Origin: Thermococcus sp. 4557
GTDB taxonomy: Archaea; Methanobacteriota_B; Thermococci; Thermococcales; Thermococcaceae
Assembly: GCF_000221185.1 (NCBI RefSeq)
Contig: NC_015865.1
Location: forward strand, 310,001 to 374,000
Direction: 5' to 3'
DNA length: 64,000 bases
This document shows positions 1 to 64,000 of this stretch, piece by piece (position 1 is the stretch's first letter; every line of letters begins with the position of its first letter). A model generated the notes under the pieces. That model had not been told where the DNA came from. It did not search any database and saw only the letters and a program-made list of their open reading frames with translations. Position numbers and translations under genes: made by a program.

Positions 1-6
1 CGTCTT

Positions 7-156
7 TCAAAGCTCTTCAGCCTCCGCAATGGCCCATTTTATCGTTTTCTCCTCAAACGTTCCAAGTGCACCCCTAAAGTGCCTTAGCCTCTCAAGTTTT
101 TTGGCCTCCGTTTGCATTGGTTGTTTCCCTGGCTCGTTGAGATTTTCCATCTTCAT
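7..156 (-). CDS. small hypothetical protein, 49 aa
   Basis: A short complete reading frame, MKMENLNEP to AEAEEL, lies 36 bp downstream of moaB on the same strand, so the two could be co-transcribed. A GGTGGTG ribosome binding site stands just before the first ATG. Its spacing suits the second ATG (position 150, 47 aa) better. The product is highly charged and Glu/Lys-rich, with a predicted helical C-terminal half. It recalls small VapB-type antitoxins in size and composition, but I recognise no motif and see no PIN-domain partner inside the window. Function is unknown. Confidence 0.45.
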   Translation of the reverse strand: MKMENLNEPGKQPMQTEAKKLERLRHFRGALGTFEEKTIKWAIAEAEEL

Positions 157-192
157 CACCACCCATTATCTTTGTATGATCGAATATTAACC

Positions 193-708
193 TTACTCCC
201 TCCCGTGCTTGAGTACGTGGCCGGCCTCTTTGAGGATGATTTTGATCCCAGTCCTTGCCGCGCCGAGACTGCCGGGCAGGCAGAAGACGGCCATGGTTCT
301 GCCGGAGCTCCTGATTATTCCCGCGGTTGCCCTCGTCATGACCGCGGCTGTGCCTATCTCCTCGTAGCTGAGGAGTCTAAAAACCTCGCCGAAGCCCGTC
401 AGTTCCTTATCGAGGAGGGGCCTGATGCTCTCTATCGTCACGTCCCTGCTTGTTATTCCGGTTCCGCCGGAGGTTACCAGGACCTCCGCCCCCGCTCTGA
501 AGGCCTCGACAACGGCACCGATTATCGCCATCTTCTCGTCGGGAACGACCGCGTAGTAAACCTTCTCATGTCCAGCCTTCTCCAGCTCCTCCACGAGGAA
601 CTTCCCGCTCTTGTCCTCCTTCTCACCCCTGCTCGCGGTGTCGCTGACCGTTATGACCGCGAACTTAAACTTCTTTGGAGCCTTTCTCTTGTGTTCCTCC
701 GCTCCCAT
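193..708 (-). CDS. moaB: MoaB/Mog-type molybdopterin biosynthesis protein
   Basis: A 171 aa protein of the MoaB/MogA family, which adenylylates molybdopterin before molybdenum or tungsten insertion. Thermococcales use tungstopterin enzymes. Visible family marks are the N-terminal FAVITVSDTASRG strand-loop (about residues 16-28), TSGGTGITSRD at about 79-89 (the MPT-binding GGTG loop), and the C-terminal LPGSLGAARTG segment. Length is normal for a stand-alone MoaB. The start is supported by GGGTGGTAAT directly before ATG. It is divergent from cbiZ across a 100 bp region. Family assignment is firm; MoaB versus MogA role is inference. Confidence 0.93.
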   Translation of the reverse strand: MGAEEHKRKAPKKFKFAVITVSDTASRGEKEDKSGKFLVEELEKAGHEKVYYAVVPDEKMAIIGAVVEAFRAGAEVLVTSGGTGITSRDVTIESIRPLLDKELTGFGEVFRLLSYEEIGTAAVMTRATAGIIRSSGRTMAVFCLPGSLGAARTGIKIILKEAGHVLKHGRE

Positions 709-775
709 ATTACCACCCGATTAAGCTTGTTCCTGAACTTAATAACCTTTCAGCAAACGGAAGCGTTTAACGGGA

Positions 776-786
776 AGGGTTATATC
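776..786 (+). promoter_or_regulatory. TATA element of cbiZ
   Basis: GGTTATATCTT lies about 27 bp before the cbiZ ATG at 809, the expected archaeal distance for transcription starting almost at the start codon. A GAGGAGG ribosome binding site at about 798-804 suggests that a short leader exists. Confidence 0.5.
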
Positions 787-808
787 TTGAGAGGCTGAGG
801 AGGAAGTC

Positions 809-1402
809 ATGGAGTTCAAACACTTCATCCAGCCATTCGACGAGCCGCTGCTGGCATTAAGCAACGCACCCCACAGAGGGGGCCTAACGAAAGCAAATGG
901 TTTCTTTTTCATGATGGTTCACAAGAACTACTCCGGCGACTACAAAGCCGACTGCCTCGCCTTCGAGCGGGAGAGCGGCCTAAAGAACTTCGTTGGCTTT
1001 ATGACGGCCGCGGAGGTGGGTAAGGTTCTCTCTGTTGCAAGGAGCGGGAGTGTTACGGCCTATGTCACGGCCGGGATAACAAACCCTGCGATAGCCGGCG
1101 ATGTGCCGCCTCCCTGGAAGCCGGGGACGATAAACATCGCCCTCGTCATCCGGGAAGGCCTGACCGTCGGCGCGATGGCGAACGCAATAATGACTGCCAC
1201 CGAGGCGAAGACGTACACCCTGCTGAGCCTCGGATACAACGCCACCGGAACGACGAGCGACGGCATCGGCGTCTTCGCTTTTGAAGGGGAGAAGGAGTGG
1301 GCGGGAACGGCGACGGAGCTTGGAATGGGCATAGGAAAAGCGGTAAGGGAAGCCCTCGCTGAGAGTCTGAGGAAGTGGGAGAGGACGAGAAGCGTTAAAT
1401 AG
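809..1402 (+). CDS. cbiZ: adenosylcobinamide amidohydrolase CbiZ
   Basis: A 197 aa CbiZ-family enzyme. In archaea CbiZ cleaves the aminopropanol arm from adenosylcobinamide to give adenosylcobyric acid, so that salvaged corrinoids enter the pathway at CbiB. Family-like segments include SNAPHRGGL near residue 18, TAGITNPAIAGD near 87-98, and the AMANAIMTATEAKT stretch near 122-135. The start has a GAGGAGG ribosome binding site. It is the first gene of the cobalamin salvage island and is followed by a toxin-antitoxin pair, then by cobT on the other strand. Confidence rests on family resemblance plus seven cobalamin neighbours. Confidence 0.85.
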   Translation: MEFKHFIQPFDEPLLALSNAPHRGGLTKANGFFFMMVHKNYSGDYKADCLAFERESGLKNFVGFMTAAEVGKVLSVARSGSVTAYVTAGITNPAIAGDVPPPWKPGTINIALVIREGLTVGAMANAIMTATEAKTYTLLSLGYNATGTTSDGIGVFAFEGEKEWAGTATELGMGIGKAVREALAESLRKWERTRSVK

Positions 1403-1431
1403 TCTCGCTTCCTATTAGGAGCGGTGAGAGA

Positions 1432-1644
1432 ATGGAGGACGTTGAGAGCCAGGTCGAGAGGCTGTTCCTTGACGCACAGAACCTCCTGTTGAAAATGAAG
1501 CTGAAGGAGATTCGGAAGGGCAGGGTTACCCTTGAGGAGGTAGAAAAAGTTGTTCAGGAGGAGCTGAAGGTCGAAGAGGACGTAGAGGATATAACGGAGA
1601 TAATCCGCCAGATGAGGGAGAGAGACTATGAGTTCGAGTACTGA
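1432..1644 (+). CDS. VapB-type antitoxin (putative)
   Basis: A 70 aa acidic, helical protein that ends inside the start of the PIN-domain gene (17 bp overlap), the usual antitoxin-toxin layout. The start has a GGTGAGAG ribosome binding site. No AbrB, RHH or Phd DNA-binding motif can be seen; the C-terminal half (VEKVVQEELKVEED) looks like the toxin-wrapping helix of short antitoxins. The call rests mainly on position and coupling to the toxin gene. It is 29 bp after cbiZ and may share its transcript. Confidence 0.65.
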   Translation: MEDVESQVERLFLDAQNLLLKMKLKEIRKGRVTLEEVEKVVQEELKVEEDVEDITEIIRQMRERDYEFEY

Positions 1645-2098
1645 CGTAGTGCTGGACACAAGCGTCCTCGTTAAGGGATTTCTACCGCCGTTGCGCCGAA
1701 AACACGATGAGATTTACTACAGGCAACTTTCCGTTCATCTGAAAGCCAAGGAACTGCTGAAGAAAGCTCAGAACGGAGAGTTCATACTTCATGAACCCGT
1801 CATAGCGCTCGTAGAAACTTCAACTGTGTTGTGGAGGCTCTCAAAAAGTGAAAGAATAGTCGACGTTGGCGTTGAGTTCCTCGAAACTTACTCAATCTTC
1901 TACTCCGACGTTTACCTCATGGAAGACGCGATGAAACTGGGCAGAGAAACCGGGGCCAGCGGTTTCGACGTTCTCTTCCTCGCCTGCGCGAAGAAGGTAA
2001 ACGCCAAACTGATAACCGACGACAAAAAGATGTACGAGAAGGCCGTAAAAGCGGGAATAGAAGCGGAACTCCTCAGGGAGCTCACTTCATCTCCATGA
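1628..2098 (+). CDS. PIN-domain ribonuclease toxin, VapC type
   Basis: A 156 aa PIN-domain protein, expected to be a Mg2+-dependent ribonuclease toxin. The first acidic residue is in [12 protein letters not shown] (about residues 6-18), a second is the Glu of [10 protein letters not shown] (near 60), and the C-terminal acidic pair lies in [13 protein letters not shown] and LITDDKKM (about 110-134). This is the full PIN metal set. It overlaps the antitoxin gene by 17 bp at the start. Its last 17 bp overlap the 3' end of convergent cobT, so the two messages are complementary there. Confidence 0.85.
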
Positions 2099-3083
2099 GC
2101 CTTCTGTACAGCTCCTCCACTTTTTCGCTAACGTCCTCCGGCGAGAATCCGGCCTTTATTGCCAGCCACGTGGCTCCTCCAGCCCCTACTCCCTCCTTAA
2201 CGTAACCGCGCTCATAGTCCCTCAGTCCTTTAAACTCGCTCTTCGAGAAGTCCAAATCGGCGGCGTAGCTTATAATCCCGATTTCCTTTGCAGTCTCGAT
2301 GAAGGTCGCGCTCTTGTCATTCACGACCCACTTGGTTGTGGCAATCATGAACCTGCTCAAGTCCTCGCCGAGGGCCTTCAAGAGCGCTGAAACGGCCAGC
2401 ATCTGAGTTCCACCTGCTAAAACGATGTCCCTCCTAAAGCCGAGCGCGATACCGATTACCGTCGCCATCATCGGGTCGCCGAACTGCCTGAGGGCTTCGA
2501 GGGGGTTGTCCCTCAGCTGACCCCTTTCGATTCCGGCCCTACTGAAGGCTTCACCGATTACCTTCTCCTTCAAACTCTGCGGGTTGTCCGGAGATGCGGA
2601 GCTGGTCTTGGCGTCGTAGCCGAGCGCCCAGAGAACCGCTTGAGCTGTCGTCGTTCCTCCTGGCGTGGACTCCCCGATTACGAGTTCCTTTATTGGGGTT
2701 TTGTTCAGCTCCTCGCCGAAGAGCTTGGCGCGCTTGATTATCTCCCCGAACTCCGGCAGTGCAGGTTCTTTTCTGAAGTCCTTCCCAACGGCGTCGCTGA
2801 TGTGGACGTGAGGGAGGAGTGGAGCTAAATACGTTCCTCCCCTGACGATTAGGATGGGAAAGTCTGCGAGCTCTTTGGCTGCTTTCGTGATTATAGCCGG
2901 CGTGGGATGCCCTTCCGGTGTTACGGGGATTACGTCAATCGTCAGGGGCTTCTCGTGGAAGAGGTATTCGGCATCGGCCACCGGCGTGAGCTTCGTCAGT
3001 TCTGGCGTCGCTCCGGCAACGCTTATCCCCGGAACGGTGCTTATCTCAGTATTTCCCAAAACGAGGAGGAAGAGGCTCTCCAT
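2082..3083 (-). CDS. cobT: archaeal NaMN:base phosphoribosyltransferase, CobT-like (UPF0284)
   Basis: A 333 aa protein of the UPF0284/archaeal CobT family, which uses nicotinate mononucleotide to activate the lower-ligand base for cobalamin. Glycine-rich stretches are seen in [14 protein letters not shown] (about 90), [22 protein letters not shown] (about 145-165) and [14 protein letters not shown] (about 230). The ATG at 3083 is preferred over a GTG at 3092 because GGTGG then sits six bases upstream. It converges with the PIN toxin gene. The genes upstream on this strand (an 82 aa membrane protein, cobY, cobS, cobZ) probably form one transcript with it. Confidence 0.85.
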
Positions 3084-3131
3084 TCCAACCACCGCTGGAG
3101 TTTTTATCCAGGGGTTTATATGCCCTTCGGG

Positions 3132-3380
3132 TCACCAGCGTCCTTCCCATTCCTCATACTGCCACGGCTCTTCAAGCTCCTTTGGCTCCTTTCTGCGTTT
3201 TCCCTTTATCCATCCCACGACCGCCATAATGATTATCAGGGGCACTATGACGACCAGCAGTGCTGCGGAGAACACCAGAATGCCCAGTATAACCAGGACG
3301 ACGATTATCATGATCGCTAGGAACGCCAGAATACCAACTATCGACGAGCCTATTCCCGGCCCGTCTCCACCAGTTTTCAT
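3132..3380 (-). CDS. small membrane protein, 82 aa, unknown
   Basis: This 82 aa protein has a Gly-rich N-terminus, then an almost uninterrupted hydrophobic run (about residues 12-58, Ile/Val/Leu-rich) long enough for two membrane helices, then a charged tail (GKRRKEPKELEEPWQYEEWEGRW, given in full only to show its Trp/Glu content). The start has GGTGATAGC before ATG. It sits between cobY and cobT on the same strand and is probably co-transcribed. A role in corrinoid handling at the membrane is conceivable only from context; CobS next door is also a membrane enzyme. Confidence 0.7.
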   Translation of the reverse strand: MKTGGDGPGIGSSIVGILAFLAIMIIVVLVILGILVFSAALLVVIVPLIIIMAVVGWIKGKRRKEPKELEEPWQYEEWEGRW

Positions 3381-3410
3381 GCTATCACCGTTGGAACTAC
3401 TCCCCTTTCC

Positions 3411-3968
3411 TTAAATCTCTTTTCGTTTCTTGGGCCTTAAAATCCGTGCCATTCTCTCGGCCAGCTCAATCTCCTCCCGCGTGTTCACGTTCAGAGCCAA
3501 GAGCGGGTTGCTCAGCTCGAAGAAGCGCTCTCCCTCTACCCCAACGGCGTTCAAACCGACTATTGCATATCCCTTATACACCACAGGATTCAGGTCGCGC
3601 GGGATTTTTTCGATGGACAGAACCCCGGTCAGGCTCGTCCTTCCATCGAAGGCCCCTGAGATCTGCGCTATGTCGCCCGCCTTCACGAAGGGCAGGTCTG
3701 CGGAGACGCTGACGAAGGGCCCGAACTCGTGGAGGAGCCACCCAACGTCTTCAACATAACCCTTTCCCGGTGTTTCTACGAAGGGAATTCCCTCGCGGAG
3801 GCACAGCTCCTTAGTCTTCGGCGTGTTCCGGGAGAGGGCAACGGTTGTTTCACCGACATTTTCCGCCTCATGGTAGATGCGGAGGATCATTGGCACTCCG
3901 CCGACCATTAAAACTGGTTTTTCTCGTCCCATTCTGCTCGAACGCCCACCGGCCATGATGACTATCAT
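3411..3968 (-). CDS. cobY: GTP:adenosylcobinamide-phosphate guanylyltransferase CobY
   Basis: A 185 aa nucleotidyltransferase of the archaeal CobY type, non-orthologous to bacterial CobU. It transfers GMP from GTP to adenosylcobinamide phosphate. The N-terminal IVIMAGGRSSRMGREKPV is the signature NTP-binding loop, and VSADLPFV near residue 95 carries the metal-binding Asp. It is 12 bp downstream of cobS, which uses its product. The start is supported by a purine-rich GAGGGGGTT. The family is small and well matched in length; the neighbouring cobS and cobZ make the function nearly certain. Confidence 0.9.
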   Translation of the reverse strand: MIVIMAGGRSSRMGREKPVLMVGGVPMILRIYHEAENVGETTVALSRNTPKTKELCLREGIPFVETPGKGYVEDVGWLLHEFGPFVSVSADLPFVKAGDIAQISGAFDGRTSLTGVLSIEKIPRDLNPVVYKGYAIVGLNAVGVEGERFFELSNPLLALNVNTREEIELAERMARILRPKKRKEI

Positions 3969-3980
3969 CGGAACCCCCTC

Positions 3981-4676
3981 TTAACTCATCTGCCAGACCA
4001 CCACAATTCCCAGGAGCGCTCCAGCCCGCGTTATCTCCGCCACAGCCCCAATGCAGTCACCGTTAAGCCCGCCAAAGTTCTTCAGCGAGATGTGAATAAC
4101 GTAAGCCCCAGTCAAGGGGCCAGTGAGGGACGCTAAGGAGCGTGGTTCGGTGTAAGCTATTGGGATGAGCAAGAGGAAGTAAAGGGCCGTTCCAAGAACC
4201 AGTTGCTTTCGATTCACCCGCTCCATGAAGTACGCTCCGAGTCCCTGACCGAGGGGCTTCTTCGTCGCTAGAGCGAGGAGCATGGCGAACTTGGAGTTCA
4301 GCTCCGCCAGGAAGAGGGCATAGAAAGGAACGAGCTGGAGGGAATAGACCTGGAGGAAAAGAACCATCACGACCGCAAAAACTCCCGCTATCCCGGTGTT
4401 CAGATCCTTCATTGCCTTAATCTTCCTCTCGCGGTCGCCCTTGGCCATTATCCCGTCCGCCCAGTCCGCCAGGCCGTCGAGGTGGAGGAGCCCTATCGTG
4501 AAGTATAGAGCAAGAAGGGCCAAAACGTTCCCGAGGGGAAGGTTAAGGTAGAGAACCGCGGTTGGAAGGGCCGAGCTTAGGAGGGCAACCAGTGGGAGTG
4601 CCCAGAGCTCTCCCCGGGCCTTCTCGAAGTCTCCCCTAACCGGCAGTCTGGTGAAAAAGGGAACGAGGTTCTTCAT
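3981..4676 (-). CDS. cobS: adenosylcobinamide-GDP ribazoletransferase (cobalamin synthase)
   Basis: A 231 aa polytopic membrane enzyme that joins adenosylcobinamide-GDP to alpha-ribazole (or its phosphate), completing the nucleotide loop. The family signature is visible: FFTRLPV near the N-terminus, then [17 protein letters not shown] (about residues 62-78), the Asp-rich CDP-alcohol-transferase-like active site, followed by [16 protein letters not shown]. Six or more hydrophobic segments follow. Its ATG overlaps the cobZ stop by 4 bp (ATGA), so translation is coupled. Confidence 0.95.
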
Positions 4677-5089
4677 GGCTGCTCCCCCTCTGATTCGAAG
4701 AGTCTCGTCATACAGCCCGCTATGAAGCCGCCGACCGCGTCGTCGAGGAACGGTGGGAGCTCCGCCAAAATCCCCGGTTTCCGCGTGTCGTAGTAGAAGA
4801 AGTTGAAGAGAGCCATCTTGCCGCCGATTAGCTCGGCTATGGAAATCCCAATCAGCTCGTCGGCCACTAAATTGACCGGATCGCCCTCAACCTTGAAGTT
4901 CTCCTCAAGCAGGAACGCCGCCGTTAGGAGTGCCTGGACGTTGATGTCACCAAGATAGTGGAGCATCAGCTCCCTAAGTTTCTCCCGAACTTCTTCTCGT
5001 TCGTCACCGATGTAAAGTTCCAGCGCGGTGTCGAGCATCGCGTCGAGTGTTATCCCCTTTGATTCGAGAATCTGAAAGAACTCCACCAT
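4673..5089 (-). CDS. cobZ: alpha-ribazole phosphatase CobZ-like protein
   Basis: A roughly 138 aa protein of the PgpA-like family used by archaea as CobZ, the alpha-ribazole-5'-phosphate phosphatase that replaces bacterial CobC. Visible features are the Asp/Asn-rich [31 protein letters not shown] and the C-terminal [20 protein letters not shown] chose ATG 5089 because GGTGG stands eight bases before it; a TTG at 5116 in the same frame would add nine residues and has GGTGG immediately in front. It is first in the minus-strand cob operon and divergent from the glycosylase gene across 38-65 bp. Confidence 0.8.
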
Positions 5090-5126
5090 ACCCTTTTCCA
5101 CCGTTTCAGTCTTCAACCACCAAACC

Positions 5127-5132
5127 TATAAA
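5127..5132 (+). promoter_or_regulatory. TATA element of the glycosylase-cbiB transcript
   Basis: CCTATAAACC is centred about 26 bp before ATG 5155. No ribosome binding site precedes that ATG, so a leaderless message is likely. This supports choosing 5155 over the upstream in-frame start at 5047, which would lie inside cobZ. Confidence 0.5.
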
Positions 5133-5154
5133 CCCTCTGGACTTTTTATCCATT

Positions 5155-5901
5155 ATGCTCTTAAGGCTGGAGAACCTCAAAAGGGTGGGCGAGCTTTACA
5201 TAAACCCGACCAACCTCAAGGTCGCCCCGTTAGCCCTTCGCGACTGGAGGGACTTTCTAAGTCTGGATGAGAGGACCTACGGGGTCTATGCGAGAACGAT
5301 ATACAACCCCCAGGAGCGTTTTCTGGTGGTAAATTCAGATGATATGGGCCCTTTAATGAGACTGGAGGCTCTCTACTGGGAGTTTCTGATGGAGGCGGAG
5401 TACTTTTGCGGCACCGAGAATCTGGACTATCAGCTCCGGATCGGGGAGTTTGATGGCCTTCCCTTCGCCAACGGCTGGGTCGGTTCGGGAGTGGTGCTCG
5501 TAGGGGAGGCACCGGGAAGGAGGGGCTGCGGGAAGACGGGGATATGCTTCTACCGCGACGCATCGGGAATGCTCCTGAGGAAGACCCTCTTCAGCCTCGG
5601 CATTAACCCCGACTTCCTCTACATAACCAACGTCCTCAAGTGTAACCCTCCGCAAAACAGGCTCCGTGGAGTCCCTGAGGGGGCCTATGAACTGCTCGCA
5701 ATGGAGATCGAGGCGATTAAGCCAGGGGCCATCTTCGCCATTGGCAGAACCGCCGAGAAGACCCTCAAAGAGCTTGGATTCGAGGTTGAGTACTTAAAAC
5801 ACCCGGCCTGGTACGTGCGCCGGGGCCTGAGGGAACCGAGTGAGGAGATACTCGCCGAGTACGCTAAAATCAGGGAGGCCATGGGAGAATGGAGGTCCTA
5901 A
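5155..5901 (+). CDS. diverged uracil-DNA glycosylase superfamily protein
   Basis: A 248 aa protein with the family-4-like UDG core: [17 protein letters not shown] (about 113-129), [14 protein letters not shown] (156-169) and a final HPAWY (216-220). These correspond to the motif 1 GEAPG loop, the KC.PP.NR segment and the motif 2 His. In family 4 enzymes four Cys hold a 4Fe-4S cluster. Here Cys85, 125, 131 and 163 are the only candidates. Cys163 fits, but the usual second Cys about 15 residues later is absent and the spacing is non-canonical. Its end overlaps cbiB by 13 bp, placing it in the cobalamin transcript. DNA repair is the default inference; substrate is unknown. Confidence 0.75.
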
Positions 5902-6773
5902 TCGTTTTTCTCCTTGCGCTCCTCTGGGACCTGCTCCTCGGCGAGCCGCCGGCGTTAGTCCACCCCGTCGTCTGGTTCGGACGGTTAGTGGGGTTTTTTG
6001 ACGGACGCTGGGAGCGAAAAGGTCCTCTTCCCGACTTCTTAGCCGGAACACTGGCCGCTCTGGTCGCCCTCCTCTTTGCCATTGCCCTCTCGCTCCTTCC
6101 GTTCTACCTACCCTTCCCGCTCAACTATGCTTTGGCCGTTTACCTCCTCAAGAGCTCCTTTGCGATAAAGAGCCTCCACGAGCACGTTTCGAGAACCGTA
6201 ACTGAGAACATCGAGGAAAAGAGGAATGCCGTCTCGATGATAGTGAGCAGGGATACAAAGAGCCTTGACGAGGCGCACCTCAACTCGGCAGCGATAGAGA
6301 GCCTCGCCGAGAACCTGAACGACTCTGTTGTGGCTCCCCTTTTCTACTTCCTCCTCTTTGGCCTCCCGGGAGCTCTGCTCTACCGTGCCGCTAACACGCT
6401 CGACGCGATGCTCGGTTACCGGAACGAGCGCTACGAGTTCTTCGGCAAGTTCTCGGCGAGGTTCGACGACCTCCTCAACTTCGTCCCGGCCCGCTTGACG
6501 GTTCTCCTCTACCTCCCGTTCGGCGGACGGAGGGTTTTGAAGTATTACCGCCTCGCGAGGTTCAAGCTCAACTCCGACAAGCCGATGGCTGCCATGAGCG
6601 CCCTCCTCGGCGTCTGGCTAGAGAAGCCCGGCGTGTATCATTTTCCCGGCAGAGCTCCGGAGAACAACGATATACGGAAGGCCCTGAAGGTTTACTGGTT
6701 AGTCGTTGCCGAATGGGTGATTATCGTCTCTCTACTCCTTGCAACGGAGGTGTTTCCATGCTTGAACCCGTGA
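5889..6773 (+). CDS. cbiB: adenosylcobinamide-phosphate synthase CbiB/CobD
   Basis: A 294 aa polytopic membrane protein that attaches aminopropanol (phosphate) to adenosylcobyric acid. The signature opening is clear: [24 protein letters not shown] (about residues 10-33, quoted in part: WDLLLGEPP and HPVVWFGR). It is followed by SMIVSRDT, the [20 protein letters not shown] active-site helix region and [17 protein letters not shown]. Length is normal. It overlaps the glycosylase gene by 13 bp and the following aminotransferase-like gene by 16 bp. It acts directly after CbiZ in the salvage route. Confidence 0.95.
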
Positions 6774-7726
6774 AGTTCTCAACTTACCACGGCGGGAGCA
6801 GGGAAGAAGGTCTGCTCGACTTCTCGGCCTCGCTGAATCCCTATCCGCCCGAGTGGCTCGAGGAGATGTTCCGGAGGGCAAAGGAGATAAGCACCCGCTA
6901 CTCCTACTATGAGAGGCTTGAGAAGGAACTGGCCGAGCTAGTCGGTGAACCCCTGACGGTAACGGCTGGAATCACCGAGGCGCTCTACCTCCTCGGAATA
7001 CTCGCGCTCCGTGGGAGGAAGGTGGTAATCCCCCGCCATACATACGGCGAGTACGAGAGGGCTGCGAGGATTTTTGGAGCGGAGGTCATTAAAGGCCCGA
7101 ACGAGCCTGAAAAGCTCGCGGAGCTTGTTGGGAGAGACTCGGTGGTTTTCTTCTGCAACCCCAACAACCCCGACGGGAGGTTTTATAGAATTAAGGAGCT
7201 CAAACCCCTCCTCGATGCGGTTGAGGAGGGAAAAGCCCTCCTTGTCCTCGATGAGGCTTTCATAGACTTTGTGGAGAGACCTGAAAGCCCGGAAGGAGGA
7301 AACATCGTCAGGCTTAGAACCTTCACCAAGAGCTACGGTCTGCCGGGAATAAGGGTCGGCTACGTCCTGGGCTTTCCAGAGGCGTTTAGGAGTGTTAGAA
7401 TGCCGTGGAGCATAGGTTCAGTGGGTCTGGCCTTCCTTGAATTCCTAATCAAGGACGGCTTCGAACACCTGAGGAAAACGATGCCCCAAATCTGGCGTGA
7501 GAAGAAAAGGCTGGAACAGGCCCTCGACGTGAAAAGCGACGCCAACTTCTTCATCAAGCGCGTTGGTGATGCAGGGGAAGCCGTGGAGAGACTTAAAGAA
7601 CGTGGAATCCTCGTCAGGAGCTGTGAGAGCTTCGGCCTGCCCGAGTTCGTTCGCTTTTCGGTTAGAAAGCCGGAGGAGAATGATATTTTAATTGCAGGGT
7701 TCAGGCGTGTTTTAAACGGCCTTTGA
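6758..7726 (+). CDS. PLP-dependent aminotransferase, likely threonine-phosphate decarboxylase-like
   Basis: A 322 aa fold-type I PLP enzyme related to histidinol-phosphate aminotransferase and CobD threonine-phosphate decarboxylase. The N-terminal YHGG and [12 protein letters not shown] (about 7-29) are typical of CobD-like enzymes. [12 protein letters not shown] holds the PLP-contacting Asn, VLDEAFIDF the Asp, and [15 protein letters not shown] the catalytic Lys. The ATG at 6758 has GGAGGTG six bases upstream and lies inside cbiB (16 bp overlap). Context next to cbiB, which needs aminopropanol phosphate, favours a CobD role. A histidinol-phosphate aminotransferase function cannot be excluded from sequence. 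Confidence 0.82.
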
Positions 7727-7803
7727 CAGTGCGTGCTGTGGAAACACGAGGGCAACGGTTAAATAATTCTGTGGACTATGTAGGATACGGGACACAACAA
7801 AGA

Positions 7804-10800
7804 ATGGTGTCTCCGTTGAGAAAATACATATCCTCCGCGCTGATCCTCCTGCTCACCCTGCTCCTGATAGCATCGATAAACCAGATACCTACAAGGCTTT
7901 ACGGCACCCCTGAAAGGATCTCTGCAGGCAATGGCTCCGGAATCGCCGGCGTTGAGAACCTTTTGGGGGTGAGCACTCCCGAGCAGTCCACAGAGAAATC
8001 GGCGATGAAAAACGGTACCCTTGACCTCTCCCGGTTCTACCCATGGCTGAACGGCAGTTCCCGTGGGGCATCCCCGAGAAACGTCTCCTTCAATCTTAGT
8101 AATGAGTACAACAACATGAGCTATCCTTTCAACTCCAGCGGCACGGGTATTCTCACAGAGCCCGAGTCCATAGATCTCCGCAGGAACAGCTTCTGCAGGG
8201 GAGACACCAAGAGAATCGTCATGACCGTGAGCGGGGCAGCCCACACCGCGTACCTCAGGGGCGGTGTCTATGCCACGTACCTGAACGGAACGTGGTATCG
8301 CCTGAACGAGACCCCCGTGACTGAAAACCGGGGCGTGCTGCCGCTCCCCACCGTAGAGCACACGAAGGTGTCTGACAACATCACGGTGGTTCTGGCGTCC
8401 CCGATAATCACGGGCAACCTTCTGACCGCCCTTTATACTGAAGAAGTAAGCGCGCCGGGTGATCTGAGATACTACCCTGAAAGCCACCTGTTCGGAACCT
8501 CCGGGGTCGTCTGGAACTATTCCTTCAAGACCGTGCATTATATATTCCCGGATACCGCCCTGGAGGGAGCGAAAACCACTGTTTCTACTCAGTACCTCCA
8601 GACTCCGAACGTGAGTGAGAGGGTCTTGGAGCTAGCCCGCAACATAACCGAGGGAATCGAAGGTGACTACCTGAAGGCGAGGGCGATAGAGAGCTATCTT
8701 CGCACGCACTACGAATTTGACATGAACGCGCCCCCCGCCCCCGAAGGTATCGACCCCCTCGAATGGTTTCTGTTTCATTCGAAGAGAGGGGTCTGCATTG
8801 ACTTCAACACGGCCTTCGTGGTTCTGGCCAGACTGAACGGAATCCCCGCGAGGCTGGTTACGGGATATCTGATAAAAGAAACCCCCGCCGAGCAGGCTGT
8901 GCATCCGATACAGGCCCACGCGTGGGCGGAGGTGCCCTTTGAGGGTATTGGATGGGTTACGTTTGATGCCACTGCACCCGCGGGCGGCCTCTTGGGACAG
9001 GGCAACGAAACCGCGGGGGTGGGCGAATCGCAGAAACCGGAGAACCAGAGCCTTCCCGGTCCGGATTTCGACATCCTGATCAAGCCGGACCCCGTTGTCA
9101 CCGATGTCAACAGGTCTTTTCAGGTCTACGTCACCGTGATTCCTCGTGGCCTTGGAGAAGTAAACGGTTGCAAACCGGAACTTAGCGTCAAAATTAGCAT
9201 GGATGGATTGTATTCGGTCAGCTCCACGATTGCGCCGAACATCACGAAACCATTCCGCATGAGTGGAATTCCAGAGCCGGGCACGTATCATCCAACGGTC
9301 AAAGTCACCCTCTCGTACTGCGGTACCGTGAGCGGGACGAAATCGAAAACGTTCACCGTTATAGTTCGGGGCGGGAAGTTCTCACTGACGGCAGAACCTG
9401 AAAACCTCACCCTCGTGACGGGGGAGCTCGGCAGGTTAAAGATATACGTCACGGGAGACGGGTACTTTGGGAGGGTTGACCTGAACGTCGAGTATCCAGG
9501 CAGGTACAGGCTCCTGAAGGAGTCGGGAATCCCCGACTTTGAATCCGACCTCCTCTTAACGGCACCCTCGAGGCCAGGTGACTACACCGTCAAAATAACC
9601 GGAACCTCAGGCGACACAGCGGTCGTCCTTCAGGTCCCACTGCGAGTTCTCGGGCGCACCCGGACAAGGATAACGGATTATCCGGTTGAGATACTAAAGA
9701 ACCAGCCCTTCTGGGTGAACGGAACCGTAACCGACGAGAACGGAGGGCCCGTTGACGGCCCGGTGTACGTGACCCTCAACGAGAGCAAGGCCTCCCCAGG
9801 TGTGGTGGTCGGTAGGGGCGCCTCTGTAAACGGACGCTTCAGCATTGAGTGCTCCGCTCCTTATGACCTTCCCCCTGGAAACTATCAGATAGTGGCCCAC
9901 TTCGAGGGAAACGATTACTACCTCCCGTCCAACAGCGACCCTGGGGTAATCGTCAGGGACAGAACAGCTATTCAGGTTGAGGGGCAGATAGTGACGAAGA
10001 CCGGGAAGTTCGAACTCGGGGGAAAGCTCGTTGATTCCGCAGGGAACGGCGTTCCCAACGCCACGATTGGGGTCAGCCTGGATGGAACCTTTCACATCAA
10101 CGTTACCACAGATTCCGCAGGCGTCTTCACGGTCCCCCTGCTTCTGGAAACGCCTGGGGAACATCATGTTCTAATATCGTACGGGGGAAGCAGGTACTAT
10201 CTGGGTGCGGAGGCGACGGTAAACATCACCGCGGTCGAGCTCAATGCAACCGTTCCTGATAGGTGGATAATAGGCTGGAACGTCACGATCAACGGCTCGA
10301 TTCTGGGCGTCGACTCCGGCAGCGTGTCCCTTTCGACCCCCATGGGCCGTTTCACCAGTGTCCTGAAAGGGGGACGCTTTAACTTTACAGTTCCAGTAAA
10401 CGTTTCCCCGGGGATTTACAACGTTTTCTTTGCCTACGAAGACGTTCTTCTGGAGAACATCCCCGTGACAATTGCCTCCCCCACCAACATAACCGTGGAA
10501 TTCGGCGAGATGCGGGAGGGGGAGAACGCCACGATCGCGGTCAGGCTCGTGGATGCGTTCGGCAATCCTGTCCCTGGAAGGATTGTCACCCTCAACCTCT
10601 TCGGCAACCACAGCGCCAGGACGGACATGAACGGCACTGCCCGCTTCACGGTTCGGCCGAGTGAAAGCGGGGGGCATAGGGCCAGTGCGGTCTTTGAAGG
10701 GGACAAGTTTTACCTTCCATCTACCGCTGAGTTCGAGGTTTCCGTGGCCGGACGGCCGCCTTACACCCTTATCCTCACGGGACTCATCATGCTGCCCGTC

Positions 10801-11361
10801 GGAGTGCTCGTCTACCGGAGGCGGGAGGATATCGCGGCGCTTAAGATTGGAATTACCTCCGCACTCAGGGGGCTGAAAAAAAGGCGCTACTCCCCAATCC
10901 TTCATCCCGACAGAAGGCCGCCGGTTTACGGCGAGGGCGAGAAAATCACCGTCACGAGCGATGTTCCCGTTGAGCTTTTCGTCGACGGCAAGCCCGCTGG
11001 AACTGGGAATAGATTCGAACTGGTGTTGCCCCGGGGGGTTCACGAACTTCTCGCAAAGGGGGAGAGAGTTAAGGGATGGCTCAAAGTGTGGGTTGTGGAC
11101 TACAGGGAGGAGATAATGAGGCTCTACGACAGATGCTTCCTCGAACTCGCCAGGAGAAAGGGACTGGGAGGCAGGGACCTCGCCCCGGAGGAACTCGCCC
11201 ACAGACTGCGGGGCGAATACGACTGGAACGACTTGAAGACCGTCACGTACCTTTTCGAGGTCGCCAGGTACAGCCTCTACCCTGTTGGAATGAGGGAGTT
11301 CATGGAGTTCTACCGGTCTCTGTCCCGACTGGTGGGAGGTGACTGCTATGAGAAAGATTGA
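7804..11361 (+). CDS. transglutaminase-domain surface protein with Ig-like repeats and DUF4129-like tail
   Basis: A roughly 1185 aa membrane protein. Residues 7-25 form an N-terminal membrane anchor. The transglutaminase core spans about 265-395 with triad Cys331 (RGVCIDF), His372 (QAHAWAEV) and Asp388 (TFDATAP), all intact. Several beta-sandwich/carboxypeptidase-regulatory-like repeats follow (about 440-980), with recurring GNGVPNATIGV-type and YLPS-type strands and many N-glycosylation sequons. A membrane helix at about 986-1006 leads to a cytosolic tail ending in a DUF4129-like helical segment (FEVARYSLYP). I chose ATG 7804 as the start nearest the hydrophobic anchor; the frame is open upstream to 7723. 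It is first in a five-gene operon with MoxR and DUF58 genes, the known company of transglutaminase/DUF4129 proteins. Substrate is unknown. Confidence 0.85.
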   Translation: MVSPLRKYISSALILLLTLLLIASINQIPTRLYGTPERISAGNGSGIAGVENLLGVSTPEQSTEKSAMKNGTLDLSRFYPWLNGSSRGASPRNVSFNLSNEYNNMSYPFNSSGTGILTEPESIDLRRNSFCRGDTKRIVMTVSGAAHTAYLRGGVYATYLNGTWYRLNETPVTENRGVLPLPTVEHTKVSDNITVVLASPIITGNLLTALYTEEVSAPGDLRYYPESHLFGTSGVVWNYSFKTVHYIFPDTALEGAKTTVSTQYLQTPNVSERVLELARNITEGIEGDYLKARAIESYLRTHYEFDMNAPPAPEGIDPLEWFLFHSKRGVCIDFNTAFVVLARLNGIPARLVTGYLIKETPAEQAVHPIQAHAWAEVPFEGIGWVTFDATAPAGGLLGQGNETAGVGESQKPENQSLPGPDFDILIKPDPVVTDVNRSFQVYVTVIPRGLGEVNGCKPELSVKISMDGLYSVSSTIAPNITKPFRMSGIPEPGTYHPTVKVTLSYCGTVSGTKSKTFTVIVRGGKFSLTAEPENLTLVTGELGRLKIYVTGDGYFGRVDLNVEYPGRYRLLKESGIPDFESDLLLTAPSRPGDYTVKITGTSGDTAVVLQVPLRVLGRTRTRITDYPVEILKNQPFWVNGTVTDENGGPVDGPVYVTLNESKASPGVVVGRGASVNGRFSIECSAPYDLPPGNYQIVAHFEGNDYYLPSNSDPGVIVRDRTAIQVEGQIVTKTGKFELGGKLVDSAGNGVPNATIGVSLDGTFHINVTTDSAGVFTVPLLLETPGEHHVLISYGGSRYYLGAEATVNITAVELNATVPDRWIIGWNVTINGSILGVDSGSVSLSTPMGRFTSVLKGGRFNFTVPVNVSPGIYNVFFAYEDVLLENIPVTIASPTNITVEFGEMREGENATIAVRLVDAFGNPVPGRIVTLNLFGNHSARTDMNGTARFTVRPSESGGHRASAVFEGDKFYLPSTAEFEVSVAGRPPYTLILTGLIMLPVGVLVYRRREDIAALKIGITSALRGLKKRRYSPILHPDRRPPVYGEGEKITVTSDVPVELFVDGKPAGTGNRFELVLPRGVHELLAKGERVKGWLKVWVVDYREEIMRLYDRCFLELARRKGLGGRDLAPEELAHRLRGEYDWNDLKTVTYLFEVARYSLYPVGMREFMEFYRSLSRLVGGDCYEKD

Positions 11362-12385
11362 TACCTCTCTGATTCTCTATCCCATCCTCATGGTGCTCGT
11401 CTATGCCCTTTCGGGATATCCCCTCCTGAGCGGATACCTGGGGGACTTTGTGGCAAGCATCGAGGTGCTCCTGCTGTTTTTCCTCCTCTCCCGGCTCTCG
11501 CTTCTGCTCCCCGATTACGGGGAAGTTGCCTCCAAACTCTTTAAGGGGGCGGGTTTTGCACTCGCGTTCTATCTCCTCCCCTCCGAACCGTACACCAGCT
11601 GGGAATTTCAGCTCCCCCTGGCCCTTCTCGCCGCGGGGATTACCATGGCCAGCGTTGCGCCGGAGCTCCCGGAGATCCTGGGGCTTCTAACCCGGGGCTT
11701 TGGGGTGGCCATCGCCTTCTACGCCCTCTACACCTTCAGCGGTCAGCTGGTCAGGGGGTACATTATAGCCCCCGCGTTCCTCTATGCCGCGGCGGCATCG
11801 GTGGTCGTGTACGCACTCGTTGCCGTTGAACGCTCCGGCCTGATAGGAAGCCGTTTCGTGGAGAGAAACGCCGCCGGAATCATACTGCTCTTTGTACTCC
11901 TGGGGCTGTACGCCGGGCTCAGGCCCTACATGCTTGAGAACTACCCAAGGTACGTGTTTTACCTGGAGTGGGGGACGATAGGCTTCGCAACCCTGCTGGC
12001 AGCGATGGCCGTGCAGAACCACCTCTCTGCGGCGAACCTCGAGAACTATCTAGTGGGAGAATGGAAAAAGCACAGTATGGAGATATCCATAGCCGGGGAC
12101 GAGGAGTTCGAGCGTGTGAAGGGGGCGGTGGAGGACTTCGTTCTCCGTAAAAAGAAGGGTCCGCTCGTGACGTTCCTGACCTACTACGGTATAAAAGCCC
12201 TGGGAAACATTGAAGCAGTTAGAGAACTCACCGAGCCCATCGTGGAGTACGAGGAGGAGTGCTACTCGGTGTTCACCCCAAGCTGGCTGGTCAGGAAGAG
12301 GGAGAGGGAGCGCCTCCAAAGGCGCCTTCAGCTTGTTAAATCTGCCATCGAAAAGATTGAAGAGTATATGGGGGGTAAAAGATGA
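11348..12385 (+). CDS. polytopic membrane protein of the MoxR operon, unknown
   Basis: A 345 aa protein with roughly eight predicted membrane helices in the first 225 residues and a charged cytosolic C-terminal domain (about 226-345) rich in Glu, Arg and Lys, ending in a helical KSAIEKIEEYM. The ATG at 11348 has GGGAGGTG seven bases upstream and overlaps the previous gene by 14 bp; its end overlaps moxR by 4 bp (ATGA). I do not recognise the family. Tight coupling on both sides says it belongs to the same complex or process as the transglutaminase, MoxR and DUF58 proteins. Confidence 0.82.
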   Translation: MRKIDTSLILYPILMVLVYALSGYPLLSGYLGDFVASIEVLLLFFLLSRLSLLLPDYGEVASKLFKGAGFALAFYLLPSEPYTSWEFQLPLALLAAGITMASVAPELPEILGLLTRGFGVAIAFYALYTFSGQLVRGYIIAPAFLYAAAASVVVYALVAVERSGLIGSRFVERNAAGIILLFVLLGLYAGLRPYMLENYPRYVFYLEWGTIGFATLLAAMAVQNHLSAANLENYLVGEWKKHSMEISIAGDEEFERVKGAVEDFVLRKKKGPLVTFLTYYGIKALGNIEAVRELTEPIVEYEEECYSVFTPSWLVRKRERERLQRRLQLVKSAIEKIEEYMGGKR

Positions 12386-13356
12386 ACGCGGAGTCCTACG
12401 CAACCCTCTGTGATGAAGTCGTCTCGGTTGTTTCGAAGGTTTACATCGGCAACGAGGAGGTTGTGAGGAAAACGCTGGCGGCAGCCCTCGTAAATGGAAA
12501 CGTACTCTTTGAAGACCATCCGGGTCTGGGGAAAACCCTACTTGCTAAGGCCTTCGGCCGCGCCCTCGGCCTGGAGTACCGCAGGGTTCAGTTCACGCCC
12601 GACCTGCTGCCGAGCGATATCATAGGGACCAAAGTCTGGAGGCAGAACCTTGGAACGTTTGAGCTCATTAAAGGCCCAATCTTCACCCACGTTCTCCTGG
12701 CGGACGAGATCAACCGCGCTCCACCAAAGACCCAGTCCGCGCTACTCGAGGCGATGGAGGAACGCCAAGTGACCATAGAGGGCGACACCATGAAGCTTGA
12801 GATGCCTTTCTTCGTGATAGCCACCCAGAATCCCATCGAGTACGAGGGAACCTATCCCCTCCCGGAGGCCCAGCTCGACAGATTCCTCCTCAGAATGAGC
12901 GTGGGTTATCCTAAGAGCCTGGATGACGAAGTTGGAATCCTCAAGGCAAGGATATCATGGGGCAAGGACGACCCAACCGCTGACATGGAGCCGGTCATGG
13001 ACAGGGGCACGTTCCTGGAGATGCAGGCGTTCGTTGAGCACGAGGTGTTCATACACGACGAGGTTCTCAAATACATCGCGGGAATCGTCAGGGAGGTCAG
13101 AAAGGACGAAAGGGTTGAGGCGGGCCCGAGTCCCAGAGGCGCTCTGGCGCTGCTGAAGGTTTCCAAGGCGAACGCCATGATGAACGGCAGGGATTTCGTT
13201 GTTCCAGATGATGTCAAGAGATACGTCATAGATGCACTGGCCCACAGAATCGTTCTCGGGGCTGAGTACGCCTTTGAGGGAGTGAGCGGTCGGGAGGTCG
13301 TCGAGGCGGCGGTTAAGAGGGTTCCGGTTCCCAAAGAGTTCGAGCGTGAGGAGTAA
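12382..13356 (+). CDS. MoxR-family AAA+ ATPase
   Basis: A 324 aa AAA+ ATPase of the MoxR family, which act as chaperone-like assembly or activation factors, usually next to DUF58/VWA proteins. Walker A is HPGLGKTLLAKA (about 45-57), Walker B is HVLLADEINRAPPKTQ (about 103-118), followed by LEAMEERQVTIEG, sensor 1 VIATQNPIEYEGTYPLPEAQLDRF (quoted in part: ATQNPIE, LPEAQLDRF) and a GPSPRGALALLK C-terminal motif. Length is standard. It is coupled to its neighbours by a 4 bp overlap at the start and 1 bp at the end. The client is unknown; the membrane proteins of this operon are the obvious candidates. Confidence 0.95.
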   Translation: MNAESYATLCDEVVSVVSKVYIGNEEVVRKTLAAALVNGNVLFEDHPGLGKTLLAKAFGRALGLEYRRVQFTPDLLPSDIIGTKVWRQNLGTFELIKGPIFTHVLLADEINRAPPKTQSALLEAMEERQVTIEGDTMKLEMPFFVIATQNPIEYEGTYPLPEAQLDRFLLRMSVGYPKSLDDEVGILKARISWGKDDPTADMEPVMDRGTFLEMQAFVEHEVFIHDEVLKYIAGIVREVRKDERVEAGPSPRGALALLKVSKANAMMNGRDFVVPDDVKRYVIDALAHRIVLGAEYAFEGVSGREVVEAAVKRVPVPKEFEREE

Positions 13357-14618
13357 TGACCGCAGCCCGCTCCTTCATCTCCACCGCCCTCTGGTTCATC
13401 GCAGCCGGGATAATCTTCTCCATGCCGGGACTGGCGTACCTGGCGATAATTCCCATGACGGTGCTGGCGGTGGGGCTTTTGGTGGATCCCCCGGAGGGGA
13501 TATCGGTTGAGAGGAAGCTCGTCAAAACGAACCTTCGGGTGGGGGAAGAACTGAGGGTCAGCGTGCGTCTCAAGGTCAGGCACGGCCTCGGCTTCGTGGT
13601 GATAAGGGACGCCCTCCCGGAGGAGTTCTCGCTGGTGGATGGGAGCAACGTCCGGGCGTTTTTCAAGGGGCCCAGGGAACTGGTGGTGGAGTACGAGTAC
13701 GTCATCAAACCCGCGAAGAGGGGCAGGTACCGCATCGGCCGCAGTGAGGTGCTGGGCTACCACGTCTTTGGGCTCAAACCGAGCAGGTGGGGCGTTTTTG
13801 GTGAAGAAACCTACCTATCGGTGCTGCCGCGCGTAAGCCTTCCGAAGAGGACCAGAACGCCCGTTACAAAGTCCCAGATTCCCATCCCCGTGACGAGCGT
13901 CTCCATCAGGGGCGTGGCCTCCACGGACTTCAGGGAGATAAGGGAGTACCGCGCGGGCGACCCCGTCCGCTTCATAAACTGGAAGGCGTCCGCCAGGAAG
14001 GGTGAGGTTCTGGTAAACGAGTTCGAGAAGGAGGGCAAAAAAACGGTGCTTTTCATCATAGACGCAACGGGCTCCAAAGTTGGCTCCTCCGTGGAAAACC
14101 CCCTGGAATACAGCATCCAGCTCGTCTCTTCCCTGGCGTACTACTTCACAAAGAGGAACTACAACGTTGGCCTCTACGTAGTGGGCCACGGAAAGCTCAT
14201 CCTTCCCGCCACCGGGTCAAAGCAGCTGTATATCCTGGTTAAAACGCTCCTGGAGCTTGAAGAGGTTGAGGTTGAAAAGGAGGACTTCGTTCGCGCCGTG
14301 GAAGGCCTCAAGCACGTGCTTATCCGCTACACACCCCTTGTGATTTACGTCTCAAACCTGCTCCCCGAAAGACTGGCTGAGATTAGGGAGGGCATAAGAA
14401 GGCTTCGTCCGATATACCGGGATAAACGGCTTCCAATGCTCGTGTTCGATGTATCCACGTACTCGCTTTTGGAGAGGGACGTCAGCTCGCTGATACTGCT
14501 GGAGAAGCGGGCCCTCCGGCACGACCTTCTAAGGGCGGGGGTGTACTCAATCCTCTGGGACCCGACCAGGGAAGACGTGACCTCCGTCGTTACAAAAACA
14601 GTGAGGCTGATAAGATGA
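13356..14618 (+). CDS. DUF58 (VWA-like) protein
   Basis: A 420 aa protein with two N-terminal membrane helices (about 8-45), a beta-rich region, then the DUF58 signature REYRAGDPVRFINWKASAR (about 195-213) and a von Willebrand A-like fold beginning KKTVLFIIDATGS, which carries a MIDAS-like Asp. DUF58 proteins commonly pair with MoxR ATPases and transglutaminase/DUF4129 proteins. Function is undefined, but an adaptor role between the ATPase and membrane partners is the usual proposal. The start codon overlaps the moxR stop (TAATG), and the end overlaps the next gene by 4 bp. Confidence 0.93.
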   Translation: MTAARSFISTALWFIAAGIIFSMPGLAYLAIIPMTVLAVGLLVDPPEGISVERKLVKTNLRVGEELRVSVRLKVRHGLGFVVIRDALPEEFSLVDGSNVRAFFKGPRELVVEYEYVIKPAKRGRYRIGRSEVLGYHVFGLKPSRWGVFGEETYLSVLPRVSLPKRTRTPVTKSQIPIPVTSVSIRGVASTDFREIREYRAGDPVRFINWKASARKGEVLVNEFEKEGKKTVLFIIDATGSKVGSSVENPLEYSIQLVSSLAYYFTKRNYNVGLYVVGHGKLILPATGSKQLYILVKTLLELEEVEVEKEDFVRAVEGLKHVLIRYTPLVIYVSNLLPERLAEIREGIRRLRPIYRDKRLPMLVFDVSTYSLLERDVSSLILLEKRALRHDLLRAGVYSILWDPTREDVTSVVTKTVRLIR

Positions 14619-15571
14619 GAACTGATCACGTCCTGACCGCACTGAGGCTGGCAGTTTTGGTGCCAATGATACTCATAGTTTCCGACATGCTGGCCTCGAT
14701 AGCCCCCCTGACGGCGTTTCTTGGTGGACTCGGAATCGCAGCTCCAGAAACGCTGATCCGCCTCGGCGTGGCCGCGTTGGTGGGGTTTATAGTTCTCAAC
14801 GGTGAGTCTCCCGGATGGCTGATATCCCTCGCCTACTTCGCGAACATGCTGTACCTGATAATGAGGGTCTCCCCCCTGGTCGAAATAGCTTTCCCGACCC
14901 TGTACCCACCTCTGATGGATGCGTTGGAGAAAAACGTGCTGCTCCCAACTTCACGGGCGTTCTTCTACATCCCCGTCCTCGTCATTGCCTCGATAGTTGA
15001 TGACTACATCGGGGAGCTGATTGAGAAGGAGAGGATTATGAGTGAGTGGGAAATTCCCGATGGGGACGTTGCGGGCGTCGTTTACCCCTCTCTCCTGGTG
15101 ATGGCCGTGGCAACGGTAACATCCGCCCTGGTGTTCCTGTGGGCGATTGATTACCTCACAGGGAGAGGGGTGGATTTTGGGGAGCTGTACTACCTGGCCC
15201 CTCCGCTTCTCCTGCTCGCGCTTGGGGTGTCGTTCAGCATGGGCATCTTCGGACGTGGGAAGGCCAGGCGCAACGTGCTTGTAATCAAAGCCAGAATACC
15301 GGTGGGCAGGAGCTATTCGTGGGAAATCGAGGGAGAAGAGAACCTCGTCGTGACCGTGCTGACCAGAGGTGGTGAAATGCGGGAACGAGAGGTGAGGATA
15401 GAAACGGAGGTCAAAGAACCGCTGAAGAGGGTGATCCTTTACGTTAAGACCTTGGGGGCGGGAGAGGGGGAGGATTCCACAAAGAGGGTGCCGGTTAGGA
15501 AGGTTAAGGAGAGCACCGACGGGGATACGGGGTTTCTGCTGTACACCAACATGTGGCCCGTTGAGTTCTGA
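14615..15571 (+). CDS. polytopic membrane protein, last gene of the MoxR operon
   Basis: This 318 aa protein starts within the DUF58 stop (ATGA). It has about five or six hydrophobic segments in residues 8-210, interrupted by a charged loop (ELIEKERIMSEWEIPDGD), and a C-terminal hydrophilic beta-rich domain of about 100 residues (VIKARIPVGRSYSWEIEG to the end) that resembles an Ig-like or binding fold. I do not recognise the family. No gene follows in the operon; 49 bp later an unrelated methyltransferase begins with its own leader. Confidence 0.8.
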   Translation: MRTDHVLTALRLAVLVPMILIVSDMLASIAPLTAFLGGLGIAAPETLIRLGVAALVGFIVLNGESPGWLISLAYFANMLYLIMRVSPLVEIAFPTLYPPLMDALEKNVLLPTSRAFFYIPVLVIASIVDDYIGELIEKERIMSEWEIPDGDVAGVVYPSLLVMAVATVTSALVFLWAIDYLTGRGVDFGELYYLAPPLLLLALGVSFSMGIFGRGKARRNVLVIKARIPVGRSYSWEIEGEENLVVTVLTRGGEMREREVRIETEVKEPLKRVILYVKTLGAGEGEDSTKRVPVRKVKESTDGDTGFLLYTNMWPVEF

Positions 15572-15620
15572 GCGCCGAAAATCTTTTGTTTGAAAATATA
15601 TCCATATTTCTGGTGGTATC

Positions 15621-16367
15621 ATGCACGAACTCTACACAGTTCTTGCAGAGTACTACGATGCGATTTACAGGCGGAGGGTCGAGCGAATTGGGAAAGAGAT
15701 AGACTTCGTGGAGGGGCTCTTCGAGAATGAAGCCGAGCGAGAGGTACGGAAAATCTTGGACCTTGCCTGCGGAACAGGAATTCCAACGCTCGAACTCGCG
15801 AGGAGGGGATACAAGGTTACCGGCCTCGACCTCCACGGGGAGATGCTGACCGTCGCGAGAAGAAAGGCCGAAGGGGAAGGACTGAAAATAGAATTCATTC
15901 GAGGAGACGCGCTCGAAATTGATTTTGAGGAGAAATTTGACGCCGTGACGATGTTCTTCTCGTCCATTATGTACTTCGATGATTCTGCAATTCAGCAATT
16001 GTTTAATTCTGTAAAACGGGCGCTGAAACCGGGCGGAATTTTCATCGCCGACTTCCCGTGCTGGTACTACGGCGGAAGGGACGGCCCGATAGTGTGGGAC
16101 GAGCGGAAGGGCGACGAGCGGTTAATCATGACCGACTGGCGCGAGGTGGAGCCGGCGACACAAAAGCTCCACTTCAAGAGGCTCGTGCAGATAGTGAGGC
16201 CCGACGGGAGCGTTATGGCCTTCATGGTGGACGACGAGCTCAACATTTACACACCAAGGGAGATGAGGCTCTTGGCCGAGAAGCACTTCAGGCGGGTCAA
16301 AATCTACGGGGACCTCCACGAGCTGAGGCCCAACGACAGGAGGTACTGGCTTGTGGCGGTGAAGTAA
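15621..16367 (+). CDS. class I SAM-dependent methyltransferase
   Basis: A 248 aa methyltransferase. Motif I is LDLACGTGIPTLELA (about 47-60), the acidic end of strand 2 is in VTGLDLHGEML, motif II lies in FIRGDALEIDF and motif IV in FDAVTMFFSSIMY. The C-terminal half has the PGGIFIADFPC and YTPREMRLLAEKHFRRV segments typical of small-molecule methylases. GGTGGTATC is the ribosome binding site. The substrate cannot be read from the sequence. It stands alone after the MoxR operon, and its stop is followed at once by the promoter of a candidate RNA. Confidence 0.88.
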   Translation: MHELYTVLAEYYDAIYRRRVERIGKEIDFVEGLFENEAEREVRKILDLACGTGIPTLELARRGYKVTGLDLHGEMLTVARRKAEGEGLKIEFIRGDALEIDFEEKFDAVTMFFSSIMYFDDSAIQQLFNSVKRALKPGGIFIADFPCWYYGGRDGPIVWDERKGDERLIMTDWREVEPATQKLHFKRLVQIVRPDGSVMAFMVDDELNIYTPREMRLLAEKHFRRVKIYGDLHELRPNDRRYWLVAVK

Positions 16368-16373
16368 CCCCAA

Positions 16374-16384
16374 ACTTTTTAAAC
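16374..16384 (+). promoter_or_regulatory. TATA element in front of the candidate structured RNA
   Basis: ACTTTTTAAAC is centred near 16379, about 25 bp before the base of a long stem at 16405. This is the expected spacing for a transcript that begins exactly where the RNA fold begins. It starts only seven bases after the methyltransferase stop codon. Confidence 0.55.
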
Positions 16385-16403
16385 CTCAGGCTCATTTCTA
16401 TAC

Positions 16404-16500
16404 CCTGGTGGTGCCTATCGTCCACCGTAACGCTGATTTCAACCTTTGAATCCCATGCGTTCCGCGCTTCTTGGTTAGCCCGTACTCCGGCACCACCGGC
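16404..16500 (+). ncRNA. candidate structured non-coding RNA upstream of valS
   Basis: An 11 bp stem closes a region of about 95 nt: 16405-16415 (CTGGTGGTGCC) pairs with 16489-16499 (GGCACCACCGG), with one G-U pair. Inside, AACGC/GCGTT and GATTT/GAATC can form a second arm. GGTGG can alternatively pair with CCACC at about 16421-16425. A TATA box lies 25 bp before the stem, and a T5 run follows at 16511-16515. A second TATA-like element for valS also begins there, so the RNA seems to be a separate transcript rather than a valS leader. I could not fit it to tRNA, C/D or canonical H/ACA guide shapes. No reading frame of note is present. Confidence 0.45.
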
Positions 16501-16568
16501 GTTGCTAAGATTTTTAAGCCGCCCTTCTGAGGGTAACCCATCTTCAAAAAACCGAAAAGGTGATGCCC

Positions 16569-19241
16569 ATGCTTCCTAAGACCTACGACCCGAACGAGAT
16601 TGAACCGAAGTGGCAGAAGTTCTGGCTGGATGAGAAAATCTACAAGTACGAGCTCGACGAGAAGAGGCCGAGCTACGCGATTGACACTCCGCCCCCGTTC
16701 ACTAGCGGAACCCTCCACCTCGGTCACGTGCTCAGCCACACCTGGATCGACATCATAGCGCGCTATAAGAGAATGACCGGCTACAACGTGCTCTTCCCGC
16801 AGGGCTTCGACAACCACGGTCTCCCGACCGAGCTCAAGGTGGAAAAGGAGTTCGGAATAAGCAAAGACCAGCCCGAGCTCTTCCTCAAGAAGTGCGTTGA
16901 GTGGACCTGGCAGGCCATCGAGGCCATGCGCAACCAGTTCATTAGGATAGGATACTCCGCCGACTGGGACCTGGAGTACCACACGATGGATGAGTGGTAC
17001 AGGGCCGCCGTTCAGAAGTCCCTCCTTGAGTTCTACGAGAAAGGTATGCTCTACCGCGACAAGCACCCGGTCTACTGGTGCCCGCGCTGCAGGACGAGTC
17101 TAGCTAAAGCCGAGGTCGGCTACGTCGAGGAGGATGGTTATCTTTACTACATCAAGCTCCCGCTCGCCGATGGAAGCGGCTACGTCCCCATAGCCACCAC
17201 GAGGCCCGAGCTTATGCCCGCCTGTGTTGCCGTCTTCGTCCACCCGGAGGACGAGCGCTACAAGGACGTTGTGGGCAAGAAGGTGAAGCTCCCGATATTC
17301 GAGAGGGAAGTGCCAGTTATAGCCGATGAGGACGTTGACCCCGAATTCGGAACCGGTGCGGTCTACAACTGTACCTACGGCGACGAGCAGGATGTCGTCT
17401 GGCAGAAGCGCTACAACCTGCCGGTTATCATAGCGATCAACGAGGACGGCACCATGAACGAGAACGCCGGACCTTACGCCGGCCTCAAGACCGAGGAGGC
17501 GAGAGAGAAGATAGCGGAGGACCTCGAGAAGATGGGCCTCCTCTACGACAGAAAGAAGGTCCGCCACCGCGTGCTGAGGCACACCGAGAGGAGCTCATGT
17601 ATGGCACCCATCGAGCTGCTCCCCAAGACCCAGTGGTTCATCAAGGTGAGGGACTTCACGGACGAGATAGTGAAGGTCGCGGAGGAGATCAACTGGTACC
17701 CGAGCGACATGTTCCTCCGCCTGAAGGACTGGGCAGACTCAATGGACTGGGACTGGGTTATAAGCAGGCAGAGGGTCTTTGGAACGACGCTCCCGTTCTG
17801 GGTCTGCAAGAACGGTCACGTGGTTCCTGCCAAGGAGGAAGACCTGCCGGTCGATCCGCGCTTCGACAAGCCGCCCGTGGAGAAATGTCCGGTCTGCGGT
17901 GCCGAGCTCGAGCCCGTAACGGACGTCCTCGACTGCTGGATAGACTCCAGCATAACCCCGCTCATCATAACCCGGTGGCACGAGGCCATCAAGGGCGACG
18001 AAGAGGCCAAGCGCTGGTTCAAGCACAACTTCCCGACCGCGCTCAGGCCGCAGGGAACGGACATCATAAGGACGTGGGCCTTCTACACGATATTCAGAAC
18101 CCACGTCCTCACCGGCAAGAAGCCCTGGGACGATGTCCTCATCAACGGAATGGTGGCCGGGCCTGACGGCAGGAAGATGAGCAAGAGCTACGGCAACGTC
18201 GTAGCGCCGGACGAGGTCATTCCGAAGTACGGCGCCGATGCGCTCCGCCTCTGGACCGCCCTCGCTCCGCCCGGAGAGGACCACCCGTTCAAGTGGGAGA
18301 CCGTCGACTACAACTACCGCTTCCTCCAGAAGGTCTGGAACATCTACCGCTTCGCCGAGAGGCATCTGAGCGATTTCGACCCGAGCAGCGCTCCGGGGGA
18401 GCTTGAGCCGATTGACAGGTGGATACTCTCAAGGCTGCACCGCGTCATCAAGTTCGCCACCGAGGAGATGGAGCGCTACCGCTTCAACCTGCTCACCAGA
18501 GAGCTCATGACCTTCGTCTGGCACGAGGTGGCCGATGATTACCTCGAAATGATCAAGCACCGCCTCTACGGCGACGATGAGGAGAGCAAGCTGAAGGCAA
18601 AGGCCGCCCTCTACGAGCTGCTCTACAACATAATGCTCCTCCTCGCGCCGCTGGCCCCGCACATAACCGAGGAGCTCTACCAAGAGATGTTCAAGGGCCA
18701 CGTCGGTGCCAAGAGCGTGCACCTCCTTGAGTGGCCGAAGTACGGCGAGGGCAGGATAAGCGAGGAAGCCGAGAGGCTCGGAGAGCTCGCCCGCGAGATA
18801 GTCGGCGCCATGAGGCGCTACAAGAACAGCCACGGCTTAGCTCTCAACGCCAAGCTGAAGCACGTGGCCATCTACGCCACCGACTCCTACGAGGCCCTGA
18901 AGGCCATCGAGAAGGACATCGCGGGAACCATGAACATCGAGAGGCTGGAGATAATCCAGGGCGAGCCGGCCCTGGAGGAGCGCATCACCGAGATAAAGCC
19001 CAACTTCAGAACCGTCGGGCCAAAATACGGAAAGCTCGTGCCGAAGATCACTGCCTACCTAAAGGAGAATGCCAAGGAAGTCGCTAAGGCCCTCAAGGAG
19101 GCCGGAAAGATCGAGTTTGAGGTGGAGGGCCAGAAGGTCGAGCTGAGCAAGGAAGACATCGTGCTCAGGAAGGCCGTCTTCAGCGAGGGCGAAGAGGTCG
19201 AGACGGCGGTTGTTGGGGACGCCGTTGTGGTGTTCTTCTGA
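16569..19241 (+). CDS. valS: valyl-tRNA synthetase
   Basis: A roughly 890 aa class I aminoacyl-tRNA synthetase. HIGH appears as HLGH (50-53) in FTSGTLHLGHVLSH, and the KMSKS loop as GRKMSKSYGN near residue 534. The opening MLPKTYDPNEIEPKWQKFW and the CP1 editing domain with ATTRPELMPACVA are of the ValRS type. Two zinc-ribbon-like Cys pairs occur (CPRC near 176, CPVC near 440). Start ATG 16569 is favoured because AAAGGTGAT lies just upstream; in-frame ATG 16563 and GTG 16560 are alternatives. A TATA element (GATTTTTAAGCC, about 16509) serves it. It ends in a convergent T-rich gap with the Trm10-type gene. Confidence 0.97.
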   Translation: MLPKTYDPNEIEPKWQKFWLDEKIYKYELDEKRPSYAIDTPPPFTSGTLHLGHVLSHTWIDIIARYKRMTGYNVLFPQGFDNHGLPTELKVEKEFGISKDQPELFLKKCVEWTWQAIEAMRNQFIRIGYSADWDLEYHTMDEWYRAAVQKSLLEFYEKGMLYRDKHPVYWCPRCRTSLAKAEVGYVEEDGYLYYIKLPLADGSGYVPIATTRPELMPACVAVFVHPEDERYKDVVGKKVKLPIFEREVPVIADEDVDPEFGTGAVYNCTYGDEQDVVWQKRYNLPVIIAINEDGTMNENAGPYAGLKTEEAREKIAEDLEKMGLLYDRKKVRHRVLRHTERSSCMAPIELLPKTQWFIKVRDFTDEIVKVAEEINWYPSDMFLRLKDWADSMDWDWVISRQRVFGTTLPFWVCKNGHVVPAKEEDLPVDPRFDKPPVEKCPVCGAELEPVTDVLDCWIDSSITPLIITRWHEAIKGDEEAKRWFKHNFPTALRPQGTDIIRTWAFYTIFRTHVLTGKKPWDDVLINGMVAGPDGRKMSKSYGNVVAPDEVIPKYGADALRLWTALAPPGEDHPFKWETVDYNYRFLQKVWNIYRFAERHLSDFDPSSAPGELEPIDRWILSRLHRVIKFATEEMERYRFNLLTRELMTFVWHEVADDYLEMIKHRLYGDDEESKLKAKAALYELLYNIMLLLAPLAPHITEELYQEMFKGHVGAKSVHLLEWPKYGEGRISEEAERLGELAREIVGAMRRYKNSHGLALNAKLKHVAIYATDSYEALKAIEKDIAGTMNIERLEIIQGEPALEERITEIKPNFRTVGPKYGKLVPKITAYLKENAKEVAKALKEAGKIEFEVEGQKVELSKEDIVLRKAVFSEGEEVETAVVGDAVVVFF

Positions 19242-19288
19242 GTCCTTTCTTTTCATTCTCCGATTTCTACACAGGATAAAAGAAAGCC
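19242..19288. terminator. bidirectional T-rich termination region
   Basis: The 47 bp gap between convergent valS and the Trm10-type gene has TCCTTTCTTTTCATTC on the plus strand and TTTCTTTTATCC on the minus strand. Archaeal RNA polymerase terminates on such T-rich tracts without needing a hairpin. Confidence 0.45.
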
Positions 19289-20407
19289 TCAACAGTTATA
19301 GCACAGCATCGCGGCCTTCTTGAGGAGAATCACGCGGTAAGTCTTTCCGTTTATTACCCTTGGGTTGGAGATCTTGTTGAGGTGGTGTATCCTCTTCCTC
19401 TCGAGGGCTATCAGGTCAGGCTCCCTCAGCACCTTCACGAAGTCCTCCCAGCGGATTTTGAGCCACCTGGAGTACTCATCGAACAGCTCCTTCTCGACCA
19501 CCCTGTAGGTCTTGCCGTTCACTTTGTATCTGATCGCACGCTTGGGGAGCTCCTTCCTCAGGCGCCAGCGGGCATGGAGAGGTTCCTGGAACTCGTAAAC
19601 CGCTTCATCCATGGACTTTCCTTCCACCATCATCTTGAGGATTATGCCGAGGATGCGGTTTATCCTGTCGGGGACGCCAACGACGTCGCCTTTGAGAACG
19701 ATCTTCCTCCTGCGTACCCTTATTCCTGCCCTCTCAAGCTCCTCGCCTATCTTGGGCGTGGTCTTCTTTTTGTTCCCGCCCGTGTCCACGATGCCGCCGA
19801 TTATAAAGGCCCCGACGTCGAAATCCTTCTCGCTCAGAACCTCCTCCGCCCAGGGGTCGAGGAGAACCACCTCGTTAATGCCGTTCTTCTCCAAAAACTC
19901 CGCCGTCGGGCCGGCGTAGGGGGTTATCCTGTCGATAGGCCCCTTGAACATCCTCTTGAACTCGTCGTTCGCCCACGTTACGGCGAGCTCCCTTCCGGTG
20001 AAGTAGTCCCTCAGCAGGCCGTAGCTCTGACTCACCTGCAGGCAGACCTTGCCTTTCTCCTTCTGCGTGTGCTTGTCCCAGTGGTAGAGGTCGATTATGA
20101 AGTAGGGCCACTCTGGGAGCTTTGAGCGGAGCTCTTCGGGCGTCAGAACCGGCTCGAACTTCTCCATCATGCACAGCGGGGCGTAGGCGTAATGAGCGCC
20201 CTCAACGCGGTTGCCGTTCAGGTCCCAGGCCACTAGGGTTTTCTCAGGAACGCGGAATACTGCCCCCTTTCCGTTGATTATCTCCACTGCCACGTCCTGG
20301 AGCTTGTTCTTTGACTTTCTGAACCTCTTGGAGAGCACCCCAAAGCTCTCGATCCCCTTCTCCCTCAGTGCTTCCCTGAAAACATCGGCGAGTGTCTTCA
20401 TGGCCAT
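19289..20407 (-). CDS. trm10: tRNA N1-methyltransferase, archaeal Trm10 family (m1A9/m1G9)
   Basis: A 372 aa SPOUT-fold protein resembling the dual-specificity Thermococcus kodakarensis Trm10 enzyme that methylates N1 of A9 and G9 in tRNA. The SPOUT core includes AFIIGGIVDTGGNKKKTT (about 204-221), the variable RKIVLKGDVVGVPDRINRILGI segment (quoted in part: GDVVGVPDRIN) and FQEPLHARWRLRKELPKR. The N- and C-terminal extensions are basic, as expected for tRNA binding. A TATA box (TTTAAAAAG, plus-strand positions 20429-20437) is centred 25 bp before ATG 20407, with no ribosome binding site, so the message is probably leaderless. It is divergent from tRNA-Glu. Confidence 0.85.
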   Translation of the reverse strand: MAMKTLADVFREALREKGIESFGVLSKRFRKSKNKLQDVAVEIINGKGAVFRVPEKTLVAWDLNGNRVEGAHYAYAPLCMMEKFEPVLTPEELRSKLPEWPYFIIDLYHWDKHTQKEKGKVCLQVSQSYGLLRDYFTGRELAVTWANDEFKRMFKGPIDRITPYAGPTAEFLEKNGINEVVLLDPWAEEVLSEKDFDVGAFIIGGIVDTGGNKKKTTPKIGEELERAGIRVRRRKIVLKGDVVGVPDRINRILGIILKMMVEGKSMDEAVYEFQEPLHARWRLRKELPKRAIRYKVNGKTYRVVEKELFDEYSRWLKIRWEDFVKVLREPDLIALERKRIHHLNKISNPRVINGKTYRVILLKKAAMLCYNC

Positions 20408-20468
20408 CGGTTGAGGGTCGGACGCAGGTTTAAAAAGTTTGCCGAGGGAAAGCTCTCCTCAGACGAAA

Positions 20469-20479
20469 GATTTTTAAAC
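20469..20479 (+). promoter_or_regulatory. TATA element of the tRNA-Glu gene
   Basis: GATTTTTAAAC is centred about 28 bp before the first base of the tRNA. It is only about 40 bp from the oppositely oriented TATA box of the Trm10-type gene. Confidence 0.6.
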
Positions 20480-20501
20480 GCTCGCCCTTCCCTAATATCG
20501 A

Positions 20502-20579
20502 GCCCCGGTGGTGTAGCCCGGTCAAACATGCGGGCCTTTCGAGCCCGCGCCCCGGGTTCAAATCCCGGCCGGGGCACCA
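20502..20579 (+). tRNA. tRNA-Glu (anticodon UUC)
   Basis: A full cloverleaf is visible. The acceptor stem is GCCCCGG/CCGGGGC (20502-20508 with 20569-20575). The D arm begins after GT at 20509. The anticodon stem CGGGC/GCCCG encloses loop CTTTCGA with anticodon TTC, and the T arm is CCGGG-TTCAAAT-CCCGG. The discriminator A is followed by an encoded CCA (20577-20579). There is no intron. It has its own TATA element upstream. Confidence 0.97.
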
Positions 20580-20698
20580 GAATTCTCCCAAACGCTTTTC
20601 TAAAAGCAGCTTCACAGTTATAGAAGGCTCATCCCCAAAGAGAGCCCACCTCAACAGGCTGTTAATAAAACGAGACCTTACGACATCCAAAGGACTTT

Positions 20699-20827
20699 AT
20701 GATATCCGCCATATCGAAGAAGATGGTCACTTCAGCTATCAACACCATTTCAGTTTTCGGAGCCTTAATTGCTGCCTCCATAGCAAGAATCAACAGTTCT
20801 TGTTCATATAACGAAACCTTCTTATAA
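20699..20827 (+). CDS. possible small hydrophobic peptide, 42 aa
   Basis: This short open frame lies in the 291 bp between tRNA-Glu and the secreted nuclease gene. It begins MISAISKKMVT and contains a membrane-like run, TISVFGALIAASIARI, ending NETFL. There is no convincing ribosome binding site or TATA box. It may be a chance frame or the remnant of a gene, since this gap is more AT-rich than its surroundings. Nothing else is visible in the gap except the nuclease promoter. Confidence 0.2.
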   Translation: MISAISKKMVTSAINTISVFGALIAASIARINSSCSYNETFL

Positions 20828-20870
20828 CATAATAATCATATTGTAAAATGTTAAACCGGAGGTTGTTTGC

Positions 20871-21887
20871 ATGACTCGTCGCACGGTTCCCCTTCTTTTG
20901 ATACTCGTTATTGTGTTGTCTGCAACCATTGCTACAGGTTGTATTGGTGGTTCAACTCCAACAACGACATTCACGGAGAGTTATCCCACCGATACATTTT
21001 CCGAGGCCTCATCCATAGACAACTCCCACCCGACGAGCTCTGGAAAGAACATTCCAACAGACGCAATTAAGGTCTACGTAATCAAGGTCATAGATGGAGA
21101 TACAATCGACATTGCATTCCCCAATGGAACAACTGACAGGGTCCGTTTCCTCGGCGTGGACACTCCAGAAACTTCAGCTTCTCGGAACAAGCCCAATGAG
21201 TACGACCACATCACGGACCTAAAGTGTCTAGCCAGTTGGGGCGTTGAGGCCAAGTTTTTCACTAGGGACTATCTTCTCAACAGAGTCATTTACATACAGT
21301 TTGACCCCGATGCCGGGAAGAGGGGTTATTACGGCCGACTATTGGCCTACATTTACCTTGAGAACGGCACGGACTTCACTGCCCTTCTCGTGAAGAAGGG
21401 CTATGCTCGGGTTTACACCGAAGGTAAATTCCAGAAGGAGCATGAGTACTTATCGTACCAGCGCACTGCCGAGTCCAAGAAGCTTGGACTGTGGGGGTGT
21501 GAAATTGGCCAGTATGCTGATACTTCGACAGTTACGCATGTAGCCACCACTGGAGAGATAGCCATTGTGAAGATCCATTATGATGCAGGTGGCCCAAACG
21601 TAAGGGATACGGAAGTTCTAAACGATGAATATGTGGTTCTGAAAAACAAAGGATCAAAGGCTGTGGATCTTAAGGGGTGGGTCATTATGGATGAAGCTAA
21701 CCACAAGTACTACTTTCCCTCGGTGATCCTTCAGCCAGGGCAGGAGATTGTCCTCCACACGGGCAGAGGTAGCAACACGTCTCACGATCTTTATTGGGGC
21801 TCAAAACGGGCGATATGGAATAACGATCACGACACAGCTTATCTCTATGATGCTCAGGGCAGACTGGTTGATAAGTTCAGTTGGTGA
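20871..21887 (+). CDS. secreted lipoprotein nuclease: SNase-like domain plus lamin-tail domain
   Basis: A 338 aa protein with a lipoprotein signal peptide (hydrophobic run then ATGC, Cys24) and a Thr/Ser-rich linker to about residue 62. A thermonuclease (SNase/TNase) domain follows: KVIDGDTIDIAF, RVRFLGVDTPET, and YGRLLAYIYLENG to about residue 210. The C-terminal domain (about 225-338) is lamin-tail-like, with DEYVVLKNKGSKAVDLKGWVI, LQPGQEIVLHTG and DTAYLYDAQGRLVD. It is expected to be anchored outside the cell and to cleave DNA or RNA in a Ca2+-dependent way. GGAGGT precedes the ATG, with a TATA element near 20820. The gene is more AT-rich than its neighbours, suggesting recent acquisition beside a tRNA gene. 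Confidence 0.9.
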   Translation: MTRRTVPLLLILVIVLSATIATGCIGGSTPTTTFTESYPTDTFSEASSIDNSHPTSSGKNIPTDAIKVYVIKVIDGDTIDIAFPNGTTDRVRFLGVDTPETSASRNKPNEYDHITDLKCLASWGVEAKFFTRDYLLNRVIYIQFDPDAGKRGYYGRLLAYIYLENGTDFTALLVKKGYARVYTEGKFQKEHEYLSYQRTAESKKLGLWGCEIGQYADTSTVTHVATTGEIAIVKIHYDAGGPNVRDTEVLNDEYVVLKNKGSKAVDLKGWVIMDEANHKYYFPSVILQPGQEIVLHTGRGSNTSHDLYWGSKRAIWNNDHDTAYLYDAQGRLVDKFSW

Positions 21888-22147
21888 TCTTTAGAGCAAA
21901 AATCTGTGGTTGTCGTGAGAGAAAACCTTTATGAAACGGTGGGCGTGTATAGGCACTATCCGTACAGCCCGTCGAGTGGTGATCCTGGCAGGCCCTTATG
22001 AAACAGGGGACATAACCCTGAGAGGGGCTTTTTATAGCATCCTCTTTTCCGCAATTCTTTATTGAGGGTATTTGATTTGAATAGCAAAAATCTTTTTGAA
22101 GTAGCTCGTTGTGTAGTGGGTGAGTCAAAGCCTTTATGGTGAACAGC
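21888..22147. other. AT-rich intergenic region with short direct repeats
   Basis: No convincing gene is seen in these 260 bp. CC(T/C)TTATGAAAC occurs at 21926-21937 and 21993-22004, and AGCAAAAATCT at 21895-21905 and 22083-22093. Possible C- and D-box-like words occur (GTGATC near 21979, CTGA near 22018), but they do not form a proper guide RNA. The last bases hold the Trm5 ribosome binding site. Confidence 0.4.
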
Positions 22148-23146
22148 ATGCTCGCAGTCAAAGTCCCCAAGCGAGAGGCCGAAAAAATCCGCAGGAAATT
22201 AATCGAACTCGGCGTCCTGGCTAAAGGATACGCCGTCAGGCGGGAGGGTGAGTTTATACTCTTCCCTGTCACAGAGCCAGTAGAGGGCTTTGAGCTCGTT
22301 GAAGCAGACTTCGAGAGGCTTGAGAGAAAACCCCACAGCTACCGCGAGGTCGTCAGGGTTCCGGACGAAGTTAGACCGCTCCTCCCGAGCTCCTTCGACA
22401 TAATCGGTGAGGTTGCGATAATCGAGCTCCCCGACGAGCTGATGCCCCACGGAAAAGCGATCGGAGAGGCCATCCTCCGGGTTCACCGTCACATAAAGGC
22501 CGTCTTCGCCAAAGGGGGCAAGGTTTCCGGAGAGTACCGCGTGAGAGAGCTGATTCACCTAGCCGGCGAGAGAAGGACTGAAACCATCCACCGCGAGAAC
22601 GGGATAAGGTTGAAGCTCGATGTTGCCAAGGTTTACTTCTCCCCCCGCCTGGCCACGGAGCGGATGAGGATTTTCGAGAAGACGCGCCCGGGGGAGGTTA
22701 TCTTCGACATGTTCGCCGGCGTCGGGCCGTACGCGGTGCTTCTGGCCAAGAAGGCAAAGCTCGTCTTTGCCTGCGACATCAACCCCTGGGCGGTTCGCTA
22801 CCTTGAGGAGAACATCAGGCTGAACAAGGCTGACAACGTCGTGCCTATCCTCGGGGACGTGCGGAAGGTGGCCGGCAGGGTTGAGGCCGACCGTGTGATA
22901 ATGAACCTCCCCAAGTTCGCAGATCGCTTTCTCAGGGAGGCCATGCTGAGCGTTAGAGACGGTGGGGTAGTCCACTACTACGGCTTCGGTCCGGAGGAAG
23001 ACCTGTTCTCCGAGCACGAGGCAAAGATTAAAGCCGTTGCTCGGGAGCTGGGCTTTGGGGTTGAGTTCTTGGAGGAAAGAAAAGTCCGCCCCTACGCGCC
23101 GAGGCAGTTCAACATCGCGATTGACTTCCGGGTTTGGAAGATGTGA
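22148..23146 (+). CDS. trm5b: tRNA (guanine37-N1)-methyltransferase, Trm5 type
   Basis: A 332 aa archaeal Trm5 enzyme that makes m1G37 next to the anticodon, needed for reading-frame maintenance. An N-terminal D1-like domain (about 1-60) is followed by IIGEVAIIELPDEL, the Rossmann motif I DMFAGVGPYAVLLAKKA (187-203), CDINPWAVRYLEENIRLN, and the catalytic NLPK at 253-256. The C-terminal RPYAPRQFNIAIDFRV is also family-typical. ATG 22148 is chosen because GGTGA lies five bases upstream, inside a longer open frame from 22136. I call it Trm5b from length and architecture; the Trm5a type involved in wyosine formation is less likely but not excluded. Confidence 0.88.
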   Translation: MLAVKVPKREAEKIRRKLIELGVLAKGYAVRREGEFILFPVTEPVEGFELVEADFERLERKPHSYREVVRVPDEVRPLLPSSFDIIGEVAIIELPDELMPHGKAIGEAILRVHRHIKAVFAKGGKVSGEYRVRELIHLAGERRTETIHRENGIRLKLDVAKVYFSPRLATERMRIFEKTRPGEVIFDMFAGVGPYAVLLAKKAKLVFACDINPWAVRYLEENIRLNKADNVVPILGDVRKVAGRVEADRVIMNLPKFADRFLREAMLSVRDGGVVHYYGFGPEEDLFSEHEAKIKAVARELGFGVEFLEERKVRPYAPRQFNIAIDFRVWKM

Positions 23147-23207
23147 TGATTCTATCGACCCGTGCCTGTGATAAATGTTATAAAAGAGATGATATTATCG
23201 TTCCAGG

Positions 23208-23726
23208 GTGTCCACTGTGAACCTTCGAGTGTTTGATTCTCTAAGACCGTTTACGTACAAGCGCTCCACTAAGTACCTGGTGGCCGAACTGGAGTTCAGG
23301 GACTCTAAGCTTCCGGTATATCTCACCGGGAAGAACGGGAAAGCCCTGGCGGAGATGGTATCGCGCGATGCCTCAAAGATGGAAGCGCTGAGGCACGCAC
23401 TCTACAGGCTCTTTGACAGCCCTGAGGTGGAGGTTCTTCTCGATAGGGTTTCTGAGTATGGCAACCTGGAGTTCATCAACATCAACCTCGGCAAGGAGAG
23501 TGCAAAATTCTCGGGTTTCAGCGGGGACCTCGGAGCGGGGTCACTCTACGGGGGCTGGAACCTTAATCTTGTAAGGAACTGGCTCAGGCTGACCTTCCCT
23601 CTCGACAGGAGAGTGCCAATGAAATATCTAGAAGCCCAAGACATATTGAGCGGAATTCACTCCGCTGGTAGAGATTTGGATTTACTGGTTCGGGAAGCCT
23701 CGGAGTGGAAAAATGGGGGAAGATAG
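23208..23726 (+). CDS. hypothetical protein, 172 aa
   Basis: A 172 aa soluble protein that I do not recognise. It begins NLRVFDSLRPFTYKRSTKYLVAEL and has mixed alpha/beta character, a KNGKALAEMVSRDASKMEALRHALYRLF helix (quoted in part: ALAEMVSRDASK) and a C-terminal Glu/Lys/Trp tail. Two GTG starts are possible. GTG 23208 lies about 25 bp after a TTATAAAA box (23178-23185) and would be leaderless; GTG 23217 has GGGTG six bases upstream. It converges with tldE, abutting it with no gap. Confidence 0.7.
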   Translation: MSTVNLRVFDSLRPFTYKRSTKYLVAELEFRDSKLPVYLTGKNGKALAEMVSRDASKMEALRHALYRLFDSPEVEVLLDRVSEYGNLEFININLGKESAKFSGFSGDLGAGSLYGGWNLNLVRNWLRLTFPLDRRVPMKYLEAQDILSGIHSAGRDLDLLVREASEWKNGGR

Positions 23727-25052
23727 TCACTTCCCCGCTATCTTCACGTTCTCAAACTTCACGAAGGGCGTTATGATGGTCGTCATGAAGGGCATTACGG
23801 CCTGCTCCTTCGAAACTTCACTCGCCCCCTTCAGCAGTTCGTAGACGTTGCCCGCAACGAGGAAGACGCTCGCCCCCTTAACCTCTCCGTCCTCGATGAG
23901 GAACGCCGGGTTCGCAGTTACCGCGAAGTTTCCATTGTCGGGGTTGCTTGAGTGGGCGCCCTGGAAGCCGTCGACGAAGTAGCCGTGCTCGATTTCAGAT
24001 ATCATATCCTCCAGCGAGCGCTTTCCGTTCTCGATAACCATACTGTGGAACCCTATGTTTATTCCCCCGCTGTTCAGGTCGCGCTTTCCGTTTCCGGTGC
24101 TCTCGGTGCCGTGGACCTTCGCCCAGTAGTTGTCCCAGACGAAGCCCCTGAAGGTTCCGTTCTCGAGGAGGACGTTCTTCCTCGTCGGGACTCCCTCTCC
24201 GTCGGCTATAACCGGCTGTATGGAGAGTTCGTGGAACGGGTCGTCGTACATCGTGAGCACGTCGCTGGCTATCTTCTCCCCGACCTTTCCTGCAAGGGGC
24301 GTCGTCTCCTTGACCAAGCGCTCACCGCTGAAGGCCGGGAAGAGGGCATAGCTGAAGAGCCCCGCTATCGCCCAGGGGCCGAGTATTATCGGAACCTCCT
24401 CGTTTTTGCTTGCCTTGACATCGTACGCCCACTTGACCTTCTGAACCGCCCTCTCGACGACCCCGTCAACGTCCAGCTTGAGGTCCCTTCTGGCATCGAA
24501 GTCGAAGATTCCGGGGGTGACGGTGCCCTCCTTCCTTCCAACCAGCTCGAGGAAGAAAAATGCAGCACCGCCTTCCTGGAAGACGTCTATTCCGTGGGAG
24601 TTGGCGATGTGGCGCTCCTCCCACGAAACGCCGCCCTCTCCTCCTGCCACGATGACGTTCTCGTCCTTCTCACGGGCGAGCTTTATGCCGCGGACGAGCA
24701 TCTCAACGAGCTGATCCGGGGAGGCATCCTTCAGCTCGTAGTTGGGCTTCGGCTTCTCCAGGTATTTACCCGGCTCGGGCAGGGAGACCCACTTCTCGTC
24801 CCTGCTGTTCAGCTTTGCCATCTTTGCGGCCTGCTCTATAGCCTCCCTTATTCTGGCAGGCTCGTCGCTGTCTATTATGGCCAGCCCGAGGCGCTTGTCC
24901 TTTATCCCGCGTAGTATCGTAACCGCCCCGCTCCTCGTGGAGGCCATTGAAATCTCGTTGAGCTCGACGTTGGCGCTCACATCCTTGGAGCGGTAAACGG
25001 CAATCTCAAGCTCGTCGAAAAACTTCTCGCCGTACCTTATGAGTTCCTCCAT
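23727..25052 (-). CDS. tldE: TldE/PmbA-family protein
   Basis: A 441 aa partner subunit of the TldD/TldE metalloprotease, which degrades or matures modified peptides in a heterodimer. The fold is shared with TldD, but the zinc HEXXXH motif is absent, as usual for TldE. Recognisable segments are GINIGFHSMVIENGKRSLEDM and the NPDNGNFAVTANPAFLIEDGE stretch (quoted in part: GNFAVTANPAF). The ATG at 25052 follows GAGGTGG and comes 10 bp after the tldD stop. An upstream open frame to 25154 would overlap tldD and is not used. Confidence 0.92.
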   Translation of the reverse strand: MEELIRYGEKFFDELEIAVYRSKDVSANVELNEISMASTRSGAVTILRGIKDKRLGLAIIDSDEPARIREAIEQAAKMAKLNSRDEKWVSLPEPGKYLEKPKPNYELKDASPDQLVEMLVRGIKLAREKDENVIVAGGEGGVSWEERHIANSHGIDVFQEGGAAFFFLELVGRKEGTVTPGIFDFDARRDLKLDVDGVVERAVQKVKWAYDVKASKNEEVPIILGPWAIAGLFSYALFPAFSGERLVKETTPLAGKVGEKIASDVLTMYDDPFHELSIQPVIADGEGVPTRKNVLLENGTFRGFVWDNYWAKVHGTESTGNGKRDLNSGGINIGFHSMVIENGKRSLEDMISEIEHGYFVDGFQGAHSSNPDNGNFAVTANPAFLIEDGEVKGASVFLVAGNVYELLKGASEVSKEQAVMPFMTTIITPFVKFENVKIAGK

Positions 25053-25062
25053 CTTCACCACC

Positions 25063-26430
25063 TCACCCGATGAGGATTCCTCCGTCAAAGCGCATGTGCG
25101 GACCGCCTGAGCTGACGAAGGCCGTCTGTCCCTTTCCGCAGAAGCCGACCTCAAGGCCGAAGTCCTTGCCGACAGCGCTTATCTTCTTCAGAGCCTCGAT
25201 GGCAACTCCTGTGATTGAAGTGTCCCTTATCGACTCGGCGATTTCACCGTTCCTGATGACGTAGCCCTCCTGAACGCCGACCTGGAAGGCGCTGTTGAGC
25301 TGGGCCTGGCCGCCGCGGAAGTCAACGACGTAGTAGCCGAACTTGATGTCCTCGATGAGCTCCTCGAAGCTGTGGTCTCCGGGCTCGAAAATAGTGTTTC
25401 TCATCCTGATTATAGGCGGGTAGCGGTAGCTCTCGGCCCTCGCGTGGCCGTTCGGCTCCATGCCCCACTTTGCCGCGTACTCGCGGTTGAGCATTATCTC
25501 CTTGAGAATTCCGTTCTCGATGATGCGTATGTCCCTCACCGGAACACCCTCGTCGTCGTACTTGTCGTTTCCAAAGCCGCCCTCAACGTAGCGTTCGCTC
25601 ATCGTGACGTACTCCGGGGCTATCTGCTTGCCTATGAGGTCCTTGAAGGGTGAGTTTATGGTTAAGTCAGCCTCCGCGAGGTGGCCCAAAGCTTCGTGGG
25701 CGATTATGCCGACGACTATCGGGCCCGCAACGATTGGGAACTCGCCGCGCTTTGGGGCAACACCCTTCAGCTGGCTGTGCATTTTCCTGAGAAGTCTCTC
25801 CGTCACTTTCTCATTCGGCTCGTGCTCCGTCATGAGCTCCCAGCCGTAGTCCACCGCTCCGATGCTATCCCTGGCCATGGCCAGCTTTCCGTCGGCCTTT
25901 CCGGTGACGTAGGTTCCCTGATAGAGGTAGTTGTAGTCCCACTCTATGCGCGTTCCCTCATTGGTGAGGAGGATTTTTTGCCCGCCGCCATCCTCGTAGC
26001 GAACCTGGACGCTCTTAACGGCCTCATCCTCTTTGAGGAGCCTCTCCAGCTCCCTGAGGTGCGCGACCTTCTCCTCTATGTCAACCTCTCCCGGCTTGAC
26101 CTTCATTTTGCTCTTCACGAAGTCCTCGACCGGCTTTATCTCGGCCAGCTCTATCTTTTCGCTCTTGGTCTCGGCGGCCGCTTTAGCCAGCTTGTAGGCC
26201 TCCTCGATTTTCCTCTCGAGGTTTGAGAGGTCGCTGGTTGAGGCAAACCCCCATGCTCCATCGGCCAAGACCCTGATGGCAACGCCCCTGTTCAGCTTCC
26301 CTGTAAAGCTGGTAAAAACGCCGTCTTTGAGGGCAAGCGTCGTCTTTTTGAGGTCTTCATAGCGGAGTTCCACGTAGTCCGCTTTCAGGTTCTCCTCCGC
26401 CCAGCGGAGGGCTTTTTCCAACGCTTCCAT
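25063..26430 (-). CDS. tldD: TldD metalloprotease
   Basis: A 455 aa TldD-family zinc metalloprotease. The catalytic HEALGH is at residues 245-250 (GIIAHEALGHLAEAD), in the family-specific HEXXXH spacing, and GFCGKGQTAFVSSGGPHMRF near the C-terminus (quoted in part: GKGQTAFVSSGGP) supplies the third ligand region. It forms an operon with tldE (10 bp gap). ATG 26430 has GGTGGTGACC in front; the longer frame to 26541 runs into the promoter region of the divergent cupin gene. It acts in the cytoplasm on small or unfolded peptides. Confidence 0.94.
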   Translation of the reverse strand: MEALEKALRWAEENLKADYVELRYEDLKKTTLALKDGVFTSFTGKLNRGVAIRVLADGAWGFASTSDLSNLERKIEEAYKLAKAAAETKSEKIELAEIKPVEDFVKSKMKVKPGEVDIEEKVAHLRELERLLKEDEAVKSVQVRYEDGGGQKILLTNEGTRIEWDYNYLYQGTYVTGKADGKLAMARDSIGAVDYGWELMTEHEPNEKVTERLLRKMHSQLKGVAPKRGEFPIVAGPIVVGIIAHEALGHLAEADLTINSPFKDLIGKQIAPEYVTMSERYVEGGFGNDKYDDEGVPVRDIRIIENGILKEIMLNREYAAKWGMEPNGHARAESYRYPPIIRMRNTIFEPGDHSFEELIEDIKFGYYVVDFRGGQAQLNSAFQVGVQEGYVIRNGEIAESIRDTSITGVAIEALKKISAVGKDFGLEVGFCGKGQTAFVSSGGPHMRFDGGILIG

Positions 26431-26559
26431 GGTCACCACCGTTTCTATTTGTTCACTGATGAATCGCAGGCCGGGTATAAAAGCCTTTTGAGCCTTTCGA
26501 TGGGGGTCGAAAGGATAAAGCTTTTCAACCTTGGGTGCCATTTATTCGGGGGATGGGGC

Positions 26560-26904
26560 ATGAAGGCCGAAATCAAAAACCTCATAGACAGGGGCACCTA
26601 CCGGAAGCTTCCGCTCTTCGAGGGCGAACTGCCCGAGGGCTCATACGCACAGATAGTGGAGGTCAAGCCCGGGCAGACCGTCGGGAAGCACTACCATCTC
26701 CACCAGTATGAGCTGTTCTACATAATGAGCGGCGAAGCAAGGCTCGGCATCGGCGATACTGAATACCTCGCAAAGCCCGGCGACATCTTCCTGGTAAAGC
26801 CCAAAACCATCCACTGGGTGGTCAACGAGCAGGATGAGCCGTTCAGGCTCTTCGTGGTGAAGCTGAACTACCACGGGGATGACTCCGTTTGGCTGGAGGA
26901 GTGA
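26560..26904 (+). CDS. cupin-domain protein
   Basis: A 114 aa single cupin. Motif 1 is visible as GKHYHLHQYELFYIMSGEARL (quoted in part: KHYHLHQYELFY), with His/His/Glu metal ligands, and motif 2 as KPGDIFLVKPKTIHWVVN with the last His. A metal centre is therefore likely; the substrate (sugar, amino acid or regulatory ligand) cannot be read. It is followed after 2 bp by the aspartate racemase gene, whose ribosome binding site overlaps the end of this gene, so the two are co-translated. Confidence 0.85.
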   Translation: MKAEIKNLIDRGTYRKLPLFEGELPEGSYAQIVEVKPGQTVGKHYHLHQYELFYIMSGEARLGIGDTEYLAKPGDIFLVKPKTIHWVVNEQDEPFRLFVVKLNYHGDDSVWLEE

Positions 26905-26906
26905 AG

Positions 26907-27602
26907 ATGGAGAGGGTCATCGGCATCCTCGGAGGCATGGGGCCTCTGGCGACCGCCGACCTCTTCAGAAGGATAGTCGAGAAGACCCCCGCGAAGAGGG
27001 ACCAGGACCACCCCAGGATAATCATCTACAACGACCCCAAAATCCCGGACAGAACCGCATTTATCCTGGGGAACGGGGGAGACCCGAGACCGGCCCTGGT
27101 GGAAGGGGCGAGAAAGCTCGAAAGCTGGGGGGCGGACTTCATCATAATGCCCTGCAACACCGCACACTTCTTCGCCGAGACCATCCAGAGAGCGGTAAAG
27201 ATTCCGCTCGTCAGCATGATCGAGGCGACGGCAGAGGAGATAGAAAACCTCGGCTTGCGCAGGGTCGGCCTCCTGGCAACGGACGGCACCATAAAGGGAC
27301 TGGTCTACCACCGCGCGCTCCTCGGCAGGGGCGTTGGAATAGCTGTCCCAGGAAAGAACGACCAGGAGAAAGTTATGCGGGCGATCTACAGGGGAGTGAA
27401 GGCGGGGAACCTTGAGCTTGGAAGGAGGCTTTTCTTGGAGGTGGTCAGGAGGCTCGAACGCAGGGTTGATGGAATCATAGCAGGCTGCACGGAGGTCAGC
27501 GTCGCCCTGAAACCGGAGGACCTGAGCGTCCCACTGATCGATCCGCTTGACGTGATAGCCGAGAAGGCCGTGAGGCTCGCCCTCGGCCTTGAGGAGCTCT
27601 AA
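26907..27602 (+). CDS. aspartate/glutamate racemase family protein
   Basis: A 231 aa cofactor-independent racemase. The two catalytic Cys are Cys83 (MPCNTAHFFA) and Cys194 (AGCTEVSVA), as in the Pyrococcus horikoshii aspartate racemase, and the opening GILGGMGPLATADLF is diagnostic. It interconverts L- and D-aspartate; archaeal use of D-Asp is not settled. GGAGGAGTGA precedes the ATG, inside the end of the cupin gene. Its 3' end overlaps convergent corA by 4 bp. Confidence 0.92.
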   Translation: MERVIGILGGMGPLATADLFRRIVEKTPAKRDQDHPRIIIYNDPKIPDRTAFILGNGGDPRPALVEGARKLESWGADFIIMPCNTAHFFAETIQRAVKIPLVSMIEATAEEIENLGLRRVGLLATDGTIKGLVYHRALLGRGVGIAVPGKNDQEKVMRAIYRGVKAGNLELGRRLFLEVVRRLERRVDGIIAGCTEVSVALKPEDLSVPLIDPLDVIAEKAVRLALGLEEL

Positions 27603-28582
27603 ATCCATCCTTTTCTCCTGAAGTAGGCGAGCATGCCGAGGGCGATTCCGAGCATGACCATCAGAACCGCGGGGTAGCTGTAGCGCCAGGCCAGCTCCGG
27701 CATGTAGCGGAAGTTCATTCCGTAGAGGCCGGTTATGAAGGTCAGCGGGATGAATATCGTCGAGACGACCGTGAGGATTCTGATGATGTCGTTCGTTTTC
27801 ATGGAGAGTGTGGAGTAGTAGAGCTCGACGAGGCTGTTGGCGAGTTCGCGCTGTCCCTCGAGGATTTCGAGAACTTCGAGGACGTGGTCGTGGAGTTCGT
27901 CTATGAAGGGCTTGGTGTCCTCGCTGAAGAAATCCCCACCCTCGAGCCTCAGCTTCCTGAACGCCTCCAGGAGGGGAAATATCGTGCGGCGCATGAAGAG
28001 TATCTCCCGTCTTATTCCGTGTATCCTGCGCAGAACTCCCTCGTCCGCCCTCGAAAGTATCCGCGCCTCGAGCTCCTCCATCTGGGAGCTTATGCGCTCG
28101 ATTATCGGCACGTAGTTTTCGACTATCGCCTCAAGAATCGCGAAGAGCAGAAAATCGGCACCGTGTTCGCGGAGGAGTCCCTCACCCTTGCGGATGCCTT
28201 CCCGTATCGGGTCGAAAACGTCCCCCGGGGTCTCCTGGATGGTTATCACGAGGTTGCCCTTCAGGATGATGCCCATCCTCTCCCTCTTCAGCCCGCCGTC
28301 TATCTCGTAGACCTGGTGGAGAAGGAGAAAGAGGTAGTCCGGGAACACCACCACCCTAGCCCTGCCGCTCGCCCGCCTTAGGGTCTTCATCTGCGTTTCG
28401 TGGATTCCCAGTGCCTCCCTCAGTTCGGGCACGATGGAGACTGTGTCCACGTTCACCCACACAACATCATAGCCGCTTACGGAGAGGGCCTCCTTGATGC
28501 TTTCCACCTTTCTGCTGAGGAACTTGTCCCTTGAATACGCGATGACCGTTATCCTGGGCTTTTCCCCGGCTTCATCGGCCAT
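27599..28582 (-). CDS. corA: CorA-family magnesium/cobalt transporter
   Basis: A 327 aa CorA channel subunit. A large cytosolic N-terminal domain is followed by two C-terminal membrane helices, with the selectivity signature GMN at 288-290 in ITGLYGMNF. The second helix ends in a basic YFRRKGW. Homopentamers carry Mg2+ (and Co2+ or Ni2+ in some members) into the cell. Cobalt supply would suit the cobalamin genes, but no sequence link supports that. It is 9 bp downstream of the MBL-fold gene on the same strand, so they share a transcript. Confidence 0.94.
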   Translation of the reverse strand: MADEAGEKPRITVIAYSRDKFLSRKVESIKEALSVSGYDVVWVNVDTVSIVPELREALGIHETQMKTLRRASGRARVVVFPDYLFLLLHQVYEIDGGLKRERMGIILKGNLVITIQETPGDVFDPIREGIRKGEGLLREHGADFLLFAILEAIVENYVPIIERISSQMEELEARILSRADEGVLRRIHGIRREILFMRRTIFPLLEAFRKLRLEGGDFFSEDTKPFIDELHDHVLEVLEILEGQRELANSLVELYYSTLSMKTNDIIRILTVVSTIFIPLTFITGLYGMNFRYMPELAWRYSYPAVLMVMLGIALGMLAYFRRKGWI

Positions 28583-28591
28583 GGTCTCACC

Positions 28592-29419
28592 TCAGAACTC
28601 CATGACCATTCCGGAGTGCAGCTTGTGGAAGCGCTCGCCGTAGGTCTCCAGGAAGGCCGCCTCTGCCCTCAGCCCGGTGCAGTGTCCGGTGTAGACCTCC
28701 TCCACCCCGAGCTCCTGGAACTCCCTCACGGTTCTTTCGATGCGTTCGTCACCCGAGTCTATGAGGTGGAAGCCGCCTATGACCGCGCGGACGCGCCTCT
28801 CCCCGGTCATCCGTATCGCATGCTTTACTATGCTCACTATGCCCGCGTGGCTGCAGCCGCTCACGATAACCAGGCCCTCCGACGTTTTAGCCACGAGGCT
28901 CATGTCGTCCATAATGGTGTCCTCCATTACCTGGCCGTCCCTCAGGGTGTAAACCCCGATATGCCCCTGCTCGAAGTTCTCGCGGTTGCGGATTTCACCT
29001 GTGGAGTACAGGCCCTCAACTATTTCGAGAGGCTTTGGGGCAAGGTATAGGTCAGCGAGTTCCTCAACCTCCTCCCTCCTGAAGGGAATCCCAACGTCCC
29101 TGAGGTAGGGCTTCATAACGAAGTGCCTTCTGAAGATACTCGGGTGCGCTATAACCGGAACCCGCCTTCCGATGGCCCTTAGAATGCCCAGAAGCCCTCC
29201 CGTGTGGTCGTAGTGGCAGTGGCTCAGGAAGATGTAATCAATGTGTGAACTCGGATCGAGGCCGAGGAGCCTCATGTTGTGGAGTATAGGCTCGGCGCTC
29301 TGGCCGGTGTCGAAGAGGATTCCCTTTCCGGCCTTCTCTATCAGGAAGCTTACGCCGTGCTGGGCCAGAAAGGGGCTTTCGTAGCCGGAATAGTCCTCGA
29401 CAAGGACGTATATTCGCAT
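28592..29419 (-). CDS. metallo-beta-lactamase fold hydrolase (COG1237 type)
   Basis: A 275 aa MBL-fold protein. The HxHxDH motif is HCHYDH (67-72 in LSHCHYDHTGG). Downstream ligands are suggested by SGCSHAGIVSIVKH (near 195) and GGFHL. The layout matches the archaeal group often annotated as 7,8-dihydropterin-6-methyl-4-(beta-D-ribofuranosyl)aminobenzene-5'-phosphate synthase-like, but the true substrate in Thermococcales is unknown. ATG 29419 follows GGTGAAACC; two extra in-frame residues upstream are possible. It precedes corA in an operon. Confidence 0.85.
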   Translation of the reverse strand: MRIYVLVEDYSGYESPFLAQHGVSFLIEKAGKGILFDTGQSAEPILHNMRLLGLDPSSHIDYIFLSHCHYDHTGGLLGILRAIGRRVPVIAHPSIFRRHFVMKPYLRDVGIPFRREEVEELADLYLAPKPLEIVEGLYSTGEIRNRENFEQGHIGVYTLRDGQVMEDTIMDDMSLVAKTSEGLVIVSGCSHAGIVSIVKHAIRMTGERRVRAVIGGFHLIDSGDERIERTVREFQELGVEEVYTGHCTGLRAEAAFLETYGERFHKLHSGMVMEF

Positions 29420-29476
29420 GGGTTTCACCGGAGGAATTAGGAAAAAGGTGGAGTTATAGTTTTCGGGGGTATTTGG

Positions 29477-31531
29477 TTATCCCCTCCTCTTCCCTTTCGT
29501 GATGTAGAGTGCCAGCAGAACCACGCCCGCTCCAAGGACAAACGCCGGAATGATTATGGGCATCCGGGATTTGTGTCTCAGGCTTACCCTGACTATCCTC
29601 TGTCTTTCGGCCAACACTGTGACGTTGGCGGTGTAAGCCTCATAGCCTTCTTTGATCACTTCAAGCTCATGGGTTCCCTGGAGTATGCTTATGAAGAGGG
29701 GCGTTTTACCCCTGTTCTTTCCATCGACTATCACGGTCGCACCTGGGGGATCGCTGGTAACGTTGAGGAAACCAAAGGCGGGCCTCAGGCGTATTTCCCC
29801 CAGGGTTATGGACGGGGCCGTTAGGTTGAGATTTTCGGTGTAGTTGAGGTACCCCCATCTTCCCGCCGTTAGGAGGTATTCTCCAGGCGGCAGTTCAATC
29901 CTCAGCTCGTTGTTCCTTATCTCGCCGTAGTAGGTGCCGTTGATGTAAACCTTCGTCCCCGGGACGTTTGAGATGAGGTACAGCACGGCCACGGGCTCGA
30001 GGGTGACGTTTAGATGGACCGTGTGAAAGGGCTCAACGGTGATGTTCGTTACGAAATCCCGATAGCCGTCAAGCCATACCCTTACCGTGTGGTTGCCCGC
30101 ATCCACGGTGATGTTTGCCGTTGAATTGGCGGGGATGTTCTTCATGGCCTCCCCATCAACGTAGACCGTGGCGTAAGGGGTTCCGCTCACAAGAAGCCAG
30201 CCGCGGTACCACTCAAGTGGGGCCTCAACGAAGATAGTTTTTCCGGGGACAACCCGCACAGTCCCTTCGTAGCGGTAGGCGGGCCAGTTGTACGCGACCG
30301 CGGTGAGGTTATAAACGCCCGCGGGAAGGGTGACTTTCACCGAACCGTTGCCCATATGCTCCCCGTTGATGTAGACATTGGCGTCGAGGGGATTGGGCCA
30401 TATCTCGAGGGTGCCCTCCGCCCTCCTGAGCTTTCCACGCAACCCGACCCCAATGTTCCCGAGTCCACGCAGGGTTTTGGGAGTTACAATCTCGGAGGTC
30501 ACGTTTAAACTAAGAACCCTGATTTCCGAGGCTCTCGATTGGGACAGGAAGCTGTCCAGAGTGGCCACGTACATGGTTCCGTTTCCGCCACCGCCGAGAA
30601 TGTCCCCAGATATTGCTACCAGCGGCCTTCCCCCTGTGTAGAGGAGTGCTTTGCTCCCATGGACCTTCACAACGGCCCCCCTGGGGCCTTTAACCCCGAC
30701 GAGCAGGAGGTCATCACCGTTTGCTTCCACATCGAAGAGACTTACCCCCTCAAAAAAGACCGCCCTCCCTTCCCAGGGCAGGATCACGTACGTGCCGTTT
30801 AACATTCCAATCAGGAGGATGGGCTCTCCAACATAGGCCACCCTTACAACCGCGTCCCCTGTGGCGGTGATGGGAAAGCGGAGGGCCCTTACTGGACGTC
30901 CCTCAGGGGACACTTCGAGAAGTATGGGGGAGCCGTTTCGATCAACACCCCCGGCGTATATGAGCCTGCCGTCGGTGGCAAGGGATGATAGTGTGAGATT
31001 GGGAAACGCTATGAGTTCCTTGGGAAGTCCCGTGCCCAGAATCACGAGGGAGGAGCCGAGTAGCGGGTGGAAGACCAGTGAGTAAACGGTGTCGTTGAGC
31101 ACCACGGGGCTTGCCAGCAGTCCTGCGTGGGCGGTTCCCAGGTATCCGAAGGAACCGTTTACGAAGACGTGCCACGACTGAGCGATTTCCGGTTTCATGC
31201 TGTCACATTCCGAGCCCGCAAGGAGGAGCGTGCTCCTGACCTTCTCCATCCCAAACCCGGGCCACAGCTCAACGTCGGTGCTGATGTTCGGCAGGAGCGT
31301 CCAGTTCTGAAGTTTGCCATCCTCGGATATGACGATGAGGCTTACATAGCCATCGCAGGCGTAACCCGAGCTGGATGCCACCACAAGCGCGTATATCGTG
31401 CCGTTTATTTCCGTCAGGTCGACCACATAGGATTCGTCCATTAGACCATCGAGCTCAATCTCAAAGGCCCCTGCTCCGCTGGTGGAAGCTATGAGGATGA
31501 GTGCCAGCAGAACCAGGAGAGCTCTTCCCAT
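29477..31531 (-). CDS. PEGA-domain surface protein
   Basis: A 684 aa envelope protein with an N-terminal signal peptide (LLVLLALILIASTSGAGA) and a roughly 350-residue beta-propeller-like region with repeated GG/DG turns. About four PEGA-type repeats follow between residues 372 and 650 (LEIWPNPLDANVYINGEHMG, LISNVPGTKVYINGTYYGE and VTSDPPGATVIVDGKNRGKTP are the clearest, each partly quoted). A C-terminal membrane helix (about 657-678) and a basic KGKRRG stop-transfer end complete it. Many NxT/NxS sequons fit an exported glycoprotein. PEGA repeats occur in S-layer-associated proteins. Function is unknown; it is a single-gene unit. Confidence 0.85.
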   Translation of the reverse strand: MGRALLVLLALILIASTSGAGAFEIELDGLMDESYVVDLTEINGTIYALVVASSSGYACDGYVSLIVISEDGKLQNWTLLPNISTDVELWPGFGMEKVRSTLLLAGSECDSMKPEIAQSWHVFVNGSFGYLGTAHAGLLASPVVLNDTVYSLVFHPLLGSSLVILGTGLPKELIAFPNLTLSSLATDGRLIYAGGVDRNGSPILLEVSPEGRPVRALRFPITATGDAVVRVAYVGEPILLIGMLNGTYVILPWEGRAVFFEGVSLFDVEANGDDLLLVGVKGPRGAVVKVHGSKALLYTGGRPLVAISGDILGGGGNGTMYVATLDSFLSQSRASEIRVLSLNVTSEIVTPKTLRGLGNIGVGLRGKLRRAEGTLEIWPNPLDANVYINGEHMGNGSVKVTLPAGVYNLTAVAYNWPAYRYEGTVRVVPGKTIFVEAPLEWYRGWLLVSGTPYATVYVDGEAMKNIPANSTANITVDAGNHTVRVWLDGYRDFVTNITVEPFHTVHLNVTLEPVAVLYLISNVPGTKVYINGTYYGEIRNNELRIELPPGEYLLTAGRWGYLNYTENLNLTAPSITLGEIRLRPAFGFLNVTSDPPGATVIVDGKNRGKTPLFISILQGTHELEVIKEGYEAYTANVTVLAERQRIVRVSLRHKSRMPIIIPAFVLGAGVVLLALYITKGKRRG

Positions 31532-31642
31532 TCAACCACCGACCTTAATACGATTGTCCGGAATAAATATCTTTCGTTCTTAAGTTCCTTCCTCGACCGC
31601 AACCCCTTAAAACCCTCGCGCGAATTTAGCCCGGTGGTGAGC

Positions 31643-32836
31643 ATGGAGATAGGTGTTGTTGGAAAGCCAAACGTTGGGAAATCAACCTTTTTCTCGGCCG
31701 CTACGCTTGTTGACGTTGACATCGCCAATTATCCGTTCACTACGATAGACGCGAACGTTGGGGTCACCTACGCGATAACGGATCACCCCTGCAAAGAACT
31801 CGGCTGTAAACCAAACCCCCAGAACTACGAGTACCGTGATGGGAAGGCGCTCATCCCGATAAAGATGATAGACGTTGCCGGGCTGGTTCCTGGAGCTCAT
31901 GAGGGACGCGGGCTGGGCAACAAGTTCCTCGATGACCTCAGAATGGCCTCGGCTTTAATCCACGTCGTTGATGTTACCGGAAAGACCGACGCAGAGGGGC
32001 AGCCGACCGACCACCACGATCCCGTGGAGGACATAGAGTTCCTCGAGAGGGAGATAGACTACTGGATCTACGGCATCCTCCACAAGAACTGGGAGAAGTT
32101 CGCGAAGAGGATAAAGCTCCAGCACCTCAAGCTCGCCCAGGCCATTGCCGACCAGCTGACGGGAATCGGGGTGAGCGAGGAGGATGCCTTCGAGGCCATC
32201 CACAAGCTCGGCCTGGACAACGACCCGACCAAGTGGAGCGACGAGGATCTGCTGGCCTTCGTCCGCGAGCTGAGGAAGATAAACAAGCCGATTATCATAG
32301 CGGCCAACAAGGCGGACGCGGCGGCCGACGCTCAGATAGAGCGCCTGATAAAGAAGGGGAAGAACAGGGGGTATATAGTCGTCCCGACGAGTGCGGCGGC
32401 GGAGCTGACGCTGAGAAAGGCCGCCAAGGCGGGATTCATAGACTACGTGCCCGGTTCTAGCGACTTCAAAATCCTCAAGCCGATGAGCGGAAAGCAGGAA
32501 AAGGCGCTTATGCTCATAAAGGAGAAGGTCCTCGACCGCTTCGGCTCCACGGGAGTCCAGGAGGTAATAAACCGGGCAACGTTTGAGCTCCTGAAGCTCA
32601 TCCCCGCCTACCCCGTGGAGGACGAGCACAAGCTCACGGACCAGTTCGGAAACGTCCTGCCCCACGTCCACCTGCTTCCGAAGGGTTCAACACCCCGGGC
32701 CCTGGCGTACAAGGTGCACACCGACCTCGGGAAGACCTTCCTCTACGCGGTGAACGCGAGAACCCACAGGCGCGTTGGGGAAGACTACGAGCTGGAGTTC
32801 AACGACATCATCAAAATCGTGGCCACGGCACGCTGA
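31643..32836 (+). CDS. ychF: YchF/Obg-type GTPase-ATPase, archaeal
   Basis: A 397 aa TRAFAC-class P-loop protein. G1 is GKPNVGKST (7-15), G3 is IDVAGLVPGAHEGRGLG and G4 is ANKAD in IIIAANKADAAA, followed by a helical insertion and a C-terminal TGS domain (about 325-395). The NKAD-type G4 and overall build match the archaeal YchF-related family; bacterial and eukaryotic YchF/OLA1 prefer ATP. It is ribosome-associated in other organisms. ATG 31643 follows GGTGGTGAG. It is divergent from the PEGA gene. Confidence 0.9.
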   Translation: MEIGVVGKPNVGKSTFFSAATLVDVDIANYPFTTIDANVGVTYAITDHPCKELGCKPNPQNYEYRDGKALIPIKMIDVAGLVPGAHEGRGLGNKFLDDLRMASALIHVVDVTGKTDAEGQPTDHHDPVEDIEFLEREIDYWIYGILHKNWEKFAKRIKLQHLKLAQAIADQLTGIGVSEEDAFEAIHKLGLDNDPTKWSDEDLLAFVRELRKINKPIIIAANKADAAADAQIERLIKKGKNRGYIVVPTSAAAELTLRKAAKAGFIDYVPGSSDFKILKPMSGKQEKALMLIKEKVLDRFGSTGVQEVINRATFELLKLIPAYPVEDEHKLTDQFGNVLPHVHLLPKGSTPRALAYKVHTDLGKTFLYAVNARTHRRVGEDYELEFNDIIKIVATAR

Positions 32837-32852
32837 TTTTGAGCTTGCCGTT

Positions 32853-33365
32853 TTATTTTCCCCTAACTTCCCGGATCAGTTCCTGGTAGAGCCTCGGCTC
32901 AACGTCATCCTCCGTGAGGCCGAGCCTTCCCGCGATTTCCCATATCCTGCGCTTGGCTTCCTCCACGTTGTCCGAGATTACCTCGATGTCCAGAAAAGCC
33001 CCCAGTCCTTCCACTTCGTTCAGCTCGAAGGTAACGCCATCCAGCCGATAAACGAGGCGGCGTTTCCTGATCCAGATATCCTCCCTGAACCCGAGGCGCT
33101 TCAGGATCTCAACGGTCCTGTCGAAGTCTGAAACCTCCACTTCGATCTCGTCGAACTCCTCGTTTCGCCCCGGGTCGGCTATGCGCTTGTACGTCAAGAA
33201 GGACCTTCCGAGGTTCGAGATTCTCCGAACCCGAAGAAGCTCATGGGGAGGAAGGGAGAAATAGAGATCCTCCTGGAGCTCCTCCCGCACGAAGTCCGCA
33301 CCGAGGGATTCTATCGCGGCCCTGGCCTGATTGAAGTCGATGCGGAACTTTACCTCTATCTCCAT
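32853..33365 (-). CDS. CYTH-domain protein (CyaB/thiamine triphosphatase-like)
   Basis: A 170 aa CYTH phosphohydrolase/cyclase-fold protein. The N-terminal MEIEVKFRI is the EXEXK signature; RVRRISN, TYKRI, EFDEIEVEV and FLDIEVIS provide the paired basic and acidic strands of the tunnel. It is often annotated class IV adenylate cyclase, though archaeal members more likely hydrolyse triphosphates. Its start codon overlaps the stop of the Lrp-type regulator (TGATG), so it is translated with it. Confidence 0.9.
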   Translation of the reverse strand: MEIEVKFRIDFNQARAAIESLGADFVREELQEDLYFSLPPHELLRVRRISNLGRSFLTYKRIADPGRNEEFDEIEVEVSDFDRTVEILKRLGFREDIWIRKRRLVYRLDGVTFELNEVEGLGAFLDIEVISDNVEEAKRRIWEIAGRLGLTEDDVEPRLYQELIREVRGK

Positions 33366-33847
33366 CAGACACCCACCAGGAAGCCCACAAGGCCTTTACC
33401 CTTGCCGAATTCGTCTATCGGGATGACCTCGACCCTCTTGAGCGTTGGAAGAACCTTGATGGTTTCATCGACAAAGCGGTTCAGTTTCTCGGGGCTCTCC
33501 TCGCCGACAAGGGCAACGACACCGTCCTTGCCGCTCCTGGCAACGGTCAGGACATTGGGGAGGAGTGAGAGCGTTTTCATTATATGCCGGATATATCTCT
33601 CCAGGAAATCCTCGATTATGGGAGTTTCAGCCTGTATGTAAACGATCGCCAGGGCTTTCGGCTGAAGGTCCTCTCCGAGAACGATTGTGTATTTGCCTAT
33701 AATGCCGCGCTCCTGGAGCTTTTTAATCCTGAAGTGGATGGTGGATTCCGGCCTGTTCAGTCTCTCAGCTATCTCGGAGATGGTCAGCCTGGCATCTTCC
33801 TTCAGGATGCGGAGGATTGCCCTGTCAAGGTCATCGAGCTGAACCAT
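33365..33847 (-). CDS. Lrp/AsnC-family transcription regulator
   Basis: A 160 aa Lrp/AsnC regulator. The helix-turn-helix is LDRAILRILKEDARLTISEIAERLNRPESTIHFRIKKLQERG (about 6-47, named by its ends LDRAIL and KKLQERG). It is followed by the beta-alpha RAM ligand/dimer domain. ATG 33847 has GGAGG seven bases upstream; the ORF is open for 12 codons before it. It lies 1 bp after ubiX and 1 bp into the CYTH gene, so ubiX-lrp-CYTH is one transcript. Target genes cannot be read; autoregulation is usual. Confidence 0.92.
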   Translation of the reverse strand: MVQLDDLDRAILRILKEDARLTISEIAERLNRPESTIHFRIKKLQERGIIGKYTIVLGEDLQPKALAIVYIQAETPIIEDFLERYIRHIMKTLSLLPNVLTVARSGKDGVVALVGEESPEKLNRFVDETIKVLPTLKRVEVIPIDEFGKGKGLVGFLVGV

Positions 33848-33848
33848 G

Positions 33849-34382
33849 TTAACTCCTCCACCGGGGGTATACATCGTTCTCAATGCTAAGAAGGTCTAAG
33901 ATTTTTCCAATTATAAAGTTTACCATATCGTCTAAAGTTTTGGGCTTTGTGTAAAATCCTGGGGAGGCTGGCATAATTATCCCGCCAGCTTGAGTAACGC
34001 GCACCATGTTTTGCAGATGTATCAAATTCAACGGCGTCTCCCTGACGAGCAGGATGAGCTTCCTCCTCTCCTTCAGCGCCACGTCCGCGGCCCGGGCGAT
34101 CAGATTGTCAGCGTAGCCGTTCGCGATTGCCGAAAGGGTCTTCATGGAGCACGGGGCTATCACCACGGCGTCGAAGGGATGTGAGCCGGACGCTATGGGG
34201 GCGAAGAGGTCGTCATCCATGTAGTCCGGCTTGAAATCCGCACCGGTCTCGTGCCGGAGCACCGCGAGGCCCGTCTTTGAGGCAACGGTGATGACCTCAT
34301 GTCCCGTTTCCCTCAGCACATCGATGAGCCTGAGCCCATATATCGCGCCGCTGGCCCCTGTTATCGCGACTACCACCTTCAT
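33849..34382 (-). CDS. ubiX: UbiX/Pad1-type flavin prenyltransferase
   Basis: A 177 aa flavoprotein that builds prenylated FMN, the cofactor of UbiD-type decarboxylases. Signatures are [16 protein letters not shown] (3-18), the FMN-binding [27 protein letters not shown] segment (quoted in part: [14 protein letters not shown]) and [19 protein letters not shown]. In archaea it may serve mevalonate-pathway or quinone-related UbiD proteins; none is in the window. It is the first gene of the ubiX-lrp-CYTH operon, divergent from dacZ. Confidence 0.93.
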
Positions 34383-34487
34383 TTCTTACACCAATGAGAC
34401 TACGTGCTGCCTGTTTTAACGTTTTCTGGACGCCCACGGGCGGTAAGTTTTTATGTCCTCACGAATATCCCAAGACGGTTGGTGAGC

Positions 34488-35291
34488 ATGGGGCGGGAGA
34501 TTCCTGAGGTTTTAATAAACAGCGCGATAGGGATTGTGCGGGAGCTTGGGGGCAAGGCCCTCGTTATTCTCGAGGATATCGACCCAGAGAGGCTTCGGGA
34601 TGCGGGCGTTACAATAGTCATAGTCGGTTCCTCATTCGACGTTGAAGAGGAGACGGTCAAGCGGGTCTCGATACCCCAGAACCTCGACCTTAACAACATC
34701 CTGAACCTCATATCCGCGTTTCTTATAGAACACGACATCCTCGGGGAGGGCGACTCCTTCGTCTACGTCACCCGGGAGATGATAGGGATAAAGACCGTTA
34801 AAAAGAGCATATCCGCCATGAGGGGATTCTTTGCCCAGAACCAGAGCGTGCTCCAGCGGCTGCTTGAGATAACCATAGAGTTGAGCGTGGAAGGCCGAGA
34901 GGGAACGCCCGTTGGAACGATATTCGTCATCGGCGACACCAGGCGCGTTCTCAGGCACTCCCACCAGCTCATCCCGAACCCGTTCAAGGGGCACAGGGTC
35001 AACGTTCTGGACAGGGACAGCAAGGAGATAATCAAGGAGTTCGCCCAGCTGGACGGGGCGTTCATAGTCCGCGACGACGGCAGGATCGCGGCCGCCGGCC
35101 GCTACCTGGAGGTCGAGCCGAAGGTCATAGACCTCATGCTTCCACCGGGCCTGGGGAGCAGGCACATAGCGGCCGCGGGAATAACGAAGCTCACCAAGGC
35201 GATGGCGATAAGCCTCTCCGAGAGCGGCACGATAAGGATATTCAAAAACGGCCTCATGCTCCTGGAGTACAACCCAAGGATAAGGTACTGA
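34488..35291 (+). CDS. dacZ: archaeal diadenylate cyclase DacZ (c-di-AMP synthase)
   Basis: A 267 aa protein with an N-terminal alpha/beta domain (about 1-130, pyruvate kinase C-terminal-like in the family) and a C-terminal DAC domain. The catalytic DGA is at 189-191 (QLDGAFIVRDDG) and the RHR-type motif reads GSRHIAAAGIT (223-233). Together they form c-di-AMP from two ATP. Archaeal DacZ is essential in haloarchaea, where it is linked to osmotic balance. ATG 34488 is preceded by GGTTGGTGAGC, with a TATA element (GTTTTTATG) near 34446. No phosphodiesterase or c-di-AMP receptor is recognisable nearby. Confidence 0.9.
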   Translation: MGREIPEVLINSAIGIVRELGGKALVILEDIDPERLRDAGVTIVIVGSSFDVEEETVKRVSIPQNLDLNNILNLISAFLIEHDILGEGDSFVYVTREMIGIKTVKKSISAMRGFFAQNQSVLQRLLEITIELSVEGREGTPVGTIFVIGDTRRVLRHSHQLIPNPFKGHRVNVLDRDSKEIIKEFAQLDGAFIVRDDGRIAAAGRYLEVEPKVIDLMLPPGLGSRHIAAAGITKLTKAMAISLSESGTIRIFKNGLMLLEYNPRIRY

Positions 35292-35767
35292 TTCGTTTCC
35301 ATCACGCTGATTCTTCTCTTTTCTGAATTTCCGGGCAGGTTATGTCGTTTTATCCAGAACAAACCTTCGTATGGGTCCGGGAATCCAGTTCTTGCAGTTC
35401 CGAAAATGTAACATCAGGTAATCCCGACACTTTTTTAATATGACGAATTTTCTTCGAATTTCGGGGCGGAGACATTAGGACGCTGGCTTGAACTGTTCCT
35501 CCATGAAAATCGGCTCTTCTTGAAAATGTGGGCATTCAAAATGGCTGCGGCCGATTTAACGGGCTGTGTGGGGTCAGGAAGTCTCCGGCACATACACTGC
35601 CCCCAGTAACAGGGTGCTGTGATGCGTTTTCTGCCCGTATTCATCCCGCAGCGGCCGCGCTTCTTGGAGACCTGATTGAGGGACCCAAAGGGGGGCTTTC
35701 TGCAAAAAGGTTTTATATCGAGGCGCCCATTAAACTCCATTAGGAGAACGGGGCAAAAAACCGCCCT
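35292..35767 (+). promoter_or_regulatory. CRISPR leader region
   Basis: These 476 bp lie between dacZ and the first repeat and have no credible gene. The distal part is AT-rich (ACTTTTTTAATATGACG near 35429), the middle contains a GC-rich stretch with GCGGCCG words, and the last 70 bp carry GGTTTTATATCG (about 35709-35720). This TATA box would start pre-crRNA transcription near 35740, about 28 bp before repeat 1. Length and position fit the long leaders of Thermococcales arrays and set the array direction as plus strand. Confidence 0.7.
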
Positions 35768-36584
35768 GTTGCAATAAGACTCTAGGAGAATTGAAAGTGG
35801 GCTTAGCGATAAGCCAAAGCGGTATTTTCGTATGTTGCAATAAGACTCTAGGAGAATTGAAAGTGAGGATGAGTCCACCGGCTATGATTATCTTAGTCCG
35901 GGTTGCAATAAGACTCTAGGAGAATTGAAAGAAAACGCAGCTGTGCCCTTGTTGAGGTACTCTGTGAACGTTGCAATAAGACTCTAGGAGAATTGAAAGT
36001 CCGCCGGGGGGTGGGCCTCTTTGCGGGTTCTCCCCTGTTGCAATAAGACTCTAGGAGAATTGAAAGGGTCGGGCAGGCTGGTGAGGGCCAGGTTCTATTA
36101 TGCGTTGCAATAAGACTCTAGGAGAATTGAAAGTATGCTCCTCTATACTTTCCTTTCCATGCTCATGCTTGTTGCAATAAGACTCTAGGAGAATTGAAAG
36201 GCCCGATACGGGCTACTGGAGGATTCTGCTTTAATTGTTGCAATAAGACTCTAGGAGAATTGAAAGTCATCACGAAGAGGGAGAGGGTTATCACCCTCGA
36301 AGTTGCAATAAGACTCTAGGAGAATTGAAAGCGTATTCGTCGTCCCTGTGCGGTGGCGTCTTAAAGTGGTTGCAATAAGACTCTAGGAGAATTGAAAGGT
36401 GAGCTCGTACTCTGCAAGATCGTTCAGTTCAATCGTTGCAATAAGACTCTAGGAGAATTGAAAGTCGGCTGGGTTGGCGGGTTTATACGCGCGTGGTCAA
36501 AAGTTGCAATAAGACTCTAGGAGAATTGAAACTTGGCAACCATGTAAGCCACAATCATTCCAAACAGTATGGTTGCAATAAGAC
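35768..36584 (+). CRISPR. CRISPR array, 12 full repeats plus one truncated
   Basis: A 30 nt repeat (GTTGCAATAAGACTC...GAATTGAAAG) starts at 35768, 35834, 35902, 35970, 36037, 36104, 36171, 36237, 36302, 36369, 36435 and 36503. Repeats 1-11 are identical; repeat 12 ends in C instead of G. Spacers are 35-38 nt. A final 13 nt match (GTTGCAATAAGAC, 36572-36584) follows a 39 nt interval and then decays. Spacer 1 contains a perfect hairpin (GGCTTA-GCGA-TAAGCC). The repeat resembles that of Pyrococcus arrays served by type I and III systems. No cas gene lies in this window, so the array depends on Cas proteins encoded elsewhere. Confidence 0.98.
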
Positions 36585-36617
36585 CCCCATGAACCCAGAA
36601 ACAAAATCAAAGGGAGC

Positions 36618-37262
36618 TCACTCCCACTCCCCCATATCGAAGGGATACTTGGTTTTCAGCACCACTATCGTCATCAGACCCGCGCCTATGTACTCCATTA
36701 TGATGTCCCGAATCTTGTTGTTTATCGGTCGTCCACGTGGGGCAGTATGGTGAGCGAGGCTACGAGCTCTATAAACTCCCACAGGACGCCGATTACGAGG
36801 AGCGCCGCCATCGAGTATTTGACGATTGTCTTCGCGCTCCAGCCCTTGTTGTTGATCTTGGAGTATTCCAGGGCCATCTTGGCGAATATCGTCCACATCA
36901 TCAGGCCGCCGAGGGAGTGCCTATGATGTCGCCGTTCTCGTAGACGTTGTAGAGGTCAACGTTGAGTATCGGGACGTTGAGGAGCGTCACGTGGAAGAGG
37001 AAGAACACCGCGACGATTATCATGACGCCGTTGTCATATATCGGGCTTATCCAGGGCCATATCTTCCTGCTCGGGTTGGGTAGAACTTCCTGACGGAGAG
37101 GGCGAACAGCATGACGATCAGGGCGAATATCGAGGTTCTGAGCTGGGTGTCGCTGTTGTGCACGATGGCATTGACAAAGTCCAGAAAAACCACGAATATT
37201 GCCAGCGCCAGTACAACGTCTTCCCGGCAGCTCAGCTTCCTCTCCTTGTAGAATTCCGACAT
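36618..37262 (-). pseudogene. broken polytopic membrane protein gene
   Basis: Read in three successive frame changes, this stretch encodes a coherent membrane protein of about 215 aa. It begins MSEFYKERKLSCREDVVLALAI, with five or six hydrophobic segments, and ends YPFDMGEWE. Each break is explained by one missing base: near 37078-37081 (after KFYP, then NPSRKIWPW), near 36908-36915 (after DIIGTP, then GGLMMWTIF) and near 36725 (after HVDDR, then INNKIRDII). GGTGAAAGCCC precedes the ATG. I do not recognise the family. The gene lies directly behind the CRISPR array. Sequencing error is an alternative, but no other gene in the window shows frameshifts. Confidence 0.75.
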
Positions 37263-37347
37263 GGGCTTTCACCTTTGATTAAGTAGCGGGTTCGGAGATA
37301 AAAAAGTTAATGGCCGAATGTAGAGAAGGAAAGTGTGGAAAAAGAAC

Positions 37348-38589
37348 TCAGAAGAGCCACTGGTTCTCTATGCACTCGTCGCAGGGCGGCTTTTCTCCCG
37401 CTATGGCCTTGAACTTCTTGTAGATACACTCCGGCAGGCCGAGCGGGCAGCGGTCCGGGGTGACGCCGGGCCTCACCTTGGTCGGGTCGAGCTTTATCTT
37501 GATGTACGCCTCGTACTCCTCGACCTTCTTCCACGGCAGCACCTTGGCGCCGTAGATGACCAGGTTGTCGTAAATCTTGGCGTAGTCGCCGACGACCGCG
37601 GTCTCCTTGAGTATAACGTTCTTTCCAACGACGACGCCCTCTCCGAGGATGCTGTCCTTTATCTCGGAGCGCTCCTTGACGATGTCGTTGCCTATGAGTA
37701 TGGCGCGCTTGAAGTAGGCCCTGTCCTCGACAACGGTGTTCGGACCTATGTACGTGTAGGCCTTTATCTTGACGCCGTGGCCTATCTTGACACCCTCGTC
37801 GATGTAAACCGGTCCCTGTATCTCAACGTCCTCCGGGACTTCGGCGCCCTCTTTGATGACGAAGTAGCCGTTCTCCTTGGCTATCTCATCCATCGCGACC
37901 TGGTGGGCGTAGAAGAGGTCGTCAGGGGTTCCGAGGTCGATCCAGTAGTACTCACGCGGTATCTTGTGGGCGTAAACAAGTCCCCTGGTCACGTACTTCG
38001 GAAGAACCTCGCGCTCGAAGTAGACTTCCTTGTTCTTCGGAATCTCCTCCAGAACCTTCTTGTTCACCATGTATATGCCCGCATCGACGAGGTTGGTGTG
38101 GGGCCTGTGGGGCTTCTCCTCGAAGTGGGTGACCCGGTTTCCGTCGTCCAGCTCGACGACTCCGTACTTCTCAGGGTCATAGACCTTGGTAACCGCGACA
38201 GTTATGAGGCCGTCGTTCTCTTTGTGGGCCTTGATGAGCTCTTTAAAGTCGAAGTTCGTGAAAACGTCACCGTAGATGACAAGGAAGTCGTCGTCCACGT
38301 AATCTTCCACGTTCTTGAGCGCTCCGCCGGTCTCGAGCGGCATCGGGTCATTAACGAACCGTATCGTTTTGGGGTAGTCGGCCATCCTTTCGTCGATGAA
38401 CTCCCTTATCTCTCCCCTCATGTAGTGGACGGACAGGATTATCTCATCGATCTCCTGGATTTTCTCCAGGCTCTCGAGGAGGTACTGAAGGTTCGGCTTG
38501 CCAAGAACCGGAACCATGGGCTTGGGTCGGGTCGATGAAAGCGGCCTTAACCTCGTTCCAAAACCGCCAGCAAGAATAACTGCCTTCAT
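37348..38589 (-). CDS. sugar-1-phosphate nucleotidyltransferase with left-handed beta-helix and Cys-rich tail
   Basis: A 413 aa enzyme. The N-terminal nucleotidyltransferase carries AVILAGGFGTRLRPLSSTRPKPMVPV (about 3-28, quoted in part: GGFGTRLRP, RPKPM), with VIYGDVFTNFD as the metal Asp region. From about residue 250 hexapeptide repeats form a left-handed beta-helix (IQGPVYIDEGVKIGHGVKIK). The last 40 residues are unusual: DRCPLGLPECIYKK and PPCDECIENQWLF give four Cys able to bind metal. It probably makes an NDP-sugar (GDP-mannose or dTDP/UDP-glucose type) for surface glycans. ATG 38589 follows GGTGATACC, with a TATA element (CATATAAAAC) at about 38621-38629. Confidence 0.88.
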   Translation of the reverse strand: MKAVILAGGFGTRLRPLSSTRPKPMVPVLGKPNLQYLLESLEKIQEIDEIILSVHYMRGEIREFIDERMADYPKTIRFVNDPMPLETGGALKNVEDYVDDDFLVIYGDVFTNFDFKELIKAHKENDGLITVAVTKVYDPEKYGVVELDDGNRVTHFEEKPHRPHTNLVDAGIYMVNKKVLEEIPKNKEVYFEREVLPKYVTRGLVYAHKIPREYYWIDLGTPDDLFYAHQVAMDEIAKENGYFVIKEGAEVPEDVEIQGPVYIDEGVKIGHGVKIKAYTYIGPNTVVEDRAYFKRAILIGNDIVKERSEIKDSILGEGVVVGKNVILKETAVVGDYAKIYDNLVIYGAKVLPWKKVEEYEAYIKIKLDPTKVRPGVTPDRCPLGLPECIYKKFKAIAGEKPPCDECIENQWLF

Positions 38590-38720
38590 GGTATCACCGT
38601 TTACCCTTTCAACAAAGGGTTTTATATGTTTTACGGCCATAAAATATATAACCGACGGTGGCAGATTTAACTGGCGGTGAAAAGTTCGAAAAATCCGCGT
38701 TTAGGCCCCCACATGAGTGT

Positions 38721-38756
38721 TTTGCCCCAAAAATCGGGGTTTAACCGCGGAAAAAA
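38721..38756 (-). terminator. candidate terminator of the feoABC operon
   Basis: Reading on the minus strand past the feoC stop, a T6 run (plus-strand A at 38751-38756) is followed by a CCCCGATTTTTGGGG hairpin. These T-rich tracts are the expected termination signals. The 190 bp gap 38590-38777 otherwise holds only the nucleotidyltransferase promoter. Confidence 0.4.
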
Positions 38757-38777
38757 GATAAGTTCTGCAGGGGACCA

Positions 38778-39047
38778 TCACGGTTTCGATGCACCGCTCT
38801 TTCCATCGAGCCTGAACTCCGAGAGCTGATACACCCTCCCCTTGAAGCGGAAGCAGGCGCCGGGGCAGACGCTCTTAAGGGGGCAGGTGGCGCAGGCGCT
38901 CTCCCCCGCCTCCACCCGCTCCAGGTAGCCGAGGTCGGCCAGCACCTCCATGGCGCCGACGACCTCGTCCCTCGGAACGTTCAGCTCCCGGGCTATCTCG
39001 TCTATGCTTCTCCCTTCCTCCAGCAGTTCCAGGATCCTCTCCAGCAT
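38778..39047 (-). CDS. feoC: FeoC-like winged-helix protein with four-Cys motif
   Basis: An 89 aa protein with an N-terminal winged helix (LERILELLEEGRSIDEIARELNV, then EVVGAMEVLADLGYLERVEAG). A Cys cluster CATCPLKSVCPGAC (about 53-66) could hold a 4Fe-4S cluster, as proposed for bacterial FeoC. It starts 9 bp after feoB with GAGGTG ahead of ATG. The role may be sensing iron or oxygen, or tuning FeoB, but it is unproven in archaea. Confidence 0.85.
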   Translation of the reverse strand: MLERILELLEEGRSIDEIARELNVPRDEVVGAMEVLADLGYLERVEAGESACATCPLKSVCPGACFRFKGRVYQLSEFRLDGKSGASKP

Positions 39048-39056
39048 TCCAACACC

Positions 39057-41033
39057 TCAGTAGCCCAGCGCCGTCCCCACGTTCCATATCAGGATTCCAA
39101 CGAGCGACGCGAGGGCAATCATGTAAACCACAGTGAAGGCGGCCCATTTCCAGCTGCCCTCGGCCCTAACTGCACCTATCGTGGCTATGCATGGGACGTA
39201 GAGGGTGGTGACCATGCCGAGCACGTAGGCTTGGAGCGGCGTCATTGCCCCCACTATGGCCTCCTCGCTTCCGTAGATTATTCCGTAGGTTGATATGACG
39301 TTCTCCTTGGCGATTATCCCGAACAGCAGGCTAACCGCCGCCTTCCAGTCGAGGCCCATGAGACGCATGTACGGCTCGAAAAACATGCCAAGCCTCTCCG
39401 CGTAGCTTCCCCCTGTGCCCATCTGCACTGGATAGCTGCTGAGGTACCAGATGGCCATCGAGCCGAGCAGGATTATGGTTCCCGCCTTCTTTATGAACTC
39501 CTTGCTCCTCTCCCACGAGTGGAGCGTCACCGTCTTCCACGACGGGATGAGGTACTCCGGCAGCTCGATGATGAACGGGCTCTCCTCGCCCCTGATAACA
39601 AACCTGCTCAGGAGCCAGGCCACGAGGAGGGCAAGCAGCACCGCCGTGGCGTAGATGCTCACCGCGACGAGCGCCTGGTGGCCGGCGAAGAAAGCCCCCG
39701 CCAGGAAGCTTATGACGCTCAGCCTGGCACTACAGGGTATCAGCGGGTTGACGAGCATGGTCAGCAGTCTGTCCCTCTCGTCATCGAGCGTTCTGGTGGC
39801 CATCACGGCGGGGACGTTGCATCCGAAGGCGAGCACCAGCGGAATGAAGCTCTTGCCCGGCAGGCCGAACTTCCGCATTATGCGCTCCATGACCACGGCC
39901 GCCCTGGCCATGTATCCAACGTCCTCCAAGACGGAGAGTGCCAGGAACAGCAGGAAGACGAGCGGGAAGAAGCTGAGCACAGAGCCAACGCCCGCTATGA
40001 TTCCATCGACCAGGAGGCCTCTCAGAGCCTCGTTTGCTACATGTGGCGCGAGCCATTCCCCGAAAGCCGTGAAAGCCTCGTCGAGGTATCCCTGGAGGGG
40101 CAGCCCGACGGCAAACACGAATTTGAACATGAGGTAGAAGACGCCGAAGAGCACGAGGAGGCCATAGACGGGGTGGGTGAGGAACCTGTCGAGCTGGTCG
40201 CTGAAGCTCTCGCCCTCCACCTTCGTGTACCTCACAAAGCGGTGCATGAGCCTGTCGATGAACTCGTACTTCTGGCTGGCGATTATAAGGTCCATCGCGC
40301 GCTTGTAGCGCTCTTCAACCTCCGCTATGTGGCCCATAATCTCGTCGAGCTTCTCACTCCCGAGGTGCCGGAGGATGAGCTTTATGACCCCATCGTCGCG
40401 CTGAAGGAGCTTTATCGCGAGCCAGCGGAGGTTGTACTCCTCCCCCAGCTCGGTGCCCTCGAGAACCGCGGTTATGTGCTCTATCTCCCTCTCGACCTCC
40501 GGGTCGTACTGGGGAATAACTGGCCTCTCCTTCAGCATCCCGTTGGCCATCTGGTGTATCTTATCCTTCAGCTCGTCGATGCCGGCGCCATCCTTTGCGC
40601 TCATCGCCACGACCGGAACGCCGAGAACCTCCTCCATCCTCTTCACGTTTATCTCGATGCCGTGCTTCTCGGCCAGGTCTATCTTGTTGAGGGCTATGAT
40701 GACGTTGTTGAGGCCCATCTCGAGTATCTCCATGGTGAGGAAGAGGTTTCGCATGAGGGCAGTTGCGTCGATGACGTTCACGACCACATCGGCGCTCCCC
40801 TTCAGGAGGAAGTCCCTCGCGACGAGTTCGTCGACGGAGTGAGCCGTGAGGGAGTACGTGCCCGGGAGGTCAACCACGAGAAACTTCTGCCCCTTGTACT
40901 CCAGGATTCCCTCCTTCTTCTCGACCGTGACGCCGGGCCAGTTGCCGACGTGCTGCCTCAGCCCGGTCAGCGCGTTGAATATGGTCGTTTTTCCGACGTT
41001 GGGGTTTCCTGCCAGTGCAATGACCTTCATCAT
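39057..41033 (-). CDS. feoB: ferrous iron transporter FeoB
   Basis: A roughly 658 aa Fe2+ transporter. The N-terminal G domain has G1 GNPNVGKTT (about 9-17), VEKKEG, G3 DLPGTYSL and G4 NKIDLAEK, followed by a helical GDI domain. The membrane part has two Gate modules; LVLAFGCNVPAVMATRT holds the Cys of the conserved GCNVP motif. Length is near the family norm. ATG 41033 is chosen because GAGGTGG lies five bases upstream; the next ATG (41030) is equally possible. It lies between feoA (10 bp upstream) and feoC (9 bp downstream). Confidence 0.97.
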   Translation of the reverse strand: MMKVIALAGNPNVGKTTIFNALTGLRQHVGNWPGVTVEKKEGILEYKGQKFLVVDLPGTYSLTAHSVDELVARDFLLKGSADVVVNVIDATALMRNLFLTMEILEMGLNNVIIALNKIDLAEKHGIEINVKRMEEVLGVPVVAMSAKDGAGIDELKDKIHQMANGMLKERPVIPQYDPEVEREIEHITAVLEGTELGEEYNLRWLAIKLLQRDDGVIKLILRHLGSEKLDEIMGHIAEVEERYKRAMDLIIASQKYEFIDRLMHRFVRYTKVEGESFSDQLDRFLTHPVYGLLVLFGVFYLMFKFVFAVGLPLQGYLDEAFTAFGEWLAPHVANEALRGLLVDGIIAGVGSVLSFFPLVFLLFLALSVLEDVGYMARAAVVMERIMRKFGLPGKSFIPLVLAFGCNVPAVMATRTLDDERDRLLTMLVNPLIPCSARLSVISFLAGAFFAGHQALVAVSIYATAVLLALLVAWLLSRFVIRGEESPFIIELPEYLIPSWKTVTLHSWERSKEFIKKAGTIILLGSMAIWYLSSYPVQMGTGGSYAERLGMFFEPYMRLMGLDWKAAVSLLFGIIAKENVISTYGIIYGSEEAIVGAMTPLQAYVLGMVTTLYVPCIATIGAVRAEGSWKWAAFTVVYMIALASLVGILIWNVGTALGY

Positions 41034-41043
41034 GAGGGCCACC

Positions 41044-41271
41044 TCACAGTTTTCGTATCATGACCTTCGCTGCCATTCCCCTGCCGATGGCGAAGCGCAC
41101 GCCGCCGACTGAGATGATTATCGGGCCGTACTGGTGGGACTCGATTATTTGAACCGTAGCTCCGGGGGTGAGGCCCATGCCCACAAGCCGCTGCCTTGCG
41201 GTGGGGCCGCCGAGGATGTTCACCACGATCCCCCTGTCCCCGGGTCTGAGTGCGTTTAAAGGTACAATCAT
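41044..41271 (-). CDS. feoA: FeoA-domain protein
   Basis: A 75 aa SH3-like protein that regulates or stabilises FeoB. Family marks are LRPGDRGIVVNILGG (9-23), RQRLVGMGLTPGATVQII (about 29-46) and GVRFAIGRGMAAKVMIRKL at the end. Start ATG 41271 is favoured because GGTG (41281-41278) stands six bases before it; in-frame ATG 41277 and GTG 41280 are less well placed. It is the first gene of feoABC, and its promoter region carries two palindromes. Confidence 0.95.
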   Translation of the reverse strand: MIVPLNALRPGDRGIVVNILGGPTARQRLVGMGLTPGATVQIIESHQYGPIIISVGGVRFAIGRGMAAKVMIRKL

Positions 41272-41282
41272 GAGCATCACCG

Positions 41283-41296
41283 TTAGGCTTTCCTAA
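41283..41296 (-). promoter_or_regulatory. DtxR/IdeR-like operator 1 of feoABC
   Basis: TTAGG-CTTT-CCTAA is a perfect 5-4-5 inverted repeat matching the TTAGGNNNNCCTAA core of DtxR/IdeR/MntR-family sites. It lies at the predicted transcription start and just before the feoA ribosome binding site. Binding there would block initiation when iron is plentiful. Confidence 0.6.
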
Positions 41297-41321
41297 TTCG
41301 ATATTCAAATCCCTCGATGGC

Positions 41322-41331
41322 CTTAAAAAGC
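41322..41331 (-). promoter_or_regulatory. TATA element of feoABC
   Basis: On the minus strand the sequence reads GCTTTTTAAGG, a typical archaeal TATA box about 25 bp before operator 1. Confidence 0.55.
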
Positions 41332-41345
41332 TTTGGTGGGCCTAA
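41332..41345 (-). promoter_or_regulatory. DtxR/IdeR-like operator 2 of feoABC
   Basis: TTTGG-TGGG-CCTAA matches the TTAGGNNNNCCTAA core in nine of ten conserved positions. It abuts the TATA box on its upstream side and is 49 bp from operator 1 centre to centre. The pair brackets the core promoter. Confidence 0.5.
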
Positions 41346-41492
41346 CAAAATCAGAGAGTTCGAAATCAGAAATCCACGGGTTCTGAGACGCTCCGGAAAG
41401 GTGTTCCAGGAGGATACTGAATTTAAAACTTCGGAAAGGTATTTAAGGGATTGAGGAGAATATAAGGAGTTGAATTTCGGAGGTGTGTTATC

Positions 41493-41855
41493 ATGGAGGA
41501 GACTCCGCCTGAAGAACCCAAGAAGACGTCCCTTGGCATGGATGAGAACATCGAGGGGTTGCTTGCCTATCTTCTTGGTGCCCTGACAGGGATAATCTTC
41601 CTGCTACTCGAGAAGGAGAGCGATTTCGTCCGTTTCCACGCGATGCAGTCGACGATAACCTTTATAGGCATCTGGGTGCTCCAGATAATCTTCAGCGTGA
41701 TACCATACATTGGGGGCATCCTCGCCTGGCTTCTGGGAATTATAGGCTTCGTCCTCTGGATTCTCGGCATGGTGAAAGCCTACCAGGGCGAACGCTACAA
41801 GTTCCCCATCGTCGGCAACCTGGCCGAGGAGTGGATGGGGAAGGTCAACGTCTGA
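41493..41855 (+). CDS. DUF4870 (Tic20-like) membrane protein
   Basis: A 120 aa protein with an acidic/Pro N-terminus (EETPPEEPKKTSLGMDENIEGLL) and three hydrophobic segments (about 22-40, 50-70, 74-95). The FVRFHAMQSTI motif between helices 1 and 2 is typical of DUF4870, as is the C-terminal WILGMVKAYQGERYKFPIVG. Function is unknown. GGAGGTG precedes the ATG. A hairpin with a T6 run (41857-41882) follows and also contains the TATA-like element of the next gene. Confidence 0.88.
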   Translation: MEETPPEEPKKTSLGMDENIEGLLAYLLGALTGIIFLLLEKESDFVRFHAMQSTITFIGIWVLQIIFSVIPYIGGILAWLLGIIGFVLWILGMVKAYQGERYKFPIVGNLAEEWMGKVNV

Positions 41856-41892
41856 GGCTTAGCTTTTTAAGCCTCCTTTTTTACCTCACCCC

Positions 41893-42693
41893 ATGAGAGA
41901 CATCGAGAGCGTTGTTGAGGAGACGGCGAGATTCTCCGAGGAACACGGGCTGTATGAAAAACGCATACTCGTCATGTTCTCTGGCGGAAAGGACAGTTCA
42001 CTGACCCTTCACATCCTCAAGGAGGTGGGTCTTGAGGTCTCCGCGCTGACCTTCTTCCACCGCTGGAGCTGGAGGGAAACGCTCAACTGGGCGATGGGAT
42101 TCACCAAAAAACTCGGAGTTGAGCACTACATCGTTGATATCACCGACGGCCTTCTCCGCGAGGCGGCAGGAAGAAAGGGGCCGATATGCATCAACTGCAA
42201 GAAGGTCATGCTCTGGAACGCCAAATGGTTCGCCCTCAACAACGGCTTTGACGTCCTTGCCAAGGGAGACAACGCCAACGACAAGATAATAGGCGCCCTG
42301 CTCGACCAGTGCGAGGGGGACATAAGGCTCTGCGGGCTCCCGAAGGTGGGAGTGCCCTTTTTCAGGCCCCTCATAAAGTACACCGCAGAGGAGGTTGAGG
42401 CACTCGCGGACGAGGCAGGGATAAGACCCTACCGCATGTACGAGCACGCGCGGCGGCGGCAGTGGAGGGAGGGCTGTCCGCTCCAGTACATCGACCGTGA
42501 GGAGGTCGTCACTAAGGAGCTCATGGATCTGGCCTTCAGGGTGAACTACGAGGTGAGCAAAATCGCCCGGGCGAGGAAGGTCCGCGTGAGCGTCCGGGTG
42601 CCGAGCTTCGAGATAATGTGCTGGGACTGCGACGAGGGGACCCTCCGGGAGGTGGAGAGGGTTACCTCGATGTTTGGGGGGAAGGAAAAATGA
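41893..42693 (+). CDS. PP-loop (adenine nucleotide alpha-hydrolase) ATPase with CxxC motifs
   Basis: A 266 aa PP-loop protein: MFSGGKDSSLTLHIL (about 29-43) is the pyrophosphatase loop. Members activate a carbonyl oxygen with ATP before sulfur or nitrogen is added, as in TtcA/TtuA tRNA thiolation. Cys residues are prominent: CINC (near 97-100), CEGDIRLC (near 138-145), GCPLQ and a C-terminal CWDC (near 240-243), so a metal or Fe-S site is likely. It does not match TtuA layout because the N-terminal zinc knuckle is missing. Its stop overlaps the start of the AIR-synthase-like gene by 4 bp, implying a shared reaction. Substrate is unknown. Confidence 0.82.
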   Translation: MRDIESVVEETARFSEEHGLYEKRILVMFSGGKDSSLTLHILKEVGLEVSALTFFHRWSWRETLNWAMGFTKKLGVEHYIVDITDGLLREAAGRKGPICINCKKVMLWNAKWFALNNGFDVLAKGDNANDKIIGALLDQCEGDIRLCGLPKVGVPFFRPLIKYTAEEVEALADEAGIRPYRMYEHARRRQWREGCPLQYIDREEVVTKELMDLAFRVNYEVSKIARARKVRVSVRVPSFEIMCWDCDEGTLREVERVTSMFGGKEK

Positions 42694-43688
42694 GGCTTCC
42701 GCTGGGGAAGATACGAAACGACGTCCTGCACGATGCTGTATTCCCAAACCTGGGTGTGGAGGACATGAAGGTGGTATACGGGCCCAGGGAGGGCTTTGAC
42801 TCTGCGGTCCTCGAATACGACCGCGACCACTACCTCGTGGTCGCCACCGACCCAACCCTCGGCGTTCCCGGGGAAACCTTCGGATTCTTCTCGTATCACT
42901 TCGCGGCCAGCGACGTGGCGGTTTTCGGGGCGAGGCCGAGGTGGCTGGTGGTTGATATCCTCCTCCCCCCTGGAAGCGAGAAGGGTTTTCTCGAAAAGAC
43001 GATGCGCGACTTGAACGCGGAGTGCCGGAAGTACGGGAGCGCGATAATCGGGGGCCACACTGGCGTTTATCCGAGCGTAGCCGAGCCCACCTCAACGACC
43101 ACCGCGATGGGTCTTGTGAAGAAAGACCTGCTGAGGCTTCCACTCGCAAAGCCCGGCGACAGAATAGTCGTGACCGGCAAGGTCGGTCTTGAGTTCGCGG
43201 TCTCCGCGGCGTACTTCCGGGAGGACGAGCTCAGAAAGCTCCTCTCTTTCCGGGAAATTCAGCTCCTCAGGGGACTCTACCGCTTCGAAACCGCTGTTCC
43301 CGATGCCCTCGCGGCCAGACCCTTTGTTCGGGGCATGCACGATGCCACCGAGGGCGGTTTAACTGCCCTCCACGAGATAGCCGACAACTCCGGGGTCGGC
43401 TTCACGATTCACGCCGAGAAGCTCTACCTAGACCCCCTCGTGGGGAAGGTCCTCGACTTCTACGGCCTTGATCCGTGGGGCGTTTCGTCCACCGGCACGG
43501 TGATAGCGATAGTTCCCCCAGGGAACGTCGGTTCCTTGATTACAGAATTAAACAAAAATGGAATTATTGCATTTGAACTCGGCGAGTTCACCGCCGATAA
43601 GAAGCGCATCCTAATCGAAAACGGGGAAGAAAGGGAGTTCCCAACGTTTAAGAGCGACCCCTACGTGGAGCTGTACAACAAACGATAA
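42690..43688 (+). CDS. AIR synthase-related (PurM/HypE/SelD-like) ATP-dependent enzyme
   Basis: A 332 aa PurM-superfamily protein. The N-terminal half has RLPLGKIRND (Gly-rich ATP region), VVATDPTLGVPG, the paired ASDVAVFGARPRWLVVDILLPP and the IIGGHTGVYPSV loop. The C-terminal half has VRGMHDATEGGLTALHEIADNSGVGF. Relatives phosphorylate amides or thio-compounds using ATP (PurM, ThiL, HypE, SelD). This is not PurM itself, since its substrate residues differ and it sits outside a purine operon. Translational coupling (ATGA) with the PP-loop gene suggests a two-step activation pathway. Confidence 0.83.
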   Translation: MRLPLGKIRNDVLHDAVFPNLGVEDMKVVYGPREGFDSAVLEYDRDHYLVVATDPTLGVPGETFGFFSYHFAASDVAVFGARPRWLVVDILLPPGSEKGFLEKTMRDLNAECRKYGSAIIGGHTGVYPSVAEPTSTTTAMGLVKKDLLRLPLAKPGDRIVVTGKVGLEFAVSAAYFREDELRKLLSFREIQLLRGLYRFETAVPDALAARPFVRGMHDATEGGLTALHEIADNSGVGFTIHAEKLYLDPLVGKVLDFYGLDPWGVSSTGTVIAIVPPGNVGSLITELNKNGIIAFELGEFTADKKRILIENGEEREFPTFKSDPYVELYNKR

Positions 43689-43713
43689 ATACCAGGAGAG
43701 CGCATTACCAACC

Positions 43714-44031
43714 ATGAGCCGAGAGATTATCCGGGATGTGATTCTCAGGGTATTGCGGGAGCTTGGTCTTGGGGTAGATGATATAATCCTCTTCGGTTCC
43801 CGAGCAAGGGGCGATTTTAGGGCCGACAGTGATTGGGACGTTTTGGTGATTCTGTCCAGACCATTAGAGAGGAAGGTGGAGCTGGAGGCATACAAGAAGA
43901 TACACAGGGAGCTCCTGTTAAAAGGAATCAAGGTGGATATTCTCTTTATCTCCGAGGATGAGCTCGAAAAGGTCAAGGACGATACGGGTTTTGTTTACTA
44001 CTACGCTCTCAGGGAGGGTGTGAAGATTTGA
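43714..44031 (+). CDS. MNT-type minimal nucleotidyltransferase (antitoxin of HEPN/MNT pair)
   Basis: A 105 aa minimal nucleotidyltransferase of the polymerase-beta fold. The signature GSRARGDFRADSDWD (28-42) supplies the Gly-Ser and the Asp40/Asp42 pair, and KVDILFIS near 74 a third acidic residue. In studied pairs MNT proteins neutralise the HEPN RNase by adding AMP to it. The gene ends in TTTGA, where the HEPN gene starts with TTG. Confidence 0.88.
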   Translation: MSREIIRDVILRVLRELGLGVDDIILFGSRARGDFRADSDWDVLVILSRPLERKVELEAYKKIHRELLLKGIKVDILFISEDELEKVKDDTGFVYYYALREGVKI

Positions 44032-44402
44032 GCTACAGGGAATGGCTCGAGAAGGCTGAAAAAGACCTTGTGCTGGCCAAAAACAGCCTTTCTCTCGATT
44101 TCTATGACTATGCGACGTTCCACGCTCAGCAGTGCGCCGAAAAGGCTTTAAAAGCGTTTTTGGTATCGAAGGGAAAACCTATCAAACGAACCCACGACGT
44201 TGGCGAACTCATACTCCTATGTGCCGATGTGGATTCCGAATTCTTAAAACTCTTTGATGACGATGTGGATCTTCTAACCGCCTACGCCGTGGAGGCGAGG
44301 TATCCAACCATCCATGAGCCGGATAAAGAGGAGGCAGAGAACGCAATAAAACTGGCCGAGCTCGTCCTCGCATTTGTGCAGTCCAAACTCACTTCACCCT
44401 GA
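44028..44402 (+). CDS. HEPN-domain toxin (putative RNase)
   Basis: A 124 aa helical HEPN protein with MSYREWLEKAEKDL at the start, FHAQQCAEKALKAFL in helix 2 and THDVGELI. RYPTIH at 91-96 is an intact R-x4-H motif, the RNase active site. The start is TTG at 44028, overlapping the MNT stop (TTGA). Its last 14 bp overlap convergent pelota. This looks like a complete HEPN/MNT toxin-antitoxin module; several copies are usual in Thermococcales. Confidence 0.88.
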   Translation: MSYREWLEKAEKDLVLAKNSLSLDFYDYATFHAQQCAEKALKAFLVSKGKPIKRTHDVGELILLCADVDSEFLKLFDDDVDLLTAYAVEARYPTIHEPDKEEAENAIKLAELVLAFVQSKLTSP

Positions 44403-45462
44403 ACCTCAGCAGCGCCGCCAGGCCTCCGAGGGCCTTCAGCTTGTCGCCTCCCTCGTGCTCCGAGCTTACCACGACCACCTCGCCGCGGGAGTAGCGAACC
44501 GCGTCCATGAGCTCCTCTATCTTCTCCCTGTGCTCCCCCTTCAGGAGCTCGTCGAGAACCAGGAGCGTCTCGACAGCCCCGTAGTTCACGGCCTCCTCGA
44601 CCTCTTTAAGACCGTAAGCGGCCAGGCCGTTGTTCCTCGCGATGTTCTCAAGCACTTTCTCGACGAGCTGAACCTCTTTAGCAACGCGGTTCTCGTGGTA
44701 GACCTTGTCGACCGTTCCGCGTTTGATGACCTCGTAGATGCCAGTCCTTCCGGTCACGCTCGTGTCCTCTATGGCAACCTTCTTTGCCAGCTCCCCGTAG
44801 TTCTCGCGCAGGAACTTGTAGAAGTCCTCCTTGACGAAGCCGGGGCCGGCAACTATCGCCCTCTCTATGCCCTCGCGGTTTATTATCTCCTCCATGCTCT
44901 TCGCCACGTCGTGGAAGAACTTCTTCTCCTCGCTCTCGCGGTTGGTGTTGTACCTCTTCCCGCCGAGGTTGTAGCGTATCCCCTTGAGTATCTCAACGCC
45001 GTACTCCCTGATTATCGCCATGTCGGCCTCGCCGTCGTCTATGACGACTATCATGACCCTTGCCCTCTTGGAAGCCTCGACGGCCTCCTTGAGGCGCTCG
45101 ATGTGGTGCTCCTTCCAGCGGGGCTTCTGAATGGTCACCACGGTTCCTTCTTCGATGGCTATCGTATGGTACTTACCGATGGGGACGTCGTCCCTGCTGG
45201 CGTAGACGATCGGGCCGGTAACGCGGACCTGGTTGGCGAACTTGTGGAAGTTTATCTTCTCCGCCTTAACGCCGAGAAAGACGGGAATCACCTCAACCTT
45301 CTCCGCCCTGAGGGAATCGGCGCGCTGGCTCTGCTTCCTGAGGGTTTTGGCGTAAACAACATCGCCCGGGTCGATGATGTGGTACAGGTGCCAGAGGTCG
45401 TCGAGCGTCTCTGCCTTGACCTTTATCTTGCCCTCCTTGACGTCCTGGTGGATTATCTGCAC
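44389..45462 (-). CDS. pelA: mRNA surveillance/ribosome rescue factor aPelota
   Basis: A 357 aa eRF1-like protein that enters stalled ribosomes with aEF1A and then recruits ABCE1 for subunit splitting. The N-terminal Sm-like domain (MQIIHQDVKEGKIKVKAETLDDLWHLYHII) is Pelota-specific. The central domain runs VIDDGEADMAIIREYGVEIL to VAGPGFVKEDFYKFL and lacks the GGQ of release factors. The C-terminal domain includes AVETLLVLDELL. Length is standard. It is downstream of the prolidase gene by 56 bp on the same strand. Confidence 0.97.
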   Translation of the reverse strand: MQIIHQDVKEGKIKVKAETLDDLWHLYHIIDPGDVVYAKTLRKQSQRADSLRAEKVEVIPVFLGVKAEKINFHKFANQVRVTGPIVYASRDDVPIGKYHTIAIEEGTVVTIQKPRWKEHHIERLKEAVEASKRARVMIVVIDDGEADMAIIREYGVEILKGIRYNLGGKRYNTNRESEEKKFFHDVAKSMEEIINREGIERAIVAGPGFVKEDFYKFLRENYGELAKKVAIEDTSVTGRTGIYEVIKRGTVDKVYHENRVAKEVQLVEKVLENIARNNGLAAYGLKEVEEAVNYGAVETLLVLDELLKGEHREKIEELMDAVRYSRGEVVVVSSEHEGGDKLKALGGLAALLRFRVK

Positions 45463-45518
45463 TCTCTCACCCCCGAGAAAAGTTAGCCGATGGCCTTTAA
45501 AAAGTTGTTAGGAGGGGC

Positions 45519-46565
45519 CTAAATCAGCTCCCTCTCGGTCTTGGTGAGCCTCTCGGCGCCGTTCTCCGTGATGAGGATGGTGTCCTCGATGCGGACGCCG
45601 CCGAACTTGGGCAGGTATATTCCGGGCTCGATGGTTATGACCATTCCCGGTTTGAGTTCCGTCTCATCGAACTGGCTCACGCGAGGCCACTCGTGTATCT
45701 CGAGGCCGACGCCGTGGCCGGTTGAGTGTATGAAGTGGTCGCCGTAGCCGTACTCTTTGATGACGTCCCTGACGAGGGTGTCGAGCTCTTTGGCCGTCAT
45801 ACCTGGCCTGGCCGCCTCGACGCCTTTCCTCTGGGCCTCGAGGACGATTTCGTATATCTCTTTCTGCTTCGCGTTGGGTGAACCGACGACTATGGTACGC
45901 GTCATGTCCGAGTGGTAGTGCCTGTAAAGCGCTCCTTCGTCAATGACAACCAGGTCTCCCTTCTCTATCCTCTTGTCGCTGGCCAGACCGTGCGGCAGGG
46001 CGGCGCGCCAGCCGCTGGCTATTATCGTGTCGAAGGCCGGCTTCTCGGCACCGTTCATCTTCATGACGTACTCCATCTTCGCCGCTATCTCCCTCTCGCG
46101 CTTGCCCTCGCTTATCTCCTCAAGCGCCGCCATCATGGCCATGTCCGCTATCCTGCAGGCGGCCTTTATGACCTCAATCTCCTCGGGGGTCTTGATTATG
46201 CGGAGCTCCTTCACCACGTCATCGACCGGGACGAAATCCGCGGCGCCCACCTTCTCCTTAAGCGTCTGGATGGTCGAGAAGCTCGTTCTGCCCTCTATGC
46301 CGAGCTTCTTCAGCTTGAAGGAGGAAAGCCTCTCGTAAAGCTCCTTTCCTGTCTTGAACTTCTCGACGGGGACTCTGGAGGTTTCTTTAGCTTCCTCGTA
46401 CTCGAGCTCGGGAACAATGAAAACGGCATCGTCAGGTGTGACGACGAGGTAGCCGCCGAGAACCGGGGAGCTGCCGGTGAAGTAGAAGAGGTTCTCTTTC
46501 GCGGTAATCAGAACCCCATCGAGCTCGTTTTCGGATATGAACTTCTTAAGCCTGTCAATCCTCAT
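45519..46565 (-). CDS. pepQ: Xaa-Pro dipeptidase (prolidase)
   Basis: A 348 aa M24 metallopeptidase that cleaves X-Pro dipeptides. Length and residue numbering match the Pyrococcus furiosus prolidase: metal ligands Asp209 (VVIDEGA), Asp220 (HSDMTRT), His284 (STGHGVGLEIHE), Glu313 (TIEPGIY) and Glu327 (VRIEDTI) are all in place. The N-terminal creatinase-like domain spans about 1-120. It recycles peptides in a proteolytic heterotroph. Confidence 0.97.
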   Translation of the reverse strand: MRIDRLKKFISENELDGVLITAKENLFYFTGSSPVLGGYLVVTPDDAVFIVPELEYEEAKETSRVPVEKFKTGKELYERLSSFKLKKLGIEGRTSFSTIQTLKEKVGAADFVPVDDVVKELRIIKTPEEIEVIKAACRIADMAMMAALEEISEGKREREIAAKMEYVMKMNGAEKPAFDTIIASGWRAALPHGLASDKRIEKGDLVVIDEGALYRHYHSDMTRTIVVGSPNAKQKEIYEIVLEAQRKGVEAARPGMTAKELDTLVRDVIKEYGYGDHFIHSTGHGVGLEIHEWPRVSQFDETELKPGMVITIEPGIYLPKFGGVRIEDTILITENGAERLTKTERELI

Positions 46566-46654
46566 CTTTTAATCACCGGGCATTTGTAATCGCCAGTGCA
46601 ATAAAACCCTTTCGGCAGACCAACGGCGAAAATCGAAGTTCCCCGTTTCAAGAA

Positions 46655-46663
46655 AAAGTTATA
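46655..46663 (+). promoter_or_regulatory. TATA element of the HAD gene
   Basis: AAGTTATAATCC lies about 27 bp before ATG 46686; an AGGTGT ribosome binding site sits directly upstream of the ATG. The 120 bp gap 46566-46685 also holds the prolidase promoter on the other strand. Confidence 0.4.
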
Positions 46664-46685
46664 ATCCTGAGGGAGTACTAGGTGT

Positions 46686-47354
46686 ATGGCGGTTTATCTA
46701 TTTGACTTCGACGGGACCCTCGTGGACAGCACGGGCGCGGTTGAGAAGGCCCTCCGCATAGCCATCGAAAAGACAGTCCCCGCGGTCATTGAGAGCGACC
46801 TGTACGAGGACTACTACAAGGCCCTCGCCCTTTTCATCAAGGGGAAGCTGACCTACCAGTACCTCGGTGTTATACACGAGCTGGTGGCACAGGGGACCAT
46901 ACACGAGTACTACAAGCTCATGCCCAGATACATCAAGGACTTCCCCCACTCCCGGAACGTCATCCGAACGCTGAGAAAGCGCGGGCGCTACGTCATCAGC
47001 TTCTCCGGCGAGCACACCTACCCCGGCGGAAAGGTCATCTTCATGAAGAAGACGAACTGGTACGACGAGTTCGATGAGGTAATAACCTTCAGGGGCACCA
47101 AGGACATGCTGAAGAAGTTCGAGAACCTGAGGGAGCTTTACCCTGACGAGCCCTTCGTCTGGGTGGACGACAGCCCGAGCAGGTTCACTTACATACTGGA
47201 TGAGAACACGCTTCTCGTTCAGAAGGCTTCCCCATACAAGAGCGACGTTGCACTGCTCTTCGAGAGGCAGAACTTCCTCAAGATCAAGTCCCTCCGGGAA
47301 ATCCTGGAGATAGACAATGGGCTCTCAGCCTTCGTCGGAGGGGATAAAACTTAA
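46686..47354 (+). CDS. HAD-superfamily hydrolase
   Basis: A 222 aa HAD protein. Motif I is [13 protein letters not shown] (4-16) with the nucleophile and acid Asp residues. Motif II lies in VISFSGEH (Ser near 104), a Lys in the [11 protein letters not shown] region may serve motif III, and [11 protein letters not shown] (about 157-167) is motif IV. Cap type and substrate are unclear; it differs from the usual phosphoglycolate phosphatase. Its end is 41 bp before the L35Ae gene. Confidence 0.88.
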
Positions 47355-47395
47355 AAATACCGCCGGGCGAACCCCCTCCGGTGGAGGTGGGGACG

Positions 47396-47662
47396 ATGGC
47401 CAGGGGAAAGGCTCTCGTCCTTGCCTACGCCGGGACCAAGGAGCACCAGGACAACCACCACATGATTCTGAAGCCCCTCGGCATCGACGACAGGAACGCG
47501 GCTTCAAGGCTCATAGGCAGGAAGGTCGTCTGGAGGACGCCGACCGGCAGGAAGATGTTTGGCAAGATTCTCAAACCACACGGCAACAGGGGCGAGGTCA
47601 AGGCCTACTTCAAGCCAGGCCTGCCGGGACAGGCGGTCGGTGACTACGTCGAAATCCTTTGA
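47396..47662 (+). CDS. rpl35ae: ribosomal protein L35Ae (eL33)
   Basis: An 88 aa basic protein of the large ribosomal subunit found in archaea and eukaryotes. It begins [20 protein letters not shown] and contains [32 protein letters not shown] (ends quoted), the conserved core with the G-N-x-G-x-V-x-A-x-F end, then [13 protein letters not shown]. The start has GGTGGAGGTGGGG upstream; in-frame GTG codons before it are part of that site. A TATA-like ACTTAAAAAT lies near 47349. It precedes trm1. Confidence 0.93.
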
Positions 47663-47708
47663 GCGCAACCCTTTAAACCTCCCAACCTTTTCTTTCTCCG
47701 GTGAGAGG

Positions 47709-48845
47709 ATGGAGTTCGTTGAGGTGCGCGAGGGTCTTGCAAGAATCCTTGTACCGAAGGCGGAGAGAATATACGACGCCCCCGTCTTCTACAACCCGGT
47801 AATGGCATTAAACCGGGATATAAGCGTCCTGGCCGTTGGAGTGCTCAAACCGAGGACCGTTCTCGATGCACTCTCTGCAACAGGAATCCGGGGCATCCGC
47901 TACGCCCTCGAAACCCCCGTCGAGGAGGTCTGGCTCAACGACATAAGCGAAGATGCCTTCAACCTGATCCTGGAAAACGTCCGGCTGAACCTCGGCGTCA
48001 ATGGGGAGAGGATAGGCGAGAAGAGGTTCTCATTCGAGGGAGAGAAGAAGGTTATAGCCAACCTCGACGACGCCAACAGACTCATGGCCGAGAAGTTCCG
48101 GTACTTTGACTTCCTCGACCTCGACCCCTTCGGCTCGCCGGTTGAGTTCCTCGATACGGCACTGAGGAGCGTCAGGAGAAAGGGAATTTTAGCGGTCACC
48201 GCCACCGACACCGGTGTCCTATGCGGCGCCTACCGGCACGCCTGCCGCAGGAAATACCTGGCGGAGCCGATAAGGGGCGAGCTCTGCCACGAGGCGGGTT
48301 TGAGGATTCTCATCGGAACCGTTGTCAGGTACGCGGCCAAATACGACCTCGGCGTCGAGGTTCTCCTGGCGTACTACCGCGACCACTACTTTAGGGCCTT
48401 TCTGAGGCTCAAGAGCGGCGCGAGGAAGGCCGACGGGAGCATTGAACGGCTCGGCTACCTGTGGCAGGATGAAAACGGCAGATTCGGGTACGAGAACTCC
48501 TTCCTGCCCAAAAGACCCGGCGCATACGGCCCCCTCTGGCTAGGTCCGCTGAAGAGCCAGGAGTTCGTTGACGAGGTGCTGAAGCTGGCCTGGGAGCACC
48601 CCCTCGCCCACAAGAAGACGCTGCCCTTCTTAGAACTCCTCAGCGGGGAGCTGGACATCCCGTTCCACTACGACACCCACGCTCTGGCCAGAAGAAACAA
48701 CCTCCAGGTCGGGAAGCTCGCGGATATTATCGAGGCCCTCCACGGGAAAGGTTACTCTGCAACGAGAACACATTTCTCCCCAATGGCCATTAAGACGGAC
48801 GCGCCCTTCGAGGAGGTGCTGGAGGCGCTGAGGAGCCTCCGATGA
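47709..48845 (+). CDS. trm1: tRNA (guanine26-N2)-dimethyltransferase Trm1
   Basis: A 378 aa Trm1 enzyme that forms m2,2G26. Signatures are [15 protein letters not shown] (about 28-42), the SAM-binding [18 protein letters not shown] (about 54-71), [14 protein letters not shown] (with the catalytic DPFG) and [20 protein letters not shown]. The C-terminal domain has the [18 protein letters not shown] segment typical of archaeal Trm1. ATG 47709 is chosen because the L35Ae gene occupies the upstream frame and GGTGAGAGG precedes it. Confidence 0.96.
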
Positions 48846-48893
48846 CCGACATCCATTTAACCTCGGCCGCCGTTCTTTCCAGGGGGTGAGGGG

Positions 48894-49988
48894 ATGGACG
48901 AGATGCTGGAGCTGGCGAGGGGCTTCTACAAGGACGAGTACGCCGACTCGGTTCTCTACGCCCAGCTCGCAAAGATTGAAAAAGACGAGGAGATAAGGAA
49001 GGAATTTCTGCGGCTCTCGAATATAGAGTCAAAACACGCCAAGTTCTGGCACGACTTCATAAAGCGGCATGGGGGAGAGGTTCCAAAGCCTTCGGTTAGG
49101 AGGCTCACGATATTCAGCGTCAAGCTCCTCAGGAGACTCCTTGGACCGGGCTCGGTCGCTTCACTCCTTGAGATGGGCGAGAACAGTGCGATACAAAAGT
49201 ACTTCAAATACCTCACGACCTACGCGGACAGGTTCAGCGAGGACGAGCTGGGGGAGATAAAGGACGTCATACTGGACGAGCTTGAGCACGAGAAGTTCTT
49301 CTACGAGAGCAAGGAGCGCTTCCACGTCGAGAACACCCGCGACCTCGTTCTGGGCATGAACGACGGGCTGGTTGAAATCCTCGGTGCCGTCACGGGTCTC
49401 TCCGCGGTGTACCCGAGCAGCCCGCAGCTTGTTGGAATAAGCGGCCTCATAGTCGGCGTAGCCGGTGCGCTCTCGATGGCCATAGGCACCTTCGTCTCGG
49501 TCCGCTCCCAGAGGCAGATTAAGGAATCCATCCGCGACAGGATGGAGGTCCTCTTCAGAGTTTCGCCGGAAAGGGCGGCCGAAGAGCTCGTGGAGAAGTT
49601 CGTCGAGGGAGGAATGCCCGAGGAGGTCGCAAGGGACGTGGCAAGGGAGCTCGCCGACAACAGCGATGCGATAATGCAGCTCCTCCTTCCGGAGGCGGAG
49701 GAGAACGAGATAAGGGCGGCTCTCTACACGGGTTTCGCTTACCTCCTGGGTGTTGCCTTCCCTGTCACGCCGTACTTCCTCGCGTCCAGCTCGCTGACGG
49801 CCCTTCCCTTCTCGATACTGCTGGCTGGCTCTGCCCTGGCGATAGTGGCGACCATGATATCGCTCCTCTCCGGAATCTCGATCAGAAAGAAGGTCGCCGA
49901 GATGGTGGCGACCGGCCTGGGTGCGGCATTCCTGAGCTATCTCTTCGGCCGGCTCATGGAGGTTCTCTTCAACGTCTCGGCGCTTTGA
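48894..49988 (+). CDS. ferritin-like/VIT1 (CCC1) membrane iron transporter
   Basis: A 364 aa fusion. The N-terminal four-helix ferritin-like domain (about 1-140) has E-rich metal helices (ESKHAKFWHDFIKRH and ILDELEHEKFFYE). The C-terminal VIT1/CCC1 domain (about 150-364) opens NTRDLVLGMNDGLVEILGAVTGL and has about five membrane helices with a cytosolic KESIRDRMEVLF to SDAIMQLLLPEAEEN loop. Such proteins export or sequester Fe2+/Mn2+ and match membrane-bound ferritin families. It complements feoABC uptake at 39-41 kb. GGGGGTGAGGGG precedes the ATG. Confidence 0.92.
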   Translation: MDEMLELARGFYKDEYADSVLYAQLAKIEKDEEIRKEFLRLSNIESKHAKFWHDFIKRHGGEVPKPSVRRLTIFSVKLLRRLLGPGSVASLLEMGENSAIQKYFKYLTTYADRFSEDELGEIKDVILDELEHEKFFYESKERFHVENTRDLVLGMNDGLVEILGAVTGLSAVYPSSPQLVGISGLIVGVAGALSMAIGTFVSVRSQRQIKESIRDRMEVLFRVSPERAAEELVEKFVEGGMPEEVARDVARELADNSDAIMQLLLPEAEENEIRAALYTGFAYLLGVAFPVTPYFLASSSLTALPFSILLAGSALAIVATMISLLSGISIRKKVAEMVATGLGAAFLSYLFGRLMEVLFNVSAL

Positions 49989-49995
49989 TCCGTTT

Positions 49996-51366
49996 TTACA
50001 CCTTCACGTATTTCCACTTCCCCCTCTTGAACGCCCACCAGAAGAGGGCCGCGGTTGTGAACGTTTCGAGGCTCATCGCTATCCACGCGGCTATGACGCC
50101 CAGTCCCTCAAAGTGTATTGGACCGATTGTAAAGCCGAATCCAAGGATGTACGCGGGCACTATGCGGAAGAGGAGCTTGCTGACGGCGGTGATGTACATC
50201 GGCGTCTTGGTGTCTCCCGCCCCCCTAAGTGCACCGCCGAGAACGAAGAGCCAGCCGAGGGGGATCTCGCTTATTCCGACTATTATGAGGTATATGCTCG
50301 CCAGCCTCATGACCTCACCGTAGTTCGGGTCGCTCGGGCTTATGAAGGGCATGACGAGGTAGCGCGGGAAGACGATAAGGATGAATGCCATCACCGCCAT
50401 AAACGCGCCGACCATCTTGAGGGCCTCGTAGACGGTCCTCTCGGCCTTCTCGGGTTTTCCCTCACCGAGGCTCTGGCCCACGAGGGCGGATGTGGCGACG
50501 TTAAAGCCGAAGGCAGGCATGTAGGCTATGCTCTCCACGCGGAGGCCAACCTGATGGGAGGCAAGGGCCACGGTCCCAAAGCGCGTGACTATGCTCATGT
50601 ATATGAAGTTGTAAAAGCTGAATATCCCGCGCTCGACCATGGTGGGGATTCCTATACGGAGTATCCTTCCCGCCATGTCCGGGTGGAAGCTCCAGCTCGG
50701 CCGGAACCTCAGCACGAGCCTCCCGCTCCAGAGGAGATAGAGTCCGATGAGGAACGAGGTGGTGATTCCTATGCCCGACGCCCATGCGGCACCCACGGGA
50801 CCAAGCTCGGGAAAACCTAGCTTTCCGAATATGAGGAGGTAATCGAGAACCGCGTTTACCACGTTCATAAGGATGCCGAGCTTCATGGGTGTCTTCGTGT
50901 CCCCGGCGCCTCTGAGGGCCGAGAAGGCTGTAAAGCCTGCGAATCGAATCGGATAGAAAGCGAAGAGCACCTTAATGTACCTGTAGCCCAGGGCAACGAC
51001 GTCGGGTTTTGCCCCCATTATCCTCAGGATATCGTCGCCGAAGACCCACCCGAAGAGCATGACGGGGATTCCCAGGAGAAACGCCAGATAGAGGCTCTGC
51101 TCCAGTGCAAGAACGGCGCTCTCCTCGTCCTTCGCCCCAACGAACCTCGCCACCAGCGCGAGGGTTCCAGTTGCGACCGCCGCCATGATGGGCATCATGA
51201 ACCAGCTCACCTGACCACCGAGGCCGACGGCGGCCAGAGCTAAAGCACCCAGCTGACCGACCATCATCATGTCCACTAGGTTGAGAAGCGTCTGGGAGAT
51301 GTTGCCCATTATCGCCGGCCACGCCAGCTTCCAGAGACGGCGCTGGTTCTCGTTGAAGCGCAACAT
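49996..51366 (-). CDS. MATE-family efflux transporter
   Basis: A 456 aa MATE exporter with twelve predicted membrane helices in two six-helix halves. Family marks are KLAWPAIMGNISQTLLNLVDMMMVGQLG at the start (quoted ends), GLGGQVSWFMMPIM, and the repeated RGAGDTKTPM in both halves (about 158 and 385). MATE pumps expel cationic drugs or toxins using Na+ or H+. Substrate unknown. It converges with the ferritin-VIT1 gene (7 bp gap). Confidence 0.95.
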   Translation of the reverse strand: MLRFNENQRRLWKLAWPAIMGNISQTLLNLVDMMMVGQLGALALAAVGLGGQVSWFMMPIMAAVATGTLALVARFVGAKDEESAVLALEQSLYLAFLLGIPVMLFGWVFGDDILRIMGAKPDVVALGYRYIKVLFAFYPIRFAGFTAFSALRGAGDTKTPMKLGILMNVVNAVLDYLLIFGKLGFPELGPVGAAWASGIGITTSFLIGLYLLWSGRLVLRFRPSWSFHPDMAGRILRIGIPTMVERGIFSFYNFIYMSIVTRFGTVALASHQVGLRVESIAYMPAFGFNVATSALVGQSLGEGKPEKAERTVYEALKMVGAFMAVMAFILIVFPRYLVMPFISPSDPNYGEVMRLASIYLIIVGISEIPLGWLFVLGGALRGAGDTKTPMYITAVSKLLFRIVPAYILGFGFTIGPIHFEGLGVIAAWIAMSLETFTTAALFWWAFKRGKWKYVKV

Positions 51367-51433
51367 TAAGACGTCCCTCTAAACGGTAAAGCTAACGTTG
51401 AAGTTAATAAGGATTGCGGTGACCTGCCCGGAA

Positions 51434-51456
51434 CACATGTCGCAAAAAACCATGTG
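51434..51456 (-). terminator. candidate terminator downstream of L37e
   Basis: CACATG (51434-51439) and CATGTG (51451-51456) can pair, and the loop carries T6 on the minus strand. It is 31-53 bp after the L37e stop and may end the Sm-L37e transcript. Confidence 0.35.
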
Positions 51457-51486
51457 ACTGCTAAAGTGGAGAAAATAAAAGGAGGT

Positions 51487-51678
51487 TCAGTAGGCGAGGT
51501 TCCTCTTCTTCTTCCACTTGTGGGACCAGCTGTACTTCCTCATGCGCCTGCTCCTGCCGAAGCCGCAAGCGGCGCAGTAGCCCTTCTGGACGTTGAAGGC
51601 GCGCCTTCCGCAGCGCCTGCATCTGATGTGAGTTGGAGTGTGGTTCCTCCTGCCCTTTGGTTCGGTTCCCGCTCCCAT
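51487..51678 (-). CDS. rpl37e: ribosomal protein L37e (eL37)
   Basis: A 63 aa basic zinc-ribbon protein of the large subunit. It shows [28 protein letters not shown], with CxxC...CxxC at about 20-23 and 35-38, then the [10 protein letters not shown] tail. Length is typical. It follows the Sm-like gene by 25 bp on the same strand, a common archaeal pair. Confidence 0.97.
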
Positions 51679-51703
51679 GGTATCACCTCGCTAAGCCACG
51701 ACT

Positions 51704-51934
51704 TCACTCAAGCTCAACCGGGGAGATGGCGAGAACGTTGTCTCCCCTGATGACGATTTTACCGTACCTCTTAACTTCCTCACCCTCCTGGATGAGGGCG
51801 GCGTCCGCAAGGACGACGTTCAGGTGGATGTCGTAACCGATGAGCCTGCCCCTGAACTCCGAACCCCTCTTGAGGAGCACGAGGACATCCTTGTCGAGGG
51901 ACTTGTGGATAACGTCGAGTGGTCTTTCCGCCAT
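51704..51934 (-). CDS. Sm-like archaeal protein (LSm, SmAP1)
   Basis: A 76 aa Sm-fold RNA-binding protein expected to form a heptameric ring on U-rich RNA. Sm1 is DVLVLLKRGSEFRGRLIGYDIHLNVVL (about 17-43, quoted only by its ends DVLVLL and NVVL), and Sm2 includes KIVIRGDNVLAIS (about 58-70). ATG 51934 has GGAGGTG upstream. It is operonic with L37e. Confidence 0.95.
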   Translation of the reverse strand: MAERPLDVIHKSLDKDVLVLLKRGSEFRGRLIGYDIHLNVVLADAALIQEGEEVKRYGKIVIRGDNVLAISPVELE

Positions 51935-52088
51935 TTTCACGCACCTCCAAATAATCAAAGCTCGTAACGATAACGAGGGAAACGGTTTATAACTCTTTCC
52001 GTCCGCTGGCGGGGCGTTGGCGATTAGACAACGACACTCCCAAAAGGTTTTTATGAAAGTCCCCGACTCGGTTTTCAGGTGGTGAGTA

Positions 52089-53801
52089 ATGGGAGAGAAG
52101 CCCGACAGATACGAGATTCTTCAGGATTTGATGAGGAGAAGGGGCTTTGCATGGGGCAGCTTTGAAATCTACGGCGGCTCACGCGGATTCTACGACTACG
52201 GTCCGCTCGGTGCGACGATAAAGAGGAAAATCGAGCGGAAGATACGCGAGGCCTTCCAGAGGGAGGGCTTCTTCGAGCTGGAAACACCGGATATAACCCC
52301 CGAGAGGGTCTTTATCGCGAGCGGTCACGTTGAAAAGTTCGTTGACCCGCTGGTCGAGTGTAAGAAGTGCGGCGCAAGGTTTAGGGCCGACCACATAGTG
52401 GAGGAGGCCCTTGGAATAGACACCGAGGGTATGAGCGCCGAGCACCTAACTGAACTCATCCGCGAGCACGGGATAAAGTGCCCCGAGTGCGGCGGTGAGC
52501 TCGGCGAGGTCTGGTACTTCAACCTCATGTTCGAAACCAAGATCGGCCCCTACGGCGACCAGAAGGGCTACCTGAGGCCCGAGACCGCCCAGGGCATCTT
52601 CGTGAACTTCAAAAGGCTGAACGCTTTCGCCAGGAACAAGCTCCCCTTCGGCGTTTTCCAGATAGGCAAAGCCTACCGCAACGAGATTTCACCGAGGCAG
52701 GGCATGCTCCGTCTGAGGGAGTTCACCCAGGCGGAGGCGGAGATATTCTTCAACCCGAAGGAAACGGAGCATCCTCACTTCGATGAGGTTAAGGACGAGG
52801 TTCTCCGCCTCTATCCAATAGAGCACCAGCTCAAGAACCTCGGCACGATTGAGATAACCGCCGAGGAGGCCGTGGAGAAGGGCTACATCATGAACACCTT
52901 CTTCGCCTACTACATGGTCATGGTCAAGCGCGTCCTCCTCGACATCGGCATCCCCGAGGACAAGATACGCTTCCGCCAGCAGCTGCCCGAGGAGCGCGCC
53001 CACTACTCGCGCGACACCTGGGATGCCGAGATTCACAGCGAGCGCTTCGGCTGGGTGGAGTGCGTTGGAATAGCCAACCGCGGCGACTACGACCTGAGCA
53101 AGCATCTGAAGATGAGCGGCGCGGACATGACCGTCCTCATCCACTACGATGAGCCCAGGATAGTCAGGCGCCTCAAAGTGAGCCTCAACATGAAGCGCGT
53201 CGGACCGAAGCTGAAGAAGGACGCCAAGAGGATAAACGAGCTCATCCAGGGCTGGGACGAGGAGAAGCTGAGGAGCCTGGTTGAAGTCCTGGAGAGGGAC
53301 GGCAAAATCACCATCGAGGGCTACGAGCTGGAGAAGGACGACTTCATAATCAAGGAGGTCGAGGAGAAGGTCACCGGCGAGAAGATAGTGCCCCACGTCC
53401 TTGAGCCGAGCTTTGGAATAGACAGGCCGTTCTACCTGCTCCTTGAGAACAGCCTCGTCATCGAGGAGGACAGAACCTACCTCAAACTGAAGAAGGACAT
53501 GGCCCCGATTGAGGTCGCAGTCCTGCCTCTCGTCGCCAAAGAGCCGCTGAAGAGCATAGCCTACGACGTCTTCAGGACGCTCCAGAAGGCAGGCTTCATA
53601 GCGGTCTACGACGAGAAGGACACCGTTGGGAGGAGATACCTCCGCTACGACGAGATAGGAACGCCCTACTGCGTGACCATCGACAACCAGACGCCCGAGG
53701 ACAGCACCGTTACGATCCGCGACCGCGACACGAAGGAGCAGGTGAGGATTAGCATCGAGGAGCTGCCGTCAAAGCTCAGGGAGCTGATTTTCGGGGAGTG
53801 A
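52089..53801 (+). CDS. glyS: glycyl-tRNA synthetase
   Basis: A 570 aa class II synthetase of the alpha2 archaeal/eukaryotic type. Motif 1 lies in FFELETPDITPERVF; motif 2 in QIGKAYRNEISPRQGMLRLREFTQAE (quoted ends); motif 3 in EPSFGIDRPFY. ECKKC and CPECG (about 96-100 and 137-141) form a zinc site. The C-terminal anticodon-binding domain starts near 475 (PIEVAVLPLVAKEPL). A TATA-like GGTTTTTATG near 52043 and GGTGGTGAG before ATG support the start. Confidence 0.98.
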   Translation: MGEKPDRYEILQDLMRRRGFAWGSFEIYGGSRGFYDYGPLGATIKRKIERKIREAFQREGFFELETPDITPERVFIASGHVEKFVDPLVECKKCGARFRADHIVEEALGIDTEGMSAEHLTELIREHGIKCPECGGELGEVWYFNLMFETKIGPYGDQKGYLRPETAQGIFVNFKRLNAFARNKLPFGVFQIGKAYRNEISPRQGMLRLREFTQAEAEIFFNPKETEHPHFDEVKDEVLRLYPIEHQLKNLGTIEITAEEAVEKGYIMNTFFAYYMVMVKRVLLDIGIPEDKIRFRQQLPEERAHYSRDTWDAEIHSERFGWVECVGIANRGDYDLSKHLKMSGADMTVLIHYDEPRIVRRLKVSLNMKRVGPKLKKDAKRINELIQGWDEEKLRSLVEVLERDGKITIEGYELEKDDFIIKEVEEKVTGEKIVPHVLEPSFGIDRPFYLLLENSLVIEEDRTYLKLKKDMAPIEVAVLPLVAKEPLKSIAYDVFRTLQKAGFIAVYDEKDTVGRRYLRYDEIGTPYCVTIDNQTPEDSTVTIRDRDTKEQVRISIEELPSKLRELIFGE

Positions 53802-53847
53802 AGTGCTGTCCCCGCTTTTTCAACTACTCTTTTTGCTGGTGTTTCCC

Positions 53848-54348
53848 ATGAAAATCCACCTCATCTACCGGAGGATTCCGAACCGGGTTCTCGAGCGGGA
53901 CGACGAGGTTATAGCCGATTTAGGTGAGGTAGTGGTTGCCAAAGCTAAGTTCGAGGGCATGCTCGCCCCCCTCAGGGTGAACGGCGTTGAGGTCATCAAA
54001 AACGGCTACCGCATGCTCTATTTCGCCTTCGTTGGAGAGAACTACGACATCCTGAAGGTCTACGACGAAAACGGCAAGTTCAAGGGGCTTTACATCGACG
54101 TTCTCGCCTACACGAGGCGCGAAGGAAACACCCTTGAGATGCTCGACCTCTTCCTCGACATCTTCGTCTTCCCGGACGGGGAAGCTTTCCTCATCGACGA
54201 GGACGAGCTTGAGATGGCCCTCAACTACGGGCTGATTGACAGGAAAACCTCTGATTTGGCCTACCGCGTTGCGAGGGAAATCCTCGAAAAGCTTAAACGC
54301 GGAGAGTTCCCGCCCGATATCGTGTGGGAGTACGACTGGAGGGATTAA
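53848..54348 (+). CDS. DUF402-domain protein
   Basis: A 166 aa protein consisting mainly of a DUF402 fold, seen in the archaeal FAU-1 RNA-binding protein and in bacterial nucleoside di/triphosphatases. The conserved region runs YDENGKFKGLYIDVL to LDLFLDIFVFPDGEAFLIDEDEL, with the YID and DLFLD acidic residues. ATG 53848 is favoured by GGTGTTTCCC; an upstream start at 53803 would add a hydrophobic 15-residue stretch and overlaps the glyS terminator area. It is 2 bp before the DUF167 gene. Confidence 0.85.
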   Translation: MKIHLIYRRIPNRVLERDDEVIADLGEVVVAKAKFEGMLAPLRVNGVEVIKNGYRMLYFAFVGENYDILKVYDENGKFKGLYIDVLAYTRREGNTLEMLDLFLDIFVFPDGEAFLIDEDELEMALNYGLIDRKTSDLAYRVAREILEKLKRGEFPPDIVWEYDWRD

Positions 54349-54350
54349 GA

Positions 54351-54656
54351 ATGAGCGCGAAGTTCCTGAAGGAGACCAAGGATGGAACGCTTCTCCTGGT
54401 ATATGTCCAGCCGAAGGCGAAGAAGAACGAGATTGAGGGGATAGACGAGTGGCGCGGAAGGCTGAAGGTCAAGATAAAGGCCCCGCCGGTTGAGGGGAAG
54501 GCAAACAAAGAGCTGGTGAAGTTCCTCTCGAAGCTCCTCGGTGCGGAGGTTGAGCTCGTCAGAGGGGAGACGAGCAGGGAGAAGGATTTGCTTGTTAGGG
54601 GATTGAGGGTAGAAGAAGTGAAAGAAAAACTAGAAGGGACCCTACTCAGAACGTGA
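54351..54656 (+). CDS. DUF167/UPF0235 (YggU-like) protein
   Basis: A 101 aa protein of the YggU family, of unknown function. The signature VYVQPKAKKNEIEGIDEWRGRLKVKIKAPPVEGKANKELVKFLSKLLG (ends quoted) carries the PPVEGKANKEL motif, followed by ELVRGETSREKDLLVRG. It follows the DUF402 gene by 2 bp, and its last 15 bp overlap the convergent AT-rich orphan gene. Confidence 0.92.
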   Translation: MSAKFLKETKDGTLLLVYVQPKAKKNEIEGIDEWRGRLKVKIKAPPVEGKANKELVKFLSKLLGAEVELVRGETSREKDLLVRGLRVEEVKEKLEGTLLRT

Positions 54657-55643
54657 GTTAGGGCTTGGAAATACTATAACAAAGTTAAACCCCTTCTCTG
54701 CTCTAACTTTACATATTGTAAATGAGGTCCCTACTAAAAGAATTGGGTCGTAATCGTTTAGATTTTCCAGTAATCTCCTTAGCTTATCGCTAGAATTTAT
54801 CAGCTGTAGTCTATCTAGACACCTTTCATACTCTCTAGCAAATATGTTAACCCGGAGATAGTGGTTATACGAGCTAAGCGATTTCTTTGTTGATACTGTA
54901 AGACGGTTTACTTCGTTCAAGACTGTGGATAGCCTACTAGTAGTCAGATATATCTTCCAGCGAGGATTGTTTCTAATAAACTCTGAAAGAATAGTCCACA
55001 ACACAAAATTAGACATACTAGTTACCCACACTCTAATTTCACGCTGAGTGAATACTCCCGCTATACCATCGGACTCCGTAAATGGTCCACTGCATATGTA
55101 CAACGGGCTATTACCTTCTTCTTGGGATTCGCGTGGGACCGGATTAGGCAATGTTCCCCTGTTTATCCGTAGTAACAATATGGGAGAGACATCCTCTGAA
55201 TCTACAGACTGGGCAATCTTGACTTCTAAATCTCTTAAAGCGGATGTGATTTCCGTTTCTAATAACCCTCTAAATTCTCTGAACACGTTCATTAATGATT
55301 TGAACTTGTTCTCAAACTCCACAGAATAACTATCAATAGTGTTTAGAAAGTCTTCCCGGTTAGATTGCCCAATCGTTTCATTTCTTGGTAACTCATTAAC
55401 GAATTTCACATAGAACCTTGCAAAATCCTGTAGTTCTTTTTGATATTTGCTCTGGGTGTCTATTATAAGTTCTTTGAGCCTATCCTCTTTCTTAAGGGGC
55501 TCATATAACGCTTCCTTTACAGTAGAGCATATTATATGCTTGTCAATTGCAACTTCTCTGTTTTCCTCAAAACGTCTAATGGCCTCTCTAATTGGCTCCA
55601 CTTTAAAATACAAACCTGTTATCTCCATGTCGTTCACCGACAT
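54642..55643 (-). CDS. AT-rich orphan protein, 333 aa, unknown
   Basis: A 333 aa cytosolic protein that I do not recognise. The N-terminal half is helical and charged (EPIREAIRRFEENREVAIDKHII, KKEDRLKELIIDTQSKYQKEL), suggesting a coiled coil. The C-terminal half is alpha/beta, with VWVTSMSNFVLWTILSEFI, RWKIYLTTSRL and DPILLVGTSFTICKV, reminiscent of a Rossmann-like or restriction-like sensor core. No catalytic motif is clear. Codon use is strongly AT-rich against GC-rich neighbours, and common rare-type codons (ATA, TTA, AGA) abound, so recent transfer is likely. Either ATG 55643 or ATG 55628 could start it. Its 3' end overlaps DUF167 by 15 bp. Confidence 0.7.
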   Translation of the reverse strand: MSVNDMEITGLYFKVEPIREAIRRFEENREVAIDKHIICSTVKEALYEPLKKEDRLKELIIDTQSKYQKELQDFARFYVKFVNELPRNETIGQSNREDFLNTIDSYSVEFENKFKSLMNVFREFRGLLETEITSALRDLEVKIAQSVDSEDVSPILLLRINRGTLPNPVPRESQEEGNSPLYICSGPFTESDGIAGVFTQREIRVWVTSMSNFVLWTILSEFIRNNPRWKIYLTTSRLSTVLNEVNRLTVSTKKSLSSYNHYLRVNIFAREYERCLDRLQLINSSDKLRRLLENLNDYDPILLVGTSFTICKVRAEKGFNFVIVFPSPNSRSE

Positions 55644-55737
55644 AAATGTAATAGAAAAAGGCTTAAAACTTTTTCCGTTGGGATGTCCACATTAACTTAA
55701 TTATGCTAAAAAGTAATGTGGAAAACATAAAGGCCTC

Positions 55738-56742
55738 TTACTTCAAAATCCCCAGGCTCTCGTTCGTCTTCCTTATGCTCTCCCACTTCTCCGCCATCTC
55801 GAACATCGCCCTTATCGCGTCGATGTTCTCCGGAACCACGTCGCTCTCCTGATGAACGGCCTGAATGTAGAACAACCTGTTTCCGCGGACGCTGATGCTC
55901 TCTTTCCAGACGGCTATCTCGTAGAGGTTGTTCCACTCGCGGTGCAGGTCGCGGGCGAACTCTATGAGCTGGGCCGTGCTGTCGAAGCCCTTCCCCTTCT
56001 CGAAGAGGAGAACGCGCGTGGTGTTCTCGAAGATGTCCACAACGTCCTTGGCCTCGACCGGCTTCTTCAGCTCGACCATGATGCTGTGAACGTGCATGAG
56101 CGTGGTCGGAACGACGAAGGCTGAGGTCTCGATGTTAATTGGGATAACAGTCTGGACGTCCGGGCCGTGGTGGGACGGGACGGTAACGCTCGGGGTTATG
56201 GCGTTGACCGGGCCGCGCTTGGCGTCGTTCGGGTCAGCCGCGCGGCGAATCATGACCGCGTAGACGTAGTCGATGTACTCCCCAATCGCCGAGAGGGTTC
56301 TGGTAAGGCCTGTGGTGTTGCAGGAGACGACGCGGACGTAGTCCTTTCCGAGGGCCTTCTCGTAGTTGGCCTGGGCCACGAAGGAAACATCCGCGGTGGT
56401 GGCCTTCTCACCGCCCTGGAAAATCGCCTTAACGCCGGCCTTCTCGTAGAGGGCCTTGTTTTTAGCTCCCATCCCTCCCGGGGTGGCGTCGACGATGACG
56501 TCAACCTCATTGAGAAGGTCACTGAGAGTTCCGGCGACCTCAAAGCCGGCCTTCTCGAACCTCTGCAGGAACTCCTCGCTGGCGGCGTAGACAGGGATTC
56601 CGAGCTCCTTCGCGCGATACGCTTCAAAGTCCGGCTTCGTCTTGGTGACGCCTATGAGCTTCATATCGTCCTGCTTCGTGACCGCGTAGGCGACGCGCTT
56701 TCCAATTGTTCCGTATCCATTGACTCCAACCTTCACCTTCAT
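55738..56742 (-). CDS. gap: archaeal glyceraldehyde-3-phosphate dehydrogenase (phosphorylating)
   Basis: A 334 aa archaeal type GAPDH. The nucleotide-binding start is [20 protein letters not shown]; the catalytic Cys is Cys141 in [24 protein letters not shown] and [13 protein letters not shown] are also family-typical. In Thermococcales this enzyme works in gluconeogenesis, since glycolysis uses GAPOR and GAPN. ATG 56742 follows GGTGGTAGC. A palindrome of TGM type sits just upstream of the TATA region, matching regulation by the sugar-responsive Tgr/TrmBL1 regulator. Confidence 0.97.
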
Positions 56743-56772
56743 GCTACCACCGGAGAATTTTACCGCGATAAA

Positions 56773-56780
56773 ATACTTAA
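56773..56780 (-). promoter_or_regulatory. TATA region of gap
   Basis: On the minus strand ACGTTTAAGTATTTT gives a TATA-like element about 32-38 bp before ATG 56742. The TGM-like palindrome ends six bases upstream of it. Confidence 0.4.
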
Positions 56781-56785
56781 ACGTT

Positions 56786-56806
56786 GTTTTCACTCGTGGT
56801 GAAAAC
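56786..56806 (-). promoter_or_regulatory. TGM-like palindrome (probable Tgr/TrmBL1 site) of gap
   Basis: GTTTTCAC-N5-GTGAAAAC is a perfect 8-5-8 inverted repeat. It preserves the TCAC-N5-GTGA core of the Thermococcales glycolytic motif (consensus TATCAC-N5-GTGATA). It lies directly upstream of BRE/TATA, the position from which Tgr activates gluconeogenic genes when sugar is absent. The flanking bases differ from consensus (TTT for TA). Confidence 0.6.
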
Positions 56807-56899
56807 TGCCCTTCAAGTCACCGGATTTTTACATCTTCGTGCAAAGGGCTCCCGCTGGGGTTATAAGCCAGTCTGCCGGATAGTCTACCGGTGGTTGAG

Positions 56900-57658
56900 A
56901 TGTTCGCCGAGATACTCACGATAGGCGACGAACTGCTCACGGGAAACACCGTGGACAGCAACTCCGCATTTATTGCCCAGAAGCTCACCGAGAGGGGGTA
57001 CTGGGTGAGGAGAAAGACGACCGTTGGCGACGACATTGAGGAAATCAAGACCGCCATTCGGGAAATCCTCGCGAGAAAGCCTGAGGTTCTGGTCATCTCC
57101 GGCGGCCTCGGGCCTACTCACGACGACGTTACAATGCTGGCCGTTGCCGAGGCCCTGGGCAAAAAGTTCGTCCTCTGCGAGCCGTGCCTTGAGAGGATCA
57201 GGGAGTTCTACCGCGAGCTCTACGAAAAGGGTCTGATAGACGACCCCGAGCTCAACGAGGGGAGGAAGAAGATGGCCTACCTGCCGGAGGGCGCGGAGCC
57301 CCTTGAGAACACCGAAGGGGCCGCCCCAGGAGCGTACATCGAGCACGAAGGGGTAAAGATATTCGTCCTTCCCGGAATGCCGCGTGAGATGAAGGCAATG
57401 CTTGAGCGGGAAGTTCTGCCGAGGCTCGGCGAGAGGAAGTTCATCCAGAGGAAGCTGCTGGCTGAGATAACCGACGAGAGCAAGCTGGCGCCGATTCTAA
57501 TCGAGGCACTCAAAAGGTTCCGCGTGAGAATACACTCATCGCCGAAGGGTTTCGGCAGGTACATCGGCATCATAATCTTCGGCGAGAGCGAGGATGAGAT
57601 AGAGAGGGCCAAGGCCTTCATGGAGGAGCTGGGGGTTCGCTTCGAGGAGGGCTGGTAG
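56900..57658 (+). CDS. CinA-like competence/damage-inducible family protein (COG1058)
   Basis: A 252 aa protein of the MoCF/CinA N-terminal family. It starts AEILTIGDELLTGNTVDSNSAFIA (quoted ends) and carries VLVISGGLGPTHDDVTMLAVAEALG, NTEGAAPGAYIE, and KIFVLPGMPREMKAML. These are typical of CinA's ADP-ribose pyrophosphatase-like domain; the C-terminal NMN deamidase domain is missing, as in other archaeal members. It is distinct from moaB at the left end of the window. GGTGGTTGAG precedes the ATG. Confidence 0.9.
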   Translation: MFAEILTIGDELLTGNTVDSNSAFIAQKLTERGYWVRRKTTVGDDIEEIKTAIREILARKPEVLVISGGLGPTHDDVTMLAVAEALGKKFVLCEPCLERIREFYRELYEKGLIDDPELNEGRKKMAYLPEGAEPLENTEGAAPGAYIEHEGVKIFVLPGMPREMKAMLEREVLPRLGERKFIQRKLLAEITDESKLAPILIEALKRFRVRIHSSPKGFGRYIGIIIFGESEDEIERAKAFMEELGVRFEEGW

Positions 57659-57705
57659 CGAAACGCTGATAAGGGTTCGAGAGACAAAATGAACATGGTG
57701 GAAAG

Positions 57706-57894
57706 ATGCCGGTAGTGATAGATGTTCCCAAGGACATAGAACCCCTCGTGAGGGAGATACTCAAAGCCGTTCGGAAGGGCAGGAGAGAGAAGGCTCTAAA
57801 AGACCTTGAAAACGTTATTCAGGCCGTTAATCAAAATACTCCCGAGGAAATTCCTGATACCCTTGAACTGCTTGAGGAGCTGAGGGAAAGATGA
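57706..57894 (+). CDS. VapB-type antitoxin (putative), second pair
   Basis: A 62 aa charged helical protein (PVVIDVPKDIEPLVREIL to ELLEELRER) overlapping the following PIN gene by 4 bp (ATGA). Position and size fit an antitoxin; no clear DNA-binding fold. It differs in sequence from the pair at 1432, so they are separate modules. GGTGGAAAG precedes the ATG. Confidence 0.65.
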   Translation: MPVVIDVPKDIEPLVREILKAVRKGRREKALKDLENVIQAVNQNTPEEIPDTLELLEELRER

Positions 57895-58328
57895 TAGTGA
57901 CAGATGCGTCTTTTGTAGTTGATGCCCTTGTCGTCCCTCGAAGGAAGAAAAAAGATGAGACGTATCTGAGGCAGTTGAAACGCCACCGGCGCTCTAAAGA
58001 GTTGCTGTCGTTCTTTTTGGAAGAGGGCTTCCAGCTTTACATACCCTTTCTTGGCCTTGTGGAGGTTTCTTCTCTTCTTGTCAGGAAACTCGGAAAAAGA
58101 GCCAACATTGATACTGCCTTAGAGTTTTTGGATGAATACTTCTTCGTGGTCTCTGAAAAAGACTTGGAGGAATTCATACTGGAAATCGCAAGAGAGACAG
58201 GTTCAAGGGCCGCGGATATCTACTACATTTCCCTAGCGAAGATGAAAGGCGCGGTCCTTGTAACCGTAGACAGGAAAATGGCTGAGATTTCAAAAGACGT
58301 GGGTGTCAAGGTGATTTTAGTGGAGTGA
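57891..58328 (+). CDS. PIN-domain toxin, VapC type, second pair
   Basis: A 145 aa PIN RNase. Acidic residues lie in MIVTDASFVVDALV (Asp5), LGLVEVSSLLV (Glu near 60), TGSRAADIYYISLAK (Asp near 105) and LVTVDRKMAE (Asp near 123). The KKKDETYLRQLKRHRRSKELL segment resembles the [20 protein letters not shown] segment of VapC at 1628, so the two toxins are related. Its stop overlaps ATG codons of the eIF2B-like gene. Confidence 0.87.
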   Translation: MIVTDASFVVDALVVPRRKKKDETYLRQLKRHRRSKELLSFFLEEGFQLYIPFLGLVEVSSLLVRKLGKRANIDTALEFLDEYFFVVSEKDLEEFILEIARETGSRAADIYYISLAKMKGAVLVTVDRKMAEISKDVGVKVILVE

Positions 58329-58333
58329 TGCCC

Positions 58334-59161
58334 ATGCTTCCCCCAGAGGTTCGTTCAATCATTGAGGAGATGAGGGCCGAGAGGATCAGGGGCGCCAGCT
58401 GGCTGGCCAGAAGGGGCGCTGAGGCATACCTCGTCCTTTCAGAACTCATTGAGGGAGAAGAGCTTGAGAGCGCCCTGAGGGAGATGAAGAGGGAAATCCC
58501 GGCCGTCAACGGCACGATGGCCTCGCTCTACAACCTCGCGAGGTTCATTCCGATAACCGGAGACCCCGACGTGGTGAGAACGAAGGCCGAGGAGTTCATC
58601 AGGCTCGGGGAGGAGGCGAAGCGCGAGATAGGCAATATCGGGAGCGAGCTGATAGACGAAAACGAGGTTGTAATCACGCACTCATTCTCCTCGGCAGTTC
58701 TTGAGATATTCAGGGCCGCGTGGAGGAAGGAAAAGCACTTCAGGGTCATCCTAACCGAGAGCGCGCCTGACTACGAGGGAATAGCCCTCGCGAGGGAGCT
58801 TGATTCCATCGGGGTTCCATTCGAGGTGATAACGGACGCCCAGCTCGGCCTTTTCGCGAGGAAGGCCACCCTTGCCCTGGTCGGTGCCGACAACGTTACC
58901 CGCGACGGGGCCGCGGTGAACAAGGCCGGAACATACCTCCTCGCCCTCGCCTGCCACGACAACGGCGTTCCCTTCTATGTCGCCGCCGAGAGCTTCAAGC
59001 TTCATCCAGAGCTGAGCTCGGGTGAGGTTGAAATCGTCGAGAGGCCCTACGTGAGGCAGGGTTACCGGGTCAGGAACATGCTCTTCGACGTTACCCCCTG
59101 GCGGTACGTCAGGGGCATCATAACGGAGTTTGGGGTTCTGGTTCCCCCGAAGGAAATCTAA
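58334..59161 (+). CDS. eIF2B alpha/beta/delta-like protein (aIF2B family)
   Basis: A 275 aa protein of the eIF2B/ribose-1,5-bisphosphate isomerase family. It contains GASWLARRGAEAYLVL, VVITHSFSSAVLEIF, VILTESAPDYEGIALARELDSIGV, VGADNVTRDGAAVNKAGTYLLAL (ends quoted) and FDVTPWRYVRGIITEFGVLVPP. It is shorter than the known Thermococcus R15P isomerase (about 322 aa), so it is probably the other paralogue, whose function is not settled; nucleotide metabolism or a translation-factor-like role are options. ATG 58334 has GGAGTGAT upstream and lies 6 bp after the VapC stop. Confidence 0.85.
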   Translation: MLPPEVRSIIEEMRAERIRGASWLARRGAEAYLVLSELIEGEELESALREMKREIPAVNGTMASLYNLARFIPITGDPDVVRTKAEEFIRLGEEAKREIGNIGSELIDENEVVITHSFSSAVLEIFRAAWRKEKHFRVILTESAPDYEGIALARELDSIGVPFEVITDAQLGLFARKATLALVGADNVTRDGAAVNKAGTYLLALACHDNGVPFYVAAESFKLHPELSSGEVEIVERPYVRQGYRVRNMLFDVTPWRYVRGIITEFGVLVPPKEI

Positions 59162-59199
59162 AAAGTCAACACAGAAAACAGAAATGAGAGAAAAGGGGC
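59162..59199 (-). terminator. T-rich termination region for the large secreted protein gene
   Basis: On the minus strand the 38 bp after the stop read CCCCTTTTCTCTCATTTCTGTTTTC, then a T5 run near 59160. It lies between convergent genes. Confidence 0.35.
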
Positions 59200-61821
59200 T
59201 CACTCCTGGTGAGCCAGCCAGAGGAGGGCACCTTTGATGAAGGGCCAGCTGCTCTTGATGTATTTCTGGTAGTAGTCGTCGCTGAGGGCCTTGCTTGAGC
59301 CGTAGGCGACTATTCTGCCGGTGCCGAGATCAACGGCAGCCGCTATAACTGGGTTGGTGCCAGGTATCCTGACGACGTTTCCATCGGCATCGACTGAGTA
59401 GCTGGTGTCGTAGCCTTTGATGAGCCACACCGCGGTGCCGCCTATTGTGAGGGTGTCGCCGTTGTAGTACATCGTCCAGTCGTCGGGCACGAACTTCATG
59501 ACTGGGTGTGCCTTGTTGTATATCCCGACGAACGGGTAGTAGGGCCTGCCGCCGTTCTGGTCGTCGTCCATGAGCTCGTCCGGGTTGAATGTTATCCCGT
59601 AGTCACCGACTATCTCGTTGAAGTTCTCGACGTTGGCGTACTTGTACCATTCGCCAGTTATTAACAGACCTCCGCCGTTCTCGATGTACTCTTTGATGCT
59701 CTCAATCTCGGCGGGGGTGAAGTCATCCTTCGGGTCGGTGAGTATCACAACGTCGTACTCCTTGAGGAGGTCGTATGTGAGCGGGAGCTGGTTTATCTCC
59801 ACTTCCCAGCCGAGCTCGTTCTCTATCTTGTCCACGAGGTAGCTGACGCCGACCTTGTTGATGTAGTACTGTCCGTGGGCGGCGTCGATGAGAACGCGGG
59901 TCACGTGGATGGTGACGTTGGTTGTGGGGGTGGTGTTGGTTTCAGGGATGGTTCCAGTCTCGTTGCCCGGAGCCGTTTCGGTTTCGTTTGAGGGGGCCGG
60001 CGGGTGGCAGATGGGCTCGACCTGGGCCAGCACCGCCTGGAGCTTTGGAAGGACATCGTTGATCTCCTCGGTCACGTCCCTGCCGAGCATCGCGGCCTTC
60101 CTTATGTGGACCATCACAGGGTAGTAGTACGAGTTCCTGTACGGGTTCTGCTGGACGAGGAGGCCCTTGAGAGCATCGTAGAGCTGGTACTGCCTCTGTA
60201 TCTCCTCCATGCTGTCCTCTATCCACTGAACCTTAGGGGCGAGATCGCCGAGGTCCACACCGCAGGAAGTGAGCTCTTCAACGACCCTGGTGAAGTTTTC
60301 GTACAGGGGGGTTACGTTTGCCATCTCCTTGGTGTAGAGCCTCTCGTAGTACGGGGTGAGGCCGTATGCAACGACGTTGGGGTTCGGAACGACCTTGTAG
60401 TCGTAAACCCTTTCATCAACCAGGCCCCAGTCCTCCGCAAAGACCTGTATGTCAATTGAAAGCCCTCCCAGCTCCACCGGAAGGTATGAAAGTTCGTAGG
60501 TTGCGCTTCCGCCGGTCTCTATCTCGTGTGTGGCATTCCCCACCTTGGCCCCGTTGGCGTAGAGAACCACAGTTACGTTGTCCGCCACTTCCCCGTTGTT
60601 GACGACCGTGATCTTGAACCTCATCGGGACGCCCTTGATGGCGTAGTCCGGCCTGGCCACGTGCGAGATGCCAACGGACGGGATGTAGAGTTCGTAGTCC
60701 GTTGGATAAACCTCGATAATCTTGTATTTGTAGCCGATTCCCTCAACGTATTTCAGAATTTTACCCTGGGTGACGTCCATTATTTCATAGTAGTCGTAGA
60801 GAACCAGCGTTCCGGTGTCGTCAGCGACGGTGATGCTGCTCCCATCAACCTCGGTAATCCTGACCCACTCCAGCCTGACGCGCATGCTCTGGTATGCGTC
60901 GCTCATGTTGGCCACATTAATCACAACTGGCTCCGGGAGCTCGGAGGTCCCAACCACCTTGTAGGTGGGGTTCTTTATCTCGTAGAGTCCGTTGTATGCG
61001 GCGGTCGTCCCGTTAACCTGAACGATATCTCCGGGCTTAACGTCTTTCGTGAATGACTTACCCACGTATATGTAAATTCCGCTGTTCGGCTCGGTGCCGT
61101 TCTGGATGAAGAAGCCGGTGCTGCGGGTGCCTATGACTATTCCGCTGGTGACGACCTGCTTGCCGCTCTCCCAGTTCTCCCTTATCTCCCTGATGGGCTG
61201 ATACTTCGGGCCCTCCGGGACGTAATAGACCACCTCAAGGTAGGGATATTTCCCGTGGCTGCTCTCCTTGGAGTTGTAGCTTATGCTCTCCGTGACCTTA
61301 TCCTCAACGTCGGATATGAGGACGAAGCTGACGACCTTGTCTCCGGAGAATTCGCCCTTAACGAAGTCCGTCACGTTCCAGGTGGACCAGTGGCGCCCAT
61401 CTGTATCAACGAGGTCCTTATCGAGAAGCTCCCCTGCGGAGGGCTTGATGTTCCAGGTTATCGAGTCCTCGGTCCAGGAATCATCGGAAACGGCATAGGC
61501 GCTTATGTTAACAGGGGTTGAGTAAGCCCCGCTGTAGGTATAAGCGCGCAGCACTGCGCTGACTATCACCGCATTGTCGGGGATGCTGGAGAGATCGAAC
61601 TTGAGGTATGCCCTCTCGTTCGCGTGGTCCCTGTAGTAGGTTCCGACGTAAAGACTGCCGTAGGAGCCATAGTTTGAGTCAGGAGCGCTGTCTTTAACGT
61701 ATGCATCATCCGTGGGGTTTATTTGAACCGTCGTCGTTGCTGCTGAAACCGCGTGGAACGCGACATTCGGCACAATGCTTAACACCAATAGGGCCATTAA
61801 AACGATGCTCCACCGCTTCAT
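59200..61821 (-). CDS. large secreted multidomain protein (DNRLRE-like, OB-like, CARDB, DUF4350/GATase-like)
   Basis: A roughly 873 aa exported protein. Residues 1-27 are a signal peptide ending AVSA. Residues 28-200 look like a DNRLRE/CBM-like beta-sandwich (INPTDDAYVKDS, YGSLYVG, AYLKFDLSSIP). Residues 210-350 look like an OB-fold domain (SGIVIGTRSTGFFIQNG, VKPGDIVQVNGTTAAYNG). A CARDB-like domain follows at about 380-470, then a helical region. A Thr/Pro/Asn linker is at about 606-640. The C-terminal 230 residues are GATase-like (VLIDAAHGQYY, VVILTDPKDDFTPAEIESI, GGGLLITGEW). It ends without a membrane anchor. ATG 61821 follows GGTGATTCCT. Polysaccharide binding is likely for the N-terminus; enzymatic activity is unproven. 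Confidence 0.8.
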   Translation of the reverse strand: MKRWSIVLMALLVLSIVPNVAFHAVSAATTTVQINPTDDAYVKDSAPDSNYGSYGSLYVGTYYRDHANERAYLKFDLSSIPDNAVIVSAVLRAYTYSGAYSTPVNISAYAVSDDSWTEDSITWNIKPSAGELLDKDLVDTDGRHWSTWNVTDFVKGEFSGDKVVSFVLISDVEDKVTESISYNSKESSHGKYPYLEVVYYVPEGPKYQPIREIRENWESGKQVVTSGIVIGTRSTGFFIQNGTEPNSGIYIYVGKSFTKDVKPGDIVQVNGTTAAYNGLYEIKNPTYKVVGTSELPEPVVINVANMSDAYQSMRVRLEWVRITEVDGSSITVADDTGTLVLYDYYEIMDVTQGKILKYVEGIGYKYKIIEVYPTDYELYIPSVGISHVARPDYAIKGVPMRFKITVVNNGEVADNVTVVLYANGAKVGNATHEIETGGSATYELSYLPVELGGLSIDIQVFAEDWGLVDERVYDYKVVPNPNVVAYGLTPYYERLYTKEMANVTPLYENFTRVVEELTSCGVDLGDLAPKVQWIEDSMEEIQRQYQLYDALKGLLVQQNPYRNSYYYPVMVHIRKAAMLGRDVTEEINDVLPKLQAVLAQVEPICHPPAPSNETETAPGNETGTIPETNTTPTTNVTIHVTRVLIDAAHGQYYINKVGVSYLVDKIENELGWEVEINQLPLTYDLLKEYDVVILTDPKDDFTPAEIESIKEYIENGGGLLITGEWYKYANVENFNEIVGDYGITFNPDELMDDDQNGGRPYYPFVGIYNKAHPVMKFVPDDWTMYYNGDTLTIGGTAVWLIKGYDTSYSVDADGNVVRIPGTNPVIAAAVDLGTGRIVAYGSSKALSDDYYQKYIKSSWPFIKGALLWLAHQE

Positions 61822-61961
61822 AGGAATCACCTGAGAAAAAACGGTATCAATGTATAAATAAGTTTTTCCACCAGTTCCTTGTGTCAATTATCACCTAAGG
61901 TATTCACCAGCGCCCATAAAAGCTAAAAACTGAAAGGCTGCCAATTAAAAAGGTGGTCAAA

Positions 61962-62477
61962 ATGTCCATCACTACAAAAACGGGGGATAAGGGTCTAACC
62001 GGTCTCTTCACCGGCGACCGCGTGGCGAAGTGCTCGCCGATAATGGAGGCAAATGGAAACATAGACGAGCTCGACAGCTTCCTGGGGGAGGCCAAGCATT
62101 ATGTGCCCACGGAGATGGCCGAGATTCTCGAGAGGATACAGGTTCATCTTTACGACCTGATGGCGGAGATAGCGAGCAAGGGGAAGTACGCGAAGGTTGG
62201 CAATGAGGAGGTTGAATGGCTTGAGGGACTTATTCATAAATATGAAGAGGAAGTCCAGCTCCGGGCCTTCGTTCTTCCAGGTTCAACCATTGCGAGTGCC
62301 AAACTCGACGTCTGCCGGGCGGTGACCAGGAGAACCGAGAGGAGCGTTGCGAGGCTCGTTCTTGACTACGGCTTTGGCCAGAACGCTCTCGTCTACCTAA
62401 ACAGGCTCAGCGATCTGCTCTTCATAATGGCGAGGACGATAGAGAAGAGGGAGGGGAAGCTGAAGGAGGTCAAGTAA
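61962..62477 (+). CDS. cob(I)alamin adenosyltransferase, PduO type
   Basis: A 171 aa PduO/EutT-type ATP:corrinoid adenosyltransferase. It begins SITTKTGDKGLTGLFTGDRVAKCSPIMEANGNIDELDSFLGEAK (ends quoted), with the TKTGDxGxT ATP loop, then GSTIASAKLDVCRAVTRRTER (the conserved R-R-x-E-R) and LVYLNRLSDLLFIMAR. It forms the Co-C bond on salvaged corrinoids, upstream of CbiZ and CbiB encoded at the left end of the window. AAGGTGG precedes the ATG. Its end overlaps convergent MFS by 8 bp. Confidence 0.95.
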   Translation: MSITTKTGDKGLTGLFTGDRVAKCSPIMEANGNIDELDSFLGEAKHYVPTEMAEILERIQVHLYDLMAEIASKGKYAKVGNEEVEWLEGLIHKYEEEVQLRAFVLPGSTIASAKLDVCRAVTRRTERSVARLVLDYGFGQNALVYLNRLSDLLFIMARTIEKREGKLKEVK

Positions 62478-63714
62478 CCCCTTCACTCTCCCCGTATTTC
62501 TGCTCCTTGAGAAGAACCTCCCGATGTCTGGCCCAGAAATATGCGACGACGGCAGCCATGCCTGCCCATATGACCACGGTGACCTCCCAGGCGGGGAATC
62601 TGTCGAGGAGCGGTCCGACGGCGATCAGGCCGAGCGGGCTTGAGAGGTGCATCAGCACGGCCATGGCAGACATAACCCTGCCCCTGAGCTCGCTCGGTAT
62701 CGCGCGCTGTATTTTCGAATTGAGGGGCACGTCTATGAAGGCCTCTATGCTGCCCCACAGGATGTTTATCCCCGCGAGGAAAAAGAACGCCCCGTTTCTC
62801 CCCAGGCCGGAGAAGGGGCTTATCGCCCACGTAAAGGCGAGTATCATCACCCCGTCCAGGAGGAGGGTGTGGAAAAGGTACCTCCCGGCTCTCTTCCCGA
62901 ATTTAATCGCTATCAGGCCGTTTCCGATGAGCGCCCCTCCCATGAAGGCACTCTCCAGAAGACCGAACTGGTAGCTCGAGAACTTCAGCACCTCCCTGTA
63001 GGAGTACGGCATAATAACTGCCCCAAAGGGCTGGCCGAGGGCTATCATAAAGAGGGCGAAGAACATGAGGGTCGAGAGGTATCTGTTGGAGCGGAGAAAT
63101 CCGATGCCCTCTTTAAGGTCCTCGATAACCTGGGAAAAGCTCTCCAATTCCTTCGTACGCCACTCGTACTTTATCAGCATCTCAAACAGGCCAGAGCCGA
63201 AGAAGCTGACCGCATTTATGAGGATGGCCAGCTTGATACCTCCGACGGCGTAGATGAACCCTCCGAGGGCAGGACCGACGAGACGGGCGAGTATGGTGAA
63301 TGACGAGACCGTGGAATTGGCCTTCTCGAGCTCATCGGGTTCCACGAGGTCAGGGAACATCGCCCCGGTCCCGGCCGAGAAGAACGCTCCCATGACGGCC
63401 ATTATCACCTGGACGACCAGAAGCTGGTAGATGCCCAGGAGGTCGAAAGCGATGACGCCGAAGAGAAGGACTCCCCTCGCAAGATCAAAGCCGACCATCA
63501 GGTGCTTTCGGTTGTAGCGGTCGCCCACCACACCGGCGAAGGGCATGATTATGAGAACGGGTATCATCTCGGCGAGGATGAAGGCAGTCATCATCGAGCC
63601 GCTGTGGGTCTGGTCAAGGACGTAGAGGGGCAGTGCAACGTCCTGCACCGCCCAGCCGAGCTGGGAAACGAACCTCCCCACTGCGAAGAGCCAGAAGTTC
63701 CTGTTGAGGCTCAC
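62470..63714 (-). CDS. MFS transporter
   Basis: A 414 aa MFS permease with twelve predicted helices. MFS marks are AVGRFVSQLGWAVQDVALPLYVLD, GVVGDRYNRKHLMVGFDLARG (the loop 2-3 GDRYxRK) and PSELRGRVMSAMAVLMHLSSPLG in the second half. It resembles the DHA-type multidrug or macrolide exporters. The start codon overlaps the stop of an upstream MFS gene by 4 bp. Confidence 0.92.
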   Translation of the reverse strand: MSLNRNFWLFAVGRFVSQLGWAVQDVALPLYVLDQTHSGSMMTAFILAEMIPVLIIMPFAGVVGDRYNRKHLMVGFDLARGVLLFGVIAFDLLGIYQLLVVQVIMAVMGAFFSAGTGAMFPDLVEPDELEKANSTVSSFTILARLVGPALGGFIYAVGGIKLAILINAVSFFGSGLFEMLIKYEWRTKELESFSQVIEDLKEGIGFLRSNRYLSTLMFFALFMIALGQPFGAVIMPYSYREVLKFSSYQFGLLESAFMGGALIGNGLIAIKFGKRAGRYLFHTLLLDGVMILAFTWAISPFSGLGRNGAFFFLAGINILWGSIEAFIDVPLNSKIQRAIPSELRGRVMSAMAVLMHLSSPLGLIAVGPLLDRFPAWEVTVVIWAGMAAVVAYFWARHREVLLKEQKYGESEGVT

Positions 63715-64000
63715 GGCACCACCTCCGCGTTTTCTGAGCCGATGTTTATAACGGTTTCCCTGAAGCGGAGGTAATAATACAGGGTTATCAGCACGCTCGG
63801 GACGGTGAGGGCGAGGATTATCACCGTTGTTCCCGCGACGTCGATGAGGGGTCCAACGAGGGCCATGCCCAGCGGGGTCGTTGCCATCATCACCGTCTCA
63901 AAAGCCGTGAAAAATCTGGAGCGGACCTCATCTGGGACTGCCTTCTGGAGCTTCGTGAAGAGCGGGATGTTGACCAGGGTGTTGAAGAGCCCTATCAGGC
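63711..64000 (-). CDS. MFS transporter, partial (C-terminal part, cut by window end)
   Basis: The last roughly 96 residues of a second MFS permease are present: LIGLFNTLVNIPLFTKLQKAVPDEVRSRFFTAFETVMM (ends quoted), two hydrophobic helices and a charged tail RFRETVINIGSENAEVVP. PDEVRSRFFTAFETVMMATTPLGMALVGPL is equivalent to PSELRGRVMSAM... in the next gene, so the two are paralogues in tandem, coupled by a 4 bp overlap. The N-terminus lies beyond 64000. Confidence 0.88.
   Translation of the reverse strand, partial: LIGLFNTLVNIPLFTKLQKAVPDEVRSRFFTAFETVMMATTPLGMALVGPLIDVAGTTVIILALTVPSVLITLYYYLRFRETVINIGSENAEVVP

Follow-up and report, generated by a model that had tools for sequence, protein, structure and literature searches.

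An AT-rich orphan gene in a variable DUF167-GAPDH cargo slot of the Thermococcus chromosome

Integrase-poor bacterial hot spots have been proposed to be renewed by double homologous recombination at their flanking core genes (PMC5635113, 2017). The slot described here, between a DUF167 gene and a glyceraldehyde-3-phosphate dehydrogenase (GAPDH) gene of Thermococcus, resembles those hot spots in its two conserved flanks, high cargo turnover and mosaic flanks, and also in that no mobility gene is recognisable in the Thermococcus cargo scanned. Those hot spots were reported within bacterial species, whereas the slot recurs across species of an archaeal genus and, unlike them, has an empty site with two abutting stop codons.

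The orphan gene that occupies this slot in Thermococcus sp. 4557 is comparable to the archaeal 'dark matter' genes (PMC4158269, 2014) and to the atypical-gene clusters of integrative elements (PMC2718499, 2009), with which it shares a narrow spread, an atypical composition and the lack of known relatives. Those surveys concern multi-gene islands or clusters, whereas the orphan locus is one gene between conserved genes. In the literature searched we recognised no paper on the DUF167-GAPDH slot; PMC4158269 was rejected as a source linking DUF167 with Thermococcus, the match there being to DUF1673.

Our analysis covers a stretch of 64,000 nucleotides (NC_015865.1, positions 310,001 to 374,000), hereafter the window, to which all coordinates refer. 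The locus adds one more example to a known class, an ordinary cargo slot, and holds a singleton protein. We consider it probable that the orphan is an accessory gene acquired recently by a cargo slot that turns over through recombination, a reading that draws on direct observations of foreign composition, strain-specific presence, an empty site, alternative cargo, repeated turnover and mosaic flanks.

Flanks, empty site and cargo of the slot

The slot is bounded on the left by a DUF167/YggU gene on the plus strand (54351–54656; the ATG at 54351 is a likelier start than the listed GTG at 54324) and on the right by the gene for type II glyceraldehyde-3-phosphate dehydrogenase on the minus strand (55738–56742). 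The conserved left neighbour of DUF167 is a plus-strand DUF402 gene (53803–54348), recognised by its family match and by comparison of intervals. The inserted segment was taken to begin after DUF167 codon 92 (numbered from 54357) and to include the GAPDH stop; the resulting ends, 54633–55740, are comparison boundaries rather than precise insertion ends.

GAPDH was found in 57 of the 61 genomes of the genus, the window's included, and loci were taken from 52 of the 56 others; the four left out, G002, G074, G076 and G081, have a partial GAPDH or one that lies at the end of a contig. DUF167 faces GAPDH on one contig in 47 of these 52 loci, which with the window makes 48 genomes. Four of the remaining five loci reach a contig end (L039, L044, L078 and L083), and the fifth, L058, from a complete-looking congener, has no DUF167 within 14 kb. 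Among 27 GAPDH loci from five genera outside Thermococcus, DUF167 is adjacent in 11, with intervals of 135–3086 bp, and in 16 it does not appear within the 9 kb or less that could be examined. We count the non-adjacency in L058 and outside the genus against the slot reading.

The site is empty in 12 of the 47 comparison loci, where the stretch after DUF167 codon 92 is exactly 12 bp long and comprises two DUF167 codons and a stop, with the GAPDH stop immediately after it. This GAPDH stop reads TGA in every one of the 12 genomes and TAA in the window. The other 35 sites hold 423–3996 bp and that of the window about 1.1 kb, so that the whole set of 48 genomes contains 12 empty and 36 filled sites. 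Beyond the end of the BLAST alignment, the DUF167 tail has two codons in 35 of the 47 loci, one in five and three to seven in six, all of them filled, and one alignment passes the stop; against the usual two codons, the tail in the window has seven, read from the insert. The slot tolerates cargo because the flanking genes end tail-to-tail with abutting stops, and inserts thus break neither.

To describe the alternative cargo, 16 representative proteins were drawn from the 35 filled loci, each of which matches at least one of them; the counts come from protein matches to these representatives, ORF clusters, which include antisense artefacts, having been set aside. A Trp/Tyr-type amino-acid permease is present in 12 of the filled loci, a small membrane protein in eight and a four-gene ABC operon in six. 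PhzF, a DUF234 ATPase and a pair of MazE-like and PIN proteins occur in five loci each, as does a small protein without a family (one more, with a 32-residue part, is counted among these). A CDC48-like ATPase, an AAA_14/DUF4143 ATPase and two proteins without a family are each found in a single genome. No cargo ORF in the 35 filled intervals is like the orphan (best BLASTP E 2.4). Two loci have stacked cargo, L046 with DUF234 and CDC48-like ATPases and a MazE-PIN pair, and L048 with the AAA_14/DUF4143 ATPase, a familyless protein and a MazE-PIN pair; the PIN gene adjoins GAPDH in both.

Among the ATPases of the slot, those of the DUF234 and AAA_14 families are hit by the PADLOC models PDC-S27 and PDC-S01, and the ABC and CDC48-like ones by several models, as can happen with ATPases; no PADLOC model matched the MazE and PIN cargo proteins. 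Genes for transport or metabolism occur in the slot no less often than defence-like ones. A Pfam scan of 19 cargo proteins or pieces, nine of them without a family, found no integrase or transposase. Three features of an integrase-poor hot spot are thus seen here: one pair of core genes bounds the interval in many genomes, turnover is high and diverse, and the cargo scanned contains no mobility genes. The first-pass annotation had proposed a hot spot from the position of the orphan between conserved genes, and the comparison of the DUF167-GAPDH interval across strains, with cargo in 35 of 47 loci and none in 12, bears it out.

The orphan gene and its predicted protein

The orphan ORF lies on the minus strand at 54642–55643 and comprises 333 codons and a stop. 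Its GC content is 38.7%, compared with 55.8 ± 3.1% (minimum 45.5%) for the 56 other non-overlapping window ORFs of at least 120 aa, and its GC3 is likewise 38.7%, compared with 70.9 ± 8.5% in the same set. Of the 57 ORFs it has the lowest GC content, and its synonymous codon use deviates most, which upholds the earlier remark that its composition and codon use are unlike those of its neighbours. The tail-to-tail overlap of 15 bp with the DUF167 gene, also remarked on earlier, is exact (54642–54656). Two further ORFs are listed within the insert (93 and 82 aa), both antisense to the orphan.

Several other loci in the window were noted. One kb beyond GAPDH, at 57706–58328, a small ORF with no Pfam family and a PIN-domain ORF likely form a VapBC-type pair, and the PIN-domain ORF has the second-lowest GC content in the window (45.5%). 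A HEPN-domain ORF (44028–44402) lies beside a divergent 121-aa ORF without a family, both at 49% GC, so that 43611–44402 is a possible HEPN toxin-antitoxin locus. At 20502–21887 a tRNA-Glu gene precedes a gene of 48.5% GC whose product has staphylococcal-nuclease and lamin-tail domains, and a PIN-domain ORF of 49% GC is found at 1628–2098.

By the rules for archaeal promoters and ribosome-binding motifs, the orphan more likely starts at M6 (ATG 55628–55626) than at M1, which would give a protein of 328 aa rather than the 333 aa as called; the first-pass annotation made no mention of this start. M6 is the likelier start because a GGTGA on the minus strand (55638–55634), read by eye as a likely ribosome-binding site, lies 5 nt upstream of it, and because a TATA-like box (55668–55662), centred about 22 nt upstream of M1, would place the start of the transcript at about 55639, downstream of M1. 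This box is part of a minus-strand TATA/BRE-like sequence, GAAAAAGTTTTAAG (55662–55675), which was likewise recognised by eye from the consensus. The gap between the orphan and GAPDH also contains a putative inverted repeat (55675–55733) whose 20-nt arms are 75% complementary and share an exact 8-bp core (CCACATTA/TAATGTGG). A scan with bacterial-type promoter and terminator models, which are unsuited to archaea, found nothing, and Rfam has no match at the insert, the single weak match in the stretch lying in GAPDH.

We found no credible relative of the orphan in searches of genomes, contigs, plasmids, phages, PDB and family libraries, and its orphan status, as first described, stands. Across 61 genomes (36 congeners and its own among them) it matched, at E 0.01, its own genome alone, and in 115 genomes of the phylum its own genome alone gave a convincing E-value, eight others matching at chance level (E up to 0.5). 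Matches in 396 relatives across the domain were likewise at chance level (11 genomes, E up to 0.05), as were the single matches at E up to 0.01 in each of two other phyla (398 and 151 genomes). These weak six-frame matches are short or low-scoring, with E-values that apply per genome and genome sets that overlap; the ORFs behind three of them were inspected. Two scans each of genome contigs and viral contigs, whose reach is limited to close relatives, gave no relative, plasmids and phages gave no match by tblastn and blastn, PDB gave none by phmmer, and there is no second copy of the insert in the genome itself.

Family libraries gave a similar picture. Nothing exceeded the curated cut-offs of Pfam, searched with the whole protein and its halves, or of NCBIfam, which returned zero matches, and the best E-value from PHROGs and PADLOC, 0.0045, involves the helical segment alone; no PADLOC profile of a known anti-phage defence protein matched significantly. 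The earlier statement that no known motif is present therefore holds across four libraries. CST-I, Phe_ZIP, DUF5741, AAA_11 and FliH, as well as Cas11a, PDC-M09A, PDC-S04 and phrog_36942, were rejected as chance matches, being sub-threshold and confined to the helical N-terminal part.

Residues 53–147 have a strong helical amphipathicity with a period of 3.6 (none of 2000 shuffles is as strong), and the heptad period of 3.5 is weak (p 0.08 for 53–147; p 0.04 for both 1–147 and 93–147). The coiled-coil-like N-terminal half proposed earlier is thus borne out only in part, and 'helical' is a safer label than 'coiled coil' for these residues. The protein is probably soluble, because no long hydrophobic stretch is present (the maximum mean hydropathy over 19 residues is 1.27). 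Single-sequence AlphaFold2 models, with a mean pLDDT of 42.4 for the whole protein and 39.1 for residues 148–333 modelled separately, have helices to about residue 146 followed by alternating strands and helices, which at this very low confidence suggests an alpha/beta C-terminal half. On this domain layout the orphan protein would consist of two parts, an amphipathic helical N-terminal half that would associate with itself or with a partner, and an alpha/beta C-terminal half.

The TrmB effector domain (PF11495), suspected by eye for the C-terminal half, was rejected by profile comparison, as 49 of 150 shuffles score as high (34 of 150 after removal of a misplaced row, L173). We also consider it very improbable that the orphan is a distant member of DUF835 (PF05763), a family expanded in the genus, with nine matches in the window's genome and 5–14 in each of 12 other congeners searched. 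The possible likeness is a short resemblance in one C-terminal helix: the segment LINSSDKLRRLLENLNDYD, near residues 272–299, aligns in place with the DUF835 core helix (in an alignment of 27 of 30 fetched loci), and its profile probability was above that of all 60 shuffles in one run, although in another 4 of 150 shuffles reached the score. The hhalign probability is however 3% over only 28 columns, and the family had been picked after viewing a chance-level match (L090, E 0.10 per genome). Moreover, the orphan has no significant profile match, with no Pfam match to the family up to E 10 (cut-off 33.1 bits), and the EYL core present in most DUF835 alignment rows is missing from it.

Turnover of the interval and its flanks

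The acquired-gene load of the slot was gauged against three neighbouring intervals. The DUF167-GAPDH interval ranges from 12 to 3996 bp (48 genomes) and is the most variable of the four. The DUF402-DUF167 interval spans 7–843 bp (46 genomes), with 7–28 bp in 36 and 663–843 bp in 10, and the GAPDH-cinA interval 105–1755 bp (37 genomes), 32 being within 100 bp of the minimum. The glyRS-DUF402 interval, two genes to the left, is likewise variable, at 25–1508 bp (39 genomes; 49 bp in the window, at 53799–53847), and the DUF167-GAPDH slot is therefore not unique.

On a GAPDH tree of the 48 genomes, with 15 cargo states assigned by hand, cargo requires at least 29 state changes and the empty-versus-filled distinction alone requires 11. 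None of 200 shuffles is as low as 29, so cargo is clustered on this tree, chiefly the permease, and part of it, mainly the permease, has been inherited. Since GAPDH adjoins the slot and may itself recombine, we added a glyRS tree of the 38 genomes that have glyRS on the stretch (10 were left out; 12 cargo states). Here cargo requires 26 changes, a number as low in 60 of 200 shuffles, and is nearly unlinked to the tree. The change counts are rough: neither gene gives a species tree, either may have recombined, and good support is limited to 17 of 45 inner branches for GAPDH and 11 of 35 for glyRS.

Along the 20 kb from 44000 to 64000, the nearest of seven relatives changes several times. G064 is nearest over 47–50, 56.5–57.5 and 62–64 kb (91–97% identity); across 50.0–53.5 kb G034 or G031 is nearer to the window than G064, after which the nearest relative is again G064. 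At 51501–52000 identity is 99.0% to G034 and G001, compared with 90.8% to G064. G034 and G001 are mostly at 84–96% elsewhere, and this segment reflects either inter-species recombination or strong conservation of the genes there. The two gene trees differ too, GAPDH grouping the window with G064 (support 100/98) and glyRS grouping it with L033, L034, L035 and L052, without G064 (99/96). Such switching along the flanks is the pattern that homologous recombination of incoming DNA would leave. The nearest relative switches in a similar way at 45.5–47.0 and 59.0–62.0 kb, so the mosaic may be genome-wide in the genus and not specific to the slot.

We infer double homologous recombination as the mechanism of the swap. 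Incoming DNA with the same two conserved flanks would recombine with the chromosome and exchange the cargo, and an integrase would not be needed. In strain 4557 the swap would have brought in one AT-rich gene together with its promoter, the source probably being a mobile element or a distant donor, and the junction would fall inside the last DUF167 codons, the last two having been replaced by seven from the insert. As regards insertion by a mobile element such as an IS or an integrative element, the orphan has no integrase or transposase family match in Pfam or PHROGs, no convincing repeat pair was found at the insert ends, and no tRNA gene lies at the slot, the only one in the window being at 20502. 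When the 97-bp gap between the orphan and GAPDH was compared with the GAPDH-proximal 200 bp of the 35 filled strains, L077 scored clearly above its 200 shuffles and L045 and L065 barely so; with 35 comparisons made, this similarity was rejected as too weak.

Origin and meaning of the insert

That the orphan is a transferred gene, as had been suggested from the sequence, is supported by its composition, its absence from the congeners searched and the exact empty site that relatives show; an even, vertically inherited distribution across Thermococcales was looked for in the genomes searched and not found. As the searches gave no donor, it could nevertheless be an old gene lost everywhere else. 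This view, of a native, ancient Thermococcus gene that evolves fast and has been lost in nearly all lineages, would accord with the frequent changes between empty and filled states on the GAPDH tree, yet we regard it as quite improbable: a GC content 17 points below the neighbour mean is unlike long residence, and no diverged copy or remnant was found in the 35 filled intervals or elsewhere in the congeners searched. An origin from a virus or plasmid that was captured in the slot and then lost the rest of its genes by decay is a less probable but serious alternative to recent acquisition as a single accessory gene. Among 119 archaeal and bacterial genomes, 56% of newly found atypical-gene clusters were judged likely integrative elements (PMC2718499). 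This scenario is weakened by the lack of any orphan match in viral contigs, phages and plasmids, by an insert without an integrase or a clear terminal repeat, and by the intact reading frame and promoter-like signals of the orphan.

The interval as a whole might vary mainly by differential loss from an ancestral DUF167-permease-PhzF-GAPDH order, with occasional gains. Permease and PhzF do occur together in three genomes (nine others have the permease and lack PhzF, and two have the reverse), and the permease is clustered on both the GAPDH and the glyRS tree. Such loss is at odds with the 26 changes on the glyRS tree and leaves the ATPases, toxin-antitoxin pairs, ABC operons, CDC48-like cargo and the orphan unexplained, and we judge it unlikely as the main process. 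That the orphan is a spurious ORF in non-coding AT-rich DNA, as its lack of relatives might suggest, is least plausible of all and close to negligible: a frame of 333 open codons has a chance of about 1.5e-11 under a model of independent bases of the same composition, the encoded amphipathic helices are ordered, and promoter- and ribosome-binding-like signals were seen by eye. Recent acquisition through a recombining cargo slot is thus the reading that we prefer.

A lone function in conflict or stress, in defence or in the inhibition of elements, is the single most likely candidate role for the orphan protein, and we offer it as a tentative guess. It is suggested by analogy with other cargo of the slot, namely the MazE-PIN pairs and the PADLOC-matching ATPases; in archaeal rare-gene islands about 15% of the content was attributed to defence in one survey (PMC4158269). 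More speculative still, and doubtful, is the idea of the orphan as the first member of a new archaeal conflict system, made up of one gene and directed against viruses or plasmids, with an undescribed fold, for which the slot would be a standing integrase-free swap site.

The orphan itself will matter only once it is given a function. The intervals of other strains provide a list of candidate accessory genes, some of them beside candidate defence ATPases. An empty site with abutting stops, flanks alignable throughout the genus and cargo as varied as toxin-antitoxin pairs and transporters make the DUF167-GAPDH slot a simple system for following gene swapping in hyperthermophilic archaea.
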